64,000 nucleotides of DNA from positions 1-64,000 of the forward strand of contig JAGFJJ010000072.1 in assembly GCA_024102815.1 (NCBI GenBank), given 5' to 3'. Every line of letters begins with the position of its first letter. Positions within the stretch are counted from its first letter, which is position 1. The position numbers were made by a program, and so were the translations under genes. Below the pieces are notes generated by a model that was not told the DNA's origin, did not search any database, and saw nothing but the letters and a program-made list of their open reading frames with translations. Shown here piece by piece: positions 1-64,000 of this stretch. The stretch comes from Phycisphaerae bacterium (GTDB lineage Bacteria; Planctomycetota; Phycisphaerae; UBA1845).

Positions 1-71
1 CCTTTGTCCAGCAGCGTCATGGCTCGCAGGCGACGCCGCTCCAACTCCTCCGCTGTGCCTAGGGGTCTCAT
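1..71 (-). CDS. IS630-like transposase, N-terminal fragment at window edge
   Basis: A minus-strand ATG at 71-69 opens a frame that runs off the left edge. The 23 visible residues begin MRPLGTAEELERRRLRAM and continue to LLDKG. This resembles the N-terminus of IS630-type transposase ORFs and related helix-turn-helix proteins, in which G-T-A-(E/Q)-x-L-E-x-R-R-x-x-A-x-x-L-L is followed by an HTH. No terminal inverted repeat or TA target duplication could be placed. The gene next to it (78-326) lacks its 5' part, so this element may have truncated it; that is inference. A stand-alone HTH protein is the main alternative. Confidence 0.5.
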   Translation of the reverse strand, partial: MRPLGTAEELERRRLRAMTLLDK

Positions 72-77
72 GCATGA

Positions 78-326
78 CAATATCGGTTCAAGCAATACAC
101 TTTATTTACCCGATCAATGGTCAATAATGCGTCCCGCATGGACTGGCGAACCGGCTCGGCATTCGATTCCTGGAAGGAGCCACTGCATGTAGTGGCCAAG
201 AGCGATGACTGTCGCCAAATTCAGTTTATCAGCAGTGGCGCAAATCGACGATACGAGAATGGCCAAGGCGACGATATTTCGCAAAACGCCGAAGTACAGT
301 CCACCGACCTCAAGTATCCGCCGTGA
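78..326 (+). pseudogene. pseudopilin-like protein, C-terminal remnant
   Basis: The frame is open from 78, just after a stop at 75-77, and ends at 326. The first ATG is at 117. The product aligns with the C-terminal third of the protein at 1150-1704: DWRTGSAFDSWKEPLHVV against DWVTGKILDEWHLPLYIV, then S-x-G-x-N-R-(R/K)-(Y/F)-E-N-G-x-G-D-D-I in both. That ending resembles the C-terminal region of GspG-type pseudopilins (D-x-W-G-x-P, then S-x-G-x-D, then D-I). The transmembrane N-terminus present in the paralogue is missing, and an IS630-like fragment lies directly upstream. I read it as a truncated copy, probably non-functional. Confidence 0.5.
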
Positions 327-411
327 TGGAGCTGGAATGGCTCTCAAAAATGAATGACCCAGTGCCACGGATCCCGCCGATGCGGTTCGGCGGGCGCCAG
401 GTGCGTACAAT

Positions 412-852
412 ATGACGCGAATCTGCAAGAACTGTGAGTACATAATTGATGGACTACCGGAGAATCGCTGCCCGGAATGCGGCGAGCGATTCGACCCCGG
501 CGATCCGACTACTTTTGATGTAATGCCGCGCCAACGATGCTGGTTTCGCGATTCTGCGTACGTGCTATTCGTCTTCATCGCTGTCCTGGCAGCGTTTGCA
601 CGTCATCTGATGGATGCGATTCCAATGGACGCAGAGATTGAGAAATGGCTGTTGAGTGCTAGCCGCGAATTGCAGTCACTCGGGCGCATATTTGTCTTGG
701 TGGCAACGGCGGTTGGCAGCCTGCATGCAATCAATCGACGTCTCGCGGTTGGTACGCTGTTCTTGACCGCACTCCTGCTCGCATGGACGGCAACAATTCT
801 CGTCGTTATCGAGTGGCTGTTGGGCAGGGGTCTCTATTCGCCGGGTCTGTGA
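412..852 (+). CDS. Zinc-ribbon membrane protein, copy 1
   Basis: A 146-residue protein. An N-terminal zinc ribbon at residues 4-30 has the pattern C-x2-C-x3-IDGLPENRCPECG followed by FDPGDPTTF, a signature common in planctomycete hypothetical proteins. Three hydrophobic segments follow (roughly residues 47-62, 90-105 and 115-135). The function is unknown; the ribbon would be cytoplasmic if the rest is membrane-embedded. It is paralogous to the protein at 1839-2327, and each copy follows a pseudopilin-like gene, so a two-gene unit appears to have been duplicated. The start ATG gives the complete ribbon; no strong ribosome binding site is seen. Confidence 0.65.
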   Translation: MTRICKNCEYIIDGLPENRCPECGERFDPGDPTTFDVMPRQRCWFRDSAYVLFVFIAVLAAFARHLMDAIPMDAEIEKWLLSASRELQSLGRIFVLVATAVGSLHAINRRLAVGTLFLTALLLAWTATILVVIEWLLGRGLYSPGL

Positions 853-1149
853 AGATTATGGCAAGCCGTTTGGGCCCAACGGCCTGTCCCCCGAGTGCAG
901 GATGCCGACTGGTGAATAACGCTTATACATATGAAAACTCCGGCGTCTTTGCGTCAAATACGTATGCAGCCCCGACGAGACGCATCTCGGTCTTCTGTCG
1001 ATAAAGCCGGTCATGCACTCGCCGGTCCGAGTCAGATGATGGCCGACTTAATGGGTTAATCGTGCATGTGTGTAGGAATATGGTGGATATTCCATCTCCA
1101 ATGCACAGAATGATCGGAAGTACTGGGTTGATCGCATCGCGCAGTCTGT

Positions 1150-1704
1150 ATGATGACAAGACTGCAACGCATGCTTATAGTTGCATTTGGATGGCGTGAG
1201 GCAATGCCGGCAGACGATGACATTCAGAAATTCGCAAATTGCAGGCCACGCACATGGGTACGTTTTACGGCGATCATCCTGCCTAGCGTCGTTTTGTTCG
1301 GCCTGTGGCTTTGGTGGGCAATCGTTGCCCATGCGAGACACAAGTGGTACTTGGACAAGAAAAGAAGTCAGGATACGAGCCTAATGATGTTGATTGTAGC
1401 GGATAACCTACGGCCCATGACGTCCCCGTGCGCGGCCCTTCCCATGGGCCAGGCCCGAACGGATGTTGCCCTTTTTCTGGATGAGCGCCTCGATCTTGCT
1501 GATGAGGTGTTCATTGGATCCGCTGAACCCATAGACTGGGTCACGGGGAAGATACTGGATGAATGGCATTTACCCCTCTACATTGTCGCCGTATCGACTG
1601 ACTGTCGTCACGTTCAAGTTATCAGTTGCGGACCCAACAGGAAGTTTGAAAACGGATTGGGTGACGACATCGTGAGAAACGGGATTATAAGGGAGCCCTG
1701 GTAG
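1150..1704 (+). CDS. Pseudopilin-like single-pass membrane protein
   Basis: A 184-residue protein with one strong transmembrane segment at about residues 38-60 (FTAIILPSVVLFGLWLWWAI), preceded by a short charged N-terminus. Its C-terminal 60 residues resemble the end of type II secretion major pseudopilins: DEWHLPLYIVAV, then VISCGPNRKFENGLGDDI. The canonical prepilin cleavage site before the hydrophobic stretch is not obvious, and the hydrophobic segment starts later than in true pseudopilins. I therefore call it pseudopilin-like by C-terminus only. It is followed by the zinc-ribbon membrane protein at 1839, the same order as the damaged pair at 78-852. Confidence 0.5.
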   Translation: MMTRLQRMLIVAFGWREAMPADDDIQKFANCRPRTWVRFTAIILPSVVLFGLWLWWAIVAHARHKWYLDKKRSQDTSLMMLIVADNLRPMTSPCAALPMGQARTDVALFLDERLDLADEVFIGSAEPIDWVTGKILDEWHLPLYIVAVSTDCRHVQVISCGPNRKFENGLGDDIVRNGIIREPW

Positions 1705-1838
1705 GACAATGCGAGCAACGATCCTCAAACAGGTAATCCCTCCGGCAGACGAAAAAACCTGTGCGTGGCAGATGTTCGGTTCGCCTGCGGCAAAAGACCT
1801 GCTCTTGATTTCACGCGAGAACGAAATACGCCGTCAAT

Positions 1839-2327
1839 ATGAGCAATCCTTCTGATCAAGCCGATCGGCGCGACAATGCGCCAAAGTGCGCGACCAAACG
1901 TTGCGTGAAATGTGCCTACTGCCTTGATGGGCTGGCGGATAATCGCTGCCCGGAGTGCGGCAGACCCTTCGACCCCCACGATCCCCGCACGTATATTGAT
2001 GTTTCGGACAAGCGCCGTAAGGTCCCTGGGGTCATGTTCTTAATGGCTGTTTGCTTCTGCATCCTGTCTCTGTCAACGTTGCACCTGCCTACGGTTCTGG
2101 TTGACGAAGACATGAGCTTGGCAGTCCTTCGGCTTAGTAACTCGTTGGGGCCGTTGGGTTTCTTTGGACTTCTCGCCGCCGCACTAATCGGCAGTGGCGT
2201 GCTGCTCACTCGACGCTTCCGGATAGACTTGCCCTTCAAGGTGGGAGTGTCACTTGCCTGGACGGCAGTAGTTATCATCATCATTCAATTGCTCTTTAGT
2301 AAACAGATATTTTACGATGGGTTGTAG
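1839..2327 (+). CDS. Zinc-ribbon membrane protein, copy 2
   Basis: A 162-residue paralogue of 412-852. The ribbon C-x2-C-x3-LDGLADNRCPECG is followed by FDPHDPRTY at residues 22-53. Three or four hydrophobic segments follow (about 65-85, 105-125 and 135-155). The N-terminus is longer and charged (SNPSDQADRRDNAPK). Like copy 1 it ends soon after the last membrane segment. Its partner gene is the pseudopilin-like 1150-1704. The function is unknown; fusion of a ribbon to membrane helices is a recurring planctomycete design of undefined role. Confidence 0.65.
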   Translation: MSNPSDQADRRDNAPKCATKRCVKCAYCLDGLADNRCPECGRPFDPHDPRTYIDVSDKRRKVPGVMFLMAVCFCILSLSTLHLPTVLVDEDMSLAVLRLSNSLGPLGFFGLLAAALIGSGVLLTRRFRIDLPFKVGVSLAWTAVVIIIIQLLFSKQIFYDGL

Positions 2328-2375
2328 CCTGGTAGCGCCCGTCCCCCGACGCACCAAAACAGTAACCATCCGACA

Positions 2376-2858
2376 ATGCTGACCCTCTTCAAACGTCGCA
2401 AGTTCCTGGTCGTCAAGTCATTCAGGCTGCACGAAGAGGAGCTGTTCAGGCCGCGACCGAGGCTGCGCGAGCTGCTGGGCCTCTTGATCCATCAGGCCAT
2501 GCATGACGGCATGTACCGCATCCAGCTTGGCGTTGACGCCGCCACGAAGGAGCCCCATCTGCGCTACTTCGGCCCCGTGTTCTACGAAGAAGACAAACGT
2601 GAATGGTGGGAGATGGTACCGGCCCCCGCGCGGACCTACCCGCGGTTTCTTCAGATATGCATCTCTCTCGCGCAGCTCAGCAACGAACTCCCGCTGAGCG
2701 GTGTGATCCCCGCGCTGTACAATGGGAAGCGAATCGACCTGAGTTTCACGGTGCCGGACATGAACTCGTTCGAAATCGCCTGGGACCAGCGTTACGCCTC
2801 AATTCGAGGAACCTGTCTCCAGAACCGGGCAGAAACGCCCTTCAGCGAGGCCGAGTAG
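2376..2858 (+). CDS. GspE/PilB N-lobe-like protein
   Basis: A 160-residue protein with no signal peptide. The central region (LLIHQAMHDGMYRIQLGVD, then LRYFGPVFYEE, a Pro-rich turn, a helix around LQICISLAQLSNELPLSG and IDLSFTVP) resembles the N2 sub-domain that precedes the ATPase core in GspE/PilB secretion ATPases. There is no Walker A, so it cannot be an ATPase. The similarity is judged by eye and is tentative. The neighbouring pseudopilin-like gene fits a secretion-related theme. A decayed inverted copy lies at 40940-41353. Confidence 0.5.
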   Translation: MLTLFKRRKFLVVKSFRLHEEELFRPRPRLRELLGLLIHQAMHDGMYRIQLGVDAATKEPHLRYFGPVFYEEDKREWWEMVPAPARTYPRFLQICISLAQLSNELPLSGVIPALYNGKRIDLSFTVPDMNSFEIAWDQRYASIRGTCLQNRAETPFSEAE

Positions 2859-3145
2859 ACGGACGGCTTGTGCCACGGCCGCGCCTCGTGTCGATGTTGG
2901 TTGCCCCGACTGAGCCCCAAGCCCGCGCCCCGAACTCGATACGCACAACAACCAGTCGCACCAAAATCAGGCAAAAAGCAACACAGTCAATTGACAATGT
3001 TTGCTGCAATTTTAAGTTGAACGCTCAACTTAATGACCAGCGCCACATTTCGGGGCGCTCACTCGGCGCGCGCAATTCAGTGAGCGCCCTTGCGCGTTAT
3101 TACTTATGGAGGGCGAGTGGCAAGTCCGTGCCGCGAGGGCGACAC
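2456..3145. repeat. Long inverted repeat, copy 1 (intact)
   Basis: From the middle of the gene at 2376-2858 to about 3145, the sequence matches the reverse complement of 40672-41353. The match covers the coding region, the non-coding tail and two hairpins (3012-3033 and 3053-3089), ending near GGGCGAGTGGCAAGTCCGTG. Conserved blocks include a near-identical stretch at 3077-3110. Copy 1 keeps an open reading frame; copy 2 does not. The two copies are in opposite orientation about 37.5 kb apart. Confidence 0.75.
3012..3089. terminator. Two tandem hairpins downstream of the 2376 gene
   Basis: The first hairpin has a perfect 9 bp stem, TTAAGTTGA (3012-3020) with TCAACTTAA (3025-3033), around an ACGC loop. 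The second pairs GGGCGCTCACT (3053-3063) with AGTGAGCGCCC (3079-3089). Both are retained in the inverted copy near 40.7 kb. Neither is followed by a clear T-run, so a terminator role is uncertain; they may belong to a mobile module. Confidence 0.4.
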
Positions 3146-3153
3146 GCTCGCCG

Positions 3154-3387
3154 TTACACCGGCTTGGGTTTTCGCGGCTGGAGGAAGGTGCGCAGGGCCA
3201 TGAAGCGTTGACGGCGGCGGGCGCCGGTCTCGGCTTTTTCCACGGCCGGCTCGCGCCCGGTGATGACGGCATGTTCGGGAACGAAGCGTCGGCGGCATTG
3301 GCGGCAATGGCGCGGCGCGGACTGCTCGATGGCCGGCACGACCACCGGAAAGGTGCAGTAGGGACATTGTGCGTAAATCGGTGACAT
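3154..3387 (-). CDS. Small zinc-ribbon protein
   Basis: A 77-residue protein with CPYC at residues 8-11 and CRQC at about 28-31, which would bind one zinc ion. The rest is basic and ends in a Lys/Arg/Pro-rich tail. The ATG at 3387 is chosen over longer in-frame starts because GGAGGAGA lies 7-9 bases upstream on this strand. Function is unknown. It directly abuts the end of inverted-repeat copy 1. Confidence 0.6.
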   Translation of the reverse strand: MSPIYAQCPYCTFPVVVPAIEQSAPRHCRQCRRRFVPEHAVITGREPAVEKAETGARRRQRFMALRTFLQPRKPKPV

Positions 3388-3628
3388 CCTCTTGTCTCCT
3401 CCGCGCGGAGGAACGGGACAGGACACAACGCCGCGCCGACGGCATGCCCGCTGCCTGAGGGTTGATTCGCCCCCCGGCCGGGTCGATAGGCAGTGGCCGA
3501 CAAGATCCGACGCAAACCCGTGGCCTGCGCGGTTTCGGTCGCTGCGCGTCAATTGTGTGTTGTGTCAGAAGGCGGCGCGTGGCGAGTTGTCGCCGCCGAC
3601 TTCCCCCGTTCCCCAAGAGCGTTGCGGC

Positions 3629-4873
3629 TTAATACCCCCCGGTTCGCCGCCAGCTCTTTGCCGGACCTGCCGGTCCGACGATTTCGTAGAGCAGCAGCGC
3701 CGCGTCCTGGGTGCCGATCCTCATGATGTCGGCGGAGAGCGGCGCTTCCATGAATTCCTGGTCCTCGATAAAGGCGTCGGCCACCGAACGGTCGTCCATC
3801 AGGGCCCGGTCATCGTCCACGTGATTCAGCCCGAGCAGGTGCCCGGCTTCGTGCGCGGCGACATTGCCAATGGCGACGGCCATTTCCTCGACCGTGGGCG
3901 TCCGAGAAAAAATGGAGGGCTGAAACGTCTCCGTGTAGATAATGCCATCGTCGCAATAATCCACGTTGTAATCGTCGACGTCCTCGGCAATGCCGAACAC
4001 GCCGGCGTCGTACCCTCCCAGGTAAATGCTCGAATATTCCGTGCCCGCGGGCAACGGCAGATCGTCCGAAGTCAGAACGGTCACGTTAAATCGCTGGTAG
4101 TTCTGCCGGACGGTCTCGAGGATGAGCTGCTTGAGATCGTCGTCTTTTCCGGCGTAAACGGCCGAGATAGCCGCTCCGCTGAAGGGATCCACGACCTGCC
4201 GGCCGAGGGTCTCGGAATTCAGCACGGTGCCGCGGAAGTCGAGCAGCAGAATTTGCCCGACGGCCGCGGGGATTTCCGCACCCCGCGTGACGGAAACGTC
4301 CGCGTAGTAGCCGCCGTTCTTTTGGCCCACTCCCGCGAACGCGGAATCCGTTACGACGAGGTAGTAGGGACTTCCCTCATGCCGGACGACGAAGTCAGAA
4401 ATGAGCGAATCCAGGTCGTTGCCGCTTATCGGAAGATCGACGCGGTCGTCGTTGGCCAGAACCAACCGGCCGAGGTTGTCGAAGAGAGCGATGGAAACAT
4501 CCAGGTCGGACGTCGGCGTTGACGCGTCGACGCTGATGCGGTCGCCGGCGCTCATCGGACCGAGGACGAACACGTCCAGATCGCCAGAGGACTCCACGGT
4601 TCCCTGGAGTCGAGCTAATCCGTTTTCATTAAAAAAGGCCGTGATGGGCGAAGCGAACGTGTCGTTGGGTTCACCGAAGTATTTTCCCGGGCCGGTCGTG
4701 CCGGGATCGAGGCCGCGATTGCCGTCGGTGGGATTCACCTCCGGAGGCGGCAATATGCTGGGGGTGAAACCGCACCCGCCCAACGCCAGTACAAGGGTCG
4801 AGGCAAGCACGAAGGTGCATGATGTACGGGCGAGGAGTGAGCAAGTGGTTTTCACGAATGGATCATCGTCCAA
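3629..4873 (-). CDS. Metzincin-like metalloprotease lipoprotein
   Basis: A 414-residue protein. A signal peptide ends in a lipobox LALGGC (Cys at about 34), which predicts a lipid-anchored exported protein. Residues about 65-200 look like a bacterial pre-peptidase (PPC) beta-sandwich: a GDLDVFVLGPM strand, then repeated Asp-rich strands and YYLVV. The C-terminal half carries HEAGHLLGLNH, an exact HExxHxxGxxH zinc signature, followed by an ALMDD stretch that could be the Met-turn. It is likely a secreted zinc endopeptidase. A paralogue with the same layout follows on the same strand at 5033-6292 (160 bp apart). GTG at 4855 is an alternative start. Confidence 0.8.
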   Translation of the reverse strand: MDDDPFVKTTCSLLARTSCTFVLASTLVLALGGCGFTPSILPPPEVNPTDGNRGLDPGTTGPGKYFGEPNDTFASPITAFFNENGLARLQGTVESSGDLDVFVLGPMSAGDRISVDASTPTSDLDVSIALFDNLGRLVLANDDRVDLPISGNDLDSLISDFVVRHEGSPYYLVVTDSAFAGVGQKNGGYYADVSVTRGAEIPAAVGQILLLDFRGTVLNSETLGRQVVDPFSGAAISAVYAGKDDDLKQLILETVRQNYQRFNVTVLTSDDLPLPAGTEYSSIYLGGYDAGVFGIAEDVDDYNVDYCDDGIIYTETFQPSIFSRTPTVEEMAVAIGNVAAHEAGHLLGLNHVDDDRALMDDRSVADAFIEDQEFMEAPLSADIMRIGTQDAALLLYEIVGPAGPAKSWRRTGGY

Positions 4874-5032
4874 CGGCCGGGCGCGGGTGCAGTCGCCGGA
4901 CTTTTCCCCACCGAGCTATCCAGGATCATGAGGGAATCCCCCGAGGCGTCATCCTAGCCTTCACCGGGTGTACTTGCCAATGACCACGGCACGCTACCCC
5001 GTTGCCGTTCATTGGCCGGCGGTGAAGCGAGT

Positions 5033-6292
5033 TCAGTGCTCCTCCAGTCCGCAGGTGCTGAACAGGAGCTGTGTGCGACAGGCCGGGCCTGCGGACTTGG
5101 CCGAGACGGCTTTGCTCGCTTCCGCGCGCTGCCGGGCGAGCACGAAGTCCTCGTCGCCACCAAGGGAATCGAGCAGGCATCTCGGGGCGTCCTGCTGGCC
5201 CACGGGGAATACATCGCGGTAGATCGGCGACTTGCGGAAGGACTGGTTTTCCATGAGGTCGCGGAGGCTGGCGGTGACGTCCATGAGTCCGCGGCGGTCG
5301 GCCGTGTGGACCAGTCCGAGCAGGTGTCCGATTTCGTGGCTGGCGACATTGGCCAGGGCCTGGGCCATCTGCGTCGTGTTGGGGCGCAGGATGCCGAAGG
5401 CGGTGAAAGTGTCCGTAAAGACGATGGCGGTCTGGTGCTGTCGGCTGTTGAACTCGTCGACGCCCTCGGCCACTCCCAGCAGGGCGGCGTCGAAGGTGCC
5501 GAAGTAGATGCGGGTCATGGTTCCGTCGTCGAAGGCGCCTTCGCTGGTGGAGTAGATCTCCACGTCGAATCCGGCGAAGTCGTCGCGCACGTCGGCAACA
5601 AGGGCGCGAATGATATCTTCGGTCCGGCCGGTGAAATTGGGATCGATGGTGGCGGCGTCAAAAACGGGCACGTCGACGGCCGGCCGTCCGCCCACCACCA
5701 CGTCGTCGCCCCCGTTGAAGATCAGCAGGACGCGGTCGGGCTGAGGCGCCAGCGGGACTGCGCCCGTGGTTCGCGTGGCGACGAGGCCGTAGTCGCCGTT
5801 GGCGCTGTATCCGGGTGTCGCGGCCACGGCGACGTACAGGGCGTCGGAGGGGCGCCGGGCGACGATGTCGATGAACGGATCGCGCACGCCGAGATAGACG
5901 TTGCGATGGTCGTTGACCAGGAGTGCCGAATCGGTGTCATCGAAGGCGGCGATGGCGCCGTCCAGGGTCTCGTCGGTGGCCATGCGGACCACGATGTGGT
6001 CGCCGGTTTCCACCGGGCCGAGGTCGAAGACATCCACGTCGTCGGGACTGTCGATGGTGCCGCGGATGATCCGCGGATCGGCGGCGAAGGCGACGTACTC
6101 GGCCAGGTCGAGCAGGTCGTTGGCGTCGGATTCGTGGAAAGTGGACTCATCCTCGACGAGCGAGGAGAGGGTCAGGGTCGGCGCGCGGCCGACGGTGCCG
6201 GGCAACAGATTCGTTCCACAACCAGAGATCAGGAGCAGCGCCGCGGACGGCGCCGCGTACGCGGCGAGGCGATCGAGGACGAGCACGGACAA
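5033..6292 (-). CDS. Metzincin-like metalloprotease lipoprotein, paralogue
   Basis: A 419-residue paralogue of 3629-4873 in the same order: signal peptide with lipobox LLISGC, a linker with an Asp/Glu-rich patch, a PPC-like sandwich (DDVDVFDLGPVETGD), then a catalytic region with HEIGHLLGLVH and a following GLMD turn. Both zinc signatures are complete, so both enzymes may be active. The predicted start is TTG at 6292; GTG at 6286 is nearly equivalent. Its C-terminus is longer than in the paralogue and Cys-containing. This gene is upstream in transcription, and the two may share a transcript. Confidence 0.78.
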   Translation of the reverse strand: MSVLVLDRLAAYAAPSAALLLISGCGTNLLPGTVGRAPTLTLSSLVEDESTFHESDANDLLDLAEYVAFAADPRIIRGTIDSPDDVDVFDLGPVETGDHIVVRMATDETLDGAIAAFDDTDSALLVNDHRNVYLGVRDPFIDIVARRPSDALYVAVAATPGYSANGDYGLVATRTTGAVPLAPQPDRVLLIFNGGDDVVVGGRPAVDVPVFDAATIDPNFTGRTEDIIRALVADVRDDFAGFDVEIYSTSEGAFDDGTMTRIYFGTFDAALLGVAEGVDEFNSRQHQTAIVFTDTFTAFGILRPNTTQMAQALANVASHEIGHLLGLVHTADRRGLMDVTASLRDLMENQSFRKSPIYRDVFPVGQQDAPRCLLDSLGGDEDFVLARQRAEASKAVSAKSAGPACRTQLLFSTCGLEEH

Positions 6293-6596
6293 TCCCCCCC
6301 GGAAAGCGGCATGGTCTTTCCCCCGCCGGTCCCCTGACCGGCGTTACCCCCAATAGGGAAGGACGGACCGCGAAGGCTCCGGCCGCGCGGCGAGTGCCAC
6401 GTTCATGACATCGCAGCAGGGCCGGACTCCGCGGTCCGCCATCCTTCGTCCCCTCCGCTGCGAGCGTACGATACTTGGTGGCCGTGGCGGTCGTGGTTGG
6501 GCGAAATCAGCGCACAGGGAATGAACCGTCCTGAAAGAAGTGGAATCCGCCGTCATTGGCGGAGCAGGCCACGCCGGACCTATAATGGCGGCCGTC
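6293..6596. promoter_or_regulatory. Divergent intergenic region
   Basis: About 300 bp separate the leftward lipoprotein gene from the rightward helicase gene, so promoters for both must lie here or nearby. I could not pick out a convincing -35/-10 pair, operator or riboswitch. A short inverted repeat, CCGGTCCCCTGACCGG near 6327, is the only structure noted. Confidence 0.3.
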
Positions 6597-9500
6597 ATGA
6601 GCACCATCTCCTGGACGGAAGCGCAGCGGCGGGGCATCGAGACCGTCGATCGCAGCGTGCTGGTCAGTGCCGCCGCGGGATCGGGCAAGACGGCGGTGCT
6701 TGCGGAGCGCTGCGCCTACCTGGTATGCGACGCGCCGCCGCCGTTTCGCTGCGACGTGGATCAACTGCTGGTTCTCACGTTTACGGAGGCGGCCGCAGCG
6801 GAGATGCGCGAGCGGATCGTGAAGGCGATCCGGCAGCGGAGCCTGGATCGGCCGGGCGATCCGCGCCTTCGCGAACAACTCGTTCTTGTCGACGCGGCGC
6901 AGATCTCGACGATCCACGCGTTCTGCCTGTGGCTGGTCCGGCGCGGATTCAGCGAGCTCGGCGTCGATCCCGGTGCGGTGCTGCTCGACGCGGAGGAGGC
7001 GGCGCTGCTGCGGAGCGAGGTTCTGGAGGAGTTGTTCAGCGACCTGTATGGGAGCGTTTCCCGCGAGGACGACGTTCTGGGCGCGGGAAGGCGGGCCGAC
7101 GCGCAGGAGCAACCCCAATATTCCCCCGCGGCCTTCGCGGAGCGCTTTGCAAGACTCGTGGACGATTACGGACTGGGACGGGATGGCGCCATCAAGCGCT
7201 TTGTGCTGCGGCTGCGCGATTTCGCCGGATCGCTTCCCGAACCGGATGCGTGGCTGGATGGGGCGATGGCGGGCGTTGGGGAGCGGGCCGAGTGGACTGC
7301 GGCCGAGCTTTTCGCGCGCATGTGGCGGGAGCTCGAATTGCAGCTCGAGAGTTGCCGGCAGATCGCGTTGGAGCTTCGGGCGATGCCCGCGGTGTGCGCG
7401 GCCTATGCGCAGGGCGTGGAGAATTACGTCGCGCGATTGGAAGATTGGTCGGTACGGCTGCGAAAGGCGTTTGTCGCGGCCGGGGTCGGTCCGTCGAATG
7501 AGATTGGGGCGTTGTGGAGTCTGTCGCGGGAGGCCGTTGTTGCGCTGCTTGGCGAGGTGGAAGCGGTTCGCGGGGAGATCGCTGAGGATCCGTTCGACAT
7601 ACCAACGGGACCGAGGCTCTCGCGGGACACCGATCCGAATTTGAAAGAACTTCGCGATCGAGCGAGCAAGCGCTGCCGCGATGTCGTGCGGGACCGGTTG
7701 TTTCGGAAGCGGCTGCGTGACGGATTCGCTCTCTCTTCGGCCAGGGAGCAGCTCGACGGACTGCGCAAGACGGAGCCGTACGTAAGCACGCTGGTGGAGT
7801 TGGTCCGGCGATTCGATCGCGCTTACGAGGAGCGCAAGCGTCGTCTGGACGCGCTGGACTTTGCCGATCTCGAACGGCTTGCGTATCGCCTGCTGGGTGA
7901 AGACGGCGAGGAGGGTTCGGCCGTGGCGCGGATGATGCGGAATCGTTTCGCCCACGTGCTGGTGGATGAGTACCAGGACATCAATCCGATTCAGGAGGCG
8001 ATTCTGCGCTGCGTGAGCCGCGAGATGGAACTTGATCGACCGGCGAATCTATTCTCCGTCGGAGATGTCAAGCAAAGTATCTATCGCTTTCGCCTGGCGG
8101 AGCCGGCGCTGTTCTTGGCGCGGCAGGCGGCGTTTGGGGAGTCGGCCGCGGCGCGCGGAGGCGTGATTCCGCTGCAGAAGAACTTCCGGAGCCGGCCGGA
8201 GATCCTCGAGGCCGTGAACCTCGTCTTCGAGCGACTGATGCGCACGTCGACCTGCGGCATTGCATACGATGATGCGGCGCGGCTGCATGTCGGGCGGACG
8301 TTCGACGCGAATGAATCTCCGCTGCCCGTGGAGCTGCACCTGCTGGAGCGTCGTTTTGATTCCGGATCGGCTGACGACAACGGGGATGGGGCGGAGACTG
8401 TCGAAGACGTCGGCCAGTGGTCGGCGATGGAGCGCGAGGCTTATTTGATTGGCACGCGTATCCATGCGCTGCGCAGCGAAGCGGCGCGATCGGGGGGGAC
8501 ACCGCCGGAGTACCGAGACATTGCCATCCTGCTCCGCGCCGCCCGTGTGAACGCGGAGCAGATGGCGGGCGTGCTGGCGCGCATGGGTATTCCCGCGTTC
8601 GCCGACGTGGGCGGGTCGCTGTTCGACGCGCTGGAGATCCGGGATGTGCTGGCCGCGCTGGAGGTTCTCGACAACCCGCAGCAGGACATTCCGCTTGCGG
8701 CCGTGATGCGCGGCGGCGTACTGGGGGTTGCGTTCGATGAGGATGAGCTTGTGGCCATTCGCTGCGTTGATCGATCGCGGCCTTTTCATGCTTGTGTTGC
8801 GGCCTACGCCGAGGGCGGGGCTGATGAATCGCTGCGTCGGCGCGTGGACTCGCTTCTGAGAACGATTGTCCTGCTACGCGAAAAGGCGCGGCGCCGACCG
8901 CTGGCGGAGATCGTCTGGCACTTGTATGAGGCGTACGGACATCTCACGCGCTGCGGGGCGATGTCCAACGGGATGCAGCGCCGGGCCAACCTGCTCAAGC
9001 TTCACGATCTTGCCCGCCGGTTCGGTACGTTCCGCCGGCAGGGGCTGCACCGGTTCCTGCGTTTCGTGGAGGCGCTGCGGGAGGAGGGGAGCGAGGTCGC
9101 GGCGGCGCCGGCGCTGGGCGCGGCCGAGGATGTCGTGCGCATCATCAGCATTCATCAGAGCAAGGGGCTCGAGTTTCCGATCGTTTTCGTCGCCGGCACG
9201 GGGACGAAATTCAATCTTCAGGACCGCTCCGGGGCGATGATTTTCGAGCGGCGGGCGCACGTCGGGCTGAAGGTACTGGATACGCAGCGGATGTTGGCGT
9301 ATCCGTCGGCGGCGCATCGTTTGGCGGCGGGGGAGATCGAGCAGGCGGCGCGCGAGGAGGAGATGCGCGTGCTTTACGTCGCGATGACGAGGGCGGAGGA
9401 GAGGTTGTTCCTGGTCGGGTCCGTGGTCGACGCGAAGCGGAAAGCGGAGGCCATCGGCACGGCCGCGGATGCCGAATCGCCGCCCAATGATCTGGATGTT

Positions 9501-10520
9501 GTGACGGCGCAAACGCCCCTGGATTGGATCATTCCGGCGTTGGCGTCCGCGCCGCGTCGGCTCGTGGGAGACGGGTCGAACGAGGAGTCCGGCGGGTCTG
9601 GTGATAGCATCGTTACGGTCCGTGGTTATGGCGACGAGGAGATGTCATCCTGGACGACGGTTCCGGCGGCGGGCGATTCGAATGCGGCCATGCGGGAAGC
9701 GGTGGCGCATGGGAGGCCACTGCCGCCGGATGAGCCCGTCCGTTTTGACGATCCCGAGGTTGCCCAGACTCTGGAGCGAATCGATTGGGTCTATCCGACG
9801 TTGTCGTCGGCGGTGACCCGCGCGGCGCTGGCGGCGAGCGAGGTGAAGGGGGAGCTGGATTTCACGCGACCGCTGGACCAGCGCCTGGCCGAGGTCGTCC
9901 GTCCGGGGGATTCCGCGGACTGGACGTTCGAATCGGGTGCGGCAAGACGGGAGGAAGCCGCGGCGCGGGGGATCGCGCATCACCGGTTCCTGCAACACGT
10001 TCGTTTTCGGGATGCCGGAGAGGAGGGCGGTCTGGCATCCGAATTGCACCGACTGAAGGCGGCGGGGCTTCTGCGCGAGGAGGAAAGCGGGCTCCTCGAT
10101 GAGGATGCCCTGCGTTGGTTCTTGTCCGGCGAGCTTGCGCAGCGGATCGCCCGTGCGGGTGACGACTATCGTCGGGAACTGGCGTTCATCGCGCTGGAGC
10201 CCGCGGGCCTGTTCGAGGCGGCGGCTGAGGCTCCGGCGGAGGACCGCGTACTGGTTCGAGGCGTGGTCGACGGCGTGCTGGTTGAATCAGGCGCGGTGGA
10301 GATCGTGGACTTCAAGACGGACGCCGTGGAGGGGGCAAAGGTAGAAGAGCGGGCGCTTCGCTACCGGCCGCAGATGGCTCTTTATGCCCGAGCGATGGAG
10401 CGGCTGTTTCGGCGTCCGGTTCGCGCCGCGTGGCTGGTGTTCCTCCATCCGCGCCGTATCATCTGCCTGGACAATCCGGCGGAAGCGGCGGTCGATTCTC
10501 TGATAATCCAAGACCCATGA
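6597..10520 (+). CDS. addA: AddA-type UvrD-family helicase-nuclease
   Basis: About 1307 residues, within the AddA/RecB size range. Superfamily 1 helicase motifs appear in order: Q-like WTEAQRRGI, Walker A AAAGSGKT (25-32), TFTEAAAAEMRER (Ia), DEYQDIN (II, about 457), VGDVKQSIYRFR (III, about 488), NFRSRPEIL (IV), ISIHQSKGLEFPIVFV (V, about 848) and LYVAMTRAEERLFLVG (VI, about 926). The C-terminus holds a PD-(D/E)XK nuclease: VEIVDFKTD and the QxxxY-like YRPQMALYARA. It would process double-strand DNA ends for recombination. No AddB partner is visible. ATG 6597 gives the usual N-terminus; 6585 and 6540 are in-frame alternatives. Its stop overlaps the next gene's start (ATGA). Confidence 0.88.
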   Translation: MSTISWTEAQRRGIETVDRSVLVSAAAGSGKTAVLAERCAYLVCDAPPPFRCDVDQLLVLTFTEAAAAEMRERIVKAIRQRSLDRPGDPRLREQLVLVDAAQISTIHAFCLWLVRRGFSELGVDPGAVLLDAEEAALLRSEVLEELFSDLYGSVSREDDVLGAGRRADAQEQPQYSPAAFAERFARLVDDYGLGRDGAIKRFVLRLRDFAGSLPEPDAWLDGAMAGVGERAEWTAAELFARMWRELELQLESCRQIALELRAMPAVCAAYAQGVENYVARLEDWSVRLRKAFVAAGVGPSNEIGALWSLSREAVVALLGEVEAVRGEIAEDPFDIPTGPRLSRDTDPNLKELRDRASKRCRDVVRDRLFRKRLRDGFALSSAREQLDGLRKTEPYVSTLVELVRRFDRAYEERKRRLDALDFADLERLAYRLLGEDGEEGSAVARMMRNRFAHVLVDEYQDINPIQEAILRCVSREMELDRPANLFSVGDVKQSIYRFRLAEPALFLARQAAFGESAAARGGVIPLQKNFRSRPEILEAVNLVFERLMRTSTCGIAYDDAARLHVGRTFDANESPLPVELHLLERRFDSGSADDNGDGAETVEDVGQWSAMEREAYLIGTRIHALRSEAARSGGTPPEYRDIAILLRAARVNAEQMAGVLARMGIPAFADVGGSLFDALEIRDVLAALEVLDNPQQDIPLAAVMRGGVLGVAFDEDELVAIRCVDRSRPFHACVAAYAEGGADESLRRRVDSLLRTIVLLREKARRRPLAEIVWHLYEAYGHLTRCGAMSNGMQRRANLLKLHDLARRFGTFRRQGLHRFLRFVEALREEGSEVAAAPALGAAEDVVRIISIHQSKGLEFPIVFVAGTGTKFNLQDRSGAMIFERRAHVGLKVLDTQRMLAYPSAAHRLAAGEIEQAAREEEMRVLYVAMTRAEERLFLVGSVVDAKRKAEAIGTAADAESPPNDLDVVTAQTPLDWIIPALASAPRRLVGDGSNEESGGSGDSIVTVRGYGDEEMSSWTTVPAAGDSNAAMREAVAHGRPLPPDEPVRFDDPEVAQTLERIDWVYPTLSSAVTRAALAASEVKGELDFTRPLDQRLAEVVRPGDSADWTFESGAARREEAAARGIAHHRFLQHVRFRDAGEEGGLASELHRLKAAGLLREEESGLLDEDALRWFLSGELAQRIARAGDDYRRELAFIALEPAGLFEAAAEAPAEDRVLVRGVVDGVLVESGAVEIVDFKTDAVEGAKVEERALRYRPQMALYARAMERLFRRPVRAAWLVFLHPRRIICLDNPAEAAVDSLIIQDP

Positions 10521-13500
10521 CCGAAACCGAATTCACTCGACGACTGAACGGACGGGCGCGGCGCGTCGGCCTGGAGATTTTCGAGCAGGCGGATGCCGCC
10601 CGGCCGCGCGTCTGGCAGAAGGCGTGGTGGCTGGAGCAGATGATGCATCTCGTCGAGCGCGACGAGCAGCTCAAGACGCGCGCGTTTCAGTTTGTCGATT
10701 GCCTTCCCGCGTTGCGGACGAATGCCGATGTCCTTCGGCACCTGCGGGAGTACATGGATCCGCGTTACGTGGATCTTCCCGCGGCTGCCCATGCCCTGCT
10801 CCAGCCGGGTTGGGCGGAGCGTTCCCGCGAGGAGTTGATCGGCTGGGGGACGTGGTTCGGAGCGAACCTCATGGCGGGGCGGTTCATCACCGGCTACGAC
10901 GCGCCCAGTGCCATACGCACTATTCAACGGCTCCGCGGGCTGCGGATGGGGTTCACGCTGGACGTATTGGGGGAATCGACGACGAGCGATCGGCTGGCGG
11001 ACGCCTATGCCGAGCGTTACCTGGGACTGGTTGAACAGCTTGCCCCGGCCGCGCGAACCTGGGATGAGATTCCGTTGATCGACCGCGATCGAAACGGGTC
11101 CATGCCGCGGGTGAATCTGTCCATCAAGCTGACGGGGCTTGATCCGCACTTTGACGCGATTGACCCCAAGCGATCGATTGAGCGAGTGTGCGGGCGGCTC
11201 CGGCCGGTGCTTCGCCGGGCGCGGGAGGCGGGCGTCTTCGTCAACGTGGACATGGAATCGAGCAAGCACCGGGCGGTTACGCTGGATCTGTTCGAATCGC
11301 TGTTGATGGAGCCGGAGTTCCGCGACTGGAGCGACGTCGGCATCGTCGTTCAGGCGTACCTGCGAAGCGGGGAGAGCGACCTGGGGCGCCTGCTGGATTG
11401 GGGGAAGCGTCGTGGAACGCGGTTCGCGGTTCGACTGGTGAAGGGGGCCTACTGGGATGCGGAGGTCGCGGCGGCGGTGCGGGCGTACAAGGAGCCGCCG
11501 GTCTGGACGCAGAAGTGGGAATCGGATGCGTGTTTCGAACGGATGGCGCGGACCATGCTCTCGAACACGAATCTGGTCCGTCCCGCGTTTGCCAGCCACA
11601 ACGTTCGTTCGATTGCGGTGATCATGGCTCTGGCAGAGCTGAATGGGCTTTCACCGCTCGATTTCGAGATCCAGATGCTCTATGGCATGGGCGACCCGCT
11701 GAAGACGGCAGTCGTGGATATGGGGCGGGCGCTGCGCGTTTACTGCCCCTACGGCGATCTGCTGCCGGGCATGGGCTACCTGATCCGCCGCCTGTTGGAG
11801 AACACTTCGAACGACAGCTTCCTGCGGCAGAGTTTTTCGGATCGCGTATCGCGCGATGCGCTGCTGCAGGATCCGGCCGAGCGGCGCCCGCCCAGTGCGC
11901 CGCTGCCCCGTCGCCATTATCAGGATAGTAATCCCGAGGAACCCATGGACACTTTTGCGAACGCGTCCAACACCAACTTTGCCGCGGAGGAGAGTCGCCG
12001 GAAGATGCTCGGGGCGATTCAGTATGTACGCGGCGAGATGGGCCGCACCTGGCCCATGGTCATCGATGGCGAGGCCGGCAACGGCACCGGCTATACCGAA
12101 TCCGTAAATCCTTCGCGATTTTCGGAGGTGGTGGGCAAGGTGGCGCTGGCGCAGACGACCGACGCCGATCGTGCCGTTGCAGCGGCGCGGCGGGCGTTCG
12201 CACCGTGGAGCCACCAGCCGGCGGCGGTCCGGGCCGATCTGCTCCGCAAGCTGGCGGATCGCCTGGAGATGCGCCGCTTCGAGCTCGCCGCGACGATGAT
12301 CCTCGAGGTGGGCAAGCCCTGGCGCGAGGCCGATGCGGACGTTACCGAGGCGGTGGACCACTGCCGCTATTATGCCCAGCAGATCGAAAGGATTGCGACC
12401 CGTCCGCGGCTCCGCAATCTCCCGGGTGAGGACAACATGCTCACTTACTCGCCCAAGGGCGTGTGCGCGGTGATCTCGCCGTGGGCGTTTCCACTGGCAA
12501 TTCTGACGGGGATGACCTCGGCCGCGCTTGCCGCGGGGAATACGGTCGTGGTCAAGCCGGCGCGGCAGGCGTCGGTGCTCGGGGCGAAGCTGCTGGACAT
12601 CATTCACGACGTGGGTTTTCCGCCGGGCGTGGCGAACTTTCTTCCGGGCGATGGCGGCGTCGTGGGGCGGTATCTCGTGGAACACGGCGATGTGAACGTG
12701 GTGGCGTTCACGGGCTCAGCCGAAGTGGGCACGGGTGTGATCCGTTCCGGGGCGGTGGTTCGCGCCGGGCAGCCGTTCATCAAGAAGCTCATCGTGGAGA
12801 TGGGCGGGAAGAACGCCATCATCGTGGATGACGACGCCGATCTGGACGGTGCCGTGCAGGCGGTGATCGAATCGGCCTTCGGGTTCGCGGGGCAGAAGTG
12901 CAGCAGTTGCAGCCGGCTGATCGTGCTCGAGGGCGCCTATGCGGAACTGACGGAGCGGCTGCGTGACGCCGTGGAGAGCGTGATCATCGGACCGGCAGAG
13001 CAGCCCGCGACACTGGTGGGGCCGGTGATCGACGAAGCGGCGCGGAAGCGCATCCGGCAGTACATCGAGCTCGGCCGCATCGAAGGTCAGATGCTCGTGC
13101 AGGCGGAATTGCCTTCCGCTTGCAGTGAGGGGTTCTTCGTCCCGCCGACGATCATTGCCGATGTGCCCGGCAACGGTCGGCTGGCGCAGGAGGAGATCTT
13201 CGGGCCGGTGCTGAGCGTGTTTCGGGCCAAGGATTTTGATCACGCCCTGGAGCTGGCCAACGGGACCCGTTATGCCCTTACCGGCGGGCTTTTCTCGCGG
13301 AGTCCGGCGCGGATCGAGCAGGCCCGGCGGGAGTTTGCCGTGGGCAACCTGTACATCAATCGCCGCATCACCGGCTCGCAGGTGGACGCCCAGCCGTTCG
13401 GCGGTTTCCGTTTGAGCGGGACGGGGGTAAAGGCCGGTTCGCCGGACTACCTGTTGCACTTCATGGACGCCCGATGTATCACGGAGAATACGCTGCGAAG

Positions 13501-13540
13501 CGGGTTGGTTCCCAGTGAGAACCGCTCGCGGGTGTCGTAG
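10517..13540 (+). CDS. putA: Bifunctional proline dehydrogenase / P5C dehydrogenase
   Basis: About 1007 residues. Residues 1-450 form the FAD-dependent proline dehydrogenase barrel, with NLSIKLTGLDPHFD, LVKGAYWDAE, ASHNVRS and the R-R-x-x-E-N-x-S-N motif (RRLLENTSNDSF). Residues about 480-1000 are a delta-1-pyrroline-5-carboxylate dehydrogenase, with the catalytic Glu in VEMGGKNAII (about 761) and Cys in GQKCSSCSRL (about 796). Together they oxidise proline to glutamate. There is no N-terminal DNA-binding domain, so it is not the autoregulatory enterobacterial form. ATG 10517 overlaps the helicase stop by four bases, suggesting translational coupling. Confidence 0.92.
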   Translation: MTETEFTRRLNGRARRVGLEIFEQADAARPRVWQKAWWLEQMMHLVERDEQLKTRAFQFVDCLPALRTNADVLRHLREYMDPRYVDLPAAAHALLQPGWAERSREELIGWGTWFGANLMAGRFITGYDAPSAIRTIQRLRGLRMGFTLDVLGESTTSDRLADAYAERYLGLVEQLAPAARTWDEIPLIDRDRNGSMPRVNLSIKLTGLDPHFDAIDPKRSIERVCGRLRPVLRRAREAGVFVNVDMESSKHRAVTLDLFESLLMEPEFRDWSDVGIVVQAYLRSGESDLGRLLDWGKRRGTRFAVRLVKGAYWDAEVAAAVRAYKEPPVWTQKWESDACFERMARTMLSNTNLVRPAFASHNVRSIAVIMALAELNGLSPLDFEIQMLYGMGDPLKTAVVDMGRALRVYCPYGDLLPGMGYLIRRLLENTSNDSFLRQSFSDRVSRDALLQDPAERRPPSAPLPRRHYQDSNPEEPMDTFANASNTNFAAEESRRKMLGAIQYVRGEMGRTWPMVIDGEAGNGTGYTESVNPSRFSEVVGKVALAQTTDADRAVAAARRAFAPWSHQPAAVRADLLRKLADRLEMRRFELAATMILEVGKPWREADADVTEAVDHCRYYAQQIERIATRPRLRNLPGEDNMLTYSPKGVCAVISPWAFPLAILTGMTSAALAAGNTVVVKPARQASVLGAKLLDIIHDVGFPPGVANFLPGDGGVVGRYLVEHGDVNVVAFTGSAEVGTGVIRSGAVVRAGQPFIKKLIVEMGGKNAIIVDDDADLDGAVQAVIESAFGFAGQKCSSCSRLIVLEGAYAELTERLRDAVESVIIGPAEQPATLVGPVIDEAARKRIRQYIELGRIEGQMLVQAELPSACSEGFFVPPTIIADVPGNGRLAQEEIFGPVLSVFRAKDFDHALELANGTRYALTGGLFSRSPARIEQARREFAVGNLYINRRITGSQVDAQPFGGFRLSGTGVKAGSPDYLLHFMDARCITENTLRSGLVPSENRSRVS

Positions 13541-13602
13541 ACCGGGTTGGTGCGTCGCCAGAAGGTGCATTCGCCGCCCGCACCCAACGAGGAGCAAGGG
13601 CT

Positions 13603-13689
13603 ATGGATCTCGGTCCCATTACGTTCTCGACAATCATCAACGCGGTCATCATCGCTTTTCTGCTGCTCATCGCGCAGGGGCTGTTTTAG
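13603..13689 (+). CDS. 28-residue putative membrane peptide
   Basis: An ATG 62 bp after the putA stop opens a 28-codon frame ending at TAG 13687-13689. The sequence is short, hydrophobic from residue 9 onward (FSTIINAVIIAFLLLIAQ), and lacks charged residues apart from Asp2. GAGGAG lies 10-15 bases upstream. Such single-helix peptides are easily missed by gene finders. The coupling of a ribosome binding site with a clean helix supports it, but chance cannot be excluded. Confidence 0.4.
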   Translation: MDLGPITFSTIINAVIIAFLLLIAQGLF

Positions 13690-13960
13690 GCCATTGCCGG
13701 GGGCCGGTTCCTCCGAGCCAGCGTGCCGGAACGCCGCACGGCGGGGCGCTTCCTTCTGTTTTCGCCGATAATGGCCCCGAGAACGGGCCTGGGCGGCGCT
13801 CTCCTTACGTTTCCGTATGTGAATCTCCGACGATATAATCGCCCAAGCGGGGCCGGTGAGAATCTGCGCAGTTCGCGGGTCGGTGTGTGTCTCGAGTCAG
13901 GTGCGGTCATCGGGCTGCGCCCGAACAGCCACCACGTGAGATTGCCAGAACGTTCTGGGG

Positions 13961-15715
13961 ATGGGGGCCATGATGATGAGACGAAACATGCTGGGTATCA
14001 GGACAGGATTTGCTCTGGTGGCGGTGCTTGCCGTCAGCGCGGCGTCCGTTCAGGCGGAGGATCGCGCGATCGACGGTACCGGAAACAACGTGGCCAATCC
14101 CGAGTGGGGGGCGGCGTTCACGCGGCTGATCCGCCTGGGGCCGGTGATGTACGCCGACGGGATTTCGAGTCCGGCGGGAGCCAACCGTCCCAGCGCGCGC
14201 GAGGTCAGTAACGAGGTCGTGGTGCAGATCGGCCTGATGGAGAACGGCTACGAGATGACCGACTGGGTCTGGCAGTGGGGGCAGTTTCTCGATCATGACA
14301 TCAGTCTGAGCGAGTTCATGGTCCCGGTGGAGCCATTCGACATTGCGGTTCCCATGGGCGATCCGCAGTTTGATCCGGACGGAACCGGTGAAGCGGTGAT
14401 CGCACTGGACCGGTCTGTTTACGATCCGAATACGGGCACGGACGTCGACAATCCCCGGCAGCAGATCAATGAGATCACGTCATACATTGATGGCAGCAAC
14501 GTCTATGGTTCCGATGTCGAGCGTGCGGCGTGGTTGCGCACGTTCGAGGGCGGCAAGCTGAAGATGAGCGAAGGGGAGCTCCTGCCCTACAGCGACGGCA
14601 CGGTCGTCAACGCCGGTCCGGGCGGACTGCCTTCGTTTTCGACGGACCTGTTCACGGCCGGTGATATCCGCTGCAACGAGCAGCTCGGCCTGACGTCAAT
14701 CCATACGCTCTTCGTTCGCGAGCACAATCGCCGTTGCGATCTGATCGCGGCGGCGCATCCCACGTGGACCGACGAGCGCATCTATCAGCGGGCGAGGAAG
14801 GAAGTGGGGGCCCTCGTACAGGTGATCACCTTCTATGAATTCCTGCCGGCGTTGCTCGGCGAGATGGCGCCGGACCCGGAAGCCGGTTCGTATGACCCGG
14901 CCGCCAATGCCACGATCGCCAACGAGTTCGCCAACGCGATCTACCGGCTGGGGCACACGTTGCTTTCGCCGGAGGTGATGCGGTTGGACGAGTCGGGCCG
15001 GGAGATTCCGGAAGGCAATCTCTCGCTGCGTGAGGCGTTCTTCCGGCCGGATCGACTGGTCAGCGAAGGGGGCATCGAGCCGATCCTGCGCGGACTGGCC
15101 AAGAAGCGGGCCCAGGAGTTCGACAACCGCGTCGTGGACGACGTGCGGAATTTTCTGTTCGGCGCTCCGGGGCAGGGTGGTCTGGATCTGCCCTCGTTGA
15201 ACATGCAGCGCGGGCGGGATCACGGTCTGCCCGACTACAACACGATGCGGGAAGTGATGGGTCTCGATCGCGTGGAGGACTTCGACGAGATCACATCGAA
15301 CGTGGAAACGCGGGAGGGGCTGCGCGATGTTTACGGGACGGTGGACGACATCGACCTGTGGGTCGGGGCGTTGTCCGAGGACCACATGCCCAACTCGGGG
15401 GTTGGGGAGCTCATCGCCGCGGTGGCGGTGAATCAGTTCACGCGATTGCGTGATGGCGATCGCTTCTGGTATGCGCGTGATCCGGCGTTTACGGCCGGGC
15501 AGATCGAGGAACTTACCGCGACACGGCTGTCGGATGTGATCCGGTGGAACACGAGCATCGAGAAAATTCAGGATGACGTTTTTCACATGGCCGCGGAAGA
15601 GCCGCCTCCTCCTCCGCCCACAGCGGGATTCTGCGGGGCGTTCTCGATGTCCATGGTCGGCGTGATGATGCTGGGCCTGGCGGGCATGCGCGGATCGCAT
15701 CGGCGCCGGCGATAG
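13961..15715 (+). CDS. Animal-type haem peroxidase, secreted
   Basis: 584 residues: signal peptide, then an animal-haem-peroxidase (XPO/myeloperoxidase superfamily) catalytic domain. Visible landmarks are the distal-His region QWGQFLDHD, the SIHTLFVREHNRRCD helix, RLGHTLL with the probable proximal His, and LNMQRGRDHGLPDYN. The C-terminus has a proline run, then C-G-A-F, a hydrophobic segment (MSMVGVMMLGLAG) and an Arg-rich end, a layout like bacterial C-terminal sorting tags. It probably oxidises halides or organics with H2O2 outside the cell. Several ATGs (13961, 13970-13976) are possible starts behind a G-rich stretch. A strong terminator follows. Confidence 0.87.
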   Translation: MGAMMMRRNMLGIRTGFALVAVLAVSAASVQAEDRAIDGTGNNVANPEWGAAFTRLIRLGPVMYADGISSPAGANRPSAREVSNEVVVQIGLMENGYEMTDWVWQWGQFLDHDISLSEFMVPVEPFDIAVPMGDPQFDPDGTGEAVIALDRSVYDPNTGTDVDNPRQQINEITSYIDGSNVYGSDVERAAWLRTFEGGKLKMSEGELLPYSDGTVVNAGPGGLPSFSTDLFTAGDIRCNEQLGLTSIHTLFVREHNRRCDLIAAAHPTWTDERIYQRARKEVGALVQVITFYEFLPALLGEMAPDPEAGSYDPAANATIANEFANAIYRLGHTLLSPEVMRLDESGREIPEGNLSLREAFFRPDRLVSEGGIEPILRGLAKKRAQEFDNRVVDDVRNFLFGAPGQGGLDLPSLNMQRGRDHGLPDYNTMREVMGLDRVEDFDEITSNVETREGLRDVYGTVDDIDLWVGALSEDHMPNSGVGELIAAVAVNQFTRLRDGDRFWYARDPAFTAGQIEELTATRLSDVIRWNTSIEKIQDDVFHMAAEEPPPPPPTAGFCGAFSMSMVGVMMLGLAGMRGSHRRRR

Positions 15716-15761
15716 CGCGGTTGGTGATCGCGAGGGTATTGCGGCGCACGCATGCGGGTAC

Positions 15762-15799
15762 AAAAAAAGCGGTGGGCTTTTCGGGCCCACCGCCTTTTC
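15762..15799. terminator. Bidirectional intrinsic terminator
   Basis: GCGGTGGGC (15769-15777) pairs perfectly with GCCCACCGC (15785-15793). An A-run lies to the left (15762-15768) and a T-run to the right (15795-15798). It can end both the rightward peroxidase transcript and the leftward HU transcript, which converge here. Confidence 0.85.
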
Positions 15800-15913
15800 T
15801 TGCGCTGCGGGAGCATGTGCCGCATGCCGCCATGCACAACTCCCGTCAGCAGGATGTCCGATCGTCAGCCGCTCGAGCAGTGCCATAATCTTGGCACTTT
15901 CCGAACCTGAGCG

Positions 15914-16276
15914 TTAGACCATGCCCTTGAGGTTTTTCAGCGCAAGCACCTTTACGACGTTGCGCGCGGGCTTGGCCTTGAACATCATTTCCTCGCCAGT
16001 GAAGGGGTTGACGCCCTTGCGTGCCTTGGTGGCGGGCTTGCGTACGACCTTGATCTTCATCAAGCCGGGGACGGTGAAGAGCCCGGGCCCCCGCTTGCCC
16101 AGATCGCTGGCGATCATGTCCGCCAGGCCGTCGAACACGCTGGCGACCTGCTTGCGGCTGAGTTCCGTCGCGTCCGCCAGGTCGCCGTAGACCTGCGACT
16201 TGGAGCGCGGAGCGGAGGCCGCTTTCACTTTCACCGACTTCGACTTGGGAGCAGCTTTCTTCTTCTTTTTCGCCAT
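15914..16276 (-). CDS. HU-family DNA-binding protein with Lys-rich N-terminal tail
   Basis: 120 residues. The first 25 are a Lys/Ala-rich tail (MAKKKKKAAPKSKSVKVKAA). Then comes the HU/IHF fold: helices around KSQVYGDLADATELSRKQV, the arm-region motif GLMKIKVVRKPATKARKG, and NPFTGEEMMFKAKPARNVVK. It is a nucleoid protein that bends or coats DNA. ATG 16276 is preceded by AAAGGAG at ideal spacing, so the longer in-frame extension is rejected. Lys-rich extensions of HU are known in planctomycetes and some other phyla. Confidence 0.9.
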   Translation of the reverse strand: MAKKKKKAAPKSKSVKVKAASAPRSKSQVYGDLADATELSRKQVASVFDGLADMIASDLGKRGPGLFTVPGLMKIKVVRKPATKARKGVNPFTGEEMMFKAKPARNVVKVLALKNLKGMV

Positions 16277-16811
16277 GTGAAACTCCTTTATGAACGTCAT
16301 CCATTCCTTGGACAAGTCCGGGGAAAATCTACGGCCGAGGGCGGACGAAATCAAGCTATTTTCCCGGGAAAAAGCGATGATTCCGCACGGATTCCCCGAC
16401 GAAATGCATGGACATTCAAGCGCACATGCGAAGGGTTCGTGCGCCCCCGAGGGACCTTGATGGGGTCGACGAGGCTCGCGGGCATGCTCATTTCGAACAG
16501 GATTCGTCGGGGTCAGCCGGCGATTTGGGGCGCAAGCTGTCGGTGCAAGTGACCGCGCCGACGCGCGCCGCAAACCGTTGATCCCGAGGTTTCCCGCCTG
16601 TGAAATCGGCTTCCTGTAGTTGCGCGAGATGCCCCGAAAACCACGTTTTCAGGCTGGAAAACAAGGGATTTTCTGCATTCGCGTTCCGGCATTGAACCTC
16701 GCCGCCCGGTCATCCGAAAAGATTCGAAGGGGAGTCCTCTGCGCGCCGGGGCTCGATTTTCCGGATGGGTAGGGCGTACGCGGCTCGGGCGCGCGGTGAA
16801 CCAGGGATGGT
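16277..16811. other. Divergent intergenic region, no gene seen
   Basis: 535 bp between the leftward HU gene and the rightward membrane glycosyltransferase-like gene. It must carry promoters for both. Open frames here lack protein-like composition. No clear operator or RNA element was identified. Confidence 0.35.
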
Positions 16812-18392
16812 ATGGAAACGGATCGGTCATTTCGGGCTCGGGTGTTCTGCGATCTGCTGCTGATCGCCGTCCTTTCGCTTACCGCCCAGGCGGCGCACTT
16901 CACCTGGAAACAGGGCCGGGTCCTGGTCAGCGCCGACTCCCTCCAATACCGGGACAATGCCGAGGCCCTGCTGGCGGGCGACCGCGCCCCCGACTTCGCC
17001 TTCCGCAAGCCGGGCTATTCTCTTGTTCTCGCGGCGAGTCTGGCCGTGTTCGGAAGCATGAGCTGGGGCGTGGCCGTGCTGCAATACCTCATGCTGGCCA
17101 TTCTTCCGTTGGGCGCCTACGGGTTCGGGCGGCTGCTGCATTCCCGAGGCGTAGGATGGCTCGCGGCGATCCTGACGACCGCCCGGCTCTTCGAGTTCAT
17201 CTGGGCCGAACGCGTCATGTCCGAAACCACCTACGCCGTGCTCCTGACATTCGGACTTCTGGCGGTTGCGGCGGCCATGGTCGGTGAAGGTCACGCCCGC
17301 CGGGCGTGGGTGGGGGGGATGCTTCTGGGGTTTGCCTGGCTGGTTCGCAGCGTTGCGGTCGTACCGATCGCAGCGGCCGCGATTGTTCTTCCCATCGTGT
17401 TTCGTCGCAAGCCGCGCGAGGCATGTGTTGCGGTTACGGCGCTGCTCATTCCCTTTGGTGCGTCCATCCTGGTGGAGAGTCTGGCGAACTGGCGCCACAG
17501 CGATCATTTCGGGCCGTGCACGGGAACTCGAGGCGGCGCGCTAATTCTGCGCGCGACGTACTTGCAGGGTTTGTCGCTGCCTGACACGCCGGAAGGACGG
17601 ACGCTTGTCGAGTTGCTGCCGGAGCGCTCCGCCGAATCAGCTTATCGTGCCAACAAGCTCGATACGTGGGTGGGGCGCTACCGGGCGATTCACGACCACG
17701 GTATGAGCGAATGGGGGTTCGACGATCTGGCTTCGACCGCGGCGCAGCAGTTGATCCACGAGCATCCGCTTCGCACGGTACGCCTGGCGACGGAAATCTT
17801 CGTTCGGCATCTGCTGCGGAGGACCGACGGTGTGCAGCTCGCCGTTGCGCTGAAGGGGGACGAAGCGCCGATGATTGCGCCGGCGGGAGCCGCCGATGAT
17901 CCTGCCTGGCCGGACAACTGGTACGCTTACTGGGCATTGCCGAATCGGACGCCCCAGCAAGCGATGGCGCTTTCGGAGCGCATGCGTTCGGAATCGCAAA
18001 CCAAAGCACCGTTCGGTAGCGACGGCCTGTGGCAGCACCTGCGTTACTGGAGCCGCACATCGCCGATCAGCGATACGATTTCGGCGCTTGCCAACGTCGG
18101 ATTGATCTGGCCCGGGTTCGCGCTTCTCCTTGCGGTGATTCTGGGACTGAACCGGCGGACTTGTGCATTGCTTGCCACGGCCTACCTGCTCGAAGCGCTG
18201 GTCTACGCGGTGTTCGGTGCGACTGACGCCTCGCTTGAACGATTCCAATCCGTCTGGGTCGCGGTGGACACTGCGTTGGCTGCAGCGTTGTTCGCCCCCA
18301 TTGTCCAATCGCTGGAACTCTACCGCGCCCGTTGGTCGATGCCGGGACAGGTGCTTCCCGCGTCGCGCCTACGACCGGAAGGGTGGGCCTGA
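16812..18392 (+). CDS. GT-C-like polytopic membrane protein
   Basis: 526 residues with about ten hydrophobic segments. The first periplasmic loop contains SADSLQYRDNAEALL and the FRKPGYS turn, as in GT39/ArnT-PMT-like glycosyltransferases, where acidic residues after TM1 bind the lipid-phosphate sugar donor. A large soluble region (about 260-390) precedes the last four helices. It would transfer sugars to lipid or protein at the outer face of the inner membrane; donor and acceptor are unknown. It lies 100 bp upstream of the CRTAC1-like gene on the same strand, so the two may be co-transcribed. Confidence 0.65.
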   Translation: METDRSFRARVFCDLLLIAVLSLTAQAAHFTWKQGRVLVSADSLQYRDNAEALLAGDRAPDFAFRKPGYSLVLAASLAVFGSMSWGVAVLQYLMLAILPLGAYGFGRLLHSRGVGWLAAILTTARLFEFIWAERVMSETTYAVLLTFGLLAVAAAMVGEGHARRAWVGGMLLGFAWLVRSVAVVPIAAAAIVLPIVFRRKPREACVAVTALLIPFGASILVESLANWRHSDHFGPCTGTRGGALILRATYLQGLSLPDTPEGRTLVELLPERSAESAYRANKLDTWVGRYRAIHDHGMSEWGFDDLASTAAQQLIHEHPLRTVRLATEIFVRHLLRRTDGVQLAVALKGDEAPMIAPAGAADDPAWPDNWYAYWALPNRTPQQAMALSERMRSESQTKAPFGSDGLWQHLRYWSRTSPISDTISALANVGLIWPGFALLLAVILGLNRRTCALLATAYLLEALVYAVFGATDASLERFQSVWVAVDTALAAALFAPIVQSLELYRARWSMPGQVLPASRLRPEGWA

Positions 18393-18492
18393 CCCCTCTT
18401 GCCGTCATCATGCCGTTTCAAACCAGGTCTCTCGCGAAAACGCGCGGCCGGGAGTATCCTTGGGCTTGTGCGTCTGAAGTGAGCGGGACGAC

Positions 18493-20343
18493 ATGGCCAT
18501 CGAGAAGCGAGACACCCTGCAGCCAGCGCGGCCGGCGCCCCATACCCTTCGATGGGTCGTGGCGGTCATTGGTGGTTTGGCGCTGGTTTCCGCGATCAGC
18601 GTCTTCCTGCTGACGCGAGGTGCAGGCATGCGGCGGATCGCGCAGGTTCCCACGGACGCGCCGGAGATTGTCACGCCGCCCGTTACCGCTCCGGCGATCC
18701 CGTTCACGGACATCACCGAATCCGCCGGCCTGACGTTCGTTCACCAGAATGCGTTCGCCGGCGAGATGCTCCTTCCCGAGACCATGGGCGGCGGCGCGGC
18801 GTTCTTCGATTACGATAACGATGGCGATCCTGATCTGCTGCTGGTCAACGGTGCCGCTTGGCCGTGGAGTGCATCGGCCGATCGCCTGCCGCCCGGACCG
18901 GCGCTGTATCAAAACGACGGTACCGGTCGCTTCACCGATGTATCCGCTTCGGCCGGTCTGCCGCGGGACTACTTCGGCACCGGTGTGGCCTGCGGCGATT
19001 TCGACGGCGATGGGAAGGTGGATCTCTTTCTTTCCGCACTGGGTCCCAATCATCTCCTTCATAACCTCGGCCATGGCCGGTTCGAGGAAGTGACCGATGC
19101 GGCCGGCGTCGCGGGCGAAGCGGATGCGTGGAGTACGTCGGCCGGTTTCTTCGACTACGATCGCGACGGCGACCTTGACTTGTTCGTCGCGAATTACGCC
19201 CGGTGGTCTCCGGAGGCCGATCGCCAATCGAAACATGCATCGCCAAGAGACGTTGCCGCGTACGGCGGGGCGGCAGATCTGCCCGGCCGGAACAGTTACC
19301 TGTATCGCAATGAGGGCGGTGGTCAATTCACCGACGTCTCGAGCGAGGCAGGTATCGACGTGTTCGATCCTGAAACCAAAGTTCCGCTGGGCAAGGCACT
19401 GGCGGTGACGTTCCTGGACATCAGTCGCGACGGGTGGCTGGACATTTTCGTCACCAACGATGGGGTTCGCGACTTCGTATTTCTCAACATGGGGGACGGC
19501 ACCTTTGCGGAGCGGGGGGCGCTCTTCGGGCTTGGTGATCCGGGCGAAGCGACCAAGAAGTCGCACGGCGTCAGCGCGGGGTACTATCGCGATGATGAGG
19601 CGATCGGCGTGCTTGTCGGTCGCGCGGCGGGGGAAACCGTGGCCCTGAATGTCTCCCGCGGGGAACGCGTGCTTTTCAGTGATGACGCGGTGCTCGAGGG
19701 CTTGGGCTCGGCGACGATCCCCGCCAATACGTTCGGGGCACTGTTTCTCGATGCCGATCTGGACGGGCGATTGGACGTGCTTCTCGCCAACGGACACACC
19801 GAGCCCAACATCGCCGAGATCGAGCCCGGGCAGGTGTACGAACAGCCCAGCCAGCTTTTCTGGAATGCGGGACGGTCGCCGCTCGGATCATTCATTCAGG
19901 TTCCGCCGGAATTGACCGGCGATCTCGCCGAGGCCCGCGTGGGTCGCGCCGCGGCCACGGCCGATATTGACGGCGACGGCGACCTCGACGTGATCATCAC
20001 TCAGCCCGGGCGCCGGGCGGTTCTGCTTCGTAACGATCAGTCCCTCGGGCACAACTGGCTTCGCGTCGCGCTGGTCGGAAGGGAAGGCAACACCGAGGCA
20101 ATCGGCGCGCTGGTCGAAGTGATCGCGGGCGGCGTGACCCAGCGGCGGCGGGCTATGCCCACGCGAAGTTACCTGGCCCAGGTGGAGGCGACCGTTACCT
20201 TTGGATTGGGCGAGATGCAATCTGTGAAATTGGTGCGGATAATCTGGCCCGACGATTCGGTCTCGGAACTTGCTCAGCCCGACGTGAACCGGGTCATCAC
20301 GGTTCATCAACCCGACGAGCCTCCGCCGGCGCCGACGAACTGA
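18493..20343 (+). CDS. CRTAC1/ASPIC-UnbV family FG-GAP repeat protein
   Basis: 616 residues. An N-terminal membrane anchor (about 22-43) is followed by a beta-propeller of FG-GAP/VCBS repeats with calcium-binding D-x-D-x-D-G-D loops: GGGAAFFDYDNDGDPDLLL, CGDFDGDGKVDLFL, FFDYDRDGDLDLFV and ATADIDGDGDLDVII. The C-terminal ASPIC/UnbV domain (about 515-600) contains NWLRVALVGREGNTEAIGA and LVRIIWPDDSV. It is exported and membrane-tethered. The family's role is unclear; it is often near TPR proteins or kinases. The Ser/Thr kinase gene follows 130 bp downstream. Confidence 0.85.
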   Translation: MAIEKRDTLQPARPAPHTLRWVVAVIGGLALVSAISVFLLTRGAGMRRIAQVPTDAPEIVTPPVTAPAIPFTDITESAGLTFVHQNAFAGEMLLPETMGGGAAFFDYDNDGDPDLLLVNGAAWPWSASADRLPPGPALYQNDGTGRFTDVSASAGLPRDYFGTGVACGDFDGDGKVDLFLSALGPNHLLHNLGHGRFEEVTDAAGVAGEADAWSTSAGFFDYDRDGDLDLFVANYARWSPEADRQSKHASPRDVAAYGGAADLPGRNSYLYRNEGGGQFTDVSSEAGIDVFDPETKVPLGKALAVTFLDISRDGWLDIFVTNDGVRDFVFLNMGDGTFAERGALFGLGDPGEATKKSHGVSAGYYRDDEAIGVLVGRAAGETVALNVSRGERVLFSDDAVLEGLGSATIPANTFGALFLDADLDGRLDVLLANGHTEPNIAEIEPGQVYEQPSQLFWNAGRSPLGSFIQVPPELTGDLAEARVGRAAATADIDGDGDLDVIITQPGRRAVLLRNDQSLGHNWLRVALVGREGNTEAIGALVEVIAGGVTQRRRAMPTRSYLAQVEATVTFGLGEMQSVKLVRIIWPDDSVSELAQPDVNRVITVHQPDEPPPAPTN

Positions 20344-20476
20344 GTCCTGAGCCGGCGCTACCAACTTGAAATCCAAAGTCGAACTCTATTGCCGGATAAA
20401 GCCTTGCTTGTATTCTGGCTGTCGCGTCCGTTAGAATTACGCTCGAAGAACCGGACAAGCGCCTACGTGTCATCGA

Positions 20477-22741
20477 GTGAATTCGAGGCGGGCCGTGTCG
20501 AAGGACTCCGAGCAACCCGACCATCCCCCGGCCGAGCCAACAGACGATTCGTTGGATACTTCCGATGTTCGCGTAGGGAAGGCGATCAACCGGGAGATCG
20601 ACGCCGGGATCGATGATCGCGAAGCTTCCACCGTTTCGCGCATCGATTCGCCCGGCTCTCCAGCGGAGATTGCGGATCTCCTGCGAGTCGCCGGGATGAT
20701 ACGCGGTGGCCGGGATCCGCTGGCTGATCTCGTTCGTCTGGGCATCGTCCAACCTTGTACTGACGGGTCGGAGCTACGTCTGGACAAATACAAGATCCTC
20801 GGCCTCCTCGGGGAGGGTGGAATGGGGATCGTGCTCGCAGCTGAGGATACCAAGCTCCATCGGCAACTCGCTATCAAGGTACTTCGTCCTGACGTCGCCC
20901 GAAGTCCCGCGGCCATACCCCGGTTTTTCCGGGAAGCCCGTGCGATCGCTGCGCTCGCCCACCCGAACGTGGTATCGATTCACGCCGTGGGCGAGGCGGG
21001 CGGTCTGCCATGGTATGCCATGCAGTTCGTGCGTGGACCCACCGTGGCCCAATGGGTACGGCGACACGGTCCCCGCCCGGCTGAGTCCGTTCGAAAGATC
21101 GCCGTCGGTATGTTCAGGGGTTTGCGCGTGATACACGATGCCGGGATCGTCCATCGGGACATCAAGTCTTCGAACCTGCTTCTGGAGGGCATAGGGCCGG
21201 AGGACACGGAGGTTGATGGTCCGGATCGGGTAAAGATCGCCGACTTTGGTCTTGTGCGTTGGCAGGAGAGTCAAACGCAGCTCACGATCAGCGACAATGT
21301 ACTGGGAACCCCCGAGTACATGAGCCCGGAACAGGCGCGCGGTGGAGAAGGCCTCGACCACCGCACGGACCTGTACTCCGCAGGAGTCGTCCTGTACGAA
21401 TTGATCACGGGTAAGAACCCATTCCGATCCGGCTCGGCCGCAGCGGTCTTGCATCGCATCCAGAATGAACGGCCGGACGACCCCCGATTGCTCCTATCTC
21501 AAGTGGATGATGCTCTTGCGGACCTTGTAGTCAACCTCGTGGAGAAAGAACCGTGGGATCGGCCGTCGTCGGCGGAGCAGGTCCTCGACATTCTGGAATC
21601 CGGCGCGCGGATTCGATCGCCGAGAAAACGTCGCGTGCGGCGGAAGGTCGTTTATTGGTTCTTGGCCATGGTGATTGCGACGATCGGCGTGGCGTTCGGC
21701 GTGCGCCGCAGCCTGGTGAGCCAATCGGTATCGAGAATAAGCGCGATCCGGGTGGAAAAGACTGATGAGGGCGGTGCTGCGAGCACGGTACTTGTGAGGT
21801 TCGGGGATGATGCCGAATGGAAGGTATTCAAGTCGTTCAAGGACAGGGTATATCCCGCGATAGTCGATCTGAACGGTCAAGGCAGTCAGATAGTTGTAGT
21901 CGGGACGGCACCGCCCGTGGGAGATGATTGCTTGTTTGCGTACTCGACGAGCGGCGAGCAACTCTGGTCGTTACCAATGTCTGATGGTCGTCAGTGGCCG
22001 GATAACGGCCCAGCAAGCATCTGGTCATGTGAGGCAATACTCTCCGCGGATCTGGACGGTGTTCCGGGCGACGAGCTGATCGTGGCTTGCACCGATCTTA
22101 TCCAGTACCCGTCACGACTTTCGGTGATCGATCCGCGTACCCGCGAGGTACGCTCGAACTTCTGGCATTTTGGACGCTTTGCGGGCATGTTTGTCTCGAC
22201 TGACTTCTTCGGCGCAGGCAGGCATGCCATCGTCGCCTGGGGTCACAACAACAAGCTGGACGGCTTCGATGGTGATCCCCTGCCGGGGGATGATCCGCCG
22301 CGCACCGGGTACGACATTGTGAAATTCGTGATGATTGTTGATCCGCTCGAAATGAGTGGGCTCGGCCCGCCGCGGACTCGCCGCCTGCCCGATCTGGCAG
22401 CCGCCACGCCTTACGCCTATGCCTTTCTGGATACTCCGATCTCGCTCAAGCACCGCATTCGGCCAATGCACGCCTGGGAGGTGGAACGGTATCCCGCTGA
22501 TTCTGAACTGGCCGACTTGAAATCGGTGACTCCTTCAACTGTTCCTTCCGATTCCTCTGTAGCACCCTGGTTCCGCGTTACTCTCGAGGATAGCACCGCG
22601 GGGCTTAGCCCCTCCCTCTACTTGGATCGCCATCTGGATTTTCACTACACGATTGCAGCCCGGCCTGCAGCGGAGACGGATGCATTCTGGCGCGAGCGGT
22701 GGAAGGTGGTCATGCGGGAGGGGAAATACGTGGGTGATTGA
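20477..22741 (+). CDS. PknB-type Ser/Thr protein kinase with extracytoplasmic domain
   Basis: 754 residues. The kinase domain spans about 105-370: Gly-rich loop LLGEGGMGIVL, Lys in AIKVL (about 133), catalytic HRDIKSSNLL (about 227), DFG in IADFGLV and the activation segment GTPEYMSPEQARGG. A basic stretch precedes one transmembrane helix (about 390-410, YWFLAMVIATIGVAFGV). The outer ~340 residues show FG-GAP-like strands (LSADLDGVPGDELIVAC, DLNGQGSQIVVV), perhaps a ligand-sensing propeller. The start is GTG 20477 or GTG 20495. An ECF sigma factor lies nearby on the opposite strand, a common planctomycete pairing. Confidence 0.87.
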   Translation: MNSRRAVSKDSEQPDHPPAEPTDDSLDTSDVRVGKAINREIDAGIDDREASTVSRIDSPGSPAEIADLLRVAGMIRGGRDPLADLVRLGIVQPCTDGSELRLDKYKILGLLGEGGMGIVLAAEDTKLHRQLAIKVLRPDVARSPAAIPRFFREARAIAALAHPNVVSIHAVGEAGGLPWYAMQFVRGPTVAQWVRRHGPRPAESVRKIAVGMFRGLRVIHDAGIVHRDIKSSNLLLEGIGPEDTEVDGPDRVKIADFGLVRWQESQTQLTISDNVLGTPEYMSPEQARGGEGLDHRTDLYSAGVVLYELITGKNPFRSGSAAAVLHRIQNERPDDPRLLLSQVDDALADLVVNLVEKEPWDRPSSAEQVLDILESGARIRSPRKRRVRRKVVYWFLAMVIATIGVAFGVRRSLVSQSVSRISAIRVEKTDEGGAASTVLVRFGDDAEWKVFKSFKDRVYPAIVDLNGQGSQIVVVGTAPPVGDDCLFAYSTSGEQLWSLPMSDGRQWPDNGPASIWSCEAILSADLDGVPGDELIVACTDLIQYPSRLSVIDPRTREVRSNFWHFGRFAGMFVSTDFFGAGRHAIVAWGHNNKLDGFDGDPLPGDDPPRTGYDIVKFVMIVDPLEMSGLGPPRTRRLPDLAAATPYAYAFLDTPISLKHRIRPMHAWEVERYPADSELADLKSVTPSTVPSDSSVAPWFRVTLEDSTAGLSPSLYLDRHLDFHYTIAARPAAETDAFWRERWKVVMREGKYVGD

Positions 22742-22771
22742 GGAACTTCAAGTCCGCCGTCCATTAGAAAA

Positions 22772-22798
22772 GAGCGCATCGCATTAAGCAATGCGCTC
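22772..22798. terminator. Hairpin after the kinase gene
   Basis: GAGCGCAT (22772-22779) pairs with ATGCGCTC (22791-22798) 31 bp after the kinase stop. There is no T-run, so termination is only suggested by position and stem. Confidence 0.4.
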
Positions 22799-22868
22799 GA
22801 GGCGGTACGGAAGCTGGGCGTGTTGGGTGGTTTCAGGTTCTTCAGTTTCTGCATGGCGCCGGCGGACT

Positions 22869-23126
22869 TCAGGAGGCGCGGGTCTCGCTGTTATCGTCAC
22901 CGTCCAATTCCTCCAGGGTTGCGAGATCGGCGGCCGCGAGTCGTACCGGATCCTGCCCCTGCCTGACGGCCCAGAGCGCTCCGCACTGGCTACACTCCAG
23001 TAACAGGAAGCGGCTCGACAGCCTCACCGGCGCCGCATAAAAGACGGCGCAGGCGCATTGGCCGGGCGATTCATGCGATTCCGCTCCGTCCCGCAGATTC
23101 CGCTCCTTCTGGGGCCGGTCATCCAT
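22869..23126 (-). CDS. Small protein with Cys pairs, unknown function
   Basis: 85 residues from ATG 23126, which has GAGGAAA about 9 bases upstream. The protein has CAC near residue 24 and CSQCG near residue 46, possible metal ligands, separated by a hydrophobic stretch, and an acidic tail (LEELDGDDNSE). It sits between the kinase and the ECF sigma gene and reads in the same direction as the sigma gene. I do not recognise the family. A longer version could start with GTG at 23156. Confidence 0.45.
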   Translation of the reverse strand: MDDRPQKERNLRDGAESHESPGQCACAVFYAAPVRLSSRFLLLECSQCGALWAVRQGQDPVRLAAADLATLEELDGDDNSETRAS

Positions 23127-23432
23127 TCTCGCTATTTCCTCAGCAGCAACAGGCACGGTTTCGTTCCCCCTCTACTCTCTAAACGTAAAACGACATCGGT
23201 TCTGTCGCGCAACGCGAAAAATTCTTGCGTGGCCAATGGGCTCGATTTTCTGGGGGAAGGGCGCGAGCAGGGATCGTACCGATGTCACCATGGTGTCCGG
23301 AATTGCGGCGCCCGGGTCGGCTGTCCAAAGATTGGCGACCTGCCGTCTGCCGCCTCAGGACTTTGGGACCGCGATTGCTCCCCGGCTGCGAATTGGCACC
23401 GGGCGGGCGTCAGGTTTGAGAATCGAGCCATT

Positions 23433-24062
23433 TCACATCGCCGAGCGTGACAGATAATGGCTGGCCGTTTCGAGGTACTGTCGGATTTCGTTGAGCGCCC
23501 GCCGCGTGAGGGCGTGGATAGCGTCCTCGGTGCGGTTCATTTCGGCCGCTGTTTCCGCAACGGAATACTCCTTGAGAAACCGCAAGCGAATCAGTGTCCG
23601 ATGCGCGGGCTTCAGGCGTGCCAGAGCGGTGAGGACGGCCGCGCGGGCCTCTTCGCTTTTTAGCGGTCTGCTGGGGGTGGTTCCTGTGCACGAGAAGAGC
23701 GCGGTCCAATCCCCGCTGTGATCTGAGGCGAAAGGCGCTCCGTCGACATTTCGACGAACGTCGCGGCGCTGGGCATAGCTTTTTCGCCGACAGTCGTGCA
23801 GCGTGTTTCGGGCGATTGTCTCCATCCAGGCATAGAAAGCACTCTCCGAATGGAATTGATGATCCCGTGTTCCCTCAAACGCGGCAATGAACGCATCTTG
23901 AAGAATGTCCTCCGCATCGACGTGTCGGGCTAAGGGTGGTTCCATCTGCCGGGAAATGGCCTGAAGCAAGGGTTTATGCAGACGGATTAGTAGTACTTGA
24001 ATCGCATCGCCATCGCCTTCGCCGGCGCGTCGGAGAACGGACTGGTCGATGGGGGTGTGCAC
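23433..24062 (-). CDS. ECF-type RNA polymerase sigma factor
   Basis: 209 residues. Region 2 contains DAEDILQDAFIAAFEG and FYAWMETIARNTLHDCRR (core binding and -10 recognition). Region 4 contains LIRLRFLKEYSVAETAAEMN followed by the recognition helix around DAIHALTRRALNEIRQYL. The linker of about 45 residues is longer than in many ECF factors. No anti-sigma gene is adjacent. In Planctomycetota such factors are often associated with PknB-like kinases, and one lies 0.7 kb away convergent with it, so control by phosphorylation is a reasonable inference. Confidence 0.85.
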   Translation of the reverse strand: MHTPIDQSVLRRAGEGDGDAIQVLLIRLHKPLLQAISRQMEPPLARHVDAEDILQDAFIAAFEGTRDHQFHSESAFYAWMETIARNTLHDCRRKSYAQRRDVRRNVDGAPFASDHSGDWTALFSCTGTTPSRPLKSEEARAAVLTALARLKPAHRTLIRLRFLKEYSVAETAAEMNRTEDAIHALTRRALNEIRQYLETASHYLSRSAM

Positions 24063-24607
24063 GCATCGCTATTCTACCCACGCCGATGATCGTGGTTCAA
24101 CAGGTGGCTTCGCCCCTCCCGGACTCAGCAGGGTTTGGCGAACGTGCGGCCTACTCGAACCCGTGGACAGGTCAAGTTCAGCATTGCAGCGTTTGGTCCC
24201 TGGATGATGTCCCAGCGCAAGCCTCTATAGGGCCGAGATCCATGGCTTGTTGGTTTTGTGGATCTCTTTAGGCGCACGGTGCAGATGTGTGTGGTGAACG
24301 ACTTCCACCGGATGGCATTGCCACGACAAACAGGGAAGCCGATTCGCTGGGGCCGCTGGATCGCGCGCTGCGCCCGCGTCTCGGCAAGCGTCCTGGACTC
24401 TCGACCGAGCCGACGCACAGGTCCATCGCGGCCGCCTGCCGATCCGCGACCTCCAAATGCGCGTACGGCCGACGGGTCGTACTGCAACGGTGAGAAAACT
24501 TGACATCTTCGATTCAAAGACAAGAATCTCGTTTCGCAACCCGCCACGTCCTCTGGCCGGACTTGGGTCATCAGTATGCGCATTTCCGCGAAATGGGAGG
24601 AGAGACC
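24063..24607. other. Intergenic region upstream of aldehyde dehydrogenase
   Basis: 545 bp between the leftward sigma factor and the rightward dehydrogenase. Frames in this stretch look like shadow coding with no recognisable motif. Promoters for both genes are expected here; none could be assigned with confidence. Confidence 0.35.
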
Positions 24608-26107
24608 ATGACGAGCGCAACAGCGACTGCACCGAACGCAACCAATGCCGCACGAATCAGGCTTACGAAGAACCTTATCGACGGACAATGGCGCGAGGCT
24701 GTTTCCGGGGAGACGTTTGACACGTTTAACCCCGCGACCGGGGAGGTCGTCGCCAAGCCCTGTGCCAGCGACAAGGCCGACATCGACAACGCTGTGCTGG
24801 CCGCTCGCAAGGCGCTCGAGGATGGACCATGGTCCAAGATGAGCGCTCGCGATCGCGGCAAATGTCTCTTCAAACTGGCTGAACTTGTCGAGAAGAATGC
24901 CGACGAGCTGGCCTCGCTTGAAGTGCTTAACAACGGCAAGCCCATCAATGAAGTGAAGTTCGCGGACGTACCGCTCGTGGCGGAGACGTTTCGCTACTTT
25001 GCCGGCTGGTGTGACAAGCTCACGGGCGAAACATTGCCCGTCGACAGAAAGATGGGCAACTTCTTCTGTTATACCAAACGCGAGCCGGTGGGCGTTTGCG
25101 GCCAGATCATTCCCTGGAATTTTCCCATGCTGATGGCGGCATGGAAATGGGGTCCGGCGCTCGCGTGTGGCAATACGCTGGTGCTGAAGCCGGCGGAACA
25201 GACTCCCCTTTCTGCCCTGCGTCTGGGCGAACTCGCCATGGAGGCGGGATTTCCGGCCGGTGTCATTAACATTGTCAACGGCCTGGGCGAAACGGCCGGC
25301 GACGCGCTGGTCAAGCATCCCGATGTCGACAAGATCGCCTTCACCGGGGAGTACAAGACCGCACAGATCATCATGCGGAACGCCGCTGACACGCTCAAGC
25401 GGTTGTCCTTCGAACTCGGCGGGAAGAGTCCCAACGTCGTTTTCGCAGACGCGGATCTGGACTTGGCCGTCCGGGGCGCCATGACCGGCATCTTCTTCAA
25501 CCAGGGGGAAGTGTGTTGCGCCGGTTCCCGTCTCTTCGTGGAGGAGAAGATTCACGATGAGTTCGTGGAGCGGTTCAAAGCGGCGGCCGAGAAGCGGCGC
25601 CTTGGCGACCCTCTGGACCCCAAGACGCATCAGGGTGCCCAGGTGTCCAAGGAGCAGTTCGACAAGATTCTCAAGTACATTGAAATCGGCAAGAACGAGG
25701 ACGGTGCTACCTGTGTCTCCGGAGGCGAGCGTTTCGGGGACAAGGGCTGGTTTGTAAAGCCAACGATTTTCACCAACGTGCGCAACAACATGCGCATCGC
25801 CCAAGAGGAGATTTTTGGCCCAGTCGCGGCCGTCCTGAAATTCAAGGACATGAATGATGTCGTGAAGCAGGCCAATACGACGATGTACGGGCTTGCAGCC
25901 GCGGTATGGACTCGCGACATCACCAAGGCGTTCGCCATCGCCGACGGCGTTCGTGCCGGGACCATATGGGTTAATTGCTACAACACGTTTGATCCGGCAG
26001 CCCCGTTCGGAGGGTACAAGTTCAGTGGTCACGGCCGCGAAAACGGCAAGGACGCCCTAAACCACTACAGCGAAATCAAGACTGTTTGGGTTGATTTGGG
26101 CAAGTAG
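24608..26107 (+). CDS. NAD(P)-dependent aldehyde dehydrogenase
   Basis: 499 residues, the normal length. It oxidises an aldehyde to the acid. Landmarks: [14 protein letters not shown], the cofactor-binding [18 protein letters not shown] and [16 protein letters not shown], catalytic Glu in FELGGKSPN (about 268), catalytic Cys in GEVCCAGSR (about 302), QEEIFGPV and the C-terminal [14 protein letters not shown]. Overall it resembles the betaine/retinal aldehyde dehydrogenase branch. The usual FTGS-(T/E)-x-x-G loop reads FTGEYKTAQ here, an unusual coenzyme-site variant. ATG 24608 follows GGGAGGAGAGACC, an excellent ribosome binding site, which rules out the longer frame from 24500. Confidence 0.92.
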
Positions 26108-26345
26108 CCTCTGCCGTGGTGCAGTGATACGCCCGATGCGCCCCTTCATGAACCAGTCACGGTCGAATTCTTCCCCCGGCGTACTACATGATCGGGGGTC
26201 GAGATTCGTGAGCGCCGTGGAAAGGGGCAATTGCGTCGGGATCAGCCCGCATGACTCAAGACCCATGAGACAAGTCGCGCGTACGGCCTTGCCTCATCTG
26301 TGAAGGCCATTTGAAACGGGAGAACGTGTCGGAGGAGAGTGTCCG

Positions 26346-26813
26346 TTGCCCTCGTTCTCAGCACTGCTGATATCCGGCACCAAGCGTCCATACGACTCAT
26401 GGACCTTTGTCGTAGTTCCGGATCACGTAGTGGTCGAACTTGGCTCCAAGCGAGCGTCAGTTCGGGGCACGATCAAAGGAGTCGGATTCCGGGGAACGGT
26501 CAGCCGGGGGGAGGGCATGTATCGGATGCCCGTGCCGCGGGAACTCCAGAAGCAGGCAAAAATAGCCCGTGGTGACAGAGTACGTGTTTTCATGGAGGTC
26601 GACGCCGAACCGCGCCCGATCGACATCCCCCGCGAACTTGAAGAGGTATTCAGCTCAAATCCGGATCTTGCCAAGCGATTCCAGGGCCTTCCACCAGCGC
26701 ACCGCCGCGCGTGGGCGGCTCATATCGCCGACGCCAAGCGCGCTGAGACGCGAATTCGGCGGGCCGCCAAGGCGGCCGCCGGCATCCGCAACAAGAGCTT
26801 CCCGGGAGCGTGA
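26346..26813 (+). CDS. DUF1905 / YdeI-OmdA domain protein
   Basis: 155 residues from a TTG codon preceded by GGAGGAGA at good spacing. The first ~85 residues form a DUF1905-type small barrel (VVVELGSKRASVRGTIKG, FRGTVSRGEGMYRMPVPREL). The C-terminal ~60 residues match the YdeI/OmdA helical motif, PPAHRRAWAAHIADAKRAET followed by R-I-x-x-A. Such proteins are linked in the literature to envelope stress or peptide protection, but the biochemical role is not settled. It stands alone, 240 bp after the dehydrogenase. Confidence 0.75.
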   Translation: MPSFSALLISGTKRPYDSWTFVVVPDHVVVELGSKRASVRGTIKGVGFRGTVSRGEGMYRMPVPRELQKQAKIARGDRVRVFMEVDAEPRPIDIPRELEEVFSSNPDLAKRFQGLPPAHRRAWAAHIADAKRAETRIRRAAKAAAGIRNKSFPGA

Positions 26814-27016
26814 GCTTCTTCCCTTGCCTTGGAAGATCGCCCGCGAGTCCTCTCGCCCCAGGCGAAGGGAGCGGTAAGCGGCTTCTGTGCCGATGGATTT
26901 TTGAACAACTTGATGGGACGTGATGGCGCGACACGAGGCGCGGGAGTTGCCGTGCGGATTGCACCCCGCCCGACTCGTTCCCGGCAAGCTCGCCCGCAAT
27001 CATCGGCGGTCGATTC

Positions 27017-28255
27017 TTACAGTAGTCTGTCGAGGCATTCTATCAGCCGATCGACCTCTTCCATCGAGTTGTAGTGGAGCATGCTAATCCGCACGACACC
27101 GTCTTCAACGTCATGCAGGACGCCCGTCTCGACGAGCGCTTTGCAGAGACGGAAGGCGTAGAAGTGGCCGTAGCGGATGCCAAGCCCTTGTGCATTCGCG
27201 GCCTTGGCGACTTCTTCGGACCGTCGGCTACGGTGAACAAAGCTGATCGTGCTCACTCGCTCTTTGCCGGTTGAGGCGGGTCCAACGAATCGCACGGCCG
27301 GCTTCGTTCGCAGGAATGCGACCACGCGCTCCAGCAGTGCAGCCTCGAGGTCGGTGATGTGTGCGTAGGCCGCATCGATCGCCCTTCGGTAAGGTAGTCG
27401 GTCCGGATCCGCGCCGGCCATCGCCGCCAGATACGGCCAGAGTGCAAGTATCCCCGCGCAGCCTTCGTGCGACGGTCCGCCCGGCTCGAACTTGTAAGGC
27501 ACGGCATCGTGGGGGATAAAGAAGTGGTTCGGTCCGTCCACGTCGGCAAAGGCCTCGTGCGATCCGTACATCGCGGCCATATGCGGCCCGAAGACCTTAT
27601 AGGTCGAGTAGACGTACCAGTCCGCCCGCAGGCCGGATACGTCCATTGCCCGATGGGGTGCATACGCTACGGCGTCAATCACGACACGGGCGCCCGCATT
27701 GTGGGCCAGCCGGATGAACGCCGCCGCGTCCTCGATCCGGCCCAGGAGATTCGAAGCGTGTGGAAATGCCACGATGCGGGTTCGATCGGACAGAAGGGCG
27801 GCCAAGCTTTCCGGAGTCAGTCGCTGGTCCTCGTCCTCAAAGCGCCAGGGCAGAACGCGAAATCCGCGCTCCGCCAGCCGATACCACGGACCGGCATTCG
27901 CCTCGTGCGCGGTTTCCGCCACGATGATTTCGTTTCGGACGCCGGCTCCGGCGTTCGCGTAACAGTCTGCAAGCATGGCGCACAGGACCGTGGTCGACGA
28001 CCCGAAGGCTACTTTGCCCTTGCCCTGCACATTCATGAACAACTCCACGAAGGCATGGGCTCGCTCGACTGTCTCCGTGGAACGGCGTGAGATTTCGTAG
28101 TCGGCGCCCACCTGCGTGTAGGTCGTGAGCATGTAGTTTCGCACGGCATCAGCGACCTGAACCGGCACCTGGGACCCGCCGGCGTTATCAAGGAGCACGT
28201 CCTTGGAGGTCTGAAGCGCGGGAAAGAACCGGCGAATTCTGTCTGTGGTCAGCAT
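27017..28255 (-). CDS. Class V aminotransferase, cysteine desulfurase-like
   Basis: 412 residues from ATG 28255; an in-frame ATG at 28357 would add 34 residues absent from typical members. It is a fold-type I PLP enzyme: N-terminal LDNAGGSQVP, HEANAGPWYRL, DAVAYAPHRAMDV (Asp to pyridine N) and the Schiff-base Lys in YSTYKVFGPHMAAMYG. The C-terminus RISMLHYNSMEEVDRLIE is typical of the VC1184-like cysteine desulfurase-like subfamily. The exact substrate is unknown; no Suf/Isc partners are nearby, so a housekeeping Fe-S role is not supported. Confidence 0.82.
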   Translation of the reverse strand: MLTTDRIRRFFPALQTSKDVLLDNAGGSQVPVQVADAVRNYMLTTYTQVGADYEISRRSTETVERAHAFVELFMNVQGKGKVAFGSSTTVLCAMLADCYANAGAGVRNEIIVAETAHEANAGPWYRLAERGFRVLPWRFEDEDQRLTPESLAALLSDRTRIVAFPHASNLLGRIEDAAAFIRLAHNAGARVVIDAVAYAPHRAMDVSGLRADWYVYSTYKVFGPHMAAMYGSHEAFADVDGPNHFFIPHDAVPYKFEPGGPSHEGCAGILALWPYLAAMAGADPDRLPYRRAIDAAYAHITDLEAALLERVVAFLRTKPAVRFVGPASTGKERVSTISFVHRSRRSEEVAKAANAQGLGIRYGHFYAFRLCKALVETGVLHDVEDGVVRISMLHYNSMEEVDRLIECLDRLL

Positions 28256-28476
28256 GGTCACGGCCTCATCGAAACTCGCGAACGGCAATCGGAGAAGAAA
28301 CAGAGAGTCAGAGTACTCGGGTGGGATGGGGATACAAGACGCAAGTGTCCGAGTCATCCGCCGCGCCCCGGGAATGGCCGGAATGGGGCGTCGTTTTCTG
28401 AGATCCGATCATGCCGTGAATGGCGGGGTGGCATTCCTGCACGCGTCGTCGCGCCCCGCGCGGAGCTTCAAAGCTC

Positions 28477-28514
28477 GCGGCGGGCGGTTCCGATCCAACG
28501 AAACCGCCCGCCGC
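28477..28514. terminator. Strong hairpin between aminotransferase and subtilase genes
   Basis: A perfect 13 bp stem pairs GCGGCGGGCGGTT (28477-28489) with AACCGCCCGCCGC (28502-28514). A second small palindrome, GAGCTTCAAAGCTC, sits just to the left (28463-28476). It lies 32 bp past the subtilase stop and probably ends that leftward transcript. A T-run is missing, so it may act with Rho or only protect the 3' end. Confidence 0.55.
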
Positions 28515-28546
28515 TTCATTAACTCCCGAAGATCAGACCCAAGTCG

Positions 28547-31500
28547 CTACGGATAGACCAAGGCCGACTCGAACACGATGTAACCCACCTGTTCATTCAC
28601 GTGGTTACGTTCCGTGTCCGCAATCTGGTCCTCGTCAATTGCAAGGCGCAACTGCGTGGTTGTCGTCGAGGTGGAACCATACGTATACGCCCAACCACCG
28701 TTGCCGCCGTCCATCGCTGCCATGGTGACCACCGCCACCGAAGGAACCGTCGCGAACGGGGTCCCGAAGGAATAGCTGTAGGGCGGGCTGTTCGTAATGC
28801 CCAAGACGGTGTCGGGGCCGAGGGCGGCCTCATAGGCCACGCCGCCGATCGTCCCGTGACCCGACTCGATCACGATGAAACCGATCGTCTCGTTGGCTCG
28901 CGCCACGATCGTGTCCTCGCAGACCGTCTTTCCGGTGTACAGCACGGTCGCTGTCGGCGGATTGGTCTGGGAATTCCCACGGCACCAGAACACCGACCAT
29001 TCGGGATCGAGCACGCTCATCACTTGGCCGAGTATGACCGGGCTGGTGTAGCTCTGGCCGCAGGTCTGAGCCTGGCCGACCCAGCTGTTGTTCTCATCCG
29101 TGACGGTCGAGGTGTAGATCTGGGCCTCGATATTCACGCCATCGATGGTCCAGATTCCCTCTTCCACGACCAGGCAACTCACGCTCTCGGCCGATACCGC
29201 CCCGCCAGACGGATTCTGCAAACGAAGGTCGAAGCTGGTCGATGTCACGTTGCTGATTCGCGTGACGACCGGCGTCGAGTTGTTGCGGTAGTTGATCGAG
29301 CAGACGATCACCGGACTCGCGTAGGTGTTGGCCAGATTGACGGTCATCGGCGTGCCTCCAACCGTTACCGTTCCGGCCTCCAACTGAGCACCGACAGGGC
29401 CTTCGCAGGTGTCGGTTGACTCATTGCAGGTCTGACCCCCGGTGCAGGGATCGCCGGTGGACGAGCAATCGCTTAGCGCATCGCAATACTCGGAGCCGTC
29501 GCAGAACAGTCCGTTGTCCGGGCAGTTCGCGTCATTGGCCACATAGTCACAGGAGTCGGTGCCCTCGTTGCACACGTCGTCCGTGCAGCCTACCCCGTCG
29601 TCGCAGGTGACCGGTGATCCGGCCTGGCAGCCGAGTGTAACGTGGCAGGTTTCGACACCGTCGCAGTACTGGCCGTTATTGCACAGCGCGTCGTTGGGCG
29701 CGTGATCGCAGGAGTCCGTTCCTTCGTTGCAGGAATCATCCGTGCAGGACACGCCGTCGCTGCAATTGACCGGCGTGCCGGCCACGCAACTTCCGCCAGC
29801 GCAGTCCTCCGCGCCGTTGCAGTAGAGCCCGTCGTCGCAGTCGGCCGGGATGGTGCACTCCGGCCCGCCACTGGCATCGATGAGCAGATCATCAATGCAC
29901 ATATCGCCCTGGTAGCTGGAACCCGTGACGCCTCGGAATCGCAGACTTACCACGGATCCGGCGTAGGCGGACAGGTCCACGTTGGCTTGCTGCCACAGGC
30001 TGCCCTGGTCGCCGGACAGACTCCACAAGGTTGTCCAGGAGTTGCAATCTTCCGACGCCTCGAGCGAGAGCGTGCCCACGGCGCTGCCCAGCATGTGGTA
30101 CCAGAACGACAAGCTGGCGCCAGTCGAGCCGGTCAGGTCTACGCAGGGACCGTCGAGGATCGCGATCATGGATGGGTAGTTCGGGCTGGAGGCTTCCACA
30201 TACATGTACCAGCCCGATCCCGTGGTGTGGTCGCCCGAGGGGCCTGTTCCCGAGGAGGGCGTGCCGCCGGAGTTCCTCGTCCAGTCAATGTCGTCGCTGA
30301 TCGTATTGGACCAATCGCCGAACCCGGCCTCGAAGTCTTCCGCGTCCGGGAAAGCCGCAACGCTGACCGGGCACTCGTTCACGCAGACGCCGCCGACGCA
30401 CGAATCGATCGTGCAGTCGTTGCCGTCGTCGCAGGAAATCGGCGCGTTCTGGCAGACGTTGCCCACGCAGGCGTCAACCGTACAGGCGTCGCCGTCATCG
30501 CACTCGGGATCGCTCGTGCAGGGCATGCCACTGGCGTCGACGGCGATGTCGTCAATGGCGATGTCGCCCGTGTAGCTGCTTCCGCGCGTGCCGATGAAGC
30601 GCACCCGAATGGTGGAACCGGCGTAGGCGTCCAGGCTGATATTGGCCTGATACCAAGTGTTGCCCTGATTTCCGGACAAGCTCCAAACATTGGTCCAGTT
30701 CGTGCAATCATCGGAAACTTCGACGTCCAGCGCGCCGATCGTGGCGCCGTACATGTGATACCAGAAGGAGAAGTCCACCGTGCTCGTTCCAGTCAGATCG
30801 AGGCACGGCCCTTCCAGAATCGCGTAGTCTCCCAGTACGCGCGGGCTGGACGTCTCGATGTACATGTAGTAGCCGGATCCAGTGGTGTGATCTCCCGACG
30901 GCCCGGTGCTGGACGACGGCGTGCCTGCCGCGTCCCGTGTCCAGTCGAACACGTCGCCGCCCACATTGGACCAAGCCCCCTGGCTCGCATCGAAGTTCTC
31001 CGCGTACGGGAACGTCGAAACGGCGCCCGGGCATTCGTTCACGCAGACGTTGCCGACGCAATCGTCCACCGTGCAGGCGTTGCCGTCGTCGCAATCGGCC
31101 GGAACAGTGCACTCGACCGACTCGCAGGTGTCCGTCGCTTCATTGCACGACAGGCCCCCGCAGGGATCGCCCGTACTGTCACAGTCGTTGACCACATGAC
31201 AGAATTCTGTGCCGTTGCAGAACAGGCCGTCGTCCGGGCAATTGGCGTCGTTGGGAACATTGTCGCACGAATCCGTTCCCTCATTGCAGGAGTCATCCGT
31301 GCAGCCCACGCCGTCATCGCAATCCACCGCCGTGCCGGGCTGGCAATCCAACGACACACTACACACTTCTGCTCCGTTGCAGAATAGGCCGTCGTCACAG
31401 AGCCCATGGTTTGGCGCGTGATCGCAGGAGTCGGTGCCTTCGTTACACGAGTCGTCGGTGCAACCGACGGCATCGTCGCAATTCACGGGCGTTCCGGCCT

Positions 31501-34306
31501 GACAATCGAGCGTTGCGCTGCAAGTCTCCGTGCCATTGCAGTACAGTCCGTCGTTGCAGTTGGCGTCGTTCGGCGTATTGTCGCACGAGTCGGTGGCCTC
31601 GTTGCACGAATCGTCCGTGCACGCGACGCCGTCACTGCAATCGACGGGCGTACCCGCCTGGCAGACGGCGCCCGAGCAGGTCTCTACTCCGTTGCAATAG
31701 AGTCCGTCATCGCAGTCCGGGTCGGTGCTGCATTCCGTGCACACGTCGTTCAACTCGTCACAAGTCTGCCCCGGGCACGGGTCGCCACCCGCCTGACATC
31801 CGAGGGTGGCATTGCACGTTTCCGCCCCGTTGCAGAATTGCCCGTCGTCGCAGTTGGCATCGTTTGGCGAATAGTCACACGAATCCGTGGCTTCATTGCA
31901 GGAGTCGTTCGTACAGGCGACGCCGTCGTTGCAGCTCACCGGCGTACCGGTCTGGCAACCAAGCGTAGCGTGACACGTCTCGATACCGTCGCAGTACTGG
32001 CCGTCGTCGCACAGACCGTCGTTGGGCACGTTGTCACAAGAATCCGTTCCCTCATTGCAGGAGTCATTCGTGCAGGAAACGCCGTCGTCGCAATCGACCG
32101 GTGTACCGGCGACGCAGCTTCCGCCGATGCAATCCTCCGCACCGTTGCAGAACAGGCCGTCGTCGCAATCCGCAGGCACGACACACTGTGGTCCACCCCC
32201 GGCCGCCCAAATCTCGATGTCATCGATGTTCCAACCGCAATAGAACCAAGATCCATCGGTCGTTCCCATCGTCCAGCGGATGTAGACCGTAGGCTGATTG
32301 TCGGCGATGGAGGAGATGTCGAATTCCTGTTGCGTCCAGGAACTATCCGCGATCTCAGCCGTATTCTCCCAGATCGTTGTCCAAGAACTGCCGTTCGTAC
32401 TGACGCGGACGTAGGCGTGGTCGTACGTGGGTTGCTCGACACCCAGCCACCGCTCGAAGCGAAGCGTCACACCGGAAAGACCGGTGCAATTGATCGCCGT
32501 CGTGGTCAGATGCGTTTCAGGAAGGTTGGCCCCGTAGTCGCCGCTCAGGTTGTACCCGAGGACGTTAGATCCAGTAGCGCCGCTGGTGGGATCGGGACCG
32601 CCGTGCTCTCCCCCGCCGCCGGTCGGCTGGCCGTACGCCCATTGCCCTTGCATCGTCCAGCCGGGATTCGTATTGAGATTCCATTCGTAAACCAGCGACA
32701 CGCAGGAATCGGTAGCCTCATCACATGGATCGCCCCCGCACGGTGGCGTGCCCTGGAAACAGGACCCTCCGGAGCAGGTTTCGGCGCCATTGCACCAGAG
32801 ACCGTCATCACAATCGGGATCGCCCATGCAGGGCGCCAGCAGATTCAGCGAGTTGATCACGTCGATTCGGCCGTAGCCGTAGGCGCGATCGAATCCGGGC
32901 GTACCCATATCAATGGCCCCGTCCCGAATCACCTGGCGAACCTCCGCCGGTGTGAGCGTGGGGTCCGCGCTGAGGATCAGCGCGGCAAGGCCGGCGACGT
33001 GCGGTGAGGCCATGCTTGTTCCGGATTGGCCGACGATCGACCCTCCTCCGGCCGCATTGCTGGCCGACCAGATGTTCAGACCCGGCGCCGTCACGTCGAG
33101 ATAGTCACTCTCGTTGCTGAAGCACCCGACCTCGTCCGTCTGTGGGGACACATCTGTGCAGATGCCCCAACTCCAGGTGGACGTAGAATCTTCACAGGTG
33201 GGATAATCAGCTTTCCAAGTCGCGCCGACGGCGATGACGTCGACGCCGCATGCCGGGGAACCCATGGAATTGCTGTTGTTCTCATTCCCCGAGGCCGCGA
33301 CGGCGACAACACCATTTGCGACGGCGTTGTTGGCGGCGACGGCCCAGCTGTGTGTGCAGGGTCCGGTGTAATTGCCAGTGCCGATGCTCATGTTGATGAC
33401 ATCAGCCCGACCACCTGAAGGTGACTGATCGGCACAGTAGTTGATGCCGGCAATAATGTCGCTGTCGAATCCACCGCCCGAGGCGTTGAGCACCTTGGCG
33501 CCGATCAGCGTGGCGGCCGGGGCCATTCCCTGAAACGCCTGCGAGCCCGCACCGCACCCGAAGTCCACGCTCAGCCCCGTCCCTCCGGCTGCAATGCCCG
33601 AAACGTGGGACCCGTGTCCATTGTCGTCCTCCGGGTTGGAATCGTCGTTATAAAAGTCGTAACCGGCGGCTGTGTCGATCCGGGTCGAATACATGACATG
33701 ATCCGAATCGATACCGGTGTCCACAATGCAGATGCGAATGCCTGCGCCGTCAGCAGTAAGTCCGGCGGCACTGATCTGACTCTGAAGACCGCGGACAAGG
33801 GGTACCGAGTCATGCAGTCGAATCGCATTCGGGTGATACTGGTCCAGCTCGACCTTCGTTACGCCGGGAAGTTGTTTCAGCGCCTCAATCTGGTCCGCTG
33901 GCAGGTCGCGGATGTTCACGACGTTGGGAAGTACGGCGCTGTACTCATACTTGACGCGAGCCTGCTTCAGTGCGGCGAATTGCCGTACTTCCGCCTTGAC
34001 GTCGGCACCGCGCGCCTGGATGCGTTCGGTGTACACGAGCACACTCACCCGGCCCTTTGCTCGGGCCCGAACGATTTCGTGGTCCGCGGCTTCGTCCATC
34101 ATCCGGGCTTCGATCTCCTGATCGGTGAGCGGCTCCGCGAATCGGTCGGCATCCGGAGTGAATCCCCAGATCGGCGTGACGCGCTTCGAAGCGGCCTCTT
34201 GCGCCTTGCGGGCATCTTCCGCATTGGCCGCGGACCCCGCCCACGCAAAGCTTGTCGCCATTGCGACTGCACTTAACGAGTAAATGAGATGTTTCCCGAA
34301 CAACAT
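28547..34306 (-). CDS. Giant secreted subtilisin-like protease with Cys-rich and MAM-like modules
   Basis: 1919 residues. Signal peptide 1-29 (ends SAANA). An inhibitor-I9-like prodomain (about 80-155) is followed by the S8 peptidase domain: Asp in CIVDTGIDSDH (about 196), His in NGHGSHVSGIAAG (about 231), Ser in GQSGTSMASPHVAG (about 432). Then come a Cys-rich linker, a jelly-roll domain (about 545-690), many CDDGxxCNG-type repeats rich in paired Cys, two near-identical MAM-like domains (about 1075-1260 and 1300-1480), more repeats and a C-terminal beta domain with an NxANTYxSPVIV-type strand. It is likely a cell-surface or released protease that matures by prodomain removal; the repeats suggest adhesion or spacer roles. 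Confidence 0.88.
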   Translation of the reverse strand: MLFGKHLIYSLSAVAMATSFAWAGSAANAEDARKAQEAASKRVTPIWGFTPDADRFAEPLTDQEIEARMMDEAADHEIVRARAKGRVSVLVYTERIQARGADVKAEVRQFAALKQARVKYEYSAVLPNVVNIRDLPADQIEALKQLPGVTKVELDQYHPNAIRLHDSVPLVRGLQSQISAAGLTADGAGIRICIVDTGIDSDHVMYSTRIDTAAGYDFYNDDSNPEDDNGHGSHVSGIAAGGTGLSVDFGCGAGSQAFQGMAPAATLIGAKVLNASGGGFDSDIIAGINYCADQSPSGGRADVINMSIGTGNYTGPCTHSWAVAANNAVANGVVAVAASGNENNSNSMGSPACGVDVIAVGATWKADYPTCEDSTSTWSWGICTDVSPQTDEVGCFSNESDYLDVTAPGLNIWSASNAAGGGSIVGQSGTSMASPHVAGLAALILSADPTLTPAEVRQVIRDGAIDMGTPGFDRAYGYGRIDVINSLNLLAPCMGDPDCDDGLWCNGAETCSGGSCFQGTPPCGGDPCDEATDSCVSLVYEWNLNTNPGWTMQGQWAYGQPTGGGGEHGGPDPTSGATGSNVLGYNLSGDYGANLPETHLTTTAINCTGLSGVTLRFERWLGVEQPTYDHAYVRVSTNGSSWTTIWENTAEIADSSWTQQEFDISSIADNQPTVYIRWTMGTTDGSWFYCGWNIDDIEIWAAGGGPQCVVPADCDDGLFCNGAEDCIGGSCVAGTPVDCDDGVSCTNDSCNEGTDSCDNVPNDGLCDDGQYCDGIETCHATLGCQTGTPVSCNDGVACTNDSCNEATDSCDYSPNDANCDDGQFCNGAETCNATLGCQAGGDPCPGQTCDELNDVCTECSTDPDCDDGLYCNGVETCSGAVCQAGTPVDCSDGVACTDDSCNEATDSCDNTPNDANCNDGLYCNGTETCSATLDCQAGTPVNCDDAVGCTDDSCNEGTDSCDHAPNHGLCDDGLFCNGAEVCSVSLDCQPGTAVDCDDGVGCTDDSCNEGTDSCDNVPNDANCPDDGLFCNGTEFCHVVNDCDSTGDPCGGLSCNEATDTCESVECTVPADCDDGNACTVDDCVGNVCVNECPGAVSTFPYAENFDASQGAWSNVGGDVFDWTRDAAGTPSSSTGPSGDHTTGSGYYMYIETSSPRVLGDYAILEGPCLDLTGTSTVDFSFWYHMYGATIGALDVEVSDDCTNWTNVWSLSGNQGNTWYQANISLDAYAGSTIRVRFIGTRGSSYTGDIAIDDIAVDASGMPCTSDPECDDGDACTVDACVGNVCQNAPISCDDGNDCTIDSCVGGVCVNECPVSVAAFPDAEDFEAGFGDWSNTISDDIDWTRNSGGTPSSGTGPSGDHTTGSGWYMYVEASSPNYPSMIAILDGPCVDLTGSTGASLSFWYHMLGSAVGTLSLEASEDCNSWTTLWSLSGDQGSLWQQANVDLSAYAGSVVSLRFRGVTGSSYQGDMCIDDLLIDASGGPECTIPADCDDGLYCNGAEDCAGGSCVAGTPVNCSDGVSCTDDSCNEGTDSCDHAPNDALCNNGQYCDGVETCHVTLGCQAGSPVTCDDGVGCTDDVCNEGTDSCDYVANDANCPDNGLFCDGSEYCDALSDCSSTGDPCTGGQTCNESTDTCEGPVGAQLEAGTVTVGGTPMTVNLANTYASPVIVCSINYRNNSTPVVTRISNVTSTSFDLRLQNPSGGAVSAESVSCLVVEEGIWTIDGVNIEAQIYTSTVTDENNSWVGQAQTCGQSYTSPVILGQVMSVLDPEWSVFWCRGNSQTNPPTATVLYTGKTVCEDTIVARANETIGFIVIESGHGTIGGVAYEAALGPDTVLGITNSPPYSYSFGTPFATVPSVAVVTMAAMDGGNGGWAYTYGSTSTTTTQLRLAIDEDQIADTERNHVNEQVGYIVFESALVYP

Positions 34307-35615
34307 GAAGTGACCTCCCTACGTCTTCCTGCCATACCTCACCGCGACGCCACGATGATCGCATGGCTTGATTTGCCGGTTCAGAATCGCAGGATGATGG
34401 CCCCCAAAGCCAAGGCGCGCCGTCGGCAACGAGTTGCTCCGGGCATCCCATCCCGCGGAATTGGTTTTGGCGAGTCGTTCCGGGGCCGAACCGTTGCAGT
34501 ATCGGAACCGTCCTGTGCTCCGGCTGAGTTTTCCAACCCCCACGCAGCTATCAATTCACGAGTCGCCGCGCCAAGGCTAGCCGAACTCTTGACGAATCGT
34601 CAAGGATTTTTCTCGGATACATGACAATGGTCTGGATCAATGTGGCCGCGCTCTGTGGTCCCATTCACGAAGTCCGAGTGGCGTCAAGAGGTACACGGGG
34701 CACCCTTGCCACTCGTTGAGGACACTCGATGGGGCGCAGCGTGCGTCGCGCCAAGCTTGACCCGAGCGCCGAGGACGGGAGCGGTCTCGTTGCCGATTGG
34801 CCGGGACTCTATCGTCTCTGCCGGGACGCGATTCGCTCCGGCCGATGCGGCGGACTATTCAAGATCCATGTCGTACCGAGAACTGCGTTCGCAAGCGTCA
34901 GGCAAGGAGTGTCTCGCCGGACGGGAGTAGGCTCCAATGGATTCTGGAGTTGACGAGATTTTCGGGGGGAGCCTATCGCCCGCGGCTGCGACGGGCACGC
35001 AAGGAGGAGGCATCCTCGACGCCCTTTTCCTCCGAGAGCGCAGTCCTGTGCGTAGCTTGCGACACCGCTTACCGCTTCTGAAGCGCACTGCAGCGATCAG
35101 TCGATCTCCGCCTCGACGCGAATCGTAGCCCCAGTCGAATCATTTCCGGCGGCCCACTTTGGTGGAAACCGGTCCTCGAATGCGTTCCCGCTCCGGCGTT
35201 TTTCCGGAACGGGCAGCCGATGGAAAAACGGATGTGTAATGATGGCGCGGGCGCCGGTGTCGTTGGCGCCGCGGTTGTCAGAACGCATGACGCATGCCTC
35301 CGCCGCGCCGCTCAAAGAACGCAATGCGCGCATTAGGATCAGTCCAGGCACCAAGCCGTAGCCTCCGGGCCGGCGGCTATTGAACGACCTGCCAACGAGA
35401 AGAAAACGTGCGATCCTCCGGACGGCCATATGCGCCCAGGAGCGACCTTTCTAATGTTGCGTTCACTTGGTCGAGCGCAACGGTCTCAATCTCGTGCGAT
35501 TCCGCGATTCCCCCAGCACCTGTAGCAGCTTACGGGCGACCCGCCGGAGCCATGAATGGAAACGGCTTCAAGCTGAACGTGTTCACGATCTGGCGGATCT
35601 CCGAGGCTTCGCAAT
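34307..35615. other. 1.3 kb without a supportable gene
   Basis: No frame here has a recognisable domain, good start context or protein-like composition. The first part is the subtilase promoter region. The rest, towards 35.6 kb, may be decayed DNA next to the M4 protease pseudogene. The stretch 35530-35640 is similar to 43080-43190, just after the second copy of the shared C-terminal domain, so the duplication extends past the stop codon. Confidence 0.4.
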
Positions 35616-37855
35616 TCATGGACTCAGCGTCGCCATCAACGGCGGCGTTGGACACAACGCCGGTGACGGAGGCGTCGGTGCGTGAATCGAAGTCGGCGCC
35701 TGCGGATAGGCGTACGGATAGAACTCCTTGCCTGATCCCACGCTGAACGCGTTCACCACACGCAGAACGTCCGGACCGATGACCACGCGGTCCGTGGGTT
35801 CGGGGTTTACGTCGCACCACGTGAAGTGCGGCGCGGTCGGAGCCGCGGATACCGCCTGCAACGTGGCCGAGATGTCGAACCCGCTCACATTCCGATTTGT
35901 GGGCGTCCAGGAATTTGCCGGTGTAGGCGGCGTGGTCGAGCCGTCACCGCCGGCCGAGAACGAGCCGACCACGTCCGCCCAGAAGCGGGCGTTGGACGCC
36001 GTCGGACGGGCCGCGGTGTAGACCTTCAGGGCTCCCGAGAAGTTCACGCCGTCTGTTGTGGCGGTGACCTCATAGGCACGTCCCAAACCTGAAGCGGCGT
36101 CATCGCCGGGGGCGATCATACATCCGCCGACGTGCACGACGGGCAGCGCGCTCCAGTCGTGGAGGATCGGGGACGTGTCCAAGACCACGAAGGTGATGCC
36201 CTGGCCGGCCACAGACGGCGGCGTAGTGCGCGGCGTGCTGATGTAGTAGGACGTCCCCGACCCGACGTCGGTCAGTCGGTACGCTGTGGCCGTGTGCGCG
36301 GCGTCCGGTGCGAACGAGACGTAGCGCTGTTTGGGAGCGCCGTGAGGATATGTCGTAACGGGCAGGGGAGCCGTGATGTCGTATCCGTCCGGCACGCCGT
36401 TGCCGTTGGTATCGATGCTATCATCGAAGCCGGGGCACTGATCGCAGTCGTCCGGCACCGTATCGGCGTCGGCGTCCGGTTCGCATTCATTCGGAATGCC
36501 ATCACCGTTGCAATCGCCCGCCTGAAGGACCAACAGGGAGTCGATGCCGATGTAGTTCGAATTGGCGCCGTTGGGGCCGCCGCCCGTGACGTAGTATCGG
36601 AACGCGATTCTCCCGACGACCGGAGATCGTCTGGCCGTTGTACGTGCCCCCGTCCACCAGCAGCGCGAAGCCGTGATTGGGCACACCGGAATTTGTGTGC
36701 ACGCCGCCCTGGTCGCTCTCGGCGCACCAGTACTGCGCCGTATCGGAGACCTTGCCGGGGTGCCCCTTGCAGTTCGGATTCCACAGGTCCCGATAGACCC
36801 CGCCCGCGCCATCCTCGGGGGTAAAGCCACCGCACGGAATTCGCCGTGCCTGTCTGGAGAGTGATCGTGGCCGATACGCCCGGGAGCTCGGCCTCGATGT
36901 CCGCGCCGGCGCTTTGGCGGATGATGACGCTTGGGATCGCCAACGGGCCCGTACCCGACATGGTGAAGATGCTGTCGTCCGTATTGGCAACGATCACGTC
37001 GACGGCGCCGGCCGCCGCCGCATTCAGGACTTTCTGAGTAAACGCACACGTGCCGCGATCGATGAGGGCGATGTTGCCGGCCGTGAACCCGATCAGTGAC
37101 TCACAACCGTCCGTCACACTCGCGGTGCCGTCGTTCACCAGTTCTACGTCAGCGGACACCGTCACCGGTGGCACTGGATTGAAAGCCGCTCCGCCGGCCG
37201 GGTATTGGCCGGCAATGGCCGGCGGCGAATCGACAGTAAACGTCGGCGGAATGGAACCTCCGAACACCGAGCAGTCGCCGGGCGTTCGCACCACATCCGG
37301 CGTGTCCGTACCGGAGCCGTTCAGCAGGTCGACGACTTCGCTGAAGATATCGGAATACGACTCGTTCAACGCTCCCGGTTGCCATTGGTAGATCAAGCCG
37401 TGCGTGCTTTGTGTGTAGGCGTGCGTCCATTCGTGGGCGACGGTGTTGTCGCTGGTCGACCCAATGCAGAATCCCACGTGCGAACCCGTCCAGTGGGCGT
37501 TCGGGCAGGTGATGTCGTTGTCGTCATGTATGGCCGGCATTTGGCCGTCGGCGTTGTCCCACGAAAGGATCGTGCCGTTCGTCGCACTGGCGATCAGGTT
37601 GTAGATGTCCTCCGAGTACTCGATGATGTTGTCGACTTCCGCATCGCCGAAAGGCAGCGTGTCCCCTTCCTGCCAGAGGATGTTGCCCGGATCCACGAAC
37701 TGGTCGTAGACGATGCGATCGATGGCGTCGTGAATTCCGGTGATCTGGTCGACGATGGCGCCCTTGTGCGCGTCGACGTACACGAACTCGCGCACGTTCG
37801 AGCCGTTGCCCACCACCAAAAGATGACCATTTTCATCCACGATGTGACTGGGAGA
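35616..37855 (-). pseudogene. M4 (thermolysin-like) metalloprotease, truncated and twice frameshifted
   Basis: Three overlapping minus frames together encode one protein: a propeptide end (REFVYVDAHKGAIVDQITG), the M4 zinc site HEWTHAYTQ with the downstream Glu motif GALNESYSDIF, an inserted PA domain (about 37150-36880), the M4 C-terminal part with DQGGVHTNSGVPNHGFALL, a calcium-binding D-x-D stretch and a C-terminal domain beginning TYPHGAPKQRYVSFAPD. The frame changes near 36840 and again near 36620, each needing one extra base to be skipped. No signal peptide is present; the 5' end is joined to IS256-like sequence. It is probably inactive, unless the shifts are sequencing errors. Confidence 0.8.
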
Positions 37856-37990
37856 TTCCAAACAGGCCTGCACTTCCGCTTCGACGGCCTGGCCCAGCAA
37901 ACGCTGGGCGCCGCTCCGCAGAATCCCGCTCAATACATCGCCTGATGTCTCGGCTGGCACAGCCGGCGAAGATGCGATACCCTCGTCCAT
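37856..37990 (-). mobile_element. IS256-family transposase N-terminal remnant
   Basis: The frame contiguous with the M4 protease begins MDEGIASSPAVPAETSGDVL and continues GILRSGAQRLLGQAVEAEV. The G-A-Q-R-L-L-x-Q-A-V-E-A-E-V helix is characteristic of IS256-type transposase N-termini. After about 45 residues the sequence turns into protease propeptide. The exact junction lies between about 37800 and 37860, because VDENGHLLVVGNG could belong to either. No inverted repeats were found. Confidence 0.65.
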
Positions 37991-38097
37991 TCGGCGCACT
38001 CCGCGGCCCACGTGGGTCGTTTCGATGCTCAAAATTCCACACCGAGGGTACGCCGCCTTTCTTCTCACGCCATCCATAACTTTGGGCTATATCTCTC

Positions 38098-38723
38098 ATC
38101 CCACGACCCAATTGGCATGCACCAATCTGGGCGTCGTGCTCTTGAATGAAGGCCGCGTCAAGGAAGCGGAGGTCCTATTTCGCGATTCCGTAAAGAGCAG
38201 TCGTTCATAATTCAATCCGATCAACGAAATCCGGATGAAGTCCATAAGTAATCTCATCGATGCATTGTTCTTGGAAAGGGAACCGCTCGAGGCATAATCG
38301 CATTGCCACGAATTGCTCCTGGTACGTCGAGATCTGAATCCGTCGACTCAGGTTCTGGTAGCGCAGACGCTTGAGCAACTGGGGCATGCCCTTTACGTGC
38401 AAGGGAGGTACGAGGCGGCGCACGACGCCTGGCAGGAATGCGTGGCCTTACGACAGGGAATATCCACCGAGCACTGGCTAACGTATCGGGCAGGAGGCCT
38501 CTTGAGGCAATCCATAACGGCGCTCGGCCGTTTCGAGCAAGCGGAGCGCCTGCTACCGGATAGCTACACGGCTCTCCTCGCGCAACGCGATGTCATTCCG
38601 CAGGTCGGCGGAGGCATTTGCCTGAACGACGCACGCGATCGACTTGTGGTACTCTACGAGGCTTGGGGAAAGTCAGACGCCGCCGCCCGTTGGAAATCCA
38701 CGGGCGAATCGGCCGGTCATTGA
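38098..38723 (+). pseudogene. TPR tail of a Ser/Thr kinase, broken
   Basis: One frame (phase of 38313) carries tetratricopeptide repeats: LACTNLGVVLLNEGRVKEAE, then ISNLIDALFLEREPLEA, then LEQLGHALYVQGRYEAAHDA and LLRQSITALGRFEQAERLLP, ending LVVLYEAWGKSDAAARW. The last part is typical of the C-terminal end of planctomycete kinase-TPR proteins. The frame has in-frame stops after SSRS (about 38207) and at TAA 38295-38297. No kinase domain precedes it; IS256-like DNA lies upstream. It is a degenerate 3' remnant. Confidence 0.65.
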
Positions 38724-39105
38724 GTGGCATTGGGTGGGCAGGCAACGTTCATGTGGTTCACGGGACCGAAGGCCGAACGCGCGAATCGCACCAACGTGCA
38801 TTTGCCGTTGGAGCTGCTACGGAGCGATTATGTTTGATGGAGTCAACCGTTCCGACTCGATGGCGCTACGCAGGGACCTTCTCTCTCGTTTCAATGAGGG
38901 CCGAGCGCACGATCTGAGGGCCGAAATCTGCCCGATTGCTCTCGTTCTGGCTGGATCAGCCTCACAGGTGAGAGTAAGTCGCTGGACGGCTCCTCGGCAC
39001 CAGTTTTCCTCCAATAGCGCGGACCTGAGTGCAGTGCCAAGCCAAGGCGTTGGGCAGCAAGGAGGGTGGCGAGTCGTAAACGATTTTCTGACAAAGAGTT
39101 GGAAA
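38724..39105. other. Intergenic region, no gene seen
   Basis: About 380 bp between the TPR pseudogene and the tRNA. Frames overlapping the tRNA are shadows. Nothing recognisable was found. Confidence 0.35.
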
Positions 39106-39179
39106 TGGGCGATACAGGACTCGAACCTGTGACCTCCTGCGTGTAAGGCAGGCGCTCTGGCCAATTGAGCTAATCGCCC
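39106..39179 (-). tRNA. tRNA-Val (UAC)
   Basis: On the minus strand the gene runs from 39179 to 39107 plus discriminator A at 39106. Acceptor arms GGGCGAT and ATCGCCC pair fully. The D-arm contains TAGCTCAATTGG. The anticodon stem CCTGC/GCAGG encloses loop CTTACAC, giving anticodon TAC. The T-arm has the canonical GGTTCGAGTCC. No CCA is encoded. It is the only RNA gene I could find in the window. Confidence 0.96.
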
Positions 39180-39761
39180 GGCGATCGTAAGTTATTGAAA
39201 ATCAAGAACTCCCGGTTGTCAACGCGCATCGCACTCACCTCCTGGGGGCCTCGGGCGTCAGTCGTGTTGCTGGCTTTGCCTTCAGACACAGTTCCTGGCG
39301 CCTCCAAAAGCTCCTCGTATCTGGCGATAACCGTCCTTCCCGGCAAGACGCCGAGGTTAGTGGAACGAATACGCAACCTGCGCCAAGGCAATCACCAGCC
39401 GGACCTCGAACACTGCGATCTCCTCGAAACCGCGCTCGCAGCGCCAGATTCGGCCATCAACCTGCCGTGGCGAACGCAATTCGGCCGACTTGACCAGGTT
39501 CTTGGTGCAAGGCGATTCAGCCAGTCGCGGTGCCCACGAGTTTTAACAAGGCCTCGACAGCGGGGGCCCGCGGCGAAGCCCCAGTTTCCCCCGCGGAGGC
39601 CGGCCTGTCGCGGAACGAAGGGCCACGCGGGGTCGTCGCGCGGTGCGCAAGAATCCCTCAGCTGAAAGCGCTCTTGTTGGCCCGACAGATTCGGTATCAT
39701 ATCCAGACTTTGTTGGGCGGAGACGGAGCCTCAACCTCGATTTCAGAAAGAAGGATATCTC
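39180..39761. other. Intergenic region, no gene seen
   Basis: About 580 bp between the tRNA and the lipoprotein gene. Frames on both strands are Arg-rich and interrupted, without motifs. The lipoprotein promoter should be near its right end. Confidence 0.35.
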
Positions 39762-40298
39762 ATGCGGATCCTACTCGTACTCATGTTCCTGTCCGTCGTG
39801 GGATGCGGCAGGTCGGAGGAGAAGACGACCGTGAAGACGCGCGGAGGAACGGTCAAGGTCGAGGGAGAGAAGGTCACCATACAAACGGACAAGGGCAAGG
39901 CCACCATCGAGTCGAAAGGAAACTCGACCCGGATTCAAACGGACGAGGGGACGATCAGTGTTGGCGACAGCGATGTTCCGGACGGCTTCCCGCTTCCGGT
40001 CATAAGCGGCGCCAAGGTGGAGCACGGCGCCCACATGACCTCGCCGGACGGCGGCGAAGTATTCCAGTTGAGCATCGCTGTGCCGACCCCTGTCAAGCAG
40101 CTCGCCGAGTTTTATGAGAAAGCGTTCAGGGATAAGGGCCTCAAGGTGACTCGCAATGAGCAGACGAGCGATGAAGCCCAGATGGTCATGCTCTTTGGCG
40201 AGTCGGAGAAAGTACAAGCCACGGTGACGGTAATCCAAGAAGCTGGGGCTGACCAACCCAATGCGACGATCTCCTGGAGCCTCAAGAAACAGGATTAG
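39762..40298 (+). CDS. Small lipoprotein, unknown function
   Basis: 178 residues. A short signal peptide ends in lipobox LSVVGC (Cys at 15). A repetitive beta-rich stretch (about 20-70) of Thr/Lys/Gly follows, with echoes such as VTIQTDKGKATIESKG and TRIQTDEGTISVGD. A second domain (about 75-175) resembles small periplasmic alpha-beta folds with a VKQLAEFYEKAFRDKGLKVT helix. AAAGGA lies upstream of ATG 39762. It is likely anchored in a membrane facing the periplasm. No family was recognised. Confidence 0.7.
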   Translation: MRILLVLMFLSVVGCGRSEEKTTVKTRGGTVKVEGEKVTIQTDKGKATIESKGNSTRIQTDEGTISVGDSDVPDGFPLPVISGAKVEHGAHMTSPDGGEVFQLSIAVPTPVKQLAEFYEKAFRDKGLKVTRNEQTSDEAQMVMLFGESEKVQATVTVIQEAGADQPNATISWSLKKQD

Positions 40299-40517
40299 CA
40301 CGGACGCAGTACAATCCGGCATGGAGCACGCTGCTCTGGTGCCCTTCCTTTCCGCGGCAAGCGTGGACTCGCCTTCGAGAGCAGTTAACCGCCATATTTC
40401 TTGAGACGTCGAGTGAAACGGGCCGATTCGCTGCGGTCGGGCCCGTGAGCGAGCCCGGACACACCGCCCCCTTTTTTCCCTGGTTGATCTTGATTGTCGG
40501 TTACGGATGGTGCACCA

Positions 40518-40680
40518 CGACGCAAGGGCGGTACGTCGCGGGGTCTTCACCAGCGCGCAGGCCGCGCTGCTGAGCAACAGCCGCAACTGGTTGGCCACAA
40601 AAGAGTGGCAACTGGCCCGATCGGCGAAGAGCATAAGCTGCTGCTCCTTGATGCGGTTCTTCAGGTTCCCGCGCGGCTTG
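40518..40680 (-). mobile_element. IS1380-family transposase, C-terminal remnant
   Basis: A minus-strand frame reads ISKPRG, NLKNRIKEQQLMLFADR, ASCHSFVANQLRLLLSSA and ALVKTPRRTALA. This is the characteristic C-terminal part of IS1380 transposases (E-N-x-I-K-E, then D-R-x-S-C-x-x-x-x-A-N-Q-x-R-L-L-L). The catalytic DDE region is absent and the sequence drifts off after TALAS. It abuts the end of inverted-repeat copy 2, suggesting the element or its loss was involved in breaking that copy. Confidence 0.75.
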
Positions 40681-41353
40681 GATATGCCACGGGCCCTCCA
40701 TAGGTAATAACGCGCAAGGGCGCTCACTGAATTACGCGCGCCGAGTGAGCGCCCCGAAATGTGGCGCGGTCATTTAGTTGAGCGTTCAACTCAAAATAGC
40801 AGCAAAAATCATGGCCTGACTGTGTTGCTTTATTCACAACCATGCTGAGAAGCGGTCGTAATGCGTATCGAATTCGGGGCGCGGGGGAGGGGTTCTGTCG
40901 GGGGCGGAATGCACTGCTCCGATGCGTAATCGCGTCGCATGCTGTGCACCAATTCGGGCTCGCTGATAGGCGTCTTCGCTCGGCTCTGGAGACTGGTTCC
41001 TCGAATCGAGGCGTGACGTTGGTCCCATGCGATTTCGAACGAGTTCATGTAGGGGGCCGTGGGATTCACGTCGATTCGCTTTTCATTGTATACAACCCGG
41101 GGATCACACCGATCAGGGAGAGTTCGTTACTGAGCTGCACGAAAGAGATACAGTTTTGAAGCAAGCGAGGGTAGGTCCATGCGGGGCCGGAACCATCTCC
41201 CACCATCCGCGTCATTCCTCTTCATAGAACAGGGTGCCGAAGCAGCGCATATGTTGCTTTCTCACGGCAGCACCAACGCCAAGCCGAGTGCGGTAAATGC
41301 CTTCAAGCATCGCCCGATGGATCAAGTGGCCCAGGAGCTCGCGCAGCCGGGGA
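40672..41353. repeat. Long inverted repeat, copy 2 (decayed)
   Basis: This is the reverse complement of 2456-3145 with substitutions and small indels. The hairpin TTGAGTTGAACGCTCAACT and the block GTGAGCGCCCTTGCGCGTTA are retained. The coding part is broken. Similarity stops abruptly near 41353 and near the IS1380 remnant at about 40672. Confidence 0.75.
40940..41353 (-). pseudogene. Decayed copy of the 2376-2858 gene
   Basis: Minus-strand translation gives RLRELLGHLIHRAM, then FYEE followed by an in-frame TGA where the intact gene has EEDKRE, then GWWEMVPAPHG, after which the frame is lost. Further on, NSFEIAWDQRHASIRGT reappears in another frame. The stop codon region is also changed. The N-terminal ~25 codons are missing. 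Confidence 0.75.
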
Positions 41354-41634
41354 ATTGAAAGTCAAGTGCGCCAGGGACGAACGGACGCGTGGGGGGTATT
41401 ATGCGTTTTGCGAATCTGATTGGCTGCGCAAATCCAACTGGGTCGCTGTGCCCAGGGCCTGCTTTCGTTCAGCGATGACCGATAATCCGAGCACGCCTAT
41501 TGAAAATTGCCTTTCTCGAGTCCCATCGCTACCCTTGAGTTCGTTCGGGCACAGTTGTTATTGAGCGCGATGAATTTGACCTCGGCATAAGGCGTGGCCG
41601 ATCGGGCGGCGCCGAAACGGTAAGGGGACTCAAT

Positions 41635-42978
41635 ATGCGCACCGCAATGCTGTTGCTATGTGGTTTGTGTTTGCTGACGCACGTGGGATGTGCCGGGGTC
41701 CCGGCGGGCGGCGGCGACACTTCGGGCAACGATAACGCGAGCAACGACAACGTAAGCAATGACAACGCGGGTGACGCCGGCGGGCCGCAAGAGGGTTGGC
41801 AGGAGGTCGCCAGACTCGATGCCTTCGACCCGCAAGGGGACGATCTCTACGGCGATGCCGTAGGAACCTCGGGCGACGTCGTGGCCGTCGGCACCCAGCA
41901 CAAAGAGACGCTCGCCGGCGTCGTCGACCTCTACGTCCGATTCGGGGGAGAGTGGCGTTACAGCCAGCGGCTGCCCCGGGGCGCCGCCCGATTTCCCGAG
42001 CAGGGCTTCGGCTGTGCGGTCGCGGTGAGCAATCAGTTCGTGTTCGTCGGTGCTTTGAAGCACTCCATCGAAGGTTCCTTCGGGATTCAAAACGGCGCCG
42101 TGTACGTGTTTCGAAACCTCGGCCCGTCCTGGGAGCAGGCGCAGTTGTTGACCGTCGTCGACAGTGATGATTTCGAGTATTTCGGGAACAGCCTGGCGTT
42201 CGAGCCGGATCAGGGCCGGCTCGTCGTCGGCGGCGTGGGACGAGGTAACTCGCAGGGCGCCGCGTACGTCTTCGTCACCAATGGATCCATCTTCACCCAG
42301 GAGGCCAGACTCACGGCTTCTGACGGCATCAACTTCGAGGACTTCGGAGACGCCGTGGCGACCGAGGGACAGACGATAGTGGTGGGCGCGTCCAATCAGA
42401 ACTTCGGCACCGGGGCGGTCTACGTCTTCGAGCGTGAAGCCGACTGGGTGGAGCATCAGAAGATCCTGGCGCCGGACGCGGATCAATCCGACAAGTTCGG
42501 CGCCGCGGTCGCCCTTGACGGCGACACGCTGGTCATCGCCGCGCCTTCCAAGAAACGGCCGGGTGACGAACTACTTCAGGCGGGCGTCGTTTACGTTTAC
42601 GAGCGTTTCAATGGAGCTTGGGAAATCTCCCAGACTATCGTGCCCAATGACCGTGACGCCGGCATCTTCGGAGATTCCGTGGCCCTCCGGGATGGCGTGC
42701 TGGTCATCGCAGTTCCCTCCAAGTCCGAGGCCGTGATCCTCGAGAAGCAGGATGGACAATGGGTCGAGGTCGACCGGGTCTCATCTGGCAATGAGGTATT
42801 CGTGCTCGACTCGTTCGGCAACGCCATGGCCCTGCAGGACGGAACGCTGGTGATCGGGGCGCGCTCGGCCGACGTGGGCGGGCAGCGCGCGGCGGGTTCC
42901 GCGTACGTGTTCGAGGTGGCGGACGGTGACGGCGTTCTGATCGACGACGGCGTGCGGGCGAAGTCGGCGGGCAGGTGA
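41635..42978 (+). CDS. FG-GAP repeat lipoprotein
   Basis: 447 residues. The signal peptide ends in lipobox THVGC (Cys at 19). A low-complexity tether GNDNASNDNVSNDN (about 31-46) is followed by a propeller of about seven FG-GAP repeats of the type F-G-x-(A/S)-V-A-x-x-G-x-x-(V/L)-(V/A)-V-G-A with GAVYVF-like ends. Examples are FGAAVALDGDTLVIAAPS and FGNAMALQDGTLVIGARS. It should be an exported, membrane-anchored propeller, perhaps for binding. The N-D repeat tether occurs in other planctomycete lipoproteins. It stands alone, convergent with the split gene to its right. Confidence 0.85.
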   Translation: MRTAMLLLCGLCLLTHVGCAGVPAGGGDTSGNDNASNDNVSNDNAGDAGGPQEGWQEVARLDAFDPQGDDLYGDAVGTSGDVVAVGTQHKETLAGVVDLYVRFGGEWRYSQRLPRGAARFPEQGFGCAVAVSNQFVFVGALKHSIEGSFGIQNGAVYVFRNLGPSWEQAQLLTVVDSDDFEYFGNSLAFEPDQGRLVVGGVGRGNSQGAAYVFVTNGSIFTQEARLTASDGINFEDFGDAVATEGQTIVVGASNQNFGTGAVYVFEREADWVEHQKILAPDADQSDKFGAAVALDGDTLVIAAPSKKRPGDELLQAGVVYVYERFNGAWEISQTIVPNDRDAGIFGDSVALRDGVLVIAVPSKSEAVILEKQDGQWVEVDRVSSGNEVFVLDSFGNAMALQDGTLVIGARSADVGGQRAAGSAYVFEVADGDGVLIDDGVRAKSAGR

Positions 42979-43167
42979 GCACCTGGCGGAGCCCCCTCCG
43001 CGGGATCGGCCGCGATCGCACGACGCGAACGCAATGCTTCCAGCGTCGTACGCGTCAGTGATTCGCCCTTTTTTGCAGCAGCCTACGGGCAATCCTGCGG
43101 TGCCGCGAATGGATACGGCTTCAAGCTGAACGCGTTGACGATCCAGAGGATTTCCGAAACTTCGCAT

Positions 43168-43614
43168 TTATGGATTCAGCGCCGCCATAAGCGGCGGCGT
43201 CGGACACAACGCCGGCGACGGTGGCGTCGGCCCGTGAATACCCGTGGGGAACGGCGTTGGTTCCGGATACGCGTACGGATAGAACTCCTTGCCTGATCCC
43301 ACGCTGAACGCGTTCGCCACACGTAGCACGTCCGGTCCGATGACCACGCGGTCCGTCGGCTCGGGGTTTACGTCCACCCAGGTAAAGTGCGGCGCCGTCG
43401 GGAGCGATGATACGGCTTGCAGTGCCGCGGAAATGTCAAACCCGCTTACGTTCCTGTTCGGCGGTGTCCAAGAGTTCGCTGGCGTAGGCGGCGTCGTTGA
43501 ACCGTCGCCGCCGGCCGAAAACAAACCCACGACATCTGCCCACAGTCGGGCGTTGGCTGTGGTCGGAAGCGCGGCGGTGTGTACCGTCAGTGCCGGAGAA
43601 AAACTCAATCCATC
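43168..43614 (-). pseudogene. 3' half of secreted cohesin/dockerin-like gene split by IS66
   Basis: The frame reads L-S-F-S-P-A-L-T-V-H-T and ends at CPTPPLMAALNP. It is the missing C-terminus of the gene at 48150-50311. Joining the two at one copy of the 8 bp target duplication gives an in-frame ATPDG|LSFSPALTVHT. This matches ATTDGVNFSGALKVYT in the intact-order paralogue at 35616-37855. The piece itself has no start signal and should not be expressed as a protein alone. Confidence 0.88.
43607..43614. repeat. Target-site duplication, left copy
   Basis: AATCCATC directly precedes the left end of the IS66-type element and is repeated at 48150-48157 just after its right end. Eight bases is the usual IS66-family duplication length. 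Confidence 0.85.
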
Positions 43615-43661
43615 GTGTCCGCTGAATAATCCACGTCTACGCGCCGGCGTTTTGGCCTGGC

Positions 43662-44075
43662 ATGCTGTCGCTCATGAGCAGAGCAAACGATGCGGCCGGG
43701 CGGTGGCGTGAGATTCTCCAGCGGCAGTCCAGCAGCGGGTTGTCGGTGGCCGCGTTCTGTCGGCGGTCGCGCATTTCGCAGGCCTCGTTCTACACCTGGC
43801 GTCGGAGGCTCCGAGACGGGGCGACCCCGTTCTTCGCCGAGGTGCACGTAACTCCAGATCCGCGTTCGACGAAGGTGCCTTCCGTACCTTCCCCGACCCA
43901 GCGTCCGCTCGAACTGGTTCTCCTTGGCGGTCGCAGCGTCGTGGTTCGGCCGGGCTTCGACGCGGCGACGCTGCTGGCGCTGGTCAGCGTGTTGGAGCGC
44001 GGTACCACCGAGGATGATTTTGTGAAGGTCGGTTCGCGGCGTGCCGTAAGCGCCGATGCGGAGTCCGGCGCGTGA
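43662..44075 (+). CDS. tnpA: IS66 accessory protein TnpA
   Basis: 137 residues. The N-terminal helix-turn-helix is typical of IS66 Orf1: RWREILQRQ, SGLSVAAFCRRSRISQASFY, TWRRRL. The C-terminal half has LELVLLGGRSVVVRPGFDA and LALVSVLE. It is likely a DNA-binding helper in transposition. ATG 43662 or 43674 can be the start. Its stop overlaps the GTG start of tnpB (GTGA at 44072-44075), suggesting coupled translation. Confidence 0.88.
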   Translation: MLSLMSRANDAAGRWREILQRQSSSGLSVAAFCRRSRISQASFYTWRRRLRDGATPFFAEVHVTPDPRSTKVPSVPSPTQRPLELVLLGGRSVVVRPGFDAATLLALVSVLERGTTEDDFVKVGSRRAVSADAESGA

Positions 44076-46357
44076 TTCACCTCCCGTCCCTGGCCCAGCT
44101 GGACCGCGCCGCCAAGACCCGGATCTGGCTGTGCACCGGGCCGACGGACATGCGGCGGGGATTTGGTACGCCAGGCCAAGCTTGGCGCTTTCAGCGGGTG
44201 AGATTCCCGCCCTGGCAAGGGGAGGAGCCACCCCACCAGGAATCGAGTCTTGGGCTCATGGAGGCAACGACATGAGTTAAGTGTAGACAGAGCGACATCT
44301 GGGCCGTAACGCAAGTGAAGCGGTTGAGCCTCGTGACAACAACAACCGAGGGCCGACGGAATCGAACCTCCGGAAGGCACAAGTAGGCGACCACCAATGG
44401 CCAGGTCGCTGGAGACCTCGGCGGGGTCTGAGCGCACGGCACGGATGGAAACGGAAGCGTCAGGAACCTGGGAGATCCACTGCGGTCTCCGGCCGTAACG
44501 GCCGGAGTATGCGGAGCACGAGGCACATCCGAAGGCAAGCAGACGCCACAGTGGAAGTCGGACTCGCTGATAGTACTCGGAGCACGGGAGAACCGTGTAC
44601 ATGGGGAAGCGGCGAGCAGGACGAGTTCCTTCATTCACGGATACATGGCCTCCACTCAGAGGGAGGACCGCCATGACAACGGAACTGAGGAAGGTAGTCG
44701 ATAGGGCCCAAGCCGATCATCATGTGCGTTTCACGTCCCTGGCTCACCTGCTGACCCTGGAATTCCTCGCGGAGACCTGGGCGCTGGTGAACAAGCGCGG
44801 GGCGCACGGCGTTGACGGCGAGACCGTCAAGGAGTTCGAGGAGAACCTGAAGGCGCGGCTGGAAGACCTCCACCAACGTCTGAAGGCAGGAAGGTATCGA
44901 GCGCCGGCAGTCCGCCGCGTGCATATCCCCAAAGGCCCGGGTAAGACTCGGCCGCTGGGGATTCCGACCGTGGAGGACCGGCTGGTACAAGCCGCCGTCG
45001 CTCGCATCTTGAGCGCGGTCTTCGAGCCGGTGTTTTGTGATTGCTCGTTTGGATATCGACCCGGTTGCAGCGCGCACGATGCACTGCGCCGCCTGAGAAG
45101 TCATCTCATTGGTGGCAAGGTCATGCACGTGTACGAGGCAGACATCCGCTCGTATTTCGATCGAGTAAATCACGAATGGCTGCGCCGGATGCTGGCCCAG
45201 CGGATCGCCGACCCTGTCATCATGCGCCTGATCAACAAATGGTTGCGCGCGGGTGTGATGGAAGACGGCGTGACGATACGCCAGGAAGGGGGAGTCCCTC
45301 AGGGGGGTCCCATCAGTCCCATCTTGGCCAATGTTTACTTGCACTACGCGCTGGACCTCTGGTTCGAGCGTCGGTTCAAGAAACACTGCCGGGGACAGGC
45401 CTGTCTGGTGCGGTTTGCGGACGATTTCGTAGCGACTTTTCAATACGGATCGGATGCGGACAGGTTTGGCGCAGAACTGCGTGCTCGCATGGAGATGTTC
45501 GGTTTGGAACTCTCTCCGGAGAAGACGCGGCGTCTCCTGTTCGGGCGCTTCGCCAGAGAGCGGCTTGCCGCTCAAGGCAAGCGACCCGACACCTTCGACT
45601 TCCTCGGGTTCAAACACGTGTGCGGCGTGGATCGCCAGGGACGATTCGCGGTCATCCGGCTGCCCAGTCAGAAGAGTTGCCGGAGATTCCTCGACCGGGT
45701 TCGCCAATGGCTACGCGCCCACAACCATTGGAAGGTGCGAGACCAGCAGAAGCGGTTGAGTCAGATGCTACGCGGCTACTACCAGTACTTCGCGCTGCCG
45801 CACTGCGGTGCCAAGCTGTTTGCCGTCTACTCGACAGTTACGCGTCAGTGGCGACGAACGCTACTTCGTCGCAGTCAACGCAGCAGGGCACACTGGAGCT
45901 ACTTGCGTAAGCAGGCATGGTTCAGACTGCCGACGCCGGTGAGCCTTCACCCGACGGTCTGACGGGGCCTTCAGGCGGATGCGTCCTGAAGAGCCCGTTG
46001 CGGGAAATCTGCACGGCGGGTTCTGTGGGGGGCCTGGGTGGGCGACCACCCAGGTCTACCCGACATCGCCTGGCCGAGCAGTCGCAGCAGGTCACACGCC
46101 GGGATCCGCAGTCCGGGCATCTCTTCGTTTTCCGCTCACGCCGTGGTGACAGACTGAAGGCACTCTATTGGGACAAGGACGGATACGTTCTGGTGTACAA
46201 GCGTTTGGAAGAAGGCACATTCAAACTTCCCAAGCTCGCCGCGGATCAGGAATCGGTCGAATTAAAAGCCAGCGAACTGGCCATGCTGCTCGACGGCATC
46301 GACCTGTCGAGCGTCAAGCGCGTGAAGCGTTACAAGCGTGCATGCGCTAACGCGTAG
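44072..46357 (+). CDS. tnpB: IS66 TnpB, split by group II intron (exons 44072-44165 and 46065-46357)
   Basis: Exon 1 encodes residues up to GPTDMRRGF plus the first base of the next codon. Exon 2 supplies the rest of that Asp codon and continues RLAEQSQQVTRRDPQSGHLF, VFRSRRGDRLKALYWDKDGY, VLVYKRLEEGTF. The spliced product is about 128 residues and is a complete IS66 Orf2 protein with its conserved DMR-x-GFD and W-D-x-D-G-(F/Y) motifs. Without splicing the reading frame ends inside the intron. Translation starts at GTG 44072, overlapping the tnpA stop. Confidence 0.88.
44673..45962 (+). CDS. ltrA: Group II intron reverse transcriptase/maturase
   Basis: 429 residues from ATG 44673, which follows GGGAGGACCGCC; the upstream in-frame codons are intron RNA. 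RT motifs: GVDGETVKEF (RT0/1 region), KTRPLGIPTVEDRLVQAAV (RT2), FEPVFCDCSFGYRPGCSAHD (RT3), YEADIRSYFDRVNHEWL (RT3/4 catalytic Asp), EGGVPQGGPISPILANVYL and LVRFADDFV (FADD replaces the usual YADD, a known variant). Thumb and maturase X regions follow, ending around MLRGYYQYFALP. No HNH endonuclease domain is present, so it would insert by an endonuclease-independent route. Confidence 0.92.
   Translation: MTTELRKVVDRAQADHHVRFTSLAHLLTLEFLAETWALVNKRGAHGVDGETVKEFEENLKARLEDLHQRLKAGRYRAPAVRRVHIPKGPGKTRPLGIPTVEDRLVQAAVARILSAVFEPVFCDCSFGYRPGCSAHDALRRLRSHLIGGKVMHVYEADIRSYFDRVNHEWLRRMLAQRIADPVIMRLINKWLRAGVMEDGVTIRQEGGVPQGGPISPILANVYLHYALDLWFERRFKKHCRGQACLVRFADDFVATFQYGSDADRFGAELRARMEMFGLELSPEKTRRLLFGRFARERLAAQGKRPDTFDFLGFKHVCGVDRQGRFAVIRLPSQKSCRRFLDRVRQWLRAHNHWKVRDQQKRLSQMLRGYYQYFALPHCGAKLFAVYSTVTRQWRRTLLRRSQRSRAHWSYLRKQAWFRLPTPVSLHPTV
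45991..46024 (+). ncRNA. Group II intron domain V
   Basis: A 34-base hairpin: GAGCCCGTTGCGGG pairs with CACGGCGGGTTC around a GAAA-type turn and an internal bulge. This is the catalytic helix of the ribozyme and is the best-conserved intron signature. It lies 29 bases after the maturase stop and is followed directly by domain VI. Confidence 0.88.
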
Positions 46358-46434
46358 CCTGCGGCAAGAACTTCGCAGATTTTTGCGGGAATCTTCGTGC
46401 GCAATCAACGAAGCGCGTGTATACTTCCATTGTC

Positions 46435-48086
46435 ATGGAGGACGCTTCCTTCCTTGCATCCCTGCCCGATGATATCAACGAACTGAAGCGGCTGCTGGTC
46501 GCGCGCGAAGAACAGCACCGAGTGACAATCGCTGGTCACGAGAACACGATCGCCACGCTCACGCAACAACGCGACGAATACTACATCGAGAAGCTGCGGC
46601 TGGAGGTACGACTGGCCAAGGCATTGAAGCAGGCCTACGGTCCGCGGGCCGACCGGGTGCGAGCCTCGGCCAGCTCTTGCTGGGCTTCGCCCAACAAGTC
46701 GATGCCTTGCCGATCGCCACGGATCTTCCGGACGATATCGCTGGTGACGACGAAGCCACGGCGCAAGCACCATCGCGCTCTCGCCGGCTGCGCATGCGCG
46801 GCCGGCGGGACATCGGGACGCTCGACCACCTGCCGCTGATCGAGCAGGTCTACGAATTGACCGACGAACTCTGTCGTTGCCCGAACTGCCAGGCCGAGCG
46901 GGAGAAGATCGGCGCGGCCGTCAGCTACACCATCGAGTACCTCCCGGGCTCGCTGGTTCGCATCAAGCACGTGCAGCACAAGTACGCCTGCCGCCACTGC
47001 GAGCAGAACGGAGAGAATCCCCGCATCACCCTGGCGCCCAAGACGAACGGCTCGCCGATCGACAAGGGGATGCCGGGCCCCGGCCTGCTGGCCTTCGTAG
47101 CCACTTCGAAGTTCAGCGACTACCTGCCCCTGCACCGTCTGCAGACCATCTTTGCCCGGGAGGGCTTCGAGCTCGACCGGTCGACCCTGTGCGTGTGGAT
47201 GGCGGACGTCGCCCGGCTGGTGCGACCACTGTACGACCGCATGGTGCAGCGCGTGCTGCAATCCCACGTCCTGGCCACCGACGACACGGTCATGCCCATG
47301 CAGCATCCGGGCAAGACCAGGAAGGCCCGGATGTGGATCTACCAGGGAGACGAGTCACAACCGTACAACGTCCTCGACTTCACCGTCAGTCACTCGCGTG
47401 ACGGCCCGGCCCGGTTCCTCGAGAACTTCCGCAGTACCTTGCTGGCGGATGCCTATGGTGGTTATGACGGGATCGTCCTGACTCAGGAGCTTCCGCGCGC
47501 CGGCTGCTGGGCCCACGCGCGGCGCAAGTTCATCGACTGCCAGGCGGCGGCTCCGCAGGTGACGCAAGCTATCCTGCATTTGATCAAGGGACTGTTCGCG
47601 GTGGAGCGGCGCGCCAAGGATAGGGCACTAGACGAACGCCTGCGCCGTCGGCAGGCCGAGGCCGTGCCCTTGTTGGAATCACTGCACGCTCTGCTGACCG
47701 AGCAGAAGGCGAAGCTATTGCCCAAGCATCCACTCAGCGAGGCGATCCAGTACACGCTGAACCAATGGTCGGCGTTGACCCTGTTCGTCACCGACCCGGC
47801 CGTGCCCATCCACAACAACCTGGCCGAGCAGGAGATGAAGCGGATCGCGCTCCTTCGCAAGAATGCCTTGTTCGTGGCCACACCCCGCGGGGGCGAGACC
47901 GCCGCCATCCTCAGTAGCCTGACCAGCACCTGCCGCCGGCACGGCGTCAACCCGCAGGCCTACCTGACACAACTCCTGGCTAACCTGCCCGACACGCCGG
48001 TGAACGACATCGACCAGTGGCTGCCCGACGAATGGAAAAAGCGGATGGCCAACCAACCCGCCGAATCCGATCCCCGCCCAACCTGA
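46435..48086 (+). CDS. tnpC: IS66 transposase TnpC, with internal frame change
   Basis: Two overlapping frames form one IS66 transposase. Frame 1 (from ATG 46435 or 46417) encodes the N-terminal coiled coil: LPDDINELKRLLVAREEQHR through LRLEVRLAKALKQAYGPRAD. Frame 2 continues LGQLLLGFAQQVDALP through a zinc-finger region (CRCPNC, CRHC) and the DDE core: ATDDTVMPMQ, LLADAYGGYDG, CWAHARRKF and IHNNLAEQEMKRIALLRKN. The switch, about one base, is near 46655-46665. Either tnpC is mutated, a sequencing error is present, or frameshifting is used. Total length about 550 residues, usual for the family. Confidence 0.85.
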
Positions 48087-48149
48087 TCACGCCGACGCTC
48101 GCAGCCAATTCCTCAACCCGGCCCGGGGCGCCGTTCGTTCAGCGGACAC

Positions 48150-48157
48150 AATCCATC
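48150..48157. repeat. Target-site duplication, right copy
   Basis: AATCCATC immediately follows the right inverted repeat of the IS66-type element and matches 43607-43614. Confidence 0.85.
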
Positions 48158-50311
48158 TGGAGTAGCGCGGATCTCATATGCTCGGCCCATTGCCGTGTCT
48201 GCGTCGCCAGGGGCGATCATGCAACCTCCGACATGGATGGCAGGCAATGAAGACCAGTCGTGGAGAACCGGCGCGGCATCAGACACGACGAAAGTCAGGC
48301 CCTGTCCCACCACCGACGCCGGTATCGTCCGTGGCGTGCTGATGTAATAGGCTGCGCCGGAGCCGACGTCCACGACCTCGAAACCCGTGGCGGTATGCAA
48401 CGCATCCGGTGCAAACGAGATATAACGCTGCTTGGCTGCGCCGTGCGGGTAGGTTGGGATCGCCACGGGCTCGGGAACTTCCGCATTTCCAACGGTGATG
48501 CTGACGGTATCGTAGAGTATATCGATGGGATCAACGTCACCGACGCCGCAGATCGCCGAACCATAGATATCCGAGCCCGTCGCGCCCGCTTCAAACAACA
48601 CGCCTCCTTCCGCATCGGCGATGAACTCCACTATGGCGACTCTCGCCCACATCGGCGCGACGGCGATGACGTCCGCACAGGCCCCGAGGTGCGAGCCGCT
48701 GAGGTCGTCGATTACCCCGCCGGGATTATCGATCACTCCGTGGACGAGTTCGGCAAATATCGAGGATGCAGTAACGCTTGCGGCCGTCACGCGCGAGGAA
48801 TCAAATTGCAGGTCCAGCGAGGCGGACGAAAGTCCGTTCGGATTATCGGTTTGGACCCAAACTTCCAGGAACACGACGGCGGACACGTCGAAATTGGTTT
48901 GCGAAATCGGCACGGAGGCGGCCGAATCGCTTGGGCTCGGTGACGCGAGAGCCGCCAAACGAAACTCGGCCGGACCAGCGAGGACAGACTCCGTATCTAG
49001 ACCTCCGAGATCTATCACTTTCACGCCGACACGTTCCGAAGCGGTAATCGAAGGAGTAGACTCAGAGGCCCTGCCGGATTCAGAAGTGGTTTTGTCGAAC
49101 CCTGTACAGGACGCACACGTACCGCATGTCTCCCCAAAGCATCCCACGAAGGCTGCGAAATCTGAAGTACCGACGCATCCGCCCGGGTCCCCTTCGAAGT
49201 TGGCATCGAGGCATGGGGCACCGGGCTGATAACAGGAACCGAAGCAGGGAGCAAAGGCGCTGAAATCTCCCGTACCGATGGTTTCGCTTGAGTCCAGATC
49301 GAAGATACACCATGCACAGCTAAGTGTGCTTTCTATGCAATGTTCGCACTCCGCCGTACAGGGGGCGGCACCGGGCAAGCAGCCCTGAACGCTATCACAA
49401 GTCTCGACGCCATCGCAGTAAAGCGTGTTATCACAAAAGGCGTCGTTCGGCGTGTATGAGCAGCCCGTACCGGGGGCGCCGAGTTGATCACAGGCATCAA
49501 TTGTGCAATTGACGGAGTCGCTGCAATTCGCGTTATTGGGGGAACTGACGCAGGCACCGGCGCCACCACCCGCCGCTGGGTCGCACGAATCATCCGTGCA
49601 ATCAATCAGATCATTGCAACTCGGGGCCGATCCCGGCTGGCAGGTGTTTGTGACCGGATCGCAGGTCTCCGCCCCGTTGCAGAACTGTCCATCATCGCAG
49701 TCCGTATCCGCAAGACATTCGACGAGCGTAACACCAACGGAACCGAAGCTGATCTGCCCGGCGGAAACGTCTCCGGACCCACAGATCGCCGTGCCGTAAA
49801 TCGCGGAACCGGAGCTTCCCGACTGAAACGTTAAGGAACCGATCGATTGCGCGATTACGTCCAGGATCGCCACGCGCACCCAGTCGGGCGAGGCGCCGAT
49901 GCCGTCCGAGCAAGGACCAAGATGAGAACCGCTCAGGTCTTCAACCAGGCCCGCCGAATTCTCGATCGTGCCGTGCGTCAGAACGTCGAACGTTGCCGAA
50001 TGCGTTATGGCGGTCACATCGGCTAGCAGAGCATCGAAGCTGATATCGGCCGAAACCGAAGAGAGTCCATTGGCGTTGGCGGTCTGGACCCAAAGTTCAA
50101 CGACAAACGTCGCATCGTCGAGAAACAGGCTCTCCGACTCTGGTGGAGCCGAAGCAATATCCGAGGAACTGGGAGCGCCAAGTGCCGCCAATTCCAAACT
50201 AACCGTTTGCCCCTGAGCGGCCTGGATGCTCGCCAACGTACAGACCAGCACGACGATGTTGACCGCCAAGGAGTACCAACCGCTCGATTGCAATCTCTTC
50301 GATGGTCTCAT
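48150..50311 (-). pseudogene. Secreted cohesin/dockerin-like protein, 5' part, split by IS66
   Basis: About 720 residues before the insertion. A signal peptide is followed by a cohesin-like beta domain (about 40-205), Cys-rich CDDGQFCNGAETC repeats, a dockerin-like pair (DLDSSETIGTGDFSAFAPCF and GGCVGTSDFAAFVGCFG), a second cohesin-like domain (about 440-610), and the start of a C-terminal domain opening YPHGAAKQRYISFAPD. It ends in the IS66 element, where a few foreign residues precede a stop. ATG 50311 follows GGAGG. It lies 39 bp after the cytochrome gene on the same strand, so the two probably shared an operon. The rest is at 43168-43614. Confidence 0.87.
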
Positions 50312-50350
50312 CTTGCGTCCTCCGAGCAAGGCATATTCGTTCTCGTCAAT

Positions 50351-53300
50351 TTAACGCGTTGCCGCCCGAAGATTGGCGGACCGATTCGACTTCCCCAAGA
50401 CCAACACTCTCGTGCCCTCAAACCGGATCAGCGTTGAATCCAGGTCGTCGGCTTCGCCATGAAGGACGATCCCAAAGGGAGCGGCGCTCAGGACCAAGTT
50501 GACGGCAAGAGGCCCGGTGCGATCCGCCTGTGCATGGATAGTGGACACACGAACCCAGTTTCCATTCAGACCAAGCGACCTGTCACTCATGGATGCACAG
50601 CCTCCGGCGCGGCTGATGCGCCCCCTCGCGACATCAACCTCTGCCCTGCTCGAGAAAAGCGGGAGCAGGGTGCTGGGCGCGACCTGAACGACCGACGCCC
50701 GCTCTTGGTCATAGGTGACGTCTACGTAAAGGCCGGCGATGCCTTCGCGCCCTTCGCCAAGCGCATGCGACCTTGTTGCCCAGATTTCCACATAAAAATC
50801 GTCGCCACGACGAAGCGACCGCAGGGACTGCGGCGGCTCGAACAGAAACTCGGTTGCGGTCGGCGTGTCGACCACGACAACGCGCAGCGAAACCATGGGT
50901 CCCGATGAGGAAGTGACCCGTGCCTGATCGGAAGGCCTACTCAAGGGTGGTCCGGCGCAGCTGGCACACTCGCCACATGTGGCACCGAAGCAGTTCGCGA
51001 ATATGGCGAAGTCGGCGGTGCCCACGCAACCCTCCGGATCTCCGCTGAAATTCGAGTCCCAGCAGGGATCGCCGGGAGCGTAGCAATTCCCGAAGCACGC
51101 GGAGAACATGGCGAAATCGCCTGTTCCGATAGAAGTACTGCCATCGATATCGAGCATGCACCATACACAGGAATCCAAATCTTCGTCGCAGTGCTCGCAC
51201 TCGGTCGTACAGGGGATGGTACCGGCCAAGCAACCCTGCACTCCGTCGCAGGTCTCGACACCGTCGCAGAAAAGTCCGTTGTCACAGAGGGTATGGTTGG
51301 GCGTGTGATCGCACGTGTCCGTGGATTCGTTGCATGCGTCGATCGTGCAGGCGACGCCGTCTGTGCAGTCAACTGGAATGCCCGGCAGGCAATTGCCGGT
51401 GCCGATGTCGCACGTTTCTGGGCCGTTGCAATAAAACCCATCGTCGCATTCGGCATCGACGGTGCACGTAGCACAGTCGACGGCGCAGTTGACATCGCTT
51501 TCGGTGCCTTCACAAGTACCGTCGCCGCAGCAGGTAGGAGACGGCGGAACGAACGTGGGATCACAGTCAACCGGGCAGTTGCTCGCGTTCTCGCCGGAGC
51601 AGATTCCGTCGCCACAGCATCCGTTGGAGCACCCCCCACCCGTGCACCGGCAGTCGGTTGGACAAGTAAAGCAATCCTCGCCGCTGCCAGCGCAGATTCC
51701 GTCACCGCAGGTTCCCCCGGGAGCGCTGAAGCAATCGTTCGGACAGGTGACGCAGTCCTCACCCCGTTCACACGTGCCGTTGTCGTTGCATCCGAGTGAA
51801 TAGCAGGTATCGCTAACCTCGTCGCAACCTTGGCCGGGACAGGGGTCGATGCCGGGGGCGCAAAATCCTGTCGTGCATACCTCCAATCCGTTGCAGTACA
51901 GCCCGTCGTCGCAATCGCCGCCGACAGTGCAGGTCTGCAGCGTGAAGGACGCGGCACTCATGGGCTCCGGCGGACATTTGCCGTTGTTGTTCCACAAATC
52001 GTAGAGTTCCTGGCCTTTGCTGTTGGTCGAGTTCTCGGCCAACAGGAACTCAACGAACTCTTTACTCGTGCTTTGATAGTAGAGGGTTACCTCGGCCGAC
52101 GTGGCCGTCGGGGGTATGGTGTGCACAGTATCATCCCAATACTGACCGTCGGCATACGAGTAGGCTACCGGAGGGCCGCCGAAATTCGCGAACGCCGCGT
52201 TCGTAAAGCCTCTCGGAGGAATTCGATTGTCCTTCAGGACCGAGTTGTTGAGAACGAAGTGGAACTCCGTTTCGTCCGGCACGCCGGGGATTCCCGATGT
52301 TGCCGGCAGAATCTCGTAGATCTTCGCCTCGGGGTCATGAGAGAGCACGCCGGTTGCTGAGTCATACGCGCCGGATTCTCCAACCAATGCCATTGCATTG
52401 TCAAAAAACTTGATATTGAGCCATGCGCGCCGGCCTTCCGGGTAACCAGTCGGCAGCTTGTGCCCGGTGTTGTTCGTTATGGTAACAATGAGTTCCGGAC
52501 CGTTCTGGGCAATATCCATTTCGGCCGCGTTTTGAAGCATGTACCTTGCCCGGGCGATGCCCGCCTGAATGGCTGCGTCGTTTACCTCTCCGGGAAAGAG
52601 GGTACTCAGCAGGCCGGGGAACCAGGTGCTTCCACCGGTCATGTCGTGCAAGGGCAAATCGTTTCGAACCGGCGGTGCGAGATTGCAACCCTGCCCGGTG
52701 ACGTCCCGCATGTGGCAATCCTGACAAGTGGCGACGTAATCCTTGTTGCCACCGAATTCGGGAGCATAGACGCCAGTGGGCGTGTTGTATTCGCTATTCA
52801 GCCATTCGCTGTAGGTGCGCTCAACCGGGGCAATGATGTTGGCCGAGAAGTCGCTGGCGGGGGCATCGAGTGCGTTGGGTACATAGTTCCCGTTGACATC
52901 CTTCTCGAATGCTGGGTTGCTCACGTTGTGGCATGTCCCGCACAATGCGGCCTCGCGATGGAATGGCGAGACCAGGATCGGGTGCCCGCTGTCCGCGTCC
53001 GCGAAAGGTCCGCGCCGTGCGCCCGTAGGGTCGATGACATACATGCCGGTTCCGAAGGTGAGCGGTACGAGCGCCAGGGCGTTCAGGATTGCCGTGTCCT
53101 CACTCGGGTTCGCCGGATTAGGGATGGGGTCCACGAGGCGGTGGCAAAGATCACACGCAACGCCGATAGCATCCGTGGCCAGCATCTCGCTGCCATCCGT
53201 CGGCACGGAGCGGCCCCGCAACCATCCCCGGGCAAGATGACACCGCAGGCAAAGGTCGCCGGAGTCCGGCGCGTCCTGATTGGCGATGGCCAGTGCCGCC

Positions 53301-54283
53301 TCAAACAGGAGGTCCCGCGAGGCGTGCGCCATCATACTGCCCTGCCAGTTGTAATAGGGCTCCACGTTGGCGTCGTAATTGCCGTGACAAACCGCACATG
53401 CTTCGGGAGGATTCAGGATGCCGGCGTCGAAGGGCTGGCTGCCGGGCATGTCGAAATCGCGCAGCGTGGTGGGCACGATCCCGCCGGGCGGAGATTGGAT
53501 GGTAAACGCGCTATTACTCGTGTCTTGCCCCGTGTTGAAGGCATTATCGATGGCCTCCACGAGGAAAAGCGCGGTGGTCGTCGGTCGATTCGCTGGAAAC
53601 CACTGATGGCTACCGGAATTGGAGATACCCAGCGCCACAGGGCTGTAGGTGGCGCCATTATCCAGAGACACGTAAAGGCTGACACCGGAGATCCCGCTGT
53701 CATCGGTGGCGGTCCACTGAACAGTCGTGGCGGTATTGGCCGTGAGCACCTCTCCCCCGTTCGGTGCAATCACGGTTACAACGGGCGGGGTGGTATCTCC
53801 ACCGCTGCTAGGCACCAGGAAATCCTGAATGTCGGCGATGGATACGTTCGTGGCGCTTCCGACGTTGCCAGGCGTTAGCCCAGGGAATGTCGGCGTATTT
53901 GTATAGTTCGTTATATCGGTGACTTCCACAAACGTGCTGTATCCGTCGCCGTCCGGGTCGTTATTTCGAATCGACCAGATCGCATCCTGGTACCCCTGCG
54001 CGTTATTCGGGTACAGCGGGAGCGCGTTCCCTACATCGATACCATGCGGGTTTCGCGTGCCACCTCCGTTGAAGTCAAAATGGCAGACACCGCAATGACC
54101 GCTGTTGCTGGGCACGTCATCCAACACGGTTCCGACTGCGCTTGGATAGACAGTGAAAAAGGCGTCGCGGAACTTCGGCCTCGCAAATGCCCAATCTGCG
54201 CTGAAGCCAAGGTAACAAAGCAATACGAACACGGCGTGAGCGACCGCCCGGCACCGATCTGTTTGGTGCAATGAGCGAATCAT
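50351..54283 (-). CDS. Six-haem c-type cytochrome with Cys-rich, dockerin-like and cohesin-like modules
   Basis: 1310 residues from ATG 54283, preceded by AAAGGAGG. Signal peptide, then six CXXCH haem sites: CGVCH, CAVCH, CLRCH, CDLCH, CGTCH and CQDCH. An Ig-like insert (PPVVTVIAPNGGEVLTANT) lies between the first and second. After about residue 740 come Cys-rich repeats (CDDGLYCNG, CGDGIC types), a dockerin-like pair (DIDGSTSIGTGDFAMFSACF, CVGTADFAIFANCFG) and a C-terminal cohesin-like domain. The haem part suggests periplasmic or surface electron transfer, in the broad style of cytochrome c554/multihaem proteins. The accessory modules suggest surface attachment or assembly. Likely first gene of an operon with 48150-50311. 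Confidence 0.88.
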   Translation of the reverse strand: MIRSLHQTDRCRAVAHAVFVLLCYLGFSADWAFARPKFRDAFFTVYPSAVGTVLDDVPSNSGHCGVCHFDFNGGGTRNPHGIDVGNALPLYPNNAQGYQDAIWSIRNNDPDGDGYSTFVEVTDITNYTNTPTFPGLTPGNVGSATNVSIADIQDFLVPSSGGDTTPPVVTVIAPNGGEVLTANTATTVQWTATDDSGISGVSLYVSLDNGATYSPVALGISNSGSHQWFPANRPTTTALFLVEAIDNAFNTGQDTSNSAFTIQSPPGGIVPTTLRDFDMPGSQPFDAGILNPPEACAVCHGNYDANVEPYYNWQGSMMAHASRDLLFEAALAIANQDAPDSGDLCLRCHLARGWLRGRSVPTDGSEMLATDAIGVACDLCHRLVDPIPNPANPSEDTAILNALALVPLTFGTGMYVIDPTGARRGPFADADSGHPILVSPFHREAALCGTCHNVSNPAFEKDVNGNYVPNALDAPASDFSANIIAPVERTYSEWLNSEYNTPTGVYAPEFGGNKDYVATCQDCHMRDVTGQGCNLAPPVRNDLPLHDMTGGSTWFPGLLSTLFPGEVNDAAIQAGIARARYMLQNAAEMDIAQNGPELIVTITNNTGHKLPTGYPEGRRAWLNIKFFDNAMALVGESGAYDSATGVLSHDPEAKIYEILPATSGIPGVPDETEFHFVLNNSVLKDNRIPPRGFTNAAFANFGGPPVAYSYADGQYWDDTVHTIPPTATSAEVTLYYQSTSKEFVEFLLAENSTNSKGQELYDLWNNNGKCPPEPMSAASFTLQTCTVGGDCDDGLYCNGLEVCTTGFCAPGIDPCPGQGCDEVSDTCYSLGCNDNGTCERGEDCVTCPNDCFSAPGGTCGDGICAGSGEDCFTCPTDCRCTGGGCSNGCCGDGICSGENASNCPVDCDPTFVPPSPTCCGDGTCEGTESDVNCAVDCATCTVDAECDDGFYCNGPETCDIGTGNCLPGIPVDCTDGVACTIDACNESTDTCDHTPNHTLCDNGLFCDGVETCDGVQGCLAGTIPCTTECEHCDEDLDSCVWCMLDIDGSTSIGTGDFAMFSACFGNCYAPGDPCWDSNFSGDPEGCVGTADFAIFANCFGATCGECASCAGPPLSRPSDQARVTSSSGPMVSLRVVVVDTPTATEFLFEPPQSLRSLRRGDDFYVEIWATRSHALGEGREGIAGLYVDVTYDQERASVVQVAPSTLLPLFSSRAEVDVARGRISRAGGCASMSDRSLGLNGNWVRVSTIHAQADRTGPLAVNLVLSAAPFGIVLHGEADDLDSTLIRFEGTRVLVLGKSNRSANLRAATR

Positions 54284-54705
54284 TGTGCTGCCTCCTTTGA
54301 ATTGGTGAGGTGAATTCCATTCCCGGCCCTGCCGTAAGCTGCGGGCGGCCCTATCAACCCACAGCGGCGCGCGACTCGCCCCCACGGGAATCACGTTATC
54401 CCGCCCTACCGGCTTGCGGTAGCAGCGCCAGGAGCAAAGCCATGTGGGACTGTGCGAGAAGAGCTGTAGGACAAACAGAAGGGTCTGTAGGATGCCCCCG
54501 CCGCAAGGCAAGCGGTGCTCACCTGGGTCCCCGGTTCGGTGACCAAGGCGGCCGAAATAGCAGGACCGTCGGTCGCGTCGCGCGACTCTTCTACCAGCCC
54601 TCTCTCTCACTGCGGTATTCAACTCGGGGAATAGCGTTTGGCCGGGCAAAACACGTTTGTCAAGATCACGCTTGTTCGGATTGAGGTGTGCTTTGGAGGA
54701 GCAAC
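54284..54705. promoter_or_regulatory. Divergent control region between cytochrome and two-component genes
   Basis: 422 bp separate the leftward cytochrome from the rightward histidine kinase. A direct repeat CTGTAGGA occurs at 54464-54471 and 54485-54492, 21 bp apart (about two helical turns), a spacing that suits binding by a dimeric activator on one DNA face. No -35/-10 pair was convincing. A role as the response regulator's site is a guess. Confidence 0.3.
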
Positions 54706-55917
54706 GTGGCAAGCAGCAGCCGAGAGGCATCAGCGAAAGTGAAGGCTGAGAAGCTCAGGAGTGATGAAAAGGGCAAGCGGATGGCACAATTCTGCATGTC
54801 CGAGAACAACCGACTTTGCCATGACCTGACGTTGTCCACGGCCGAGCAACGGTATTGCCTCCTTTTTCAGCAGAGTCTGGCCGGAATCTACACGACAACG
54901 ATCGACGGAGTTATCGTGGATTGCAACGATGCAATGGCCTCGATGCTGCGGTACGATTCCCGCGAGGGGTTGATGGCCAGGGCCGCATCCGATCTGTACT
55001 TTGGGGACGTTGATCGCCGAGCGTTTCTTCGGCGGTTGCGCCGCAAGGGCAAGCTTGTCAATTCCGAGTGTGTGCTCCGATGCAGCGACGGCGCGCCAAT
55101 CCATGTACTTGAGAATGTTGCGCTGGTCCCAGACGAGCAGGGCAGCCCCAGCATCATCCACGGCAACATGGTTGATATCACCGATCGGAAGCGGGCCGAG
55201 GACGCCTTGCGGGAAAGCGAGCGTCGCCATCGAACGATGGCCAACGAACTCCGTCGGCTTGCGGATCATCAGGAGAAGGTGCGTGAAGGCGAGCGAGCGC
55301 GCATTGCCCGCGAATTGCACGATGAATTCGGGCAGGCCCTGACAGCCCTGAATATGGATCTGCACTGGCTCGCAACCCGGTCAAGCAACGATTCATCCGA
55401 GGTTGGCTTGCGGATCAGGGCAATGACGCGCCTTGTCGCGAGCACTACGGAGACACTACAGCGCATCTGCACCGACTTGCGTCCTACCGTCCTGGATGAC
55501 TTCGGTTTGATCGCTGCGATCGACTGGGGAGCCAAGCAGTTCCAGCGGCGCACGGGCGTCCTTTGCCGCGTTCGATTGCCTCGCAAGAATCGGTGCCCAT
55601 TGCCTAGCGACCAGGCCACGTCAGTCTTCCGGATTTTCCAGAAGAGCCTTACCAATGTCGGGCGGCATGCCCATGCGACGGAAGTTAATGTTATTCTCAG
55701 GATCAAGAATGGGCAGGTCACGATGTCCGTATCTGACAACGGCGTCGGTACGCGGGCGGATCAGATTTCCAGTACCGAATCCCTTGGGCTGATCGGGATG
55801 AGAGAACGCGCTCTTGCTTGGCGTGGCCACGTGGAGTTCACCGCTTCGCCGTCAAAGGGCTCCACAGTCTCCCTGCGGATGCCCGTTGCACCCAATGGAA
55901 CGGAGGATGACCGGTGA
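54706..55917 (+). CDS. PAS-domain sensor histidine kinase (NarX/DegS-type)
   Basis: 403 residues from GTG 54706, which has GGAGGA five bases upstream. A short N-terminal helix leads to a PAS domain (about 48-165: LFQQSLAGIYTTTIDGVIVD through GNMVDITDRKRAEDALRESE). Then comes the HisKA_3 dimerisation helix with the phospho-acceptor His in ERARIARELHDEFGQALTAL, and the HATPase_c domain with FQKSLTNVGRHAHA (N box), SDNGVG (G1) and GLIGMRERA. No transmembrane segment is present, so it senses a cytoplasmic signal. It overlaps its response regulator by four bases. Confidence 0.9.
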   Translation: MASSSREASAKVKAEKLRSDEKGKRMAQFCMSENNRLCHDLTLSTAEQRYCLLFQQSLAGIYTTTIDGVIVDCNDAMASMLRYDSREGLMARAASDLYFGDVDRRAFLRRLRRKGKLVNSECVLRCSDGAPIHVLENVALVPDEQGSPSIIHGNMVDITDRKRAEDALRESERRHRTMANELRRLADHQEKVREGERARIARELHDEFGQALTALNMDLHWLATRSSNDSSEVGLRIRAMTRLVASTTETLQRICTDLRPTVLDDFGLIAAIDWGAKQFQRRTGVLCRVRLPRKNRCPLPSDQATSVFRIFQKSLTNVGRHAHATEVNVILRIKNGQVTMSVSDNGVGTRADQISSTESLGLIGMRERALAWRGHVEFTASPSKGSTVSLRMPVAPNGTEDDR

Positions 55918-56546
55918 TTCGAGTCGTCATCGCCGACGATCATGCCATTGTTCGCGAAGGGATTAGACGCACACTCGCCGACACGCCGGATATCCAGGTA
56001 ACGGGCGAGGCCGGTGACGGTCGAGCGCTTCTGGCCGCCTTGACCCGAAATCCGGCGGATGTCGTCTTGCTGGATCTGGCCATGCCGGGAACACCCGGAC
56101 TAGAGCTCCTCGAAGAGTTACGACGACGCAATCCTTCGCTGCCCGTTCTCGTTCTGAGCATGTACCCGGCCGAACAGTACGCCGTTCGGGCGATCCAGGC
56201 CGGAGCGGCGGGCTACATCAACAAGGCAAGTCCGCCGTCCGAGTTGCTCGCGGCCTTGCGCGCGGTCGCGGTCGGCCACCGCTACATCAGCCCGGACGTG
56301 GCAGAGAGCCTTGCCATGCATCTCGACCGAAGTGCGGCACGTAACCCACACAACGGCCTTTCCAACCGGGAGTATGAGGTCATGTGTTTGATCGCGCGCG
56401 GCCGCAGCGCAAGCGAAATCGCCGATTCCCTCGGCTTAAGCGTCAAAACCGTCAGCACATACCGCCGCCGAATCCTAGAGAAGCTCAACTTGATCCAGAA
56501 TGCCGAGATCACGCGATACGCCATTGAGCATGCGCTTATCGAGTAG
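55914..56546 (+). CDS. NarL/LuxR-type response regulator
   Basis: 210 residues. The receiver domain has acidic residues DDH (8-10), phospho-acceptor Asp in VVLLDLAMPGTPGLELLEEL (about 55), Ser in VLSMYP and Lys in GYINKASPPSELLAAL. The C-terminal LuxR-type HTH contains LSNREYEVMCLIARGRSASE, IADSLGLSVKTVSTYRRRIL and EKLNL. GTG 55914 overlaps the kinase stop (GTGA), so the pair is translationally coupled. Target genes are unknown; the divergent cytochrome operon is a candidate by position. Confidence 0.92.
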   Translation: MIRVVIADDHAIVREGIRRTLADTPDIQVTGEAGDGRALLAALTRNPADVVLLDLAMPGTPGLELLEELRRRNPSLPVLVLSMYPAEQYAVRAIQAGAAGYINKASPPSELLAALRAVAVGHRYISPDVAESLAMHLDRSAARNPHNGLSNREYEVMCLIARGRSASEIADSLGLSVKTVSTYRRRILEKLNLIQNAEITRYAIEHALIE

Positions 56547-57037
56547 TGTCGCCGAGCGAAACATCACTCGGATTCGGGTTATGGATCACTCAAGGTCGGC
56601 ATTAGATTGCGGATACAGGAGGCGGAAGCAAGCGAATCTGCTGGATTCAACCCGATAGGATGCGGTGAAATCAGCGCCTCCCGACGTCCAGAACTGGTGG
56701 CGACGAGAGGTCGGATACTCACAGGCCCGTCCCCAGTCCATGGTCGTAGCGACGGTCCCGTCGATACGTTCGGTGCTATTCTACTTCAAGGGTTTAATGT
56801 TCCCGGCGGCGTCGAGCTCTACTGCCAAGCTGCGCGCACGCTACCGTGCCCCGGAACGCGCGGTCGGTTTGTGTCGATTCAGACAGCTTGAACCTTGTCG
56901 AGGTGTGTTTGCGGAGGATGCATGGCGTGGGGCCGGCAGTTCGGTTGATCGAGCGATTTCTACTCTTTCTGATGAAGCCTCGGCGCTCTCAACGGAACGC
57001 GTGCAATGGCCCATGTCCATCAAAGGGAAGGCTCAAC
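56547..57037. other. Intergenic region, no gene seen
   Basis: About 490 bp after the response regulator. Open frames run through it into the YbjN-like gene but lack motifs and have poor starts. No terminator hairpin with a T-run was found. Confidence 0.35.
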
Positions 57038-57520
57038 ATGAACGCAGAAAACCAGATTCTCAACCTGGTGCGTGAGTGCCTCGACGCAGACGGTTGCAGG
57101 TGTCGTCTGCTCGAGGACCTGCCTGCGGTCGAACTCGATGTCTCCCTTGAGAGCGTCTTCTGCGCAGTGCGTGTCGCTGTCCTCGGTGAGTCACCGTATT
57201 CTGTGCCGCACGTGGCGGTACGGAACGCGCTGATCGTTCCGGAGGACGCCCGCCCGACGATGGCAGAGGCAGTCGCGCGCGCCAACTTCGGACTCAGCCT
57301 TGGCTGCTTCCAGCTGGACATGAGCAGCGGAAGGCTTCTGTTCTGTGTCGGCATGCCTGTTGCTGACGGTGTTGTGGGACCGGATCAATTCCGTGGACTG
57401 GCCCATTGCGCGCTGGACACGATGAACCGTTACAACCGTGCGTTTCATCGGCTGATCTACGGCGACGATCTGTCGCCGGCCGAAGTCATCGCCGAGGTCG
57501 AGATGGCGCCGAACGACTGA
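57038..57520 (+). CDS. YbjN-like (type III chaperone-like fold) protein
   Basis: 160 residues from ATG 57038, with GGGAAGG upstream; the 64 codons before it in frame are poor in protein character. The pattern fits YbjN-type proteins: an N-terminal helix (NQILNLVRECLDADG), beta strands VFCAVRVAVLGE and GRLLFCVGMPVAD, a helix TMAEAVARANFGLSLGCFQL, and a C-terminal helix with MNRYNRAFHRLIYG. Such proteins are small cytoplasmic factors of uncertain role. No operon partner is evident. Confidence 0.65.
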   Translation: MNAENQILNLVRECLDADGCRCRLLEDLPAVELDVSLESVFCAVRVAVLGESPYSVPHVAVRNALIVPEDARPTMAEAVARANFGLSLGCFQLDMSSGRLLFCVGMPVADGVVGPDQFRGLAHCALDTMNRYNRAFHRLIYGDDLSPAEVIAEVEMAPND

Positions 57521-57902
57521 TAGTTTCGACCGAGACGGTTGTCTGTCTCCCGGTTCGCACCGGCCCGCTGGCCATTGGGCTCGCGGCCGGTCGGATCGGG
57601 GGCGGCTCATGAGGGTGTCGACGCCGTATTCGCACCATCTTCATGCCCTTGTCTTATCATGAGTCTGCACGGGTTTGAACGGATCGCGGCCATCACGATG
57701 CAGTTCGTGTTGCGAGACTTGGGCGACTGCCTTCATGATGGGTTCGCCAAGCACTTGCATGCGAGGCGGGCAAGATCATTTTTGGGGATCGGCTACCCGG
57801 TCGGTACAATCATTCTGCTTGGGCGCGCCTGCGACCAAGAGAAGGTCTCCTCCCGAGTTTCCCATGCCGTTGACGGTATGGAGGACGGTGAGGCTGTTGC
57901 TG
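57521..57902. other. Intergenic region, no gene seen
   Basis: About 380 bp between the convergent YbjN-like and MFS genes. Only short frames without motifs are present; no clear hairpin terminator was identified. Confidence 0.35.
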
Positions 57903-59300
57903 CTAACCGTCGCGGCCAGATGACGCGCCCGGTGAAAGCAGGCGGCGCTGAATCTCCTCAAGGGGAATGCCTTTCGTCTCCGGCATGACCATCAGCACCC
58001 AGATCAACTGCCCGACCATGCAAACCGCATAGAACGCGAAGACATGTCCGCCTGACCATTCCGCGATCATGGGAAAGGTCTGGGAAATCAAGGCAGCCAT
58101 GACCCAGTGCGTAAAGCTGCCCAGCGCCTGGCCCCGCGCCCGCAACTCGTTGGGGAACACCTCACTGATGAATACCCAGATGACCGCCCCTTGCCCGAAA
58201 GCGTGGGAGGCAATGAACAGAACGAGGCTGATCGTCACCACCCAGCTTCCCAAAGGAGAGAAGCCTTGCCCGCCCTCGCCGGCGACGCCCTGTGTGTAAA
58301 ACGCCCATGCGGTCGCGAGCAGGCTTACAATGTAGCCGATCGATCCAAGCAACATGAGCGGGCGGCGTCCCACACGGTCAATGACCATCAAGGCGGCAAT
58401 CGTGAAAAGAAGGTTGACTGAACCGAGTCCGGCGGATTGCAGCAGCGCCGCGTTGTCTCCTGCCCCGGCGGAACGGAATATGGCCGGTGCGTAATACAAG
58501 ACCGCGTTGATCCCGGACAACTGATTGAAGACCGCGATGGCCACCGCGAGCAGAATCGGCCTCGCGTGCGCCCGCCTGAAGAATGCGGTACCCGATCGCC
58601 GGCGCTCCGAGTCAATGGCTTCCTTGATGCGGACCACGAGCGCATCGGTCGATTCGCCGGTGCCCGGCGTCAGACGCTCCAGGACCAGGCGTGCCTCCGC
58701 CTCGAGCCCCCGTGCCAAGAGCCAACGCGGGCTCCGCGGCGTCAAGAGCAATAACAGAAAGTAGGCCGCCGCCGGAAGGGCCTCCACGCCCAACATCCAC
58801 CGCCACGTCAGCGGTCCCAATTCGAAAAGGGAGACCACGTAATTCGAGAAATAGGCCAGCAGAATGCCCAGCACGATGTTGAATTGGGCAACCGCGACCA
58901 GTCGGCCTCGCCGCGCCGCAGGAGATATTTCAGCGATGTACATCGGCGAAACAACCGACGCGCCGCCGACGGCCAAGCCTCCAATGAGACGAAAGATCAC
59001 CAGTGACGACCAGCTCCACGCCAATGCGCAACCGATCGCGGAGACCAGGAACAGGATCGCTAGCACGAACATGACGGCCCGGCGCCCCCAGACGTCCGCC
59101 GGCCGTCCCACGGCGATTGAGCCAATCAGCGTACCGATGAGCGCTGACGCAACGGTAAAACCCAACGTAGCCGAGCCGAGATCGAACTCTGCCGCCAGCG
59201 CATCGGTCGTTCCGGAGATGACCGCGGTGTCGAAGCCAAACAGGAGGCCGCCCAACGCGGCGATCGCGGCGCAGAGGCGGACGTAGGCCAGTCCTTTCAT
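57903..59300 (-). CDS. Sugar-porter family MFS transporter
   Basis: 465 residues with twelve predicted transmembrane helices. Sugar-porter signatures: GGLLFGFDTAVISG in TM1, the G-R-x-x-D-x-x-G-R-R-x loop (GRPADVWGRRAVMF), RLIGGLAVGGASVVSPMYIA, EISPAARRGRLVA, PRSPRWLLARG, QLSGINAVLYYAP in TM7 and PNELRARGQALG. PETKGIPLEEIQ closes the C-terminus. It imports a hexose or related sugar, probably with protons. ATG 59300 has GAGAGGA upstream and overlaps the previous gene's stop (ATGA), placing it last in the mannosidase operon. Confidence 0.9.
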   Translation of the reverse strand: MKGLAYVRLCAAIAALGGLLFGFDTAVISGTTDALAAEFDLGSATLGFTVASALIGTLIGSIAVGRPADVWGRRAVMFVLAILFLVSAIGCALAWSWSSLVIFRLIGGLAVGGASVVSPMYIAEISPAARRGRLVAVAQFNIVLGILLAYFSNYVVSLFELGPLTWRWMLGVEALPAAAYFLLLLLTPRSPRWLLARGLEAEARLVLERLTPGTGESTDALVVRIKEAIDSERRRSGTAFFRRAHARPILLAVAIAVFNQLSGINAVLYYAPAIFRSAGAGDNAALLQSAGLGSVNLLFTIAALMVIDRVGRRPLMLLGSIGYIVSLLATAWAFYTQGVAGEGGQGFSPLGSWVVTISLVLFIASHAFGQGAVIWVFISEVFPNELRARGQALGSFTHWVMAALISQTFPMIAEWSGGHVFAFYAVCMVGQLIWVLMVMPETKGIPLEEIQRRLLSPGASSGRDG

Positions 59301-60397
59301 GGTGCTTCCTCTCCGCAAAGCGGAATCTCCAGTTTCTTGCCGACCTGTCGATGAGTGGGGGACAGGAACAGGACACGCTCATCCTCGCTGATTCGAACGG
59401 CGATCCTCGAATTTGAGGCAGTCAGGTCCGTGATATGGTCGAATGCGTCGTTCACTCGGAACGCGGCGGGCAGTCGCTTCACAAGCCCGTTCAAGCCGTC
59501 CCAGGAAAGGACCATTTCACGCTGATCGGATGGCAGCATCGACGACGCGGTGATGCGTACGCGTGAGGTGAATGCACTGTGCGGTGCGTTGCTGAACGAC
59601 GGGACAACTTCATCCTCAACCGTCACCAGTTGCACTCCCCGAATCGCCAATTGCCGCACCCCGCCTTCCGGGCCGCCAATGGCGAGATGACTCTCTAGCC
59701 AGGTTGCCAATGGCCCCTCGCTCTCCGCAAGTCCGCCCGCCGTGATAACTGGCGAATCAGCCACGACGACGCCCGTCCAAACCGGCAATAAGGCGCATGG
59801 CACATCGAGTTCGACGACTACCACACGCAGATCCGGTGAATCCGTTGAATCGGCCGGCAAGGCAGGGCCCGGGCAACGAATTTCGAGCTTTAGCAGTGGC
59901 TCCGTAAGCGACGTCGAATATGTCCTCGTCTTTGCGGCACGGCGGATGATCTCGACATTCCCGCCCGTCGTGAGCCGGATAAGACGCGGCACTGAATATT
60001 CCGTAGTCCACTGAAGCTGCCACTGTTGGTGCAGAGCGGCCAAGTCGGTATCGCTACGCAATCGCAACGCCAACGCACTCGGGGAGTCGGGGACCTTTAC
60101 ATCGATCTCAACCCGTTCGGAATCGGCCCAACGCGCCTCGTCAGGCACCAGGACTTCTCCCGGTGGTGTATGTACTTCCAAGGATCGGGCAAGCGCCTCC
60201 GCAAGCTCCTGTGGGGATGCGCCCGGTGCCAGTGCCACGGCTGCGTGCTGCAACGCATGGGAGTTGACTTCCAGTGTTACGAGCAGTCGTTCCCGGTCCC
60301 AGGAAATGACACCGGGATAAATCACAACGGGGTGCGCCGCCACCGAATTTGCCGCGGCTATGAACGCGAGCAGCGCGAATCGCCGACTCTTGCGCAT
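59297..60397 (-). CDS. Exported protein of unknown function in mannosidase operon
   Basis: 366 residues. An N-terminal signal peptide (RRFALLAFIAAANSVAAHP) predicts export. The mature part is mostly beta-strand with no Cys pairs or catalytic motif I can name; HPVVIYPGVISWDRERLLVT near the start and VRISEDERVLFLSP near the end are distinctive. The start overlaps the mannosidase stop by one base (TGATG), and its stop overlaps the transporter start. Position suggests a periplasmic helper for glycan handling. No transmembrane helices follow the signal peptide. Confidence 0.7.
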   Translation of the reverse strand: MRKSRRFALLAFIAAANSVAAHPVVIYPGVISWDRERLLVTLEVNSHALQHAAVALAPGASPQELAEALARSLEVHTPPGEVLVPDEARWADSERVEIDVKVPDSPSALALRLRSDTDLAALHQQWQLQWTTEYSVPRLIRLTTGGNVEIIRRAAKTRTYSTSLTEPLLKLEIRCPGPALPADSTDSPDLRVVVVELDVPCALLPVWTGVVVADSPVITAGGLAESEGPLATWLESHLAIGGPEGGVRQLAIRGVQLVTVEDEVVPSFSNAPHSAFTSRVRITASSMLPSDQREMVLSWDGLNGLVKRLPAAFRVNDAFDHITDLTASNSRIAVRISEDERVLFLSPTHRQVGKKLEIPLCGEEAP

Positions 60398-63300
60398 CAC
60401 GGCGCGGTCTCCGTGAAGTCGATGTCGATCTCGGTGAAGAACGAGCCTTGTCCTACGTCTTCGGCAACCCACAGCAGATACCGGTAAGGCCCCAGCGGTC
60501 TGCCATCGCCGACGATGCGGCTGGCATGAATCTGTCCGTCGCCCAAGTCGCGTGTATCGACCACGGCGATCAGAGACCACGCGTCCGACTTGCCCTGACC
60601 GAAGCCGGGGTCCGGCATGGGCTCGGCGTCCGTGCCCCAGAGGGAGTAGTATTGCGGCGCGCGATTGCTGCGATGCCAAGTGTATGTGGTCACGGAGGCA
60701 ATGGGACGCGACTGCAGCAGATCGAGGGTGAACCGGCCGGGGCCGTCAAACCAGACACATCGCTTCGTATCGTCGTTGTTCTCCGCTGCAAGGCCGTCGT
60801 TGAGACGGACGAGATGATCCCCGACGACTCCGGAGTCGGGGTGCGGACGATCGCGTTCGTCGGGTGCGAATACGCGGAACGTGTAGCCCTTCTCTCGCGA
60901 CGCATCGATGTCGTCATCGTTGCGAGGCGGTCCCGTTTCCAGGAGCTCGAATTGGCGAGCACGCTCCCGCAGCACTCGACCCTCGGGCTCACGCCCCTGA
61001 AATACTGCGGCCTTCTCTTCGTCGTAGGAATGGCGGATCTCAATCGGTCGGCCGCCGGTCAGCTCATCGTACAACGGTGCCGCGGCTGAAACGGGCACGT
61101 CGTCGGCGACCGATACGGCAAAGACGCGAATTCGCTCATCGAACGGCAGGGTCAGCGTTGTTGCGCCGTCTAGCCGCGGCAGTTCGTAATGAAACAGATA
61201 GGTGAATCGATAGGCCTCGTTACCACGATCCGGACTATGGCGATGGGTGCTGAACCAGGCGATCGGATCGCGCTTGATAAAGCCCGGCAAGAGCGCTGTG
61301 ACCCGGCCGGCGCACGTGTAGTCGACCTTGCCGAACTCGCGATCAAAGACCCGGTCCCACCACTGCCCCACAAATCCCGTCCAGGATTGAACGTCCAAGA
61401 GATGTGCGGCATCGCCGACGCGGAAAGTTGCGGTAGCGTCCTCGGTTGCCGCCGCCAGCAGATGTATGCGGTTCCCGCCGGCACTGCCGAGGGTGATCGT
61501 CTGCCCACGACAGGTCAGTGCCTGGTTGGCACCTTCCCCCATTGGGCCCAATTCGAAAACAACATCGTTATGACGAATACGAGCGGGGAACTGCTCGGCC
61601 GGGTAAGTATGCTGTGACAGATCCATGGCCCCGTCGGCGCGATTGCCGTCGCTGCTGACGACGTCCGTATCAAGTGAAAGCGATACGGGCACCGAGGCGA
61701 CGTTCTGGGCAGGGGCGCCAGGCGGTGCAAGTTCGACGGCGAACGCTCGCAATTCGTAGGGTTGAAGGTCGAAGGCGAGCTGTCCTTCCGACACTGGTTG
61801 TGGGCCGAGACGGCGCTCCTGACCGTCCACCTCTTCGGCGCGAAGAACCTCGAACGGGAAGGTCAGGCGAACGTCTTCTGCGGGCTGGCCCCACAGCTCC
61901 TGCAACCGGACGATCAGTACGTCCCGCCGTTCGGCGCGCTTGACCGTCCGAACGTCCACCCGGGGTGTGTCGACGTTTAGCAGAGAGAAGGTTCGACCGA
62001 GCCGTCCGGAGTGCTTGGGCACCAGGAACGCGCGCATCGGCTGGTTGAACCGTCTGCCGCGCCATTCGCTCTGCGCCGCCCGCCAGTCGCCCTCGTGCCC
62101 ATAAAGGCCATACCGCACATGGTGAACGCCCCAGTCCTGGCTGTGCTGATCCAGAAAGGATGAGCGTACCCCGGGGGTGTACAGCAGCGTCAGGCGGAGT
62201 TCATTGTCCTCGGGCTTGTCGGAACCGAACTTGGAATCCTCGAGGACCGTGACGCCGTAATTTCCTTCCCTGTCGGTCAGGTCAAACCACTCGTGCGAGG
62301 GCACCTCATACTTGACAGGTTCATTGTTCCCCCGGCGGATTGTCCCAACGCCCCAGTTGTAGACCGCTTCCGGGTTCGACACGGTCAGGGGAAATGCGGC
62401 CTTCAGCGCGCATTCCGTAGATTGCCAGTCGATCTCCGCCGCCACTTCGACGACATTTCCGGCATCCCCTCGGGTCAGGCGGAACACCTGGGTGAATTCG
62501 GAATTGCGAGCCCGACGCGTCACCGCGAGTGCCGCCCGTACCGGACCCGACTCCACGATGCGCCATTGTGCCACCCCGTCCACCCGTCCGATCGGCGGCG
62601 TTTTTCGATCCGCCCAATCCATGTTCCAGGCGGGATAGTGGCGCGGCCTCTCGCGGGTGAAGACGAGCGTGGCCGGCTCGGCGAGTAACTCCCTTCCAGC
62701 CAGCTTGTCGTGGATGCCGGCGATGTCTCCCGCATCGTTGAGCGTCACGCGATACCGGTCGTTTTCCAGGCTCCTGGCCGAAATGCGTGGCCCATTCTCA
62801 TCGTCGAACGGACGATCAGCACGGCGTACATCGAACACCGCAAATCCGTTCGCCGGAGCGCGACCCAGGAAGAGTACCCGTAGCGACACCGCGTCGGACG
62901 AGAGCAGTTGTGAAGGAACCTCTCGTCCGTCCGGTCCATAGACACGTACGAAGGAGGCGCCATCCCTCGGAACTTCGACCTCGACGACGTCTTCACGATC
63001 GATCGCAAGCGGATTATAGATGACGACGGGCCGACCCATCACATCCGTGTCGAGGAGTTCCGCAACACGTCCGACGGCGTAGCGGAGGATGTCTGCGAAA
63101 ATGTTGAGAGCGACGAGGTCGTCATTCCAGGAGAACCGGTACGCCCGAGGAATGCTCGTGCCGGGCAGAATGTCGTGCATCTGATTGGCCAGAACGCGCA
63201 CCCAGGCGCGCTCAAGCCGCTCGCGCGGATAAGCCATCGCACCGAGACGCCAGGCACAGGTTGCGGCACGCTCGGCGGCGTCGGCCAGCTGCTCCGCCTG

Positions 63301-64000
63301 ACGGTTCCAGCGCTTCATGTAGCTTTGAGATGTGAGGGTCCCCGCCGAGTGCTCCGTGAGCAGCATATCGCCTTGGTAACGTGGAAGTTGCACCCGGAGC
63401 CCCGGGGTGATATCGCGGAACATCTGGCCAGACGAGGCGAGCACGACGGACAGGTCCGCATTCGCGGCGGTCGCGCTCGCCAGGTAGTTCTGGACGTCGC
63501 TCTCGCGTGGTGCGCCGCCCTGGTCTCCCGTACCGTAGTAGTGGTAGTCCGCCCAAACGCCGAAATCCCGGCCGTTGCGCGCGACGCGCTCGCGCCACTC
63601 GGGATTTTCATGAACCGGTCCCTCAATTGCGCCGACGTACGGTCCGGGGTCGAGAGCCGCAATGACGCCCGAGCCATCCGGTCCTTCCCACACGCCGACC
63701 TTGAAGGGGATGCCAACCGCGGAACCCCACGTGAGCTTCTGTGTCGAGAATCCCAACAGTCCGCAATGGGCCCATATTGTCGGCATGGAGGCCGGAAAGC
63801 CGAAACAATCGGGCAGCATGTAGTCTACGCTCGTTTGGCCGAACTCGCGCTCGAAGAACAGGTTGCCATAGAGAACCTGGCGGACGATGGACTCGGCAGA
63901 AGGTACGTTCACATCGCCCTCGTCCACGCTGGAGCCGGACACGAACCATCGTCCGTCCTCGATGTAGCCTTTCAGCCGCGCATATCGCTCGGGATAGTAT
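60397..64000 (-). CDS. Glycoside hydrolase family 38 alpha-mannosidase, 5' end outside window
   Basis: About 1200 residues are visible; the frame stays open to 64000 (YYPERYARLKGYIEDGRWFV), so the start lies beyond the edge. GH38 landmarks: G-R-W-x-x-x-G-x-x-x-(E/D)-x-D (GRWFVSGSSVDEGD), LVRQ-like ESIVRQVLYGNLFFEREFG, and the nucleophile region LPDCFGFPASMP followed by STQKLTW. The middle and C-terminal beta domains of GH38 follow (for example NDAGDIAGIHDKL). An extra C-terminal region of about 350 residues may be a carbohydrate-binding or discoidin-like domain. It releases alpha-mannose from glycans; the downstream transporter fits uptake. Confidence 0.88.
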   Translation of the reverse strand, partial: YYPERYARLKGYIEDGRWFVSGSSVDEGDVNVPSAESIVRQVLYGNLFFEREFGQTSVDYMLPDCFGFPASMPTIWAHCGLLGFSTQKLTWGSAVGIPFKVGVWEGPDGSGVIAALDPGPYVGAIEGPVHENPEWRERVARNGRDFGVWADYHYYGTGDQGGAPRESDVQNYLASATAANADLSVVLASSGQMFRDITPGLRVQLPRYQGDMLLTEHSAGTLTSQSYMKRWNRQAEQLADAAERAATCAWRLGAMAYPRERLERAWVRVLANQMHDILPGTSIPRAYRFSWNDDLVALNIFADILRYAVGRVAELLDTDVMGRPVVIYNPLAIDREDVVEVEVPRDGASFVRVYGPDGREVPSQLLSSDAVSLRVLFLGRAPANGFAVFDVRRADRPFDDENGPRISARSLENDRYRVTLNDAGDIAGIHDKLAGRELLAEPATLVFTRERPRHYPAWNMDWADRKTPPIGRVDGVAQWRIVESGPVRAALAVTRRARNSEFTQVFRLTRGDAGNVVEVAAEIDWQSTECALKAAFPLTVSNPEAVYNWGVGTIRRGNNEPVKYEVPSHEWFDLTDREGNYGVTVLEDSKFGSDKPEDNELRLTLLYTPGVRSSFLDQHSQDWGVHHVRYGLYGHEGDWRAAQSEWRGRRFNQPMRAFLVPKHSGRLGRTFSLLNVDTPRVDVRTVKRAERRDVLIVRLQELWGQPAEDVRLTFPFEVLRAEEVDGQERRLGPQPVSEGQLAFDLQPYELRAFAVELAPPGAPAQNVASVPVSLSLDTDVVSSDGNRADGAMDLSQHTYPAEQFPARIRHNDVVFELGPMGEGANQALTCRGQTITLGSAGGNRIHLLAAATEDATATFRVGDAAHLLDVQSWTGFVGQWWDRVFDREFGKVDYTCAGRVTALLPGFIKRDPIAWFSTHRHSPDRGNEAYRFTYLFHYELPRLDGATTLTLPFDERIRVFAVSVADDVPVSAAAPLYDELTGGRPIEIRHSYDEEKAAVFQGREPEGRVLRERARQFELLETGPPRNDDDIDASREKGYTFRVFAPDERDRPHPDSGVVGDHLVRLNDGLAAENNDDTKRCVWFDGPGRFTLDLLQSRPIASVTTYTWHRSNRAPQYYSLWGTDAEPMPDPGFGQGKSDAWSLIAVVDTRDLGDGQIHASRIVGDGRPLGPYRYLLWVAEDVGQGSFFTEIDIDFTETAP

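What the first reader, a model, noticed from the sequence alone, without database searches (positions are those of the whole stretch)
78..2327. Tandemly duplicated pair: pseudopilin-like gene plus zinc-ribbon membrane gene
Order and paralogy repeat: 78-326 then 412-852, and 1150-1704 then 1839-2327. The first pseudopilin-like copy is truncated next to an IS630-like fragment. A GspE-N-lobe-like gene without an ATPase core follows. Together they hint at a degenerate or divergent secretion-like apparatus whose zinc-ribbon partner is undescribed.
Basis: partly seen in the sequence, partly recalled or inferred. Interest (0 to 1): 0.55.

Follow-up and report, generated by a model that had tools for sequence, protein, structure and literature searches.

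The report
Repurposed pseudopilin domain beside zinc-ribbon proteins
A planctomycete carries a duplicated two-gene unit in which a piece of a secretion-system protein, without its usual processing signal, sits next to a zinc-binding membrane protein; it looks like reuse of a secretion part as a membrane module, not a broken secretion machine.

Summary
p1-z1-p2-z2 is a diverged tandem duplication (p 48% identity over 60 aa; z 32% over 145 aa), and the gene behind it does resemble the N-lobe of GspE without the ATPase. The first p copy is not truncated at its start: an IS630-type element is inserted in it, and its front half lies on another contig. A third pair, p3-z3, exists elsewhere in the genome and was recovered by a profile that lacked it. 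In one relative the same two domains are fused in two proteins. The pairing is nevertheless rare: 0 of 69 phylum loci and 0 of 29 z-like loci show it. Profile comparison supports GspG C-terminal homology, but p1, p2 and p3 lack the prepilin cleavage motif and score below Pfam's cut-off. No secretion genes were seen beside the pairs. The ribbon motif is a large family (47 reading frames here; hits in 114 of 114 genomes of the order). Elsewhere in the phylum the same GspG-like domain occurs directly behind ECF sigma genes (10 of 69 loci). Best reading: a reused GspG-type ectodomain paired with a cytoplasmic zinc module. Function is not shown.

The parts
1..124 (-). End of an IS630-type insertion sequence; start of the transposase gene reads leftward. 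The rest of the IS is on contig C7:1-1032
   Evidence: Window 1-126/128 is 98-100% identical to C21, C35, C63, C18; edges and TA duplication; HTH_33, HTH_29 and DDE_3 above Pfam cut-offs
125..326 (+). 3' part of p1, GspG-C-like domain; 5' part on contig C7:1033-1322 (minus)
412..852 (+). z1: N-terminal four-Cys zinc ribbon plus hydrophobic membrane segments, 146 aa
1150..1704 (+). p2: single membrane segment (about residues 41-60) plus GspG-C-like domain, 184 aa; an alternative start is 1204
1839..2327 (+). z2: N-terminal four-Cys zinc ribbon plus three predicted membrane helices, 162 aa
2376..2858 (+). gene 5: stand-alone domain like the N-lobe of GspE, no ATPase core, 160 aa
   Evidence: Relatives in 11 of 114 genomes including own; profile match to GspE N-lobe
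40668..41348 (-). Decayed inverted copy of the 3' part of gene 5 and the DNA after it (79% over 683 bp, matching 2461-3139)

Best explanation
The locus carries two diverged copies of a two-gene membrane unit. The p gene makes a protein anchored by one uncleaved helix whose C-terminal domain descends from the GspG pseudopilin domain and faces the periplasm. The z gene makes a protein with a cytoplasmic zinc ribbon and about three membrane helices. The two most likely work together in the inner membrane, as a reused pseudopilin ectodomain coupled to a cytoplasmic zinc module, perhaps for sensing or regulation. Shown by sequence: the duplication, the third pair, the fusions, the GspG and GspE-N-lobe relationships, the missing prepilin motif, the IS insertion. 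Inferred: topology, zinc binding, physical partnership, and any sensing role. One copy is probably inactive because of the IS.
For: Tandem duplication of p and z in the same order. Third pair p3-z3 on C48, a few bases apart on one strand, found by a profile without p3 at E 5.5e-4, next hit 0.1, and also among the 4 T2SSG hits in the genome, E 2.6. z3 is also the nearest ribbon gene to z2 after z1. Two proteins in G018 join membrane helix, GspG-C-like domain and C-terminal ribbon. Profile comparison with GspG: E 6.9e-6 (5 GspG rows) and 4.6e-4 (9 rows), 0 of 100 shuffles each. Elsewhere in the phylum the domain occurs in proteins directly behind ECF sigma genes: 10 of 69 loci, four of the sigma genes confirmed by Pfam; L134 has zf-HC2 and T2SSG both over cut-off.
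Against: The pairing is rare: of 11 non-own matches in the order two are fusions and nine had no ribbon in the stretch searched; 0 of 69 phylum loci had a genuine ribbon; 0 of 29 z-like loci had the GspG-C-like domain. Ribbon genes are common (47 in 5.1 Mb), so one adjacency could be chance. No ECF gene or zf-HC2 domain was recognised at the window pairs. The AlphaFold model of p2 is weak (pLDDT 57.6, pTM 0.30) and Foldseek found nothing. No expression or biochemical data exist here.
Confidence: 0.45

Rival explanations
1. Degenerate or divergent secretion apparatus: p is a pseudopilin, gene 5 a leftover of the secretion ATPase, z an unknown scaffold.
For: GspG-C-like and GspE-N-lobe-like genes lie within 3 kb. 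p2's model has a long N-terminal helix then strands, as in pilins, though at low confidence.
Against: No prepilin motif in p1, p2 or p3. No secretion gene recognised in the reading frames listed next to the pairs. Gene 5 is unlinked to p or z in 10 other loci. The genome has its own GspG (2 hits over cut-off) and 13 T2SSE-family matches.
Confidence: 0.12
2. A gene-turnover spot: lineage-specific membrane genes that duplicate, decay and drift, with no joint function.
For: IS inside p1, decayed inverted gene-5 copy, a Y1 (IS200-like) transposase gene on C7 just upstream, slightly below its Pfam cut-off, patchy distribution: 10 of 114 genomes for p, 11 of 114 for gene 5.
Against: Codon-position pattern shows protein-level constraint on both pairs; the pair recurs at a second locus and as fusions; all four ribbon cysteines are kept in z1, z2 and z3.
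Confidence: 0.3
3. Accessory or decoy pseudopilin: p is not processed but docks on the genome's own type II secretion or type IV pilus machinery and regulates it, with z as its anchor.
For: GspG-like domain with conserved DD and glycine positions; secretion genes elsewhere in the genome; gene 5 resembles the GspE N-lobe.
Against: No linkage to those genes; no interaction data.
Confidence: 0.13

Closest known systems
GspG, major pseudopilin of type II secretion (Pfam T2SSG, PF08334)
   Same: C-terminal motif DxWxxP ... SxGxN ... ExGxGDD lines up with GspG of planctomycetes and, weakly, with PDB 2kep
   Different: No prepilin peptidase motif; all window members under the Pfam cut-off; not beside secretion genes
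GspE/PilB ATPase (Pfam T2SSE, PF00437)
   Same: Gene 5 aligns over 86 columns with the N-lobe
   Different: No Walker A or any ATPase core; about 160 aa alone
ECF anti-sigma factors (zf-HC2 + membrane helix + ectodomain)
   Same: Other planctomycete proteins put a GspG-C-like domain behind a membrane helix and next to ECF sigma genes
   Different: p and z have no zf-HC2 domain and no ECF gene was recognised next to them
Zinc-ribbon domains (Pfam Zn_ribbon_3, DZR)
   Same: CxxC ... CPxC four-cysteine pattern
   Different: All Pfam scores below cut-off; the YxLxGLxxxRCPECG / GNxSGxCPECG signature with membrane helices forms its own large planctomycete family
IS630-family insertion sequences
   Same: HTH plus DDE_3 transposase, TA duplication, imperfect inverted ends
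   Different: Transposase frame is split in two; nothing unusual

Membership tests
GspG pseudopilin | Prepilin peptidase site (G/A-F-T-x-x-E) before the hydrophobic helix | tested here: not met
   Sequences of p1, p2, p3 read directly; p2 has R-F-T-A-I-I, p1 R-F-F-L-L-V, p3 no similar motif. Motif itself recalled
GspG pseudopilin | Match to Pfam T2SSG over its curated cut-off | tested here: not met
   p1, p2: no match; p3 E 2.6 below cut-off. 3 of 10 rows of A2 match T2SSG, best E 0.023
GspG pseudopilin | Homologous C-terminal domain | tested here: met
   hhalign E 6.9e-6 and 4.6e-4 against two GspG sets, 0 of 100 shuffles each; unrelated profile GspE E 0.67
GspG pseudopilin | Calcium site | not testable with these tools
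   The DD pair is conserved; calcium in the major pseudopilin is the subject of Korotkov 2009, seen only as cited in PMC6211770 and PMC5131608 (passages)
GspE/PilB ATPase | N-lobe domain | tested here: met
   hhalign E 6.4e-5, 0 of 150 shuffles; an earlier gappy version gave E 1.3e-5 with 2 of 100 shuffles as high
GspE/PilB ATPase | Walker A/B ATPase core | tested here: not met
   160-aa gene without it; no Pfam family at E up to 10
Zinc ribbon | Four metal-ligand cysteines | tested here: met
   All four kept in z1, z2, z3; metal binding not tested
ECF anti-sigma factor | ECF sigma gene directly upstream and zf-HC2 domain | tested here: not met
   No zf-HC2 in z1, p2, z2; no ECF hit beside p3 by profile (L246). 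For the window pair only frame listings were read, no sigma profile was run there
IS630 insertion sequence | DDE_3 transposase, TA target duplication, inverted ends | tested here: met

The most novel reading that the evidence does not exclude
In Planctomycetota the GspG C-terminal domain has been lifted out of the secretion pseudopilus and reused as a periplasmic sensor module. It is wired across the membrane to zinc-binding cytoplasmic modules: in one chain with anti-sigma-type domains behind ECF sigma genes, in one chain with a planctomycete zinc ribbon (G018), or in two chains (p and z) in this genome.
Probability: 0.25. Interest if true: 0.65.

Novelty: new variant of a known kind. Interest (0 to 1): 0.42.

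Why it matters
If right, it shows how a structural part of a secretion machine can become a signalling or membrane module, and it gives a testable handle on two large sets of unnamed planctomycete membrane proteins: those with the GspG-type ectodomain and those with the zinc ribbon. It would also warn annotators not to count such genes as secretion components.

Tried and rejected
Viral contigs: p2 finds nothing. PADLOC: nothing for six proteins; PHROGs: only weak matches of unknown function. PDB sequence search: gene 5 nothing; z profile only generic zinc fingers and Spt4-like ribbons at the top; A2 profile best 2kep GspG, E 0.43, tied with an unrelated protein at the same E-value. Structure prediction: gene 5 pLDDT 45, not used; p2 pLDDT 57.6, Foldseek E 0.67 at best with no pilin among the 50 matches printed. 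The genome-contig scan gave four loci, of which L105 and L106 showed no motif match. The apparent ribbons at L268 and L098 are different Cys motifs. The idea that p2's N-terminus derives from a ribbon gene (shared FGWR) was looked at and dropped as weak. General co-occurrence of p and z was tested and rejected. Literature: seven searches for this domain, the ribbon or the combination and one for GspE N-domain in planctomycetes showed no paper on it in the listings; the library holds open-licence papers only.

Full report
What is there. The window starts at the end of a contig (C72 of a 79-contig, 5.09-Mb assembly). The genome belongs to Planctomycetota: relative G021 of the same family matches a record titled Planctomycetota bacterium (the two contigs have the same length and the same encoded 83 residues). 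Reading rightward: the end of an IS, the 3' part of p1, z1, p2, z2 and gene 5. p1 and p2 are paralogues (48% over 60 aa) and so are z1 and z2 (32% over 145 aa). At DNA level little survives (80% over 61 bp in z), so the duplication is old; second codon positions are the most alike and third positions the least.

The IS. Window 1-126/128 is shared with four other contigs at 98-100%. The edge is at the TA of window 125-126. Contig C7 begins with the same IS (60 identical bases) and leaves it at a TA at 1033. The ends are imperfect inverted repeats. The IS has winged-HTH and DDE_3 domains, split over two frames, as in many IS630 elements (recalled). The piece of p1 on C7 covers p2 residues 34-113 and the piece in the window 118-180. 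Joined at the TA they form one 162-aa frame with a membrane helix near the start. The 60-base overlap alone would not prove the join, since other contigs also end in the IS; the matching halves and frame do most of the work, so the join is a strong inference. Further upstream on C7 lies an IS200-like transposase frame, just under its Pfam cut-off (22.7 against 23 bits).

A third pair. Searching the genome with z2 gave 66 matches; after z2 and z1 the best was a ribbon gene on C48. Its upstream neighbour, 7 bases away on the same strand if the earliest GTG start is used (31 if the later ATG is used), is a 169-aa protein, p3, with one hydrophobic segment and the same C-terminal motif. As p3 was first seen through its ribbon neighbour, I searched again with a profile of p1, p2 and a G021 protein only: p3 came third at E 5.5e-4, the next match at 0.1. 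The Pfam T2SSG model, which knows nothing of these genes, also lists p3, at E 2.6, last of four hits. So in this genome all three recognisable genes of this type stand directly upstream of a ribbon gene. With 47 ribbon frames in the genome, and assuming about one gene per 1.1 kb, one such adjacency has a chance of roughly 1%; this is an estimate, not a computed test, and ribbon genes may cluster.

Relatives. In 114 genomes of the order, a four-row profile found 10 genomes with a match including this one, 11 matches outside it. Two of these, both in G018, are single proteins with an N-terminal helix, the GspG-C-like domain, further membrane helices, an arginine-rich stretch and a C-terminal zinc ribbon. 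One of them is the first of three overlapping ribbon genes. One match, G028, is an ordinary pilin. In the other direction, 29 z-like loci of other genomes had no GspG-C-like neighbour within the fetched flanks (best E 0.38). In the phylum, 152 of 392 genomes have the domain. I looked at 69 of those loci (29 given by the tool, 40 picked by hand): none has a genuine ribbon, 14 carry a pilin-type motif by a simple pattern and 10 lie directly behind an ECF sigma gene.

What the p proteins are. Nine rows without the Verrucomicrobia row, compared by hhalign with GspG of relatives, gave score 36.7, E 6.9e-6 against five rows and score 27.3, E 4.6e-4 against nine rows; 0 of 100 column shuffles reached either. 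The unrelated pairings gave E 0.67 and 0.83. E-values are for one comparison. Against the PDB the best hit of A2 was GspG 2kep at E 0.43, not significant and tied with an unrelated protein. None of p1, p2, p3 has the pilin motif or reaches the Pfam cut-off. They are relatives of the GspG domain, not members of the pseudopilin family.

Gene 5. It has relatives in 11 of 114 genomes including this one. A cleaned eight-row profile matched the N-lobe of 26 GspE/PilB-type proteins over 86 columns, E 6.4e-5, 0 of 150 shuffles as high; an earlier version with gappy columns gave E 1.3e-5 but 2 of 100 shuffles were as high, the highest at an odd score of 135 that I did not trace. It is not linked to p or z in 10 other loci. 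A decayed inverted copy lies at 40668-41348.

How it may work. Elsewhere in the phylum the GspG-C-like domain ends proteins that begin with a cytoplasmic zinc-finger-like part, cross the membrane once and follow an ECF sigma gene. In L134 both zf-HC2 and T2SSG pass their cut-offs; in L125 and L128 T2SSG passes and zf-HC2 stays below. Four of the sigma genes were confirmed by Pfam. By analogy the window pair can be read as the same idea on two chains: an outer GspG-type domain (p) and an inner zinc module (z). This step is inference. The window pair has no recognised ECF gene or zf-HC2 domain, and nothing is known about expression, zinc or calcium binding, or contact between p and z.

Papers. 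I saw passages of PMC6211770 and PMC5131608 on pseudopilins and calcium; for all other papers only search listings with the starts of abstracts. The listings showed no paper on a GspG domain in anti-sigma-like proteins or on this ribbon family; the library is limited to open-licence papers.

Verdict. Real, mostly correctly observed, with one correction (insertion, not truncation). The apparatus reading is weak; reuse of a GspG-type domain as a membrane module is the better reading, at moderate confidence. Interest is moderate: the wider pattern (reused GspG domain, very large ribbon family) is more interesting than the locus.

Noticed in passing
Whole genome G000; window 412-852 and 1839-2327 as members: A four-cysteine ribbon (YxLxGLxxxRCPECG or GNxSGxCPECG) occurs in 47 reading frames of this genome, 42 with a predicted membrane segment, more often C-terminal than N-terminal, and a z1-z3 profile hits 114 of 114 genomes of the order; no Pfam model reaches its cut-off on the ones tested.
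   Followed up: partly
L108, L111, L119, L131, L134, L258, L263, L265, L272, L276: GspG-C-like domains in proteins directly behind ECF sigma genes in other planctomycetes, in some with a zf-HC2-like zinc finger.
   Followed up: partly
L112, L116, L123: GspG-C-like domain at the end of proteins that begin with or resemble WD40 beta-propellers; WD40 confirmed by Pfam for L112 and L123.
   Followed up: no
window 3629-4873 and 5033-6292, minus strand: Two neighbouring genes with matrixin-type (Peptidase_M10) zinc metalloprotease matches over Pfam's cut-off, likely a second tandem duplication.
   Followed up: no
window 2461-3139 and 40668-41348: Inverted 683-bp duplication, 79% identical, 38 kb apart; the second copy carries stops in the gene-5 frame.
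   Followed up: partly
L049 (C48:140500-144500): A z-like ribbon membrane gene stands between a gene that looks like a HEPN-type protein and an AAA-type ATPase; the names are by eye, not tested.
   Followed up: no

Follow-up and report, generated by a model that had tools for sequence, protein, structure and literature searches.

A planctomycete hexahaem cytochrome with dockerin-like and cohesin-fold modules, a putative cargo of a cell-surface docking complex

In the window, by which we mean the whole stretch of 64,000 nucleotides of Phycisphaerae bacterium DNA that was analysed, we found a gene (gene 1, P0001) encoding a secreted protein of 1310 residues, in which a hexahaem cytochrome is joined to C-terminal docking modules. 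In our best reading this cytochrome is the cargo of a non-cellulosomal cohesin–dockerin ("planctosome"-like) surface complex. Through this predicted docking, a scaffold resembling that of a cellulosome may carry an electron-transfer protein in this bacterium. We lean towards the view that gene 1 is docked via its C-terminal modules into a small calcium-dependent surface complex, with the adjacent gene 2 (P0002) as adaptor. The modules, the cohesin and cytochrome folds, the operon architecture, the co-occurrence and the cohesin classes reported below are computed results.

Gene 1 and its cytochrome half

Gene 1 and all its features lie on the reverse strand, the gene at 50351–54283. Its reading frame is real, beginning with the ATG at 54283 with a ribosome-binding site, AAAGGAGG, upstream. 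A signal peptide was assigned by eye from the sequence to residues 1–34 (54182–54283), with putative cleavage between AFA and RP. It is followed by an N-terminal haem site, CGVCH (54080–54094), an Ig/FnIII-like Big_7 insert (53483–53803) that passed the Pfam cut-off and gave a fold Z of 12.1, and a five-haem core of the pentahaem c552/ExtKL-type fold (51938–53425). The core CXXCH motifs are at 53384–53398, 53237–53251, 53141–53155, 52928–52942 and 52712–52726, so that six motifs start at residues 64, 296, 345, 377, 448 and 520; all six, the N-terminal one included, were invariant in an alignment of 65 sequences. Downstream are a linker of Cys-rich CDDGxxCNG-type repeats (51200–51937), recognised from the sequence, a Cys-type dockerin-like duplicated EF-hand module (50957–51199), located by profile and alignment, and a cohesin-fold domain of the "tail" class (50411–50893), assigned by AF2, profile and tree. 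Motifs and profiles thus bore out the preliminary description, which had placed six haem sites, an Ig insert, Cys-rich repeats, a dockerin-like pair and a cohesin-like domain on one polypeptide. Cys-rich repeats paralogous to those of gene 1 recur across the genome.

The AF2 model of the cytochrome half had a pLDDT of 88.7 and superposed on pentahaem c552 (5ze8) with a VIA-align Z of 23.4 over 335 residues, and the five-haem core was matched by Foldseek at E 1.3e-13. Five CXXCH motifs within a c552 fold place this core with the pentahaem cytochromes; we concluded that its haem half comprises these five haems plus one N-terminal haem, and that ExtKL is a distant relative. The ExtKL model NF040886 matched most scanned orthologues at 20–40 bits, under its cut-off of 250, and gave no match to P0001 in the NCBIfam scan. 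Neither the cytochrome nor the docking modules of P0001 could be recognised with Pfam and NCBIfam alone. A sequence search of the PDB with P0001 gave no match and profile A2 gave weak matches only; no relatives were found among the viral contigs searched.

The tails of the cytochrome orthologues varied. T9SS sorting domains occurred in three phyla, and type A domains exceeded the cut-off in all four orthologues scanned for them, which is consistent with a surface protein. Most Planctomycetota orthologues ended in a plain dockerin-like pair of ~65 residues, and those of Verrucomicrobia in another conserved tail. Since the orthologues bear differing tails, the tail of gene 1 looks like a surface-placement device. 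The fusion of cytochrome, Cys-type dockerin and cohesin was verified in this genome only. One orthologue (L103) was considered as a second such fusion and rejected, because the profiles miss its last domain, although to the eye this domain is like a cohesin.

A PAS–histidine kinase and a LuxR-type response regulator (54688–56546, forward strand) are divergent from gene 1, and relatives of both adjoin several orthologous cytochromes. A MauG/MbnH-like di-haem gene adjoins orthologous loci in six cases, a count in which some contigs appear twice; none was seen near gene 1.

The dockerin-like pair and the cohesin fold

The dockerin-like pair and the cohesin-like domain of gene 1 scored E 2.9e-33 and 4.8e-44 with profiles that had been built with these very sequences. 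In an independent search, the 271-residue dockerin and cohesin tail by itself matched relatives at E values down to 8e-59. The AF2 model of this tail (pLDDT 87.2, pTM 0.86) had cohesins as all of its leading matches (5lxv at E 7e-8 with Foldseek). The gene 1 domain has the nine-strand jelly-roll of cohesins, with VIA Z values up to 14.8, the value obtained against 2vo8, and an rmsd of 2.4 over 133 residues. Structure prediction therefore returned the cohesin fold that the preliminary description had supposed, and not an unrelated one. The Pfam cohesin model PF00963 did not match P0001 and gave P0002 15.0 bits against a cut-off of 24.1; it matched 8 of the 52 members of the cohesin family at E<=0.1 (best 2.8e-5).

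In alignment A4 the dockerin-like pair contains the duplicated motif of ~22 residues, an EF-hand calcium loop and helix, and it grades into canonical dockerin/EF-hand pairs, which upholds the suggested relation to dockerins. The A4 profile, whose alignment includes five canonical members, matched dockerin 2y3n_B at E 5e-6. The Pfam model PF00404 had no match in P0001 and matched 6 of the 33 members. Two extra residues are inserted in the second EF-hand loop of the Cys-type dockerin, a point that weighs against the docked complex.

In the tree of cohesins, a branch with 100/99 support divides "tail" from "receptor" cohesins, and the two of gene 2 are receptors. The spacing between dockerin and tail cohesin was near-constant, 13–24 residues, in most dockerin–cohesin proteins. 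This spacing, and the joint pTM of 0.86, obtained though the linker between the two domains had low confidence, would fit a model in which the dockerin pairs with the tail cohesin; judging from the joint pTM the two could do so within one chain, as a rigid dyad resembling an X-dockerin, or else successive copies of the gene 1 protein could join head-to-tail as a homopolymer. However, the tail cohesins are a class distinct from the receptors, and protease-type cargo proteins bear the dockerin with no tail cohesin and yet precede a receptor cohesin. We regard this pairing as very unlikely to be what the modules serve, and favour docking onto the receptor cohesins of another protein.

Gene 2 and the proposed complex

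Gene 2 begins with an ATG at 50311, 39 bp past the stop of gene 1 on the same strand. Its present readable part (48113–50311) encodes a first receptor cohesin (49736–50203; profile and tree), a Cys-rich stretch, a dockerin-like module (49106–49348; profile and alignment), a second receptor cohesin (48503–48967; profile and tree, Pfam Cohesin E 0.029) and the first half of a C-terminal domain (48150–48484) whose family has >20 copies in the genome. An adjacent gene in the same direction, with two cohesin-like domains and a like dockerin-like pair, had been described beforehand; it is indeed present, and the two pairs are 65% identical. The second half of the C-terminal domain is found at 43171–43614, also on the reverse strand. 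Between the halves sits an IS66-family element (43615–48149, forward strand; TnpC at 46677–48086) that includes a reverse transcriptase of group II intron type (44595–45962) and is flanked by an 8-bp target duplication, AATCCATC, with its left copy at 43607–43614 and its right copy at 48150–48157. The last ~10 codons and the stop of gene 2 fall within the element; a natural end of the gene at 48113 was therefore rejected.

The element and its target duplication inside the adaptor gene, together with a fusion verified in one genome, would suit a decaying one-off, that is, a chance joining of cytochrome and docking modules that became unusable when IS66 broke gene 2. We consider this quite unlikely: every cohesin and dockerin module of gene 2 precedes the insertion point, and nothing is missing from gene 1, whose haem sites and ribosome-binding site are all kept. 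Moreover, the assembly resembles a metagenome bin (79 contigs), and therefore intact copies of gene 2 may exist in the population.

Each of the 15 genomes with the Cys-type dockerin also carried the cohesin, which overall was present in 31 of 150 genomes (Fisher p 1.9e-12), and 28 of 30 dockerins lay <=350 bp from a cohesin, an association that is not wholly independent, since the two profiles share source loci in part. In six genomes of the same family, genes for protease–dockerin, cohesin–Cys–dockerin–cohesin and cohesin plus CTERM are consecutive, so that cargo, adaptor and anchor are separate polypeptides in these relatives; three of the five anchor-gene proteins scanned passed the IPTL_CTERM cut-off. 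Within the protease operons the dockerins fall into two clades, which correspond to two clades of receptor cohesins. The heads found on Cys-type dockerins were the cytochrome, S8 protease, CotH+LTD, phosphoesterase, ThuA-like and propeller domains. The genome studied here has three Cys-type dockerins, three receptor cohesins, exosortase genes and, on contig C69, a second, paralogous gene pair with these modules. It holds both a cargo and an adaptor; the anchor is probably the C69 protein, judging by its C-terminal hydrophobic tail.

From the cohesin fold, the operons of relatives and the exceptionless co-occurrence in the scanned genomes, a surface complex holding the cytochrome, as previously suggested, is the best reading; binding is predicted, and the adaptor gene is interrupted here. 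In such a complex, gene 1 would encode a hexahaem cytochrome that is exported, belongs with pentahaem c552 and ExtKL, and is placed at the cell surface by its unit of dockerin and tail cohesin in a small, calcium-dependent assembly. Gene 2 would act as the adaptor, its two receptor cohesins gripping dockerin-bearing cargo and its own dockerin passing the assembly on to another receptor cohesin, most plausibly that of the C69 protein with its C-terminal membrane tail. Relatives would follow the same logic with S8 protease–dockerin cargo, adaptor and a cohesin plus IPTL-CTERM anchor, the cargo here being an electron-transfer protein rather than the protease. We infer the pairing of the modules, its calcium dependence, the surface location and the transfer of electrons to an outside partner. 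A bold and improbable extension is a self-assembling redox scaffold: cytochromes of gene 1, lined up along receptor cohesins or linked head-to-tail by their own dockerin and cohesin, would bring the haem chains of adjacent copies into contact as an extracellular electron conduit that arises from cohesin–dockerin docking and not from a cytochrome filament.

The tail could instead be the generic surface-retention tail of the lineage, freely swapped, with the cytochrome outside any defined multiprotein scaffold. The same cytochrome does bear different tails by lineage (dockerin-like pair, T9SS or the Verrucomicrobia tail), at least 15 canonical dockerins exceed the cut-off in the genome, and the C-terminal domain of gene 2 is itself repeated there >20 times. 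Against this, the Cys-type dockerin is separate and rare and is tied to a rare cohesin family which sits in cargo–adaptor–anchor operons; a paired cohesin gene would also be needless for such a tail. A generic tail thus appears unlikely, and we retain the docked complex.

Significance and comparison with known systems

Non-cellulosomal cohesin/dockerin systems occur in many genomes with mostly unknown cargo, and here the cargo can be named. With a small kit (three dockerins and three receptor cohesins) and intact operons with an anchor in relatives, the pairing is therefore directly testable. It would bear on the purpose of planctomycete docking complexes, and on how electron-transfer proteins are retained at the surface where type IX and porin-type systems are lacking. 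In the literature searched we found no paper that links dockerins either to pentahaem cytochromes or, for Planctomycetes, to multihaem ones.

Gene 1 shares the five-haem core fold with the pentahaem family (T. tepidum c552, 5ze8; Geobacter ExtKL; cable-bacteria PHC, PMC11976967), and an Ig-like companion domain also occurs in cable-bacteria PHCs (PMC11976967). It differs by the extra N-terminal haem, the Ig insert ahead of the core and the C-terminal docking modules. The Clostridium cellulosome resembles the present system in the cohesin fold, the dockerin-like EF-hand pair and the hierarchy of cargo, adaptor and anchor; here, however, a long multi-cohesin scaffoldin is lacking and the cargo is not a carbohydrate-active enzyme, nor did the heads on Cys-type dockerins include such enzymes. 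The Pfam scan of gene 2 found two cohesins and no carbohydrate-binding module, unlike a cellulosome scaffoldin. Of the "cellulosome-style scaffold" in the preliminary description the docking modules stand, but the term needs limits, because each protein has no more than two cohesins, some just one, and no module that binds carbohydrate was detected.

Extracellular non-cellulosomal cohesin/dockerin proteins are also reported, in the parts of the sources consulted, for ANME archaea and for the bacteria that partner them, all of them organisms that transfer electrons extracellularly, where the suspected role of these proteins is attaching functional proteins or partner cells; those parts describe no cytochrome itself bearing docking modules (PMC9012536, PMC10553843). 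The closest precedent, likened by module layout, is the "planctosome" proposed for other planctomycetes (Andrei et al. 2019, ISME J, PMC6461901). Both systems have planctomycete cohesin/dockerin modules, a cohesin-bearing anchor, an adaptor with dockerin and cohesin, dockerin-bearing cargo and TSP3/LTD/P-domain companions, and both lack a link to cellulose. The planctosome cargo consists of peptidases, whereas the cargo here is a hexahaem cytochrome.

The cytochrome gene and its interrupted neighbour

Gene 1 (P0001) is an open reading frame of 1310 residues on the minus strand (50351–54283), with AAAGGAGG upstream of its ATG at 54283. The preliminary description had placed six CXXCH sites, an Ig-like insert, Cys-rich repeats, a dockerin-like pair and a cohesin-like domain on one polypeptide, and the mapped domain order bore this out: a signal peptide (assigned by eye), one CXXCH, the Ig-like insert (Pfam Big_7 above cut-off; fold match Z 12.1), five CXXCH, CDDGxxCNG-type repeats, the dockerin-like pair and the cohesin-like domain. 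The adjacent co-directional gene, described as carrying two cohesin-like domains and a dockerin-like pair, was likewise confirmed. This gene 2 (P0002), 39 bp downstream on the same strand, encodes cohesin, Cys-rich, dockerin, cohesin and C-terminal domains in this order, and its dockerin module is 65% identical to that of P0001.

The C-terminal domain of P0002 has more than 20 copies in the genome, and the others extend approx. 130 residues beyond the point where P0002 turns into unrelated sequence. The absent part was found at 43171–43614. Gene 2 is broken by an IS66-family insertion in a surface-protein gene: the element (43615–48149, 4535 bp), whose ends match (GTGTCCGCTGAA), is flanked by an 8-bp target duplication AATCCATC and encodes an IS66 transposase and, internally, a group II intron reverse transcriptase. 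Every cohesin and dockerin module of gene 2 is encoded ahead of the insertion point.

The same C-terminal domain (~250 residues, KxRYISFxP ... DVNPEPTDRVVIGPDVLRVVNAF ...) was also seen at 35619–37100; the segment 35616–37049, which includes it, had no Pfam match. Numerous secreted proteins that are unrelated elsewhere carry this domain, often at 60–77% identity, and it is probably a sorting or anchoring tail specific to the lineage. An S8 subtilase of 1919 residues (28547–34306, minus strand), 14 kb from the gene pair, contains two MAM domains and many CDDGxxCNG-type repeats.

The haem half and its lineage-dependent tails

The cytochrome as a whole has close orthologues, sharing about 50–74% identity, in Phycisphaerae, other Planctomycetota, Verrucomicrobia, Kiritimatiellales, Eisenbacteria, Krumholzibacteriia and Latescibacterota, and all six CXXCH were invariant across a 65-sequence alignment. 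Against the PDB, the AlphaFold2 model (65 sequences, pLDDT 88.7, pTM 0.77) gave a single strong match, to pentahaem cytochrome c552 from Thermochromatium tepidum (5ze8), which covers the five-haem core (Foldseek E 1.3e-13; VIA Z 23.4, rmsd 2.9 over 335 residues, 22% identity). Most orthologues scanned had a weak match, far under the cut-off, to the NCBIfam model for Geobacter ExtKL. A 2025 study groups ExtKL, Gsu2801 and the cable-bacteria PHCs into a single family structurally homologous to T. tepidum c552, and mentions that a role in extracellular electron transport has been proposed for ExtKL (PMC11976967). P0001 therefore probably transfers electrons at the outer membrane or outside it.

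Genes for MauG/MbnH-like di-haem proteins adjoin cytochrome orthologues at the loci L103 (2663–3883), L064/L104 (4084–5277), L162 and L075/L117; the product is a possible redox partner of the cytochrome.

The end of the cytochrome differs between lineages. Orthologues from Eisenbacteria, Krumholzibacteriia and Latescibacterota end in a T9SS type A sorting domain (TIGR04183 above cut-off in 4/4 scanned), those from Verrucomicrobia in a different conserved tail, and most from Planctomycetota in a dockerin-like pair of ~65 residues, one of which matched Dockerin_1 with E 0.0009. In one relative from Zixibacteria that has the five-haem core, the C-terminus is likewise a dockerin, scoring above cut-off. 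This variation points to a role of the tail in surface placement. The fusion of cytochrome, Cys-type dockerin and cohesin was verified once, in the genome of the window, a single draft of 79 contigs; a look-alike fusion at L103 was not matched by the cohesin/dockerin profiles. The L103 contig (QZKR01000134.1), labelled Myxococcales, encodes a cytochrome that shares ~70% identity with its planctomycete counterpart and has a planctomycete-style tail; the contig is likely mis-binned or else the result of transfer.

Docking modules and their gene layout

Structure prediction had been put forward earlier as a check on the folds, and for the cohesin it agreed: in the model of the P0001 dockerin and cohesin (275 residues, 23 sequences, pLDDT 87.2, pTM 0.86) cohesins fill the match list of the second domain from the top down. 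The dockerin-like module consists of paired EF-hands, with a two-residue insertion in the second loop of the Cys-type. P0001 alone matched neither Pfam Cohesin nor Dockerin; some members of the dockerin alignment matched Dockerin_1 or EF-hand. A pTM of 0.86 is high for a pair of domains on a low-confidence linker and suggests that dockerin and tail cohesin may adopt a defined arrangement.

A search of 150 relatives found the docking half on many heads, including S8 protease, CotH with lamin-tail domains, calcineurin-type phosphoesterase, a ThuA-like domain and a propeller. Six genomes of the same family share three consecutive genes, encoding S8 protease with dockerin, cohesin–Cys–dockerin–cohesin, and cohesin with a C-terminal membrane tail; the P0001–P0002 pair follows a variant of this protease/adaptor/anchor layout. 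IPTL-CTERM, a recognised sorting signal, was above cut-off in 3/5 anchor-gene proteins scanned, and exosortase genes are present in the window's genome. A second pair in this genome, on contig C69, encodes X–Cys–dockerin–cohesin and then cohesin–Cys–TSP3. The latter protein (7106–9490 of the C69 record, L084) ends in CGACGLG, a hydrophobic stretch and RR, and is possibly an undescribed CTERM-type anchor.

The Cys-type dockerin (E<=1e-20) occurred in 15/150 genomes, and cohesin in 15/15 of those vs 31/150 overall (Fisher p 1.9e-12). Of 30 dockerins, 28 lay <=350 bp from a cohesin, and one of the remaining two was at a contig end. These figures call for caution, as the profiles were seeded from loci containing both modules and the genomes are related by ancestry. 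A tree of 46 cohesins has a branch of length 0.9 (100/99) between those directly after a dockerin ('tail') and those that open the next gene or stand alone in it ('receptor'). Both P0002 cohesins are of receptor type; that of P0001 is of tail type, but on a long branch. The two dockerins of the protease operons form two clades (100/100, 95/99), as do their two receptor cohesins (99/94, 100/99), as would be expected if every pair had its own specificity.

Proposed assembly and published complexes

The genome of the window contains three Cys-type dockerins and three receptor cohesins, numbers from which a simple closed assembly can be proposed. The C69 protein with the hydrophobic C-terminal stretch would be the anchor in this genome, P0002 would be an adaptor with two sockets, and the cargo would be the cytochrome and the other, dockerin-bearing protein of C69.

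Non-cellulosomal cohesin–dockerin complexes in Planctomycetes have already been proposed as the 'planctosome' (PMC6461901), and two reports on methane-oxidising archaea and their partners, with extracellular electron transfer, note cohesin/dockerin proteins (PMC9012536, PMC10553843). Our literature search, which covered mainly open-access papers, found none linking dockerin to multihaem cytochromes in Planctomycetes, or to pentahaem cytochromes. The idea of planctomycete complexes is itself already published; the new elements are a named, putative redox cargo and the division of the docking modules into classes.
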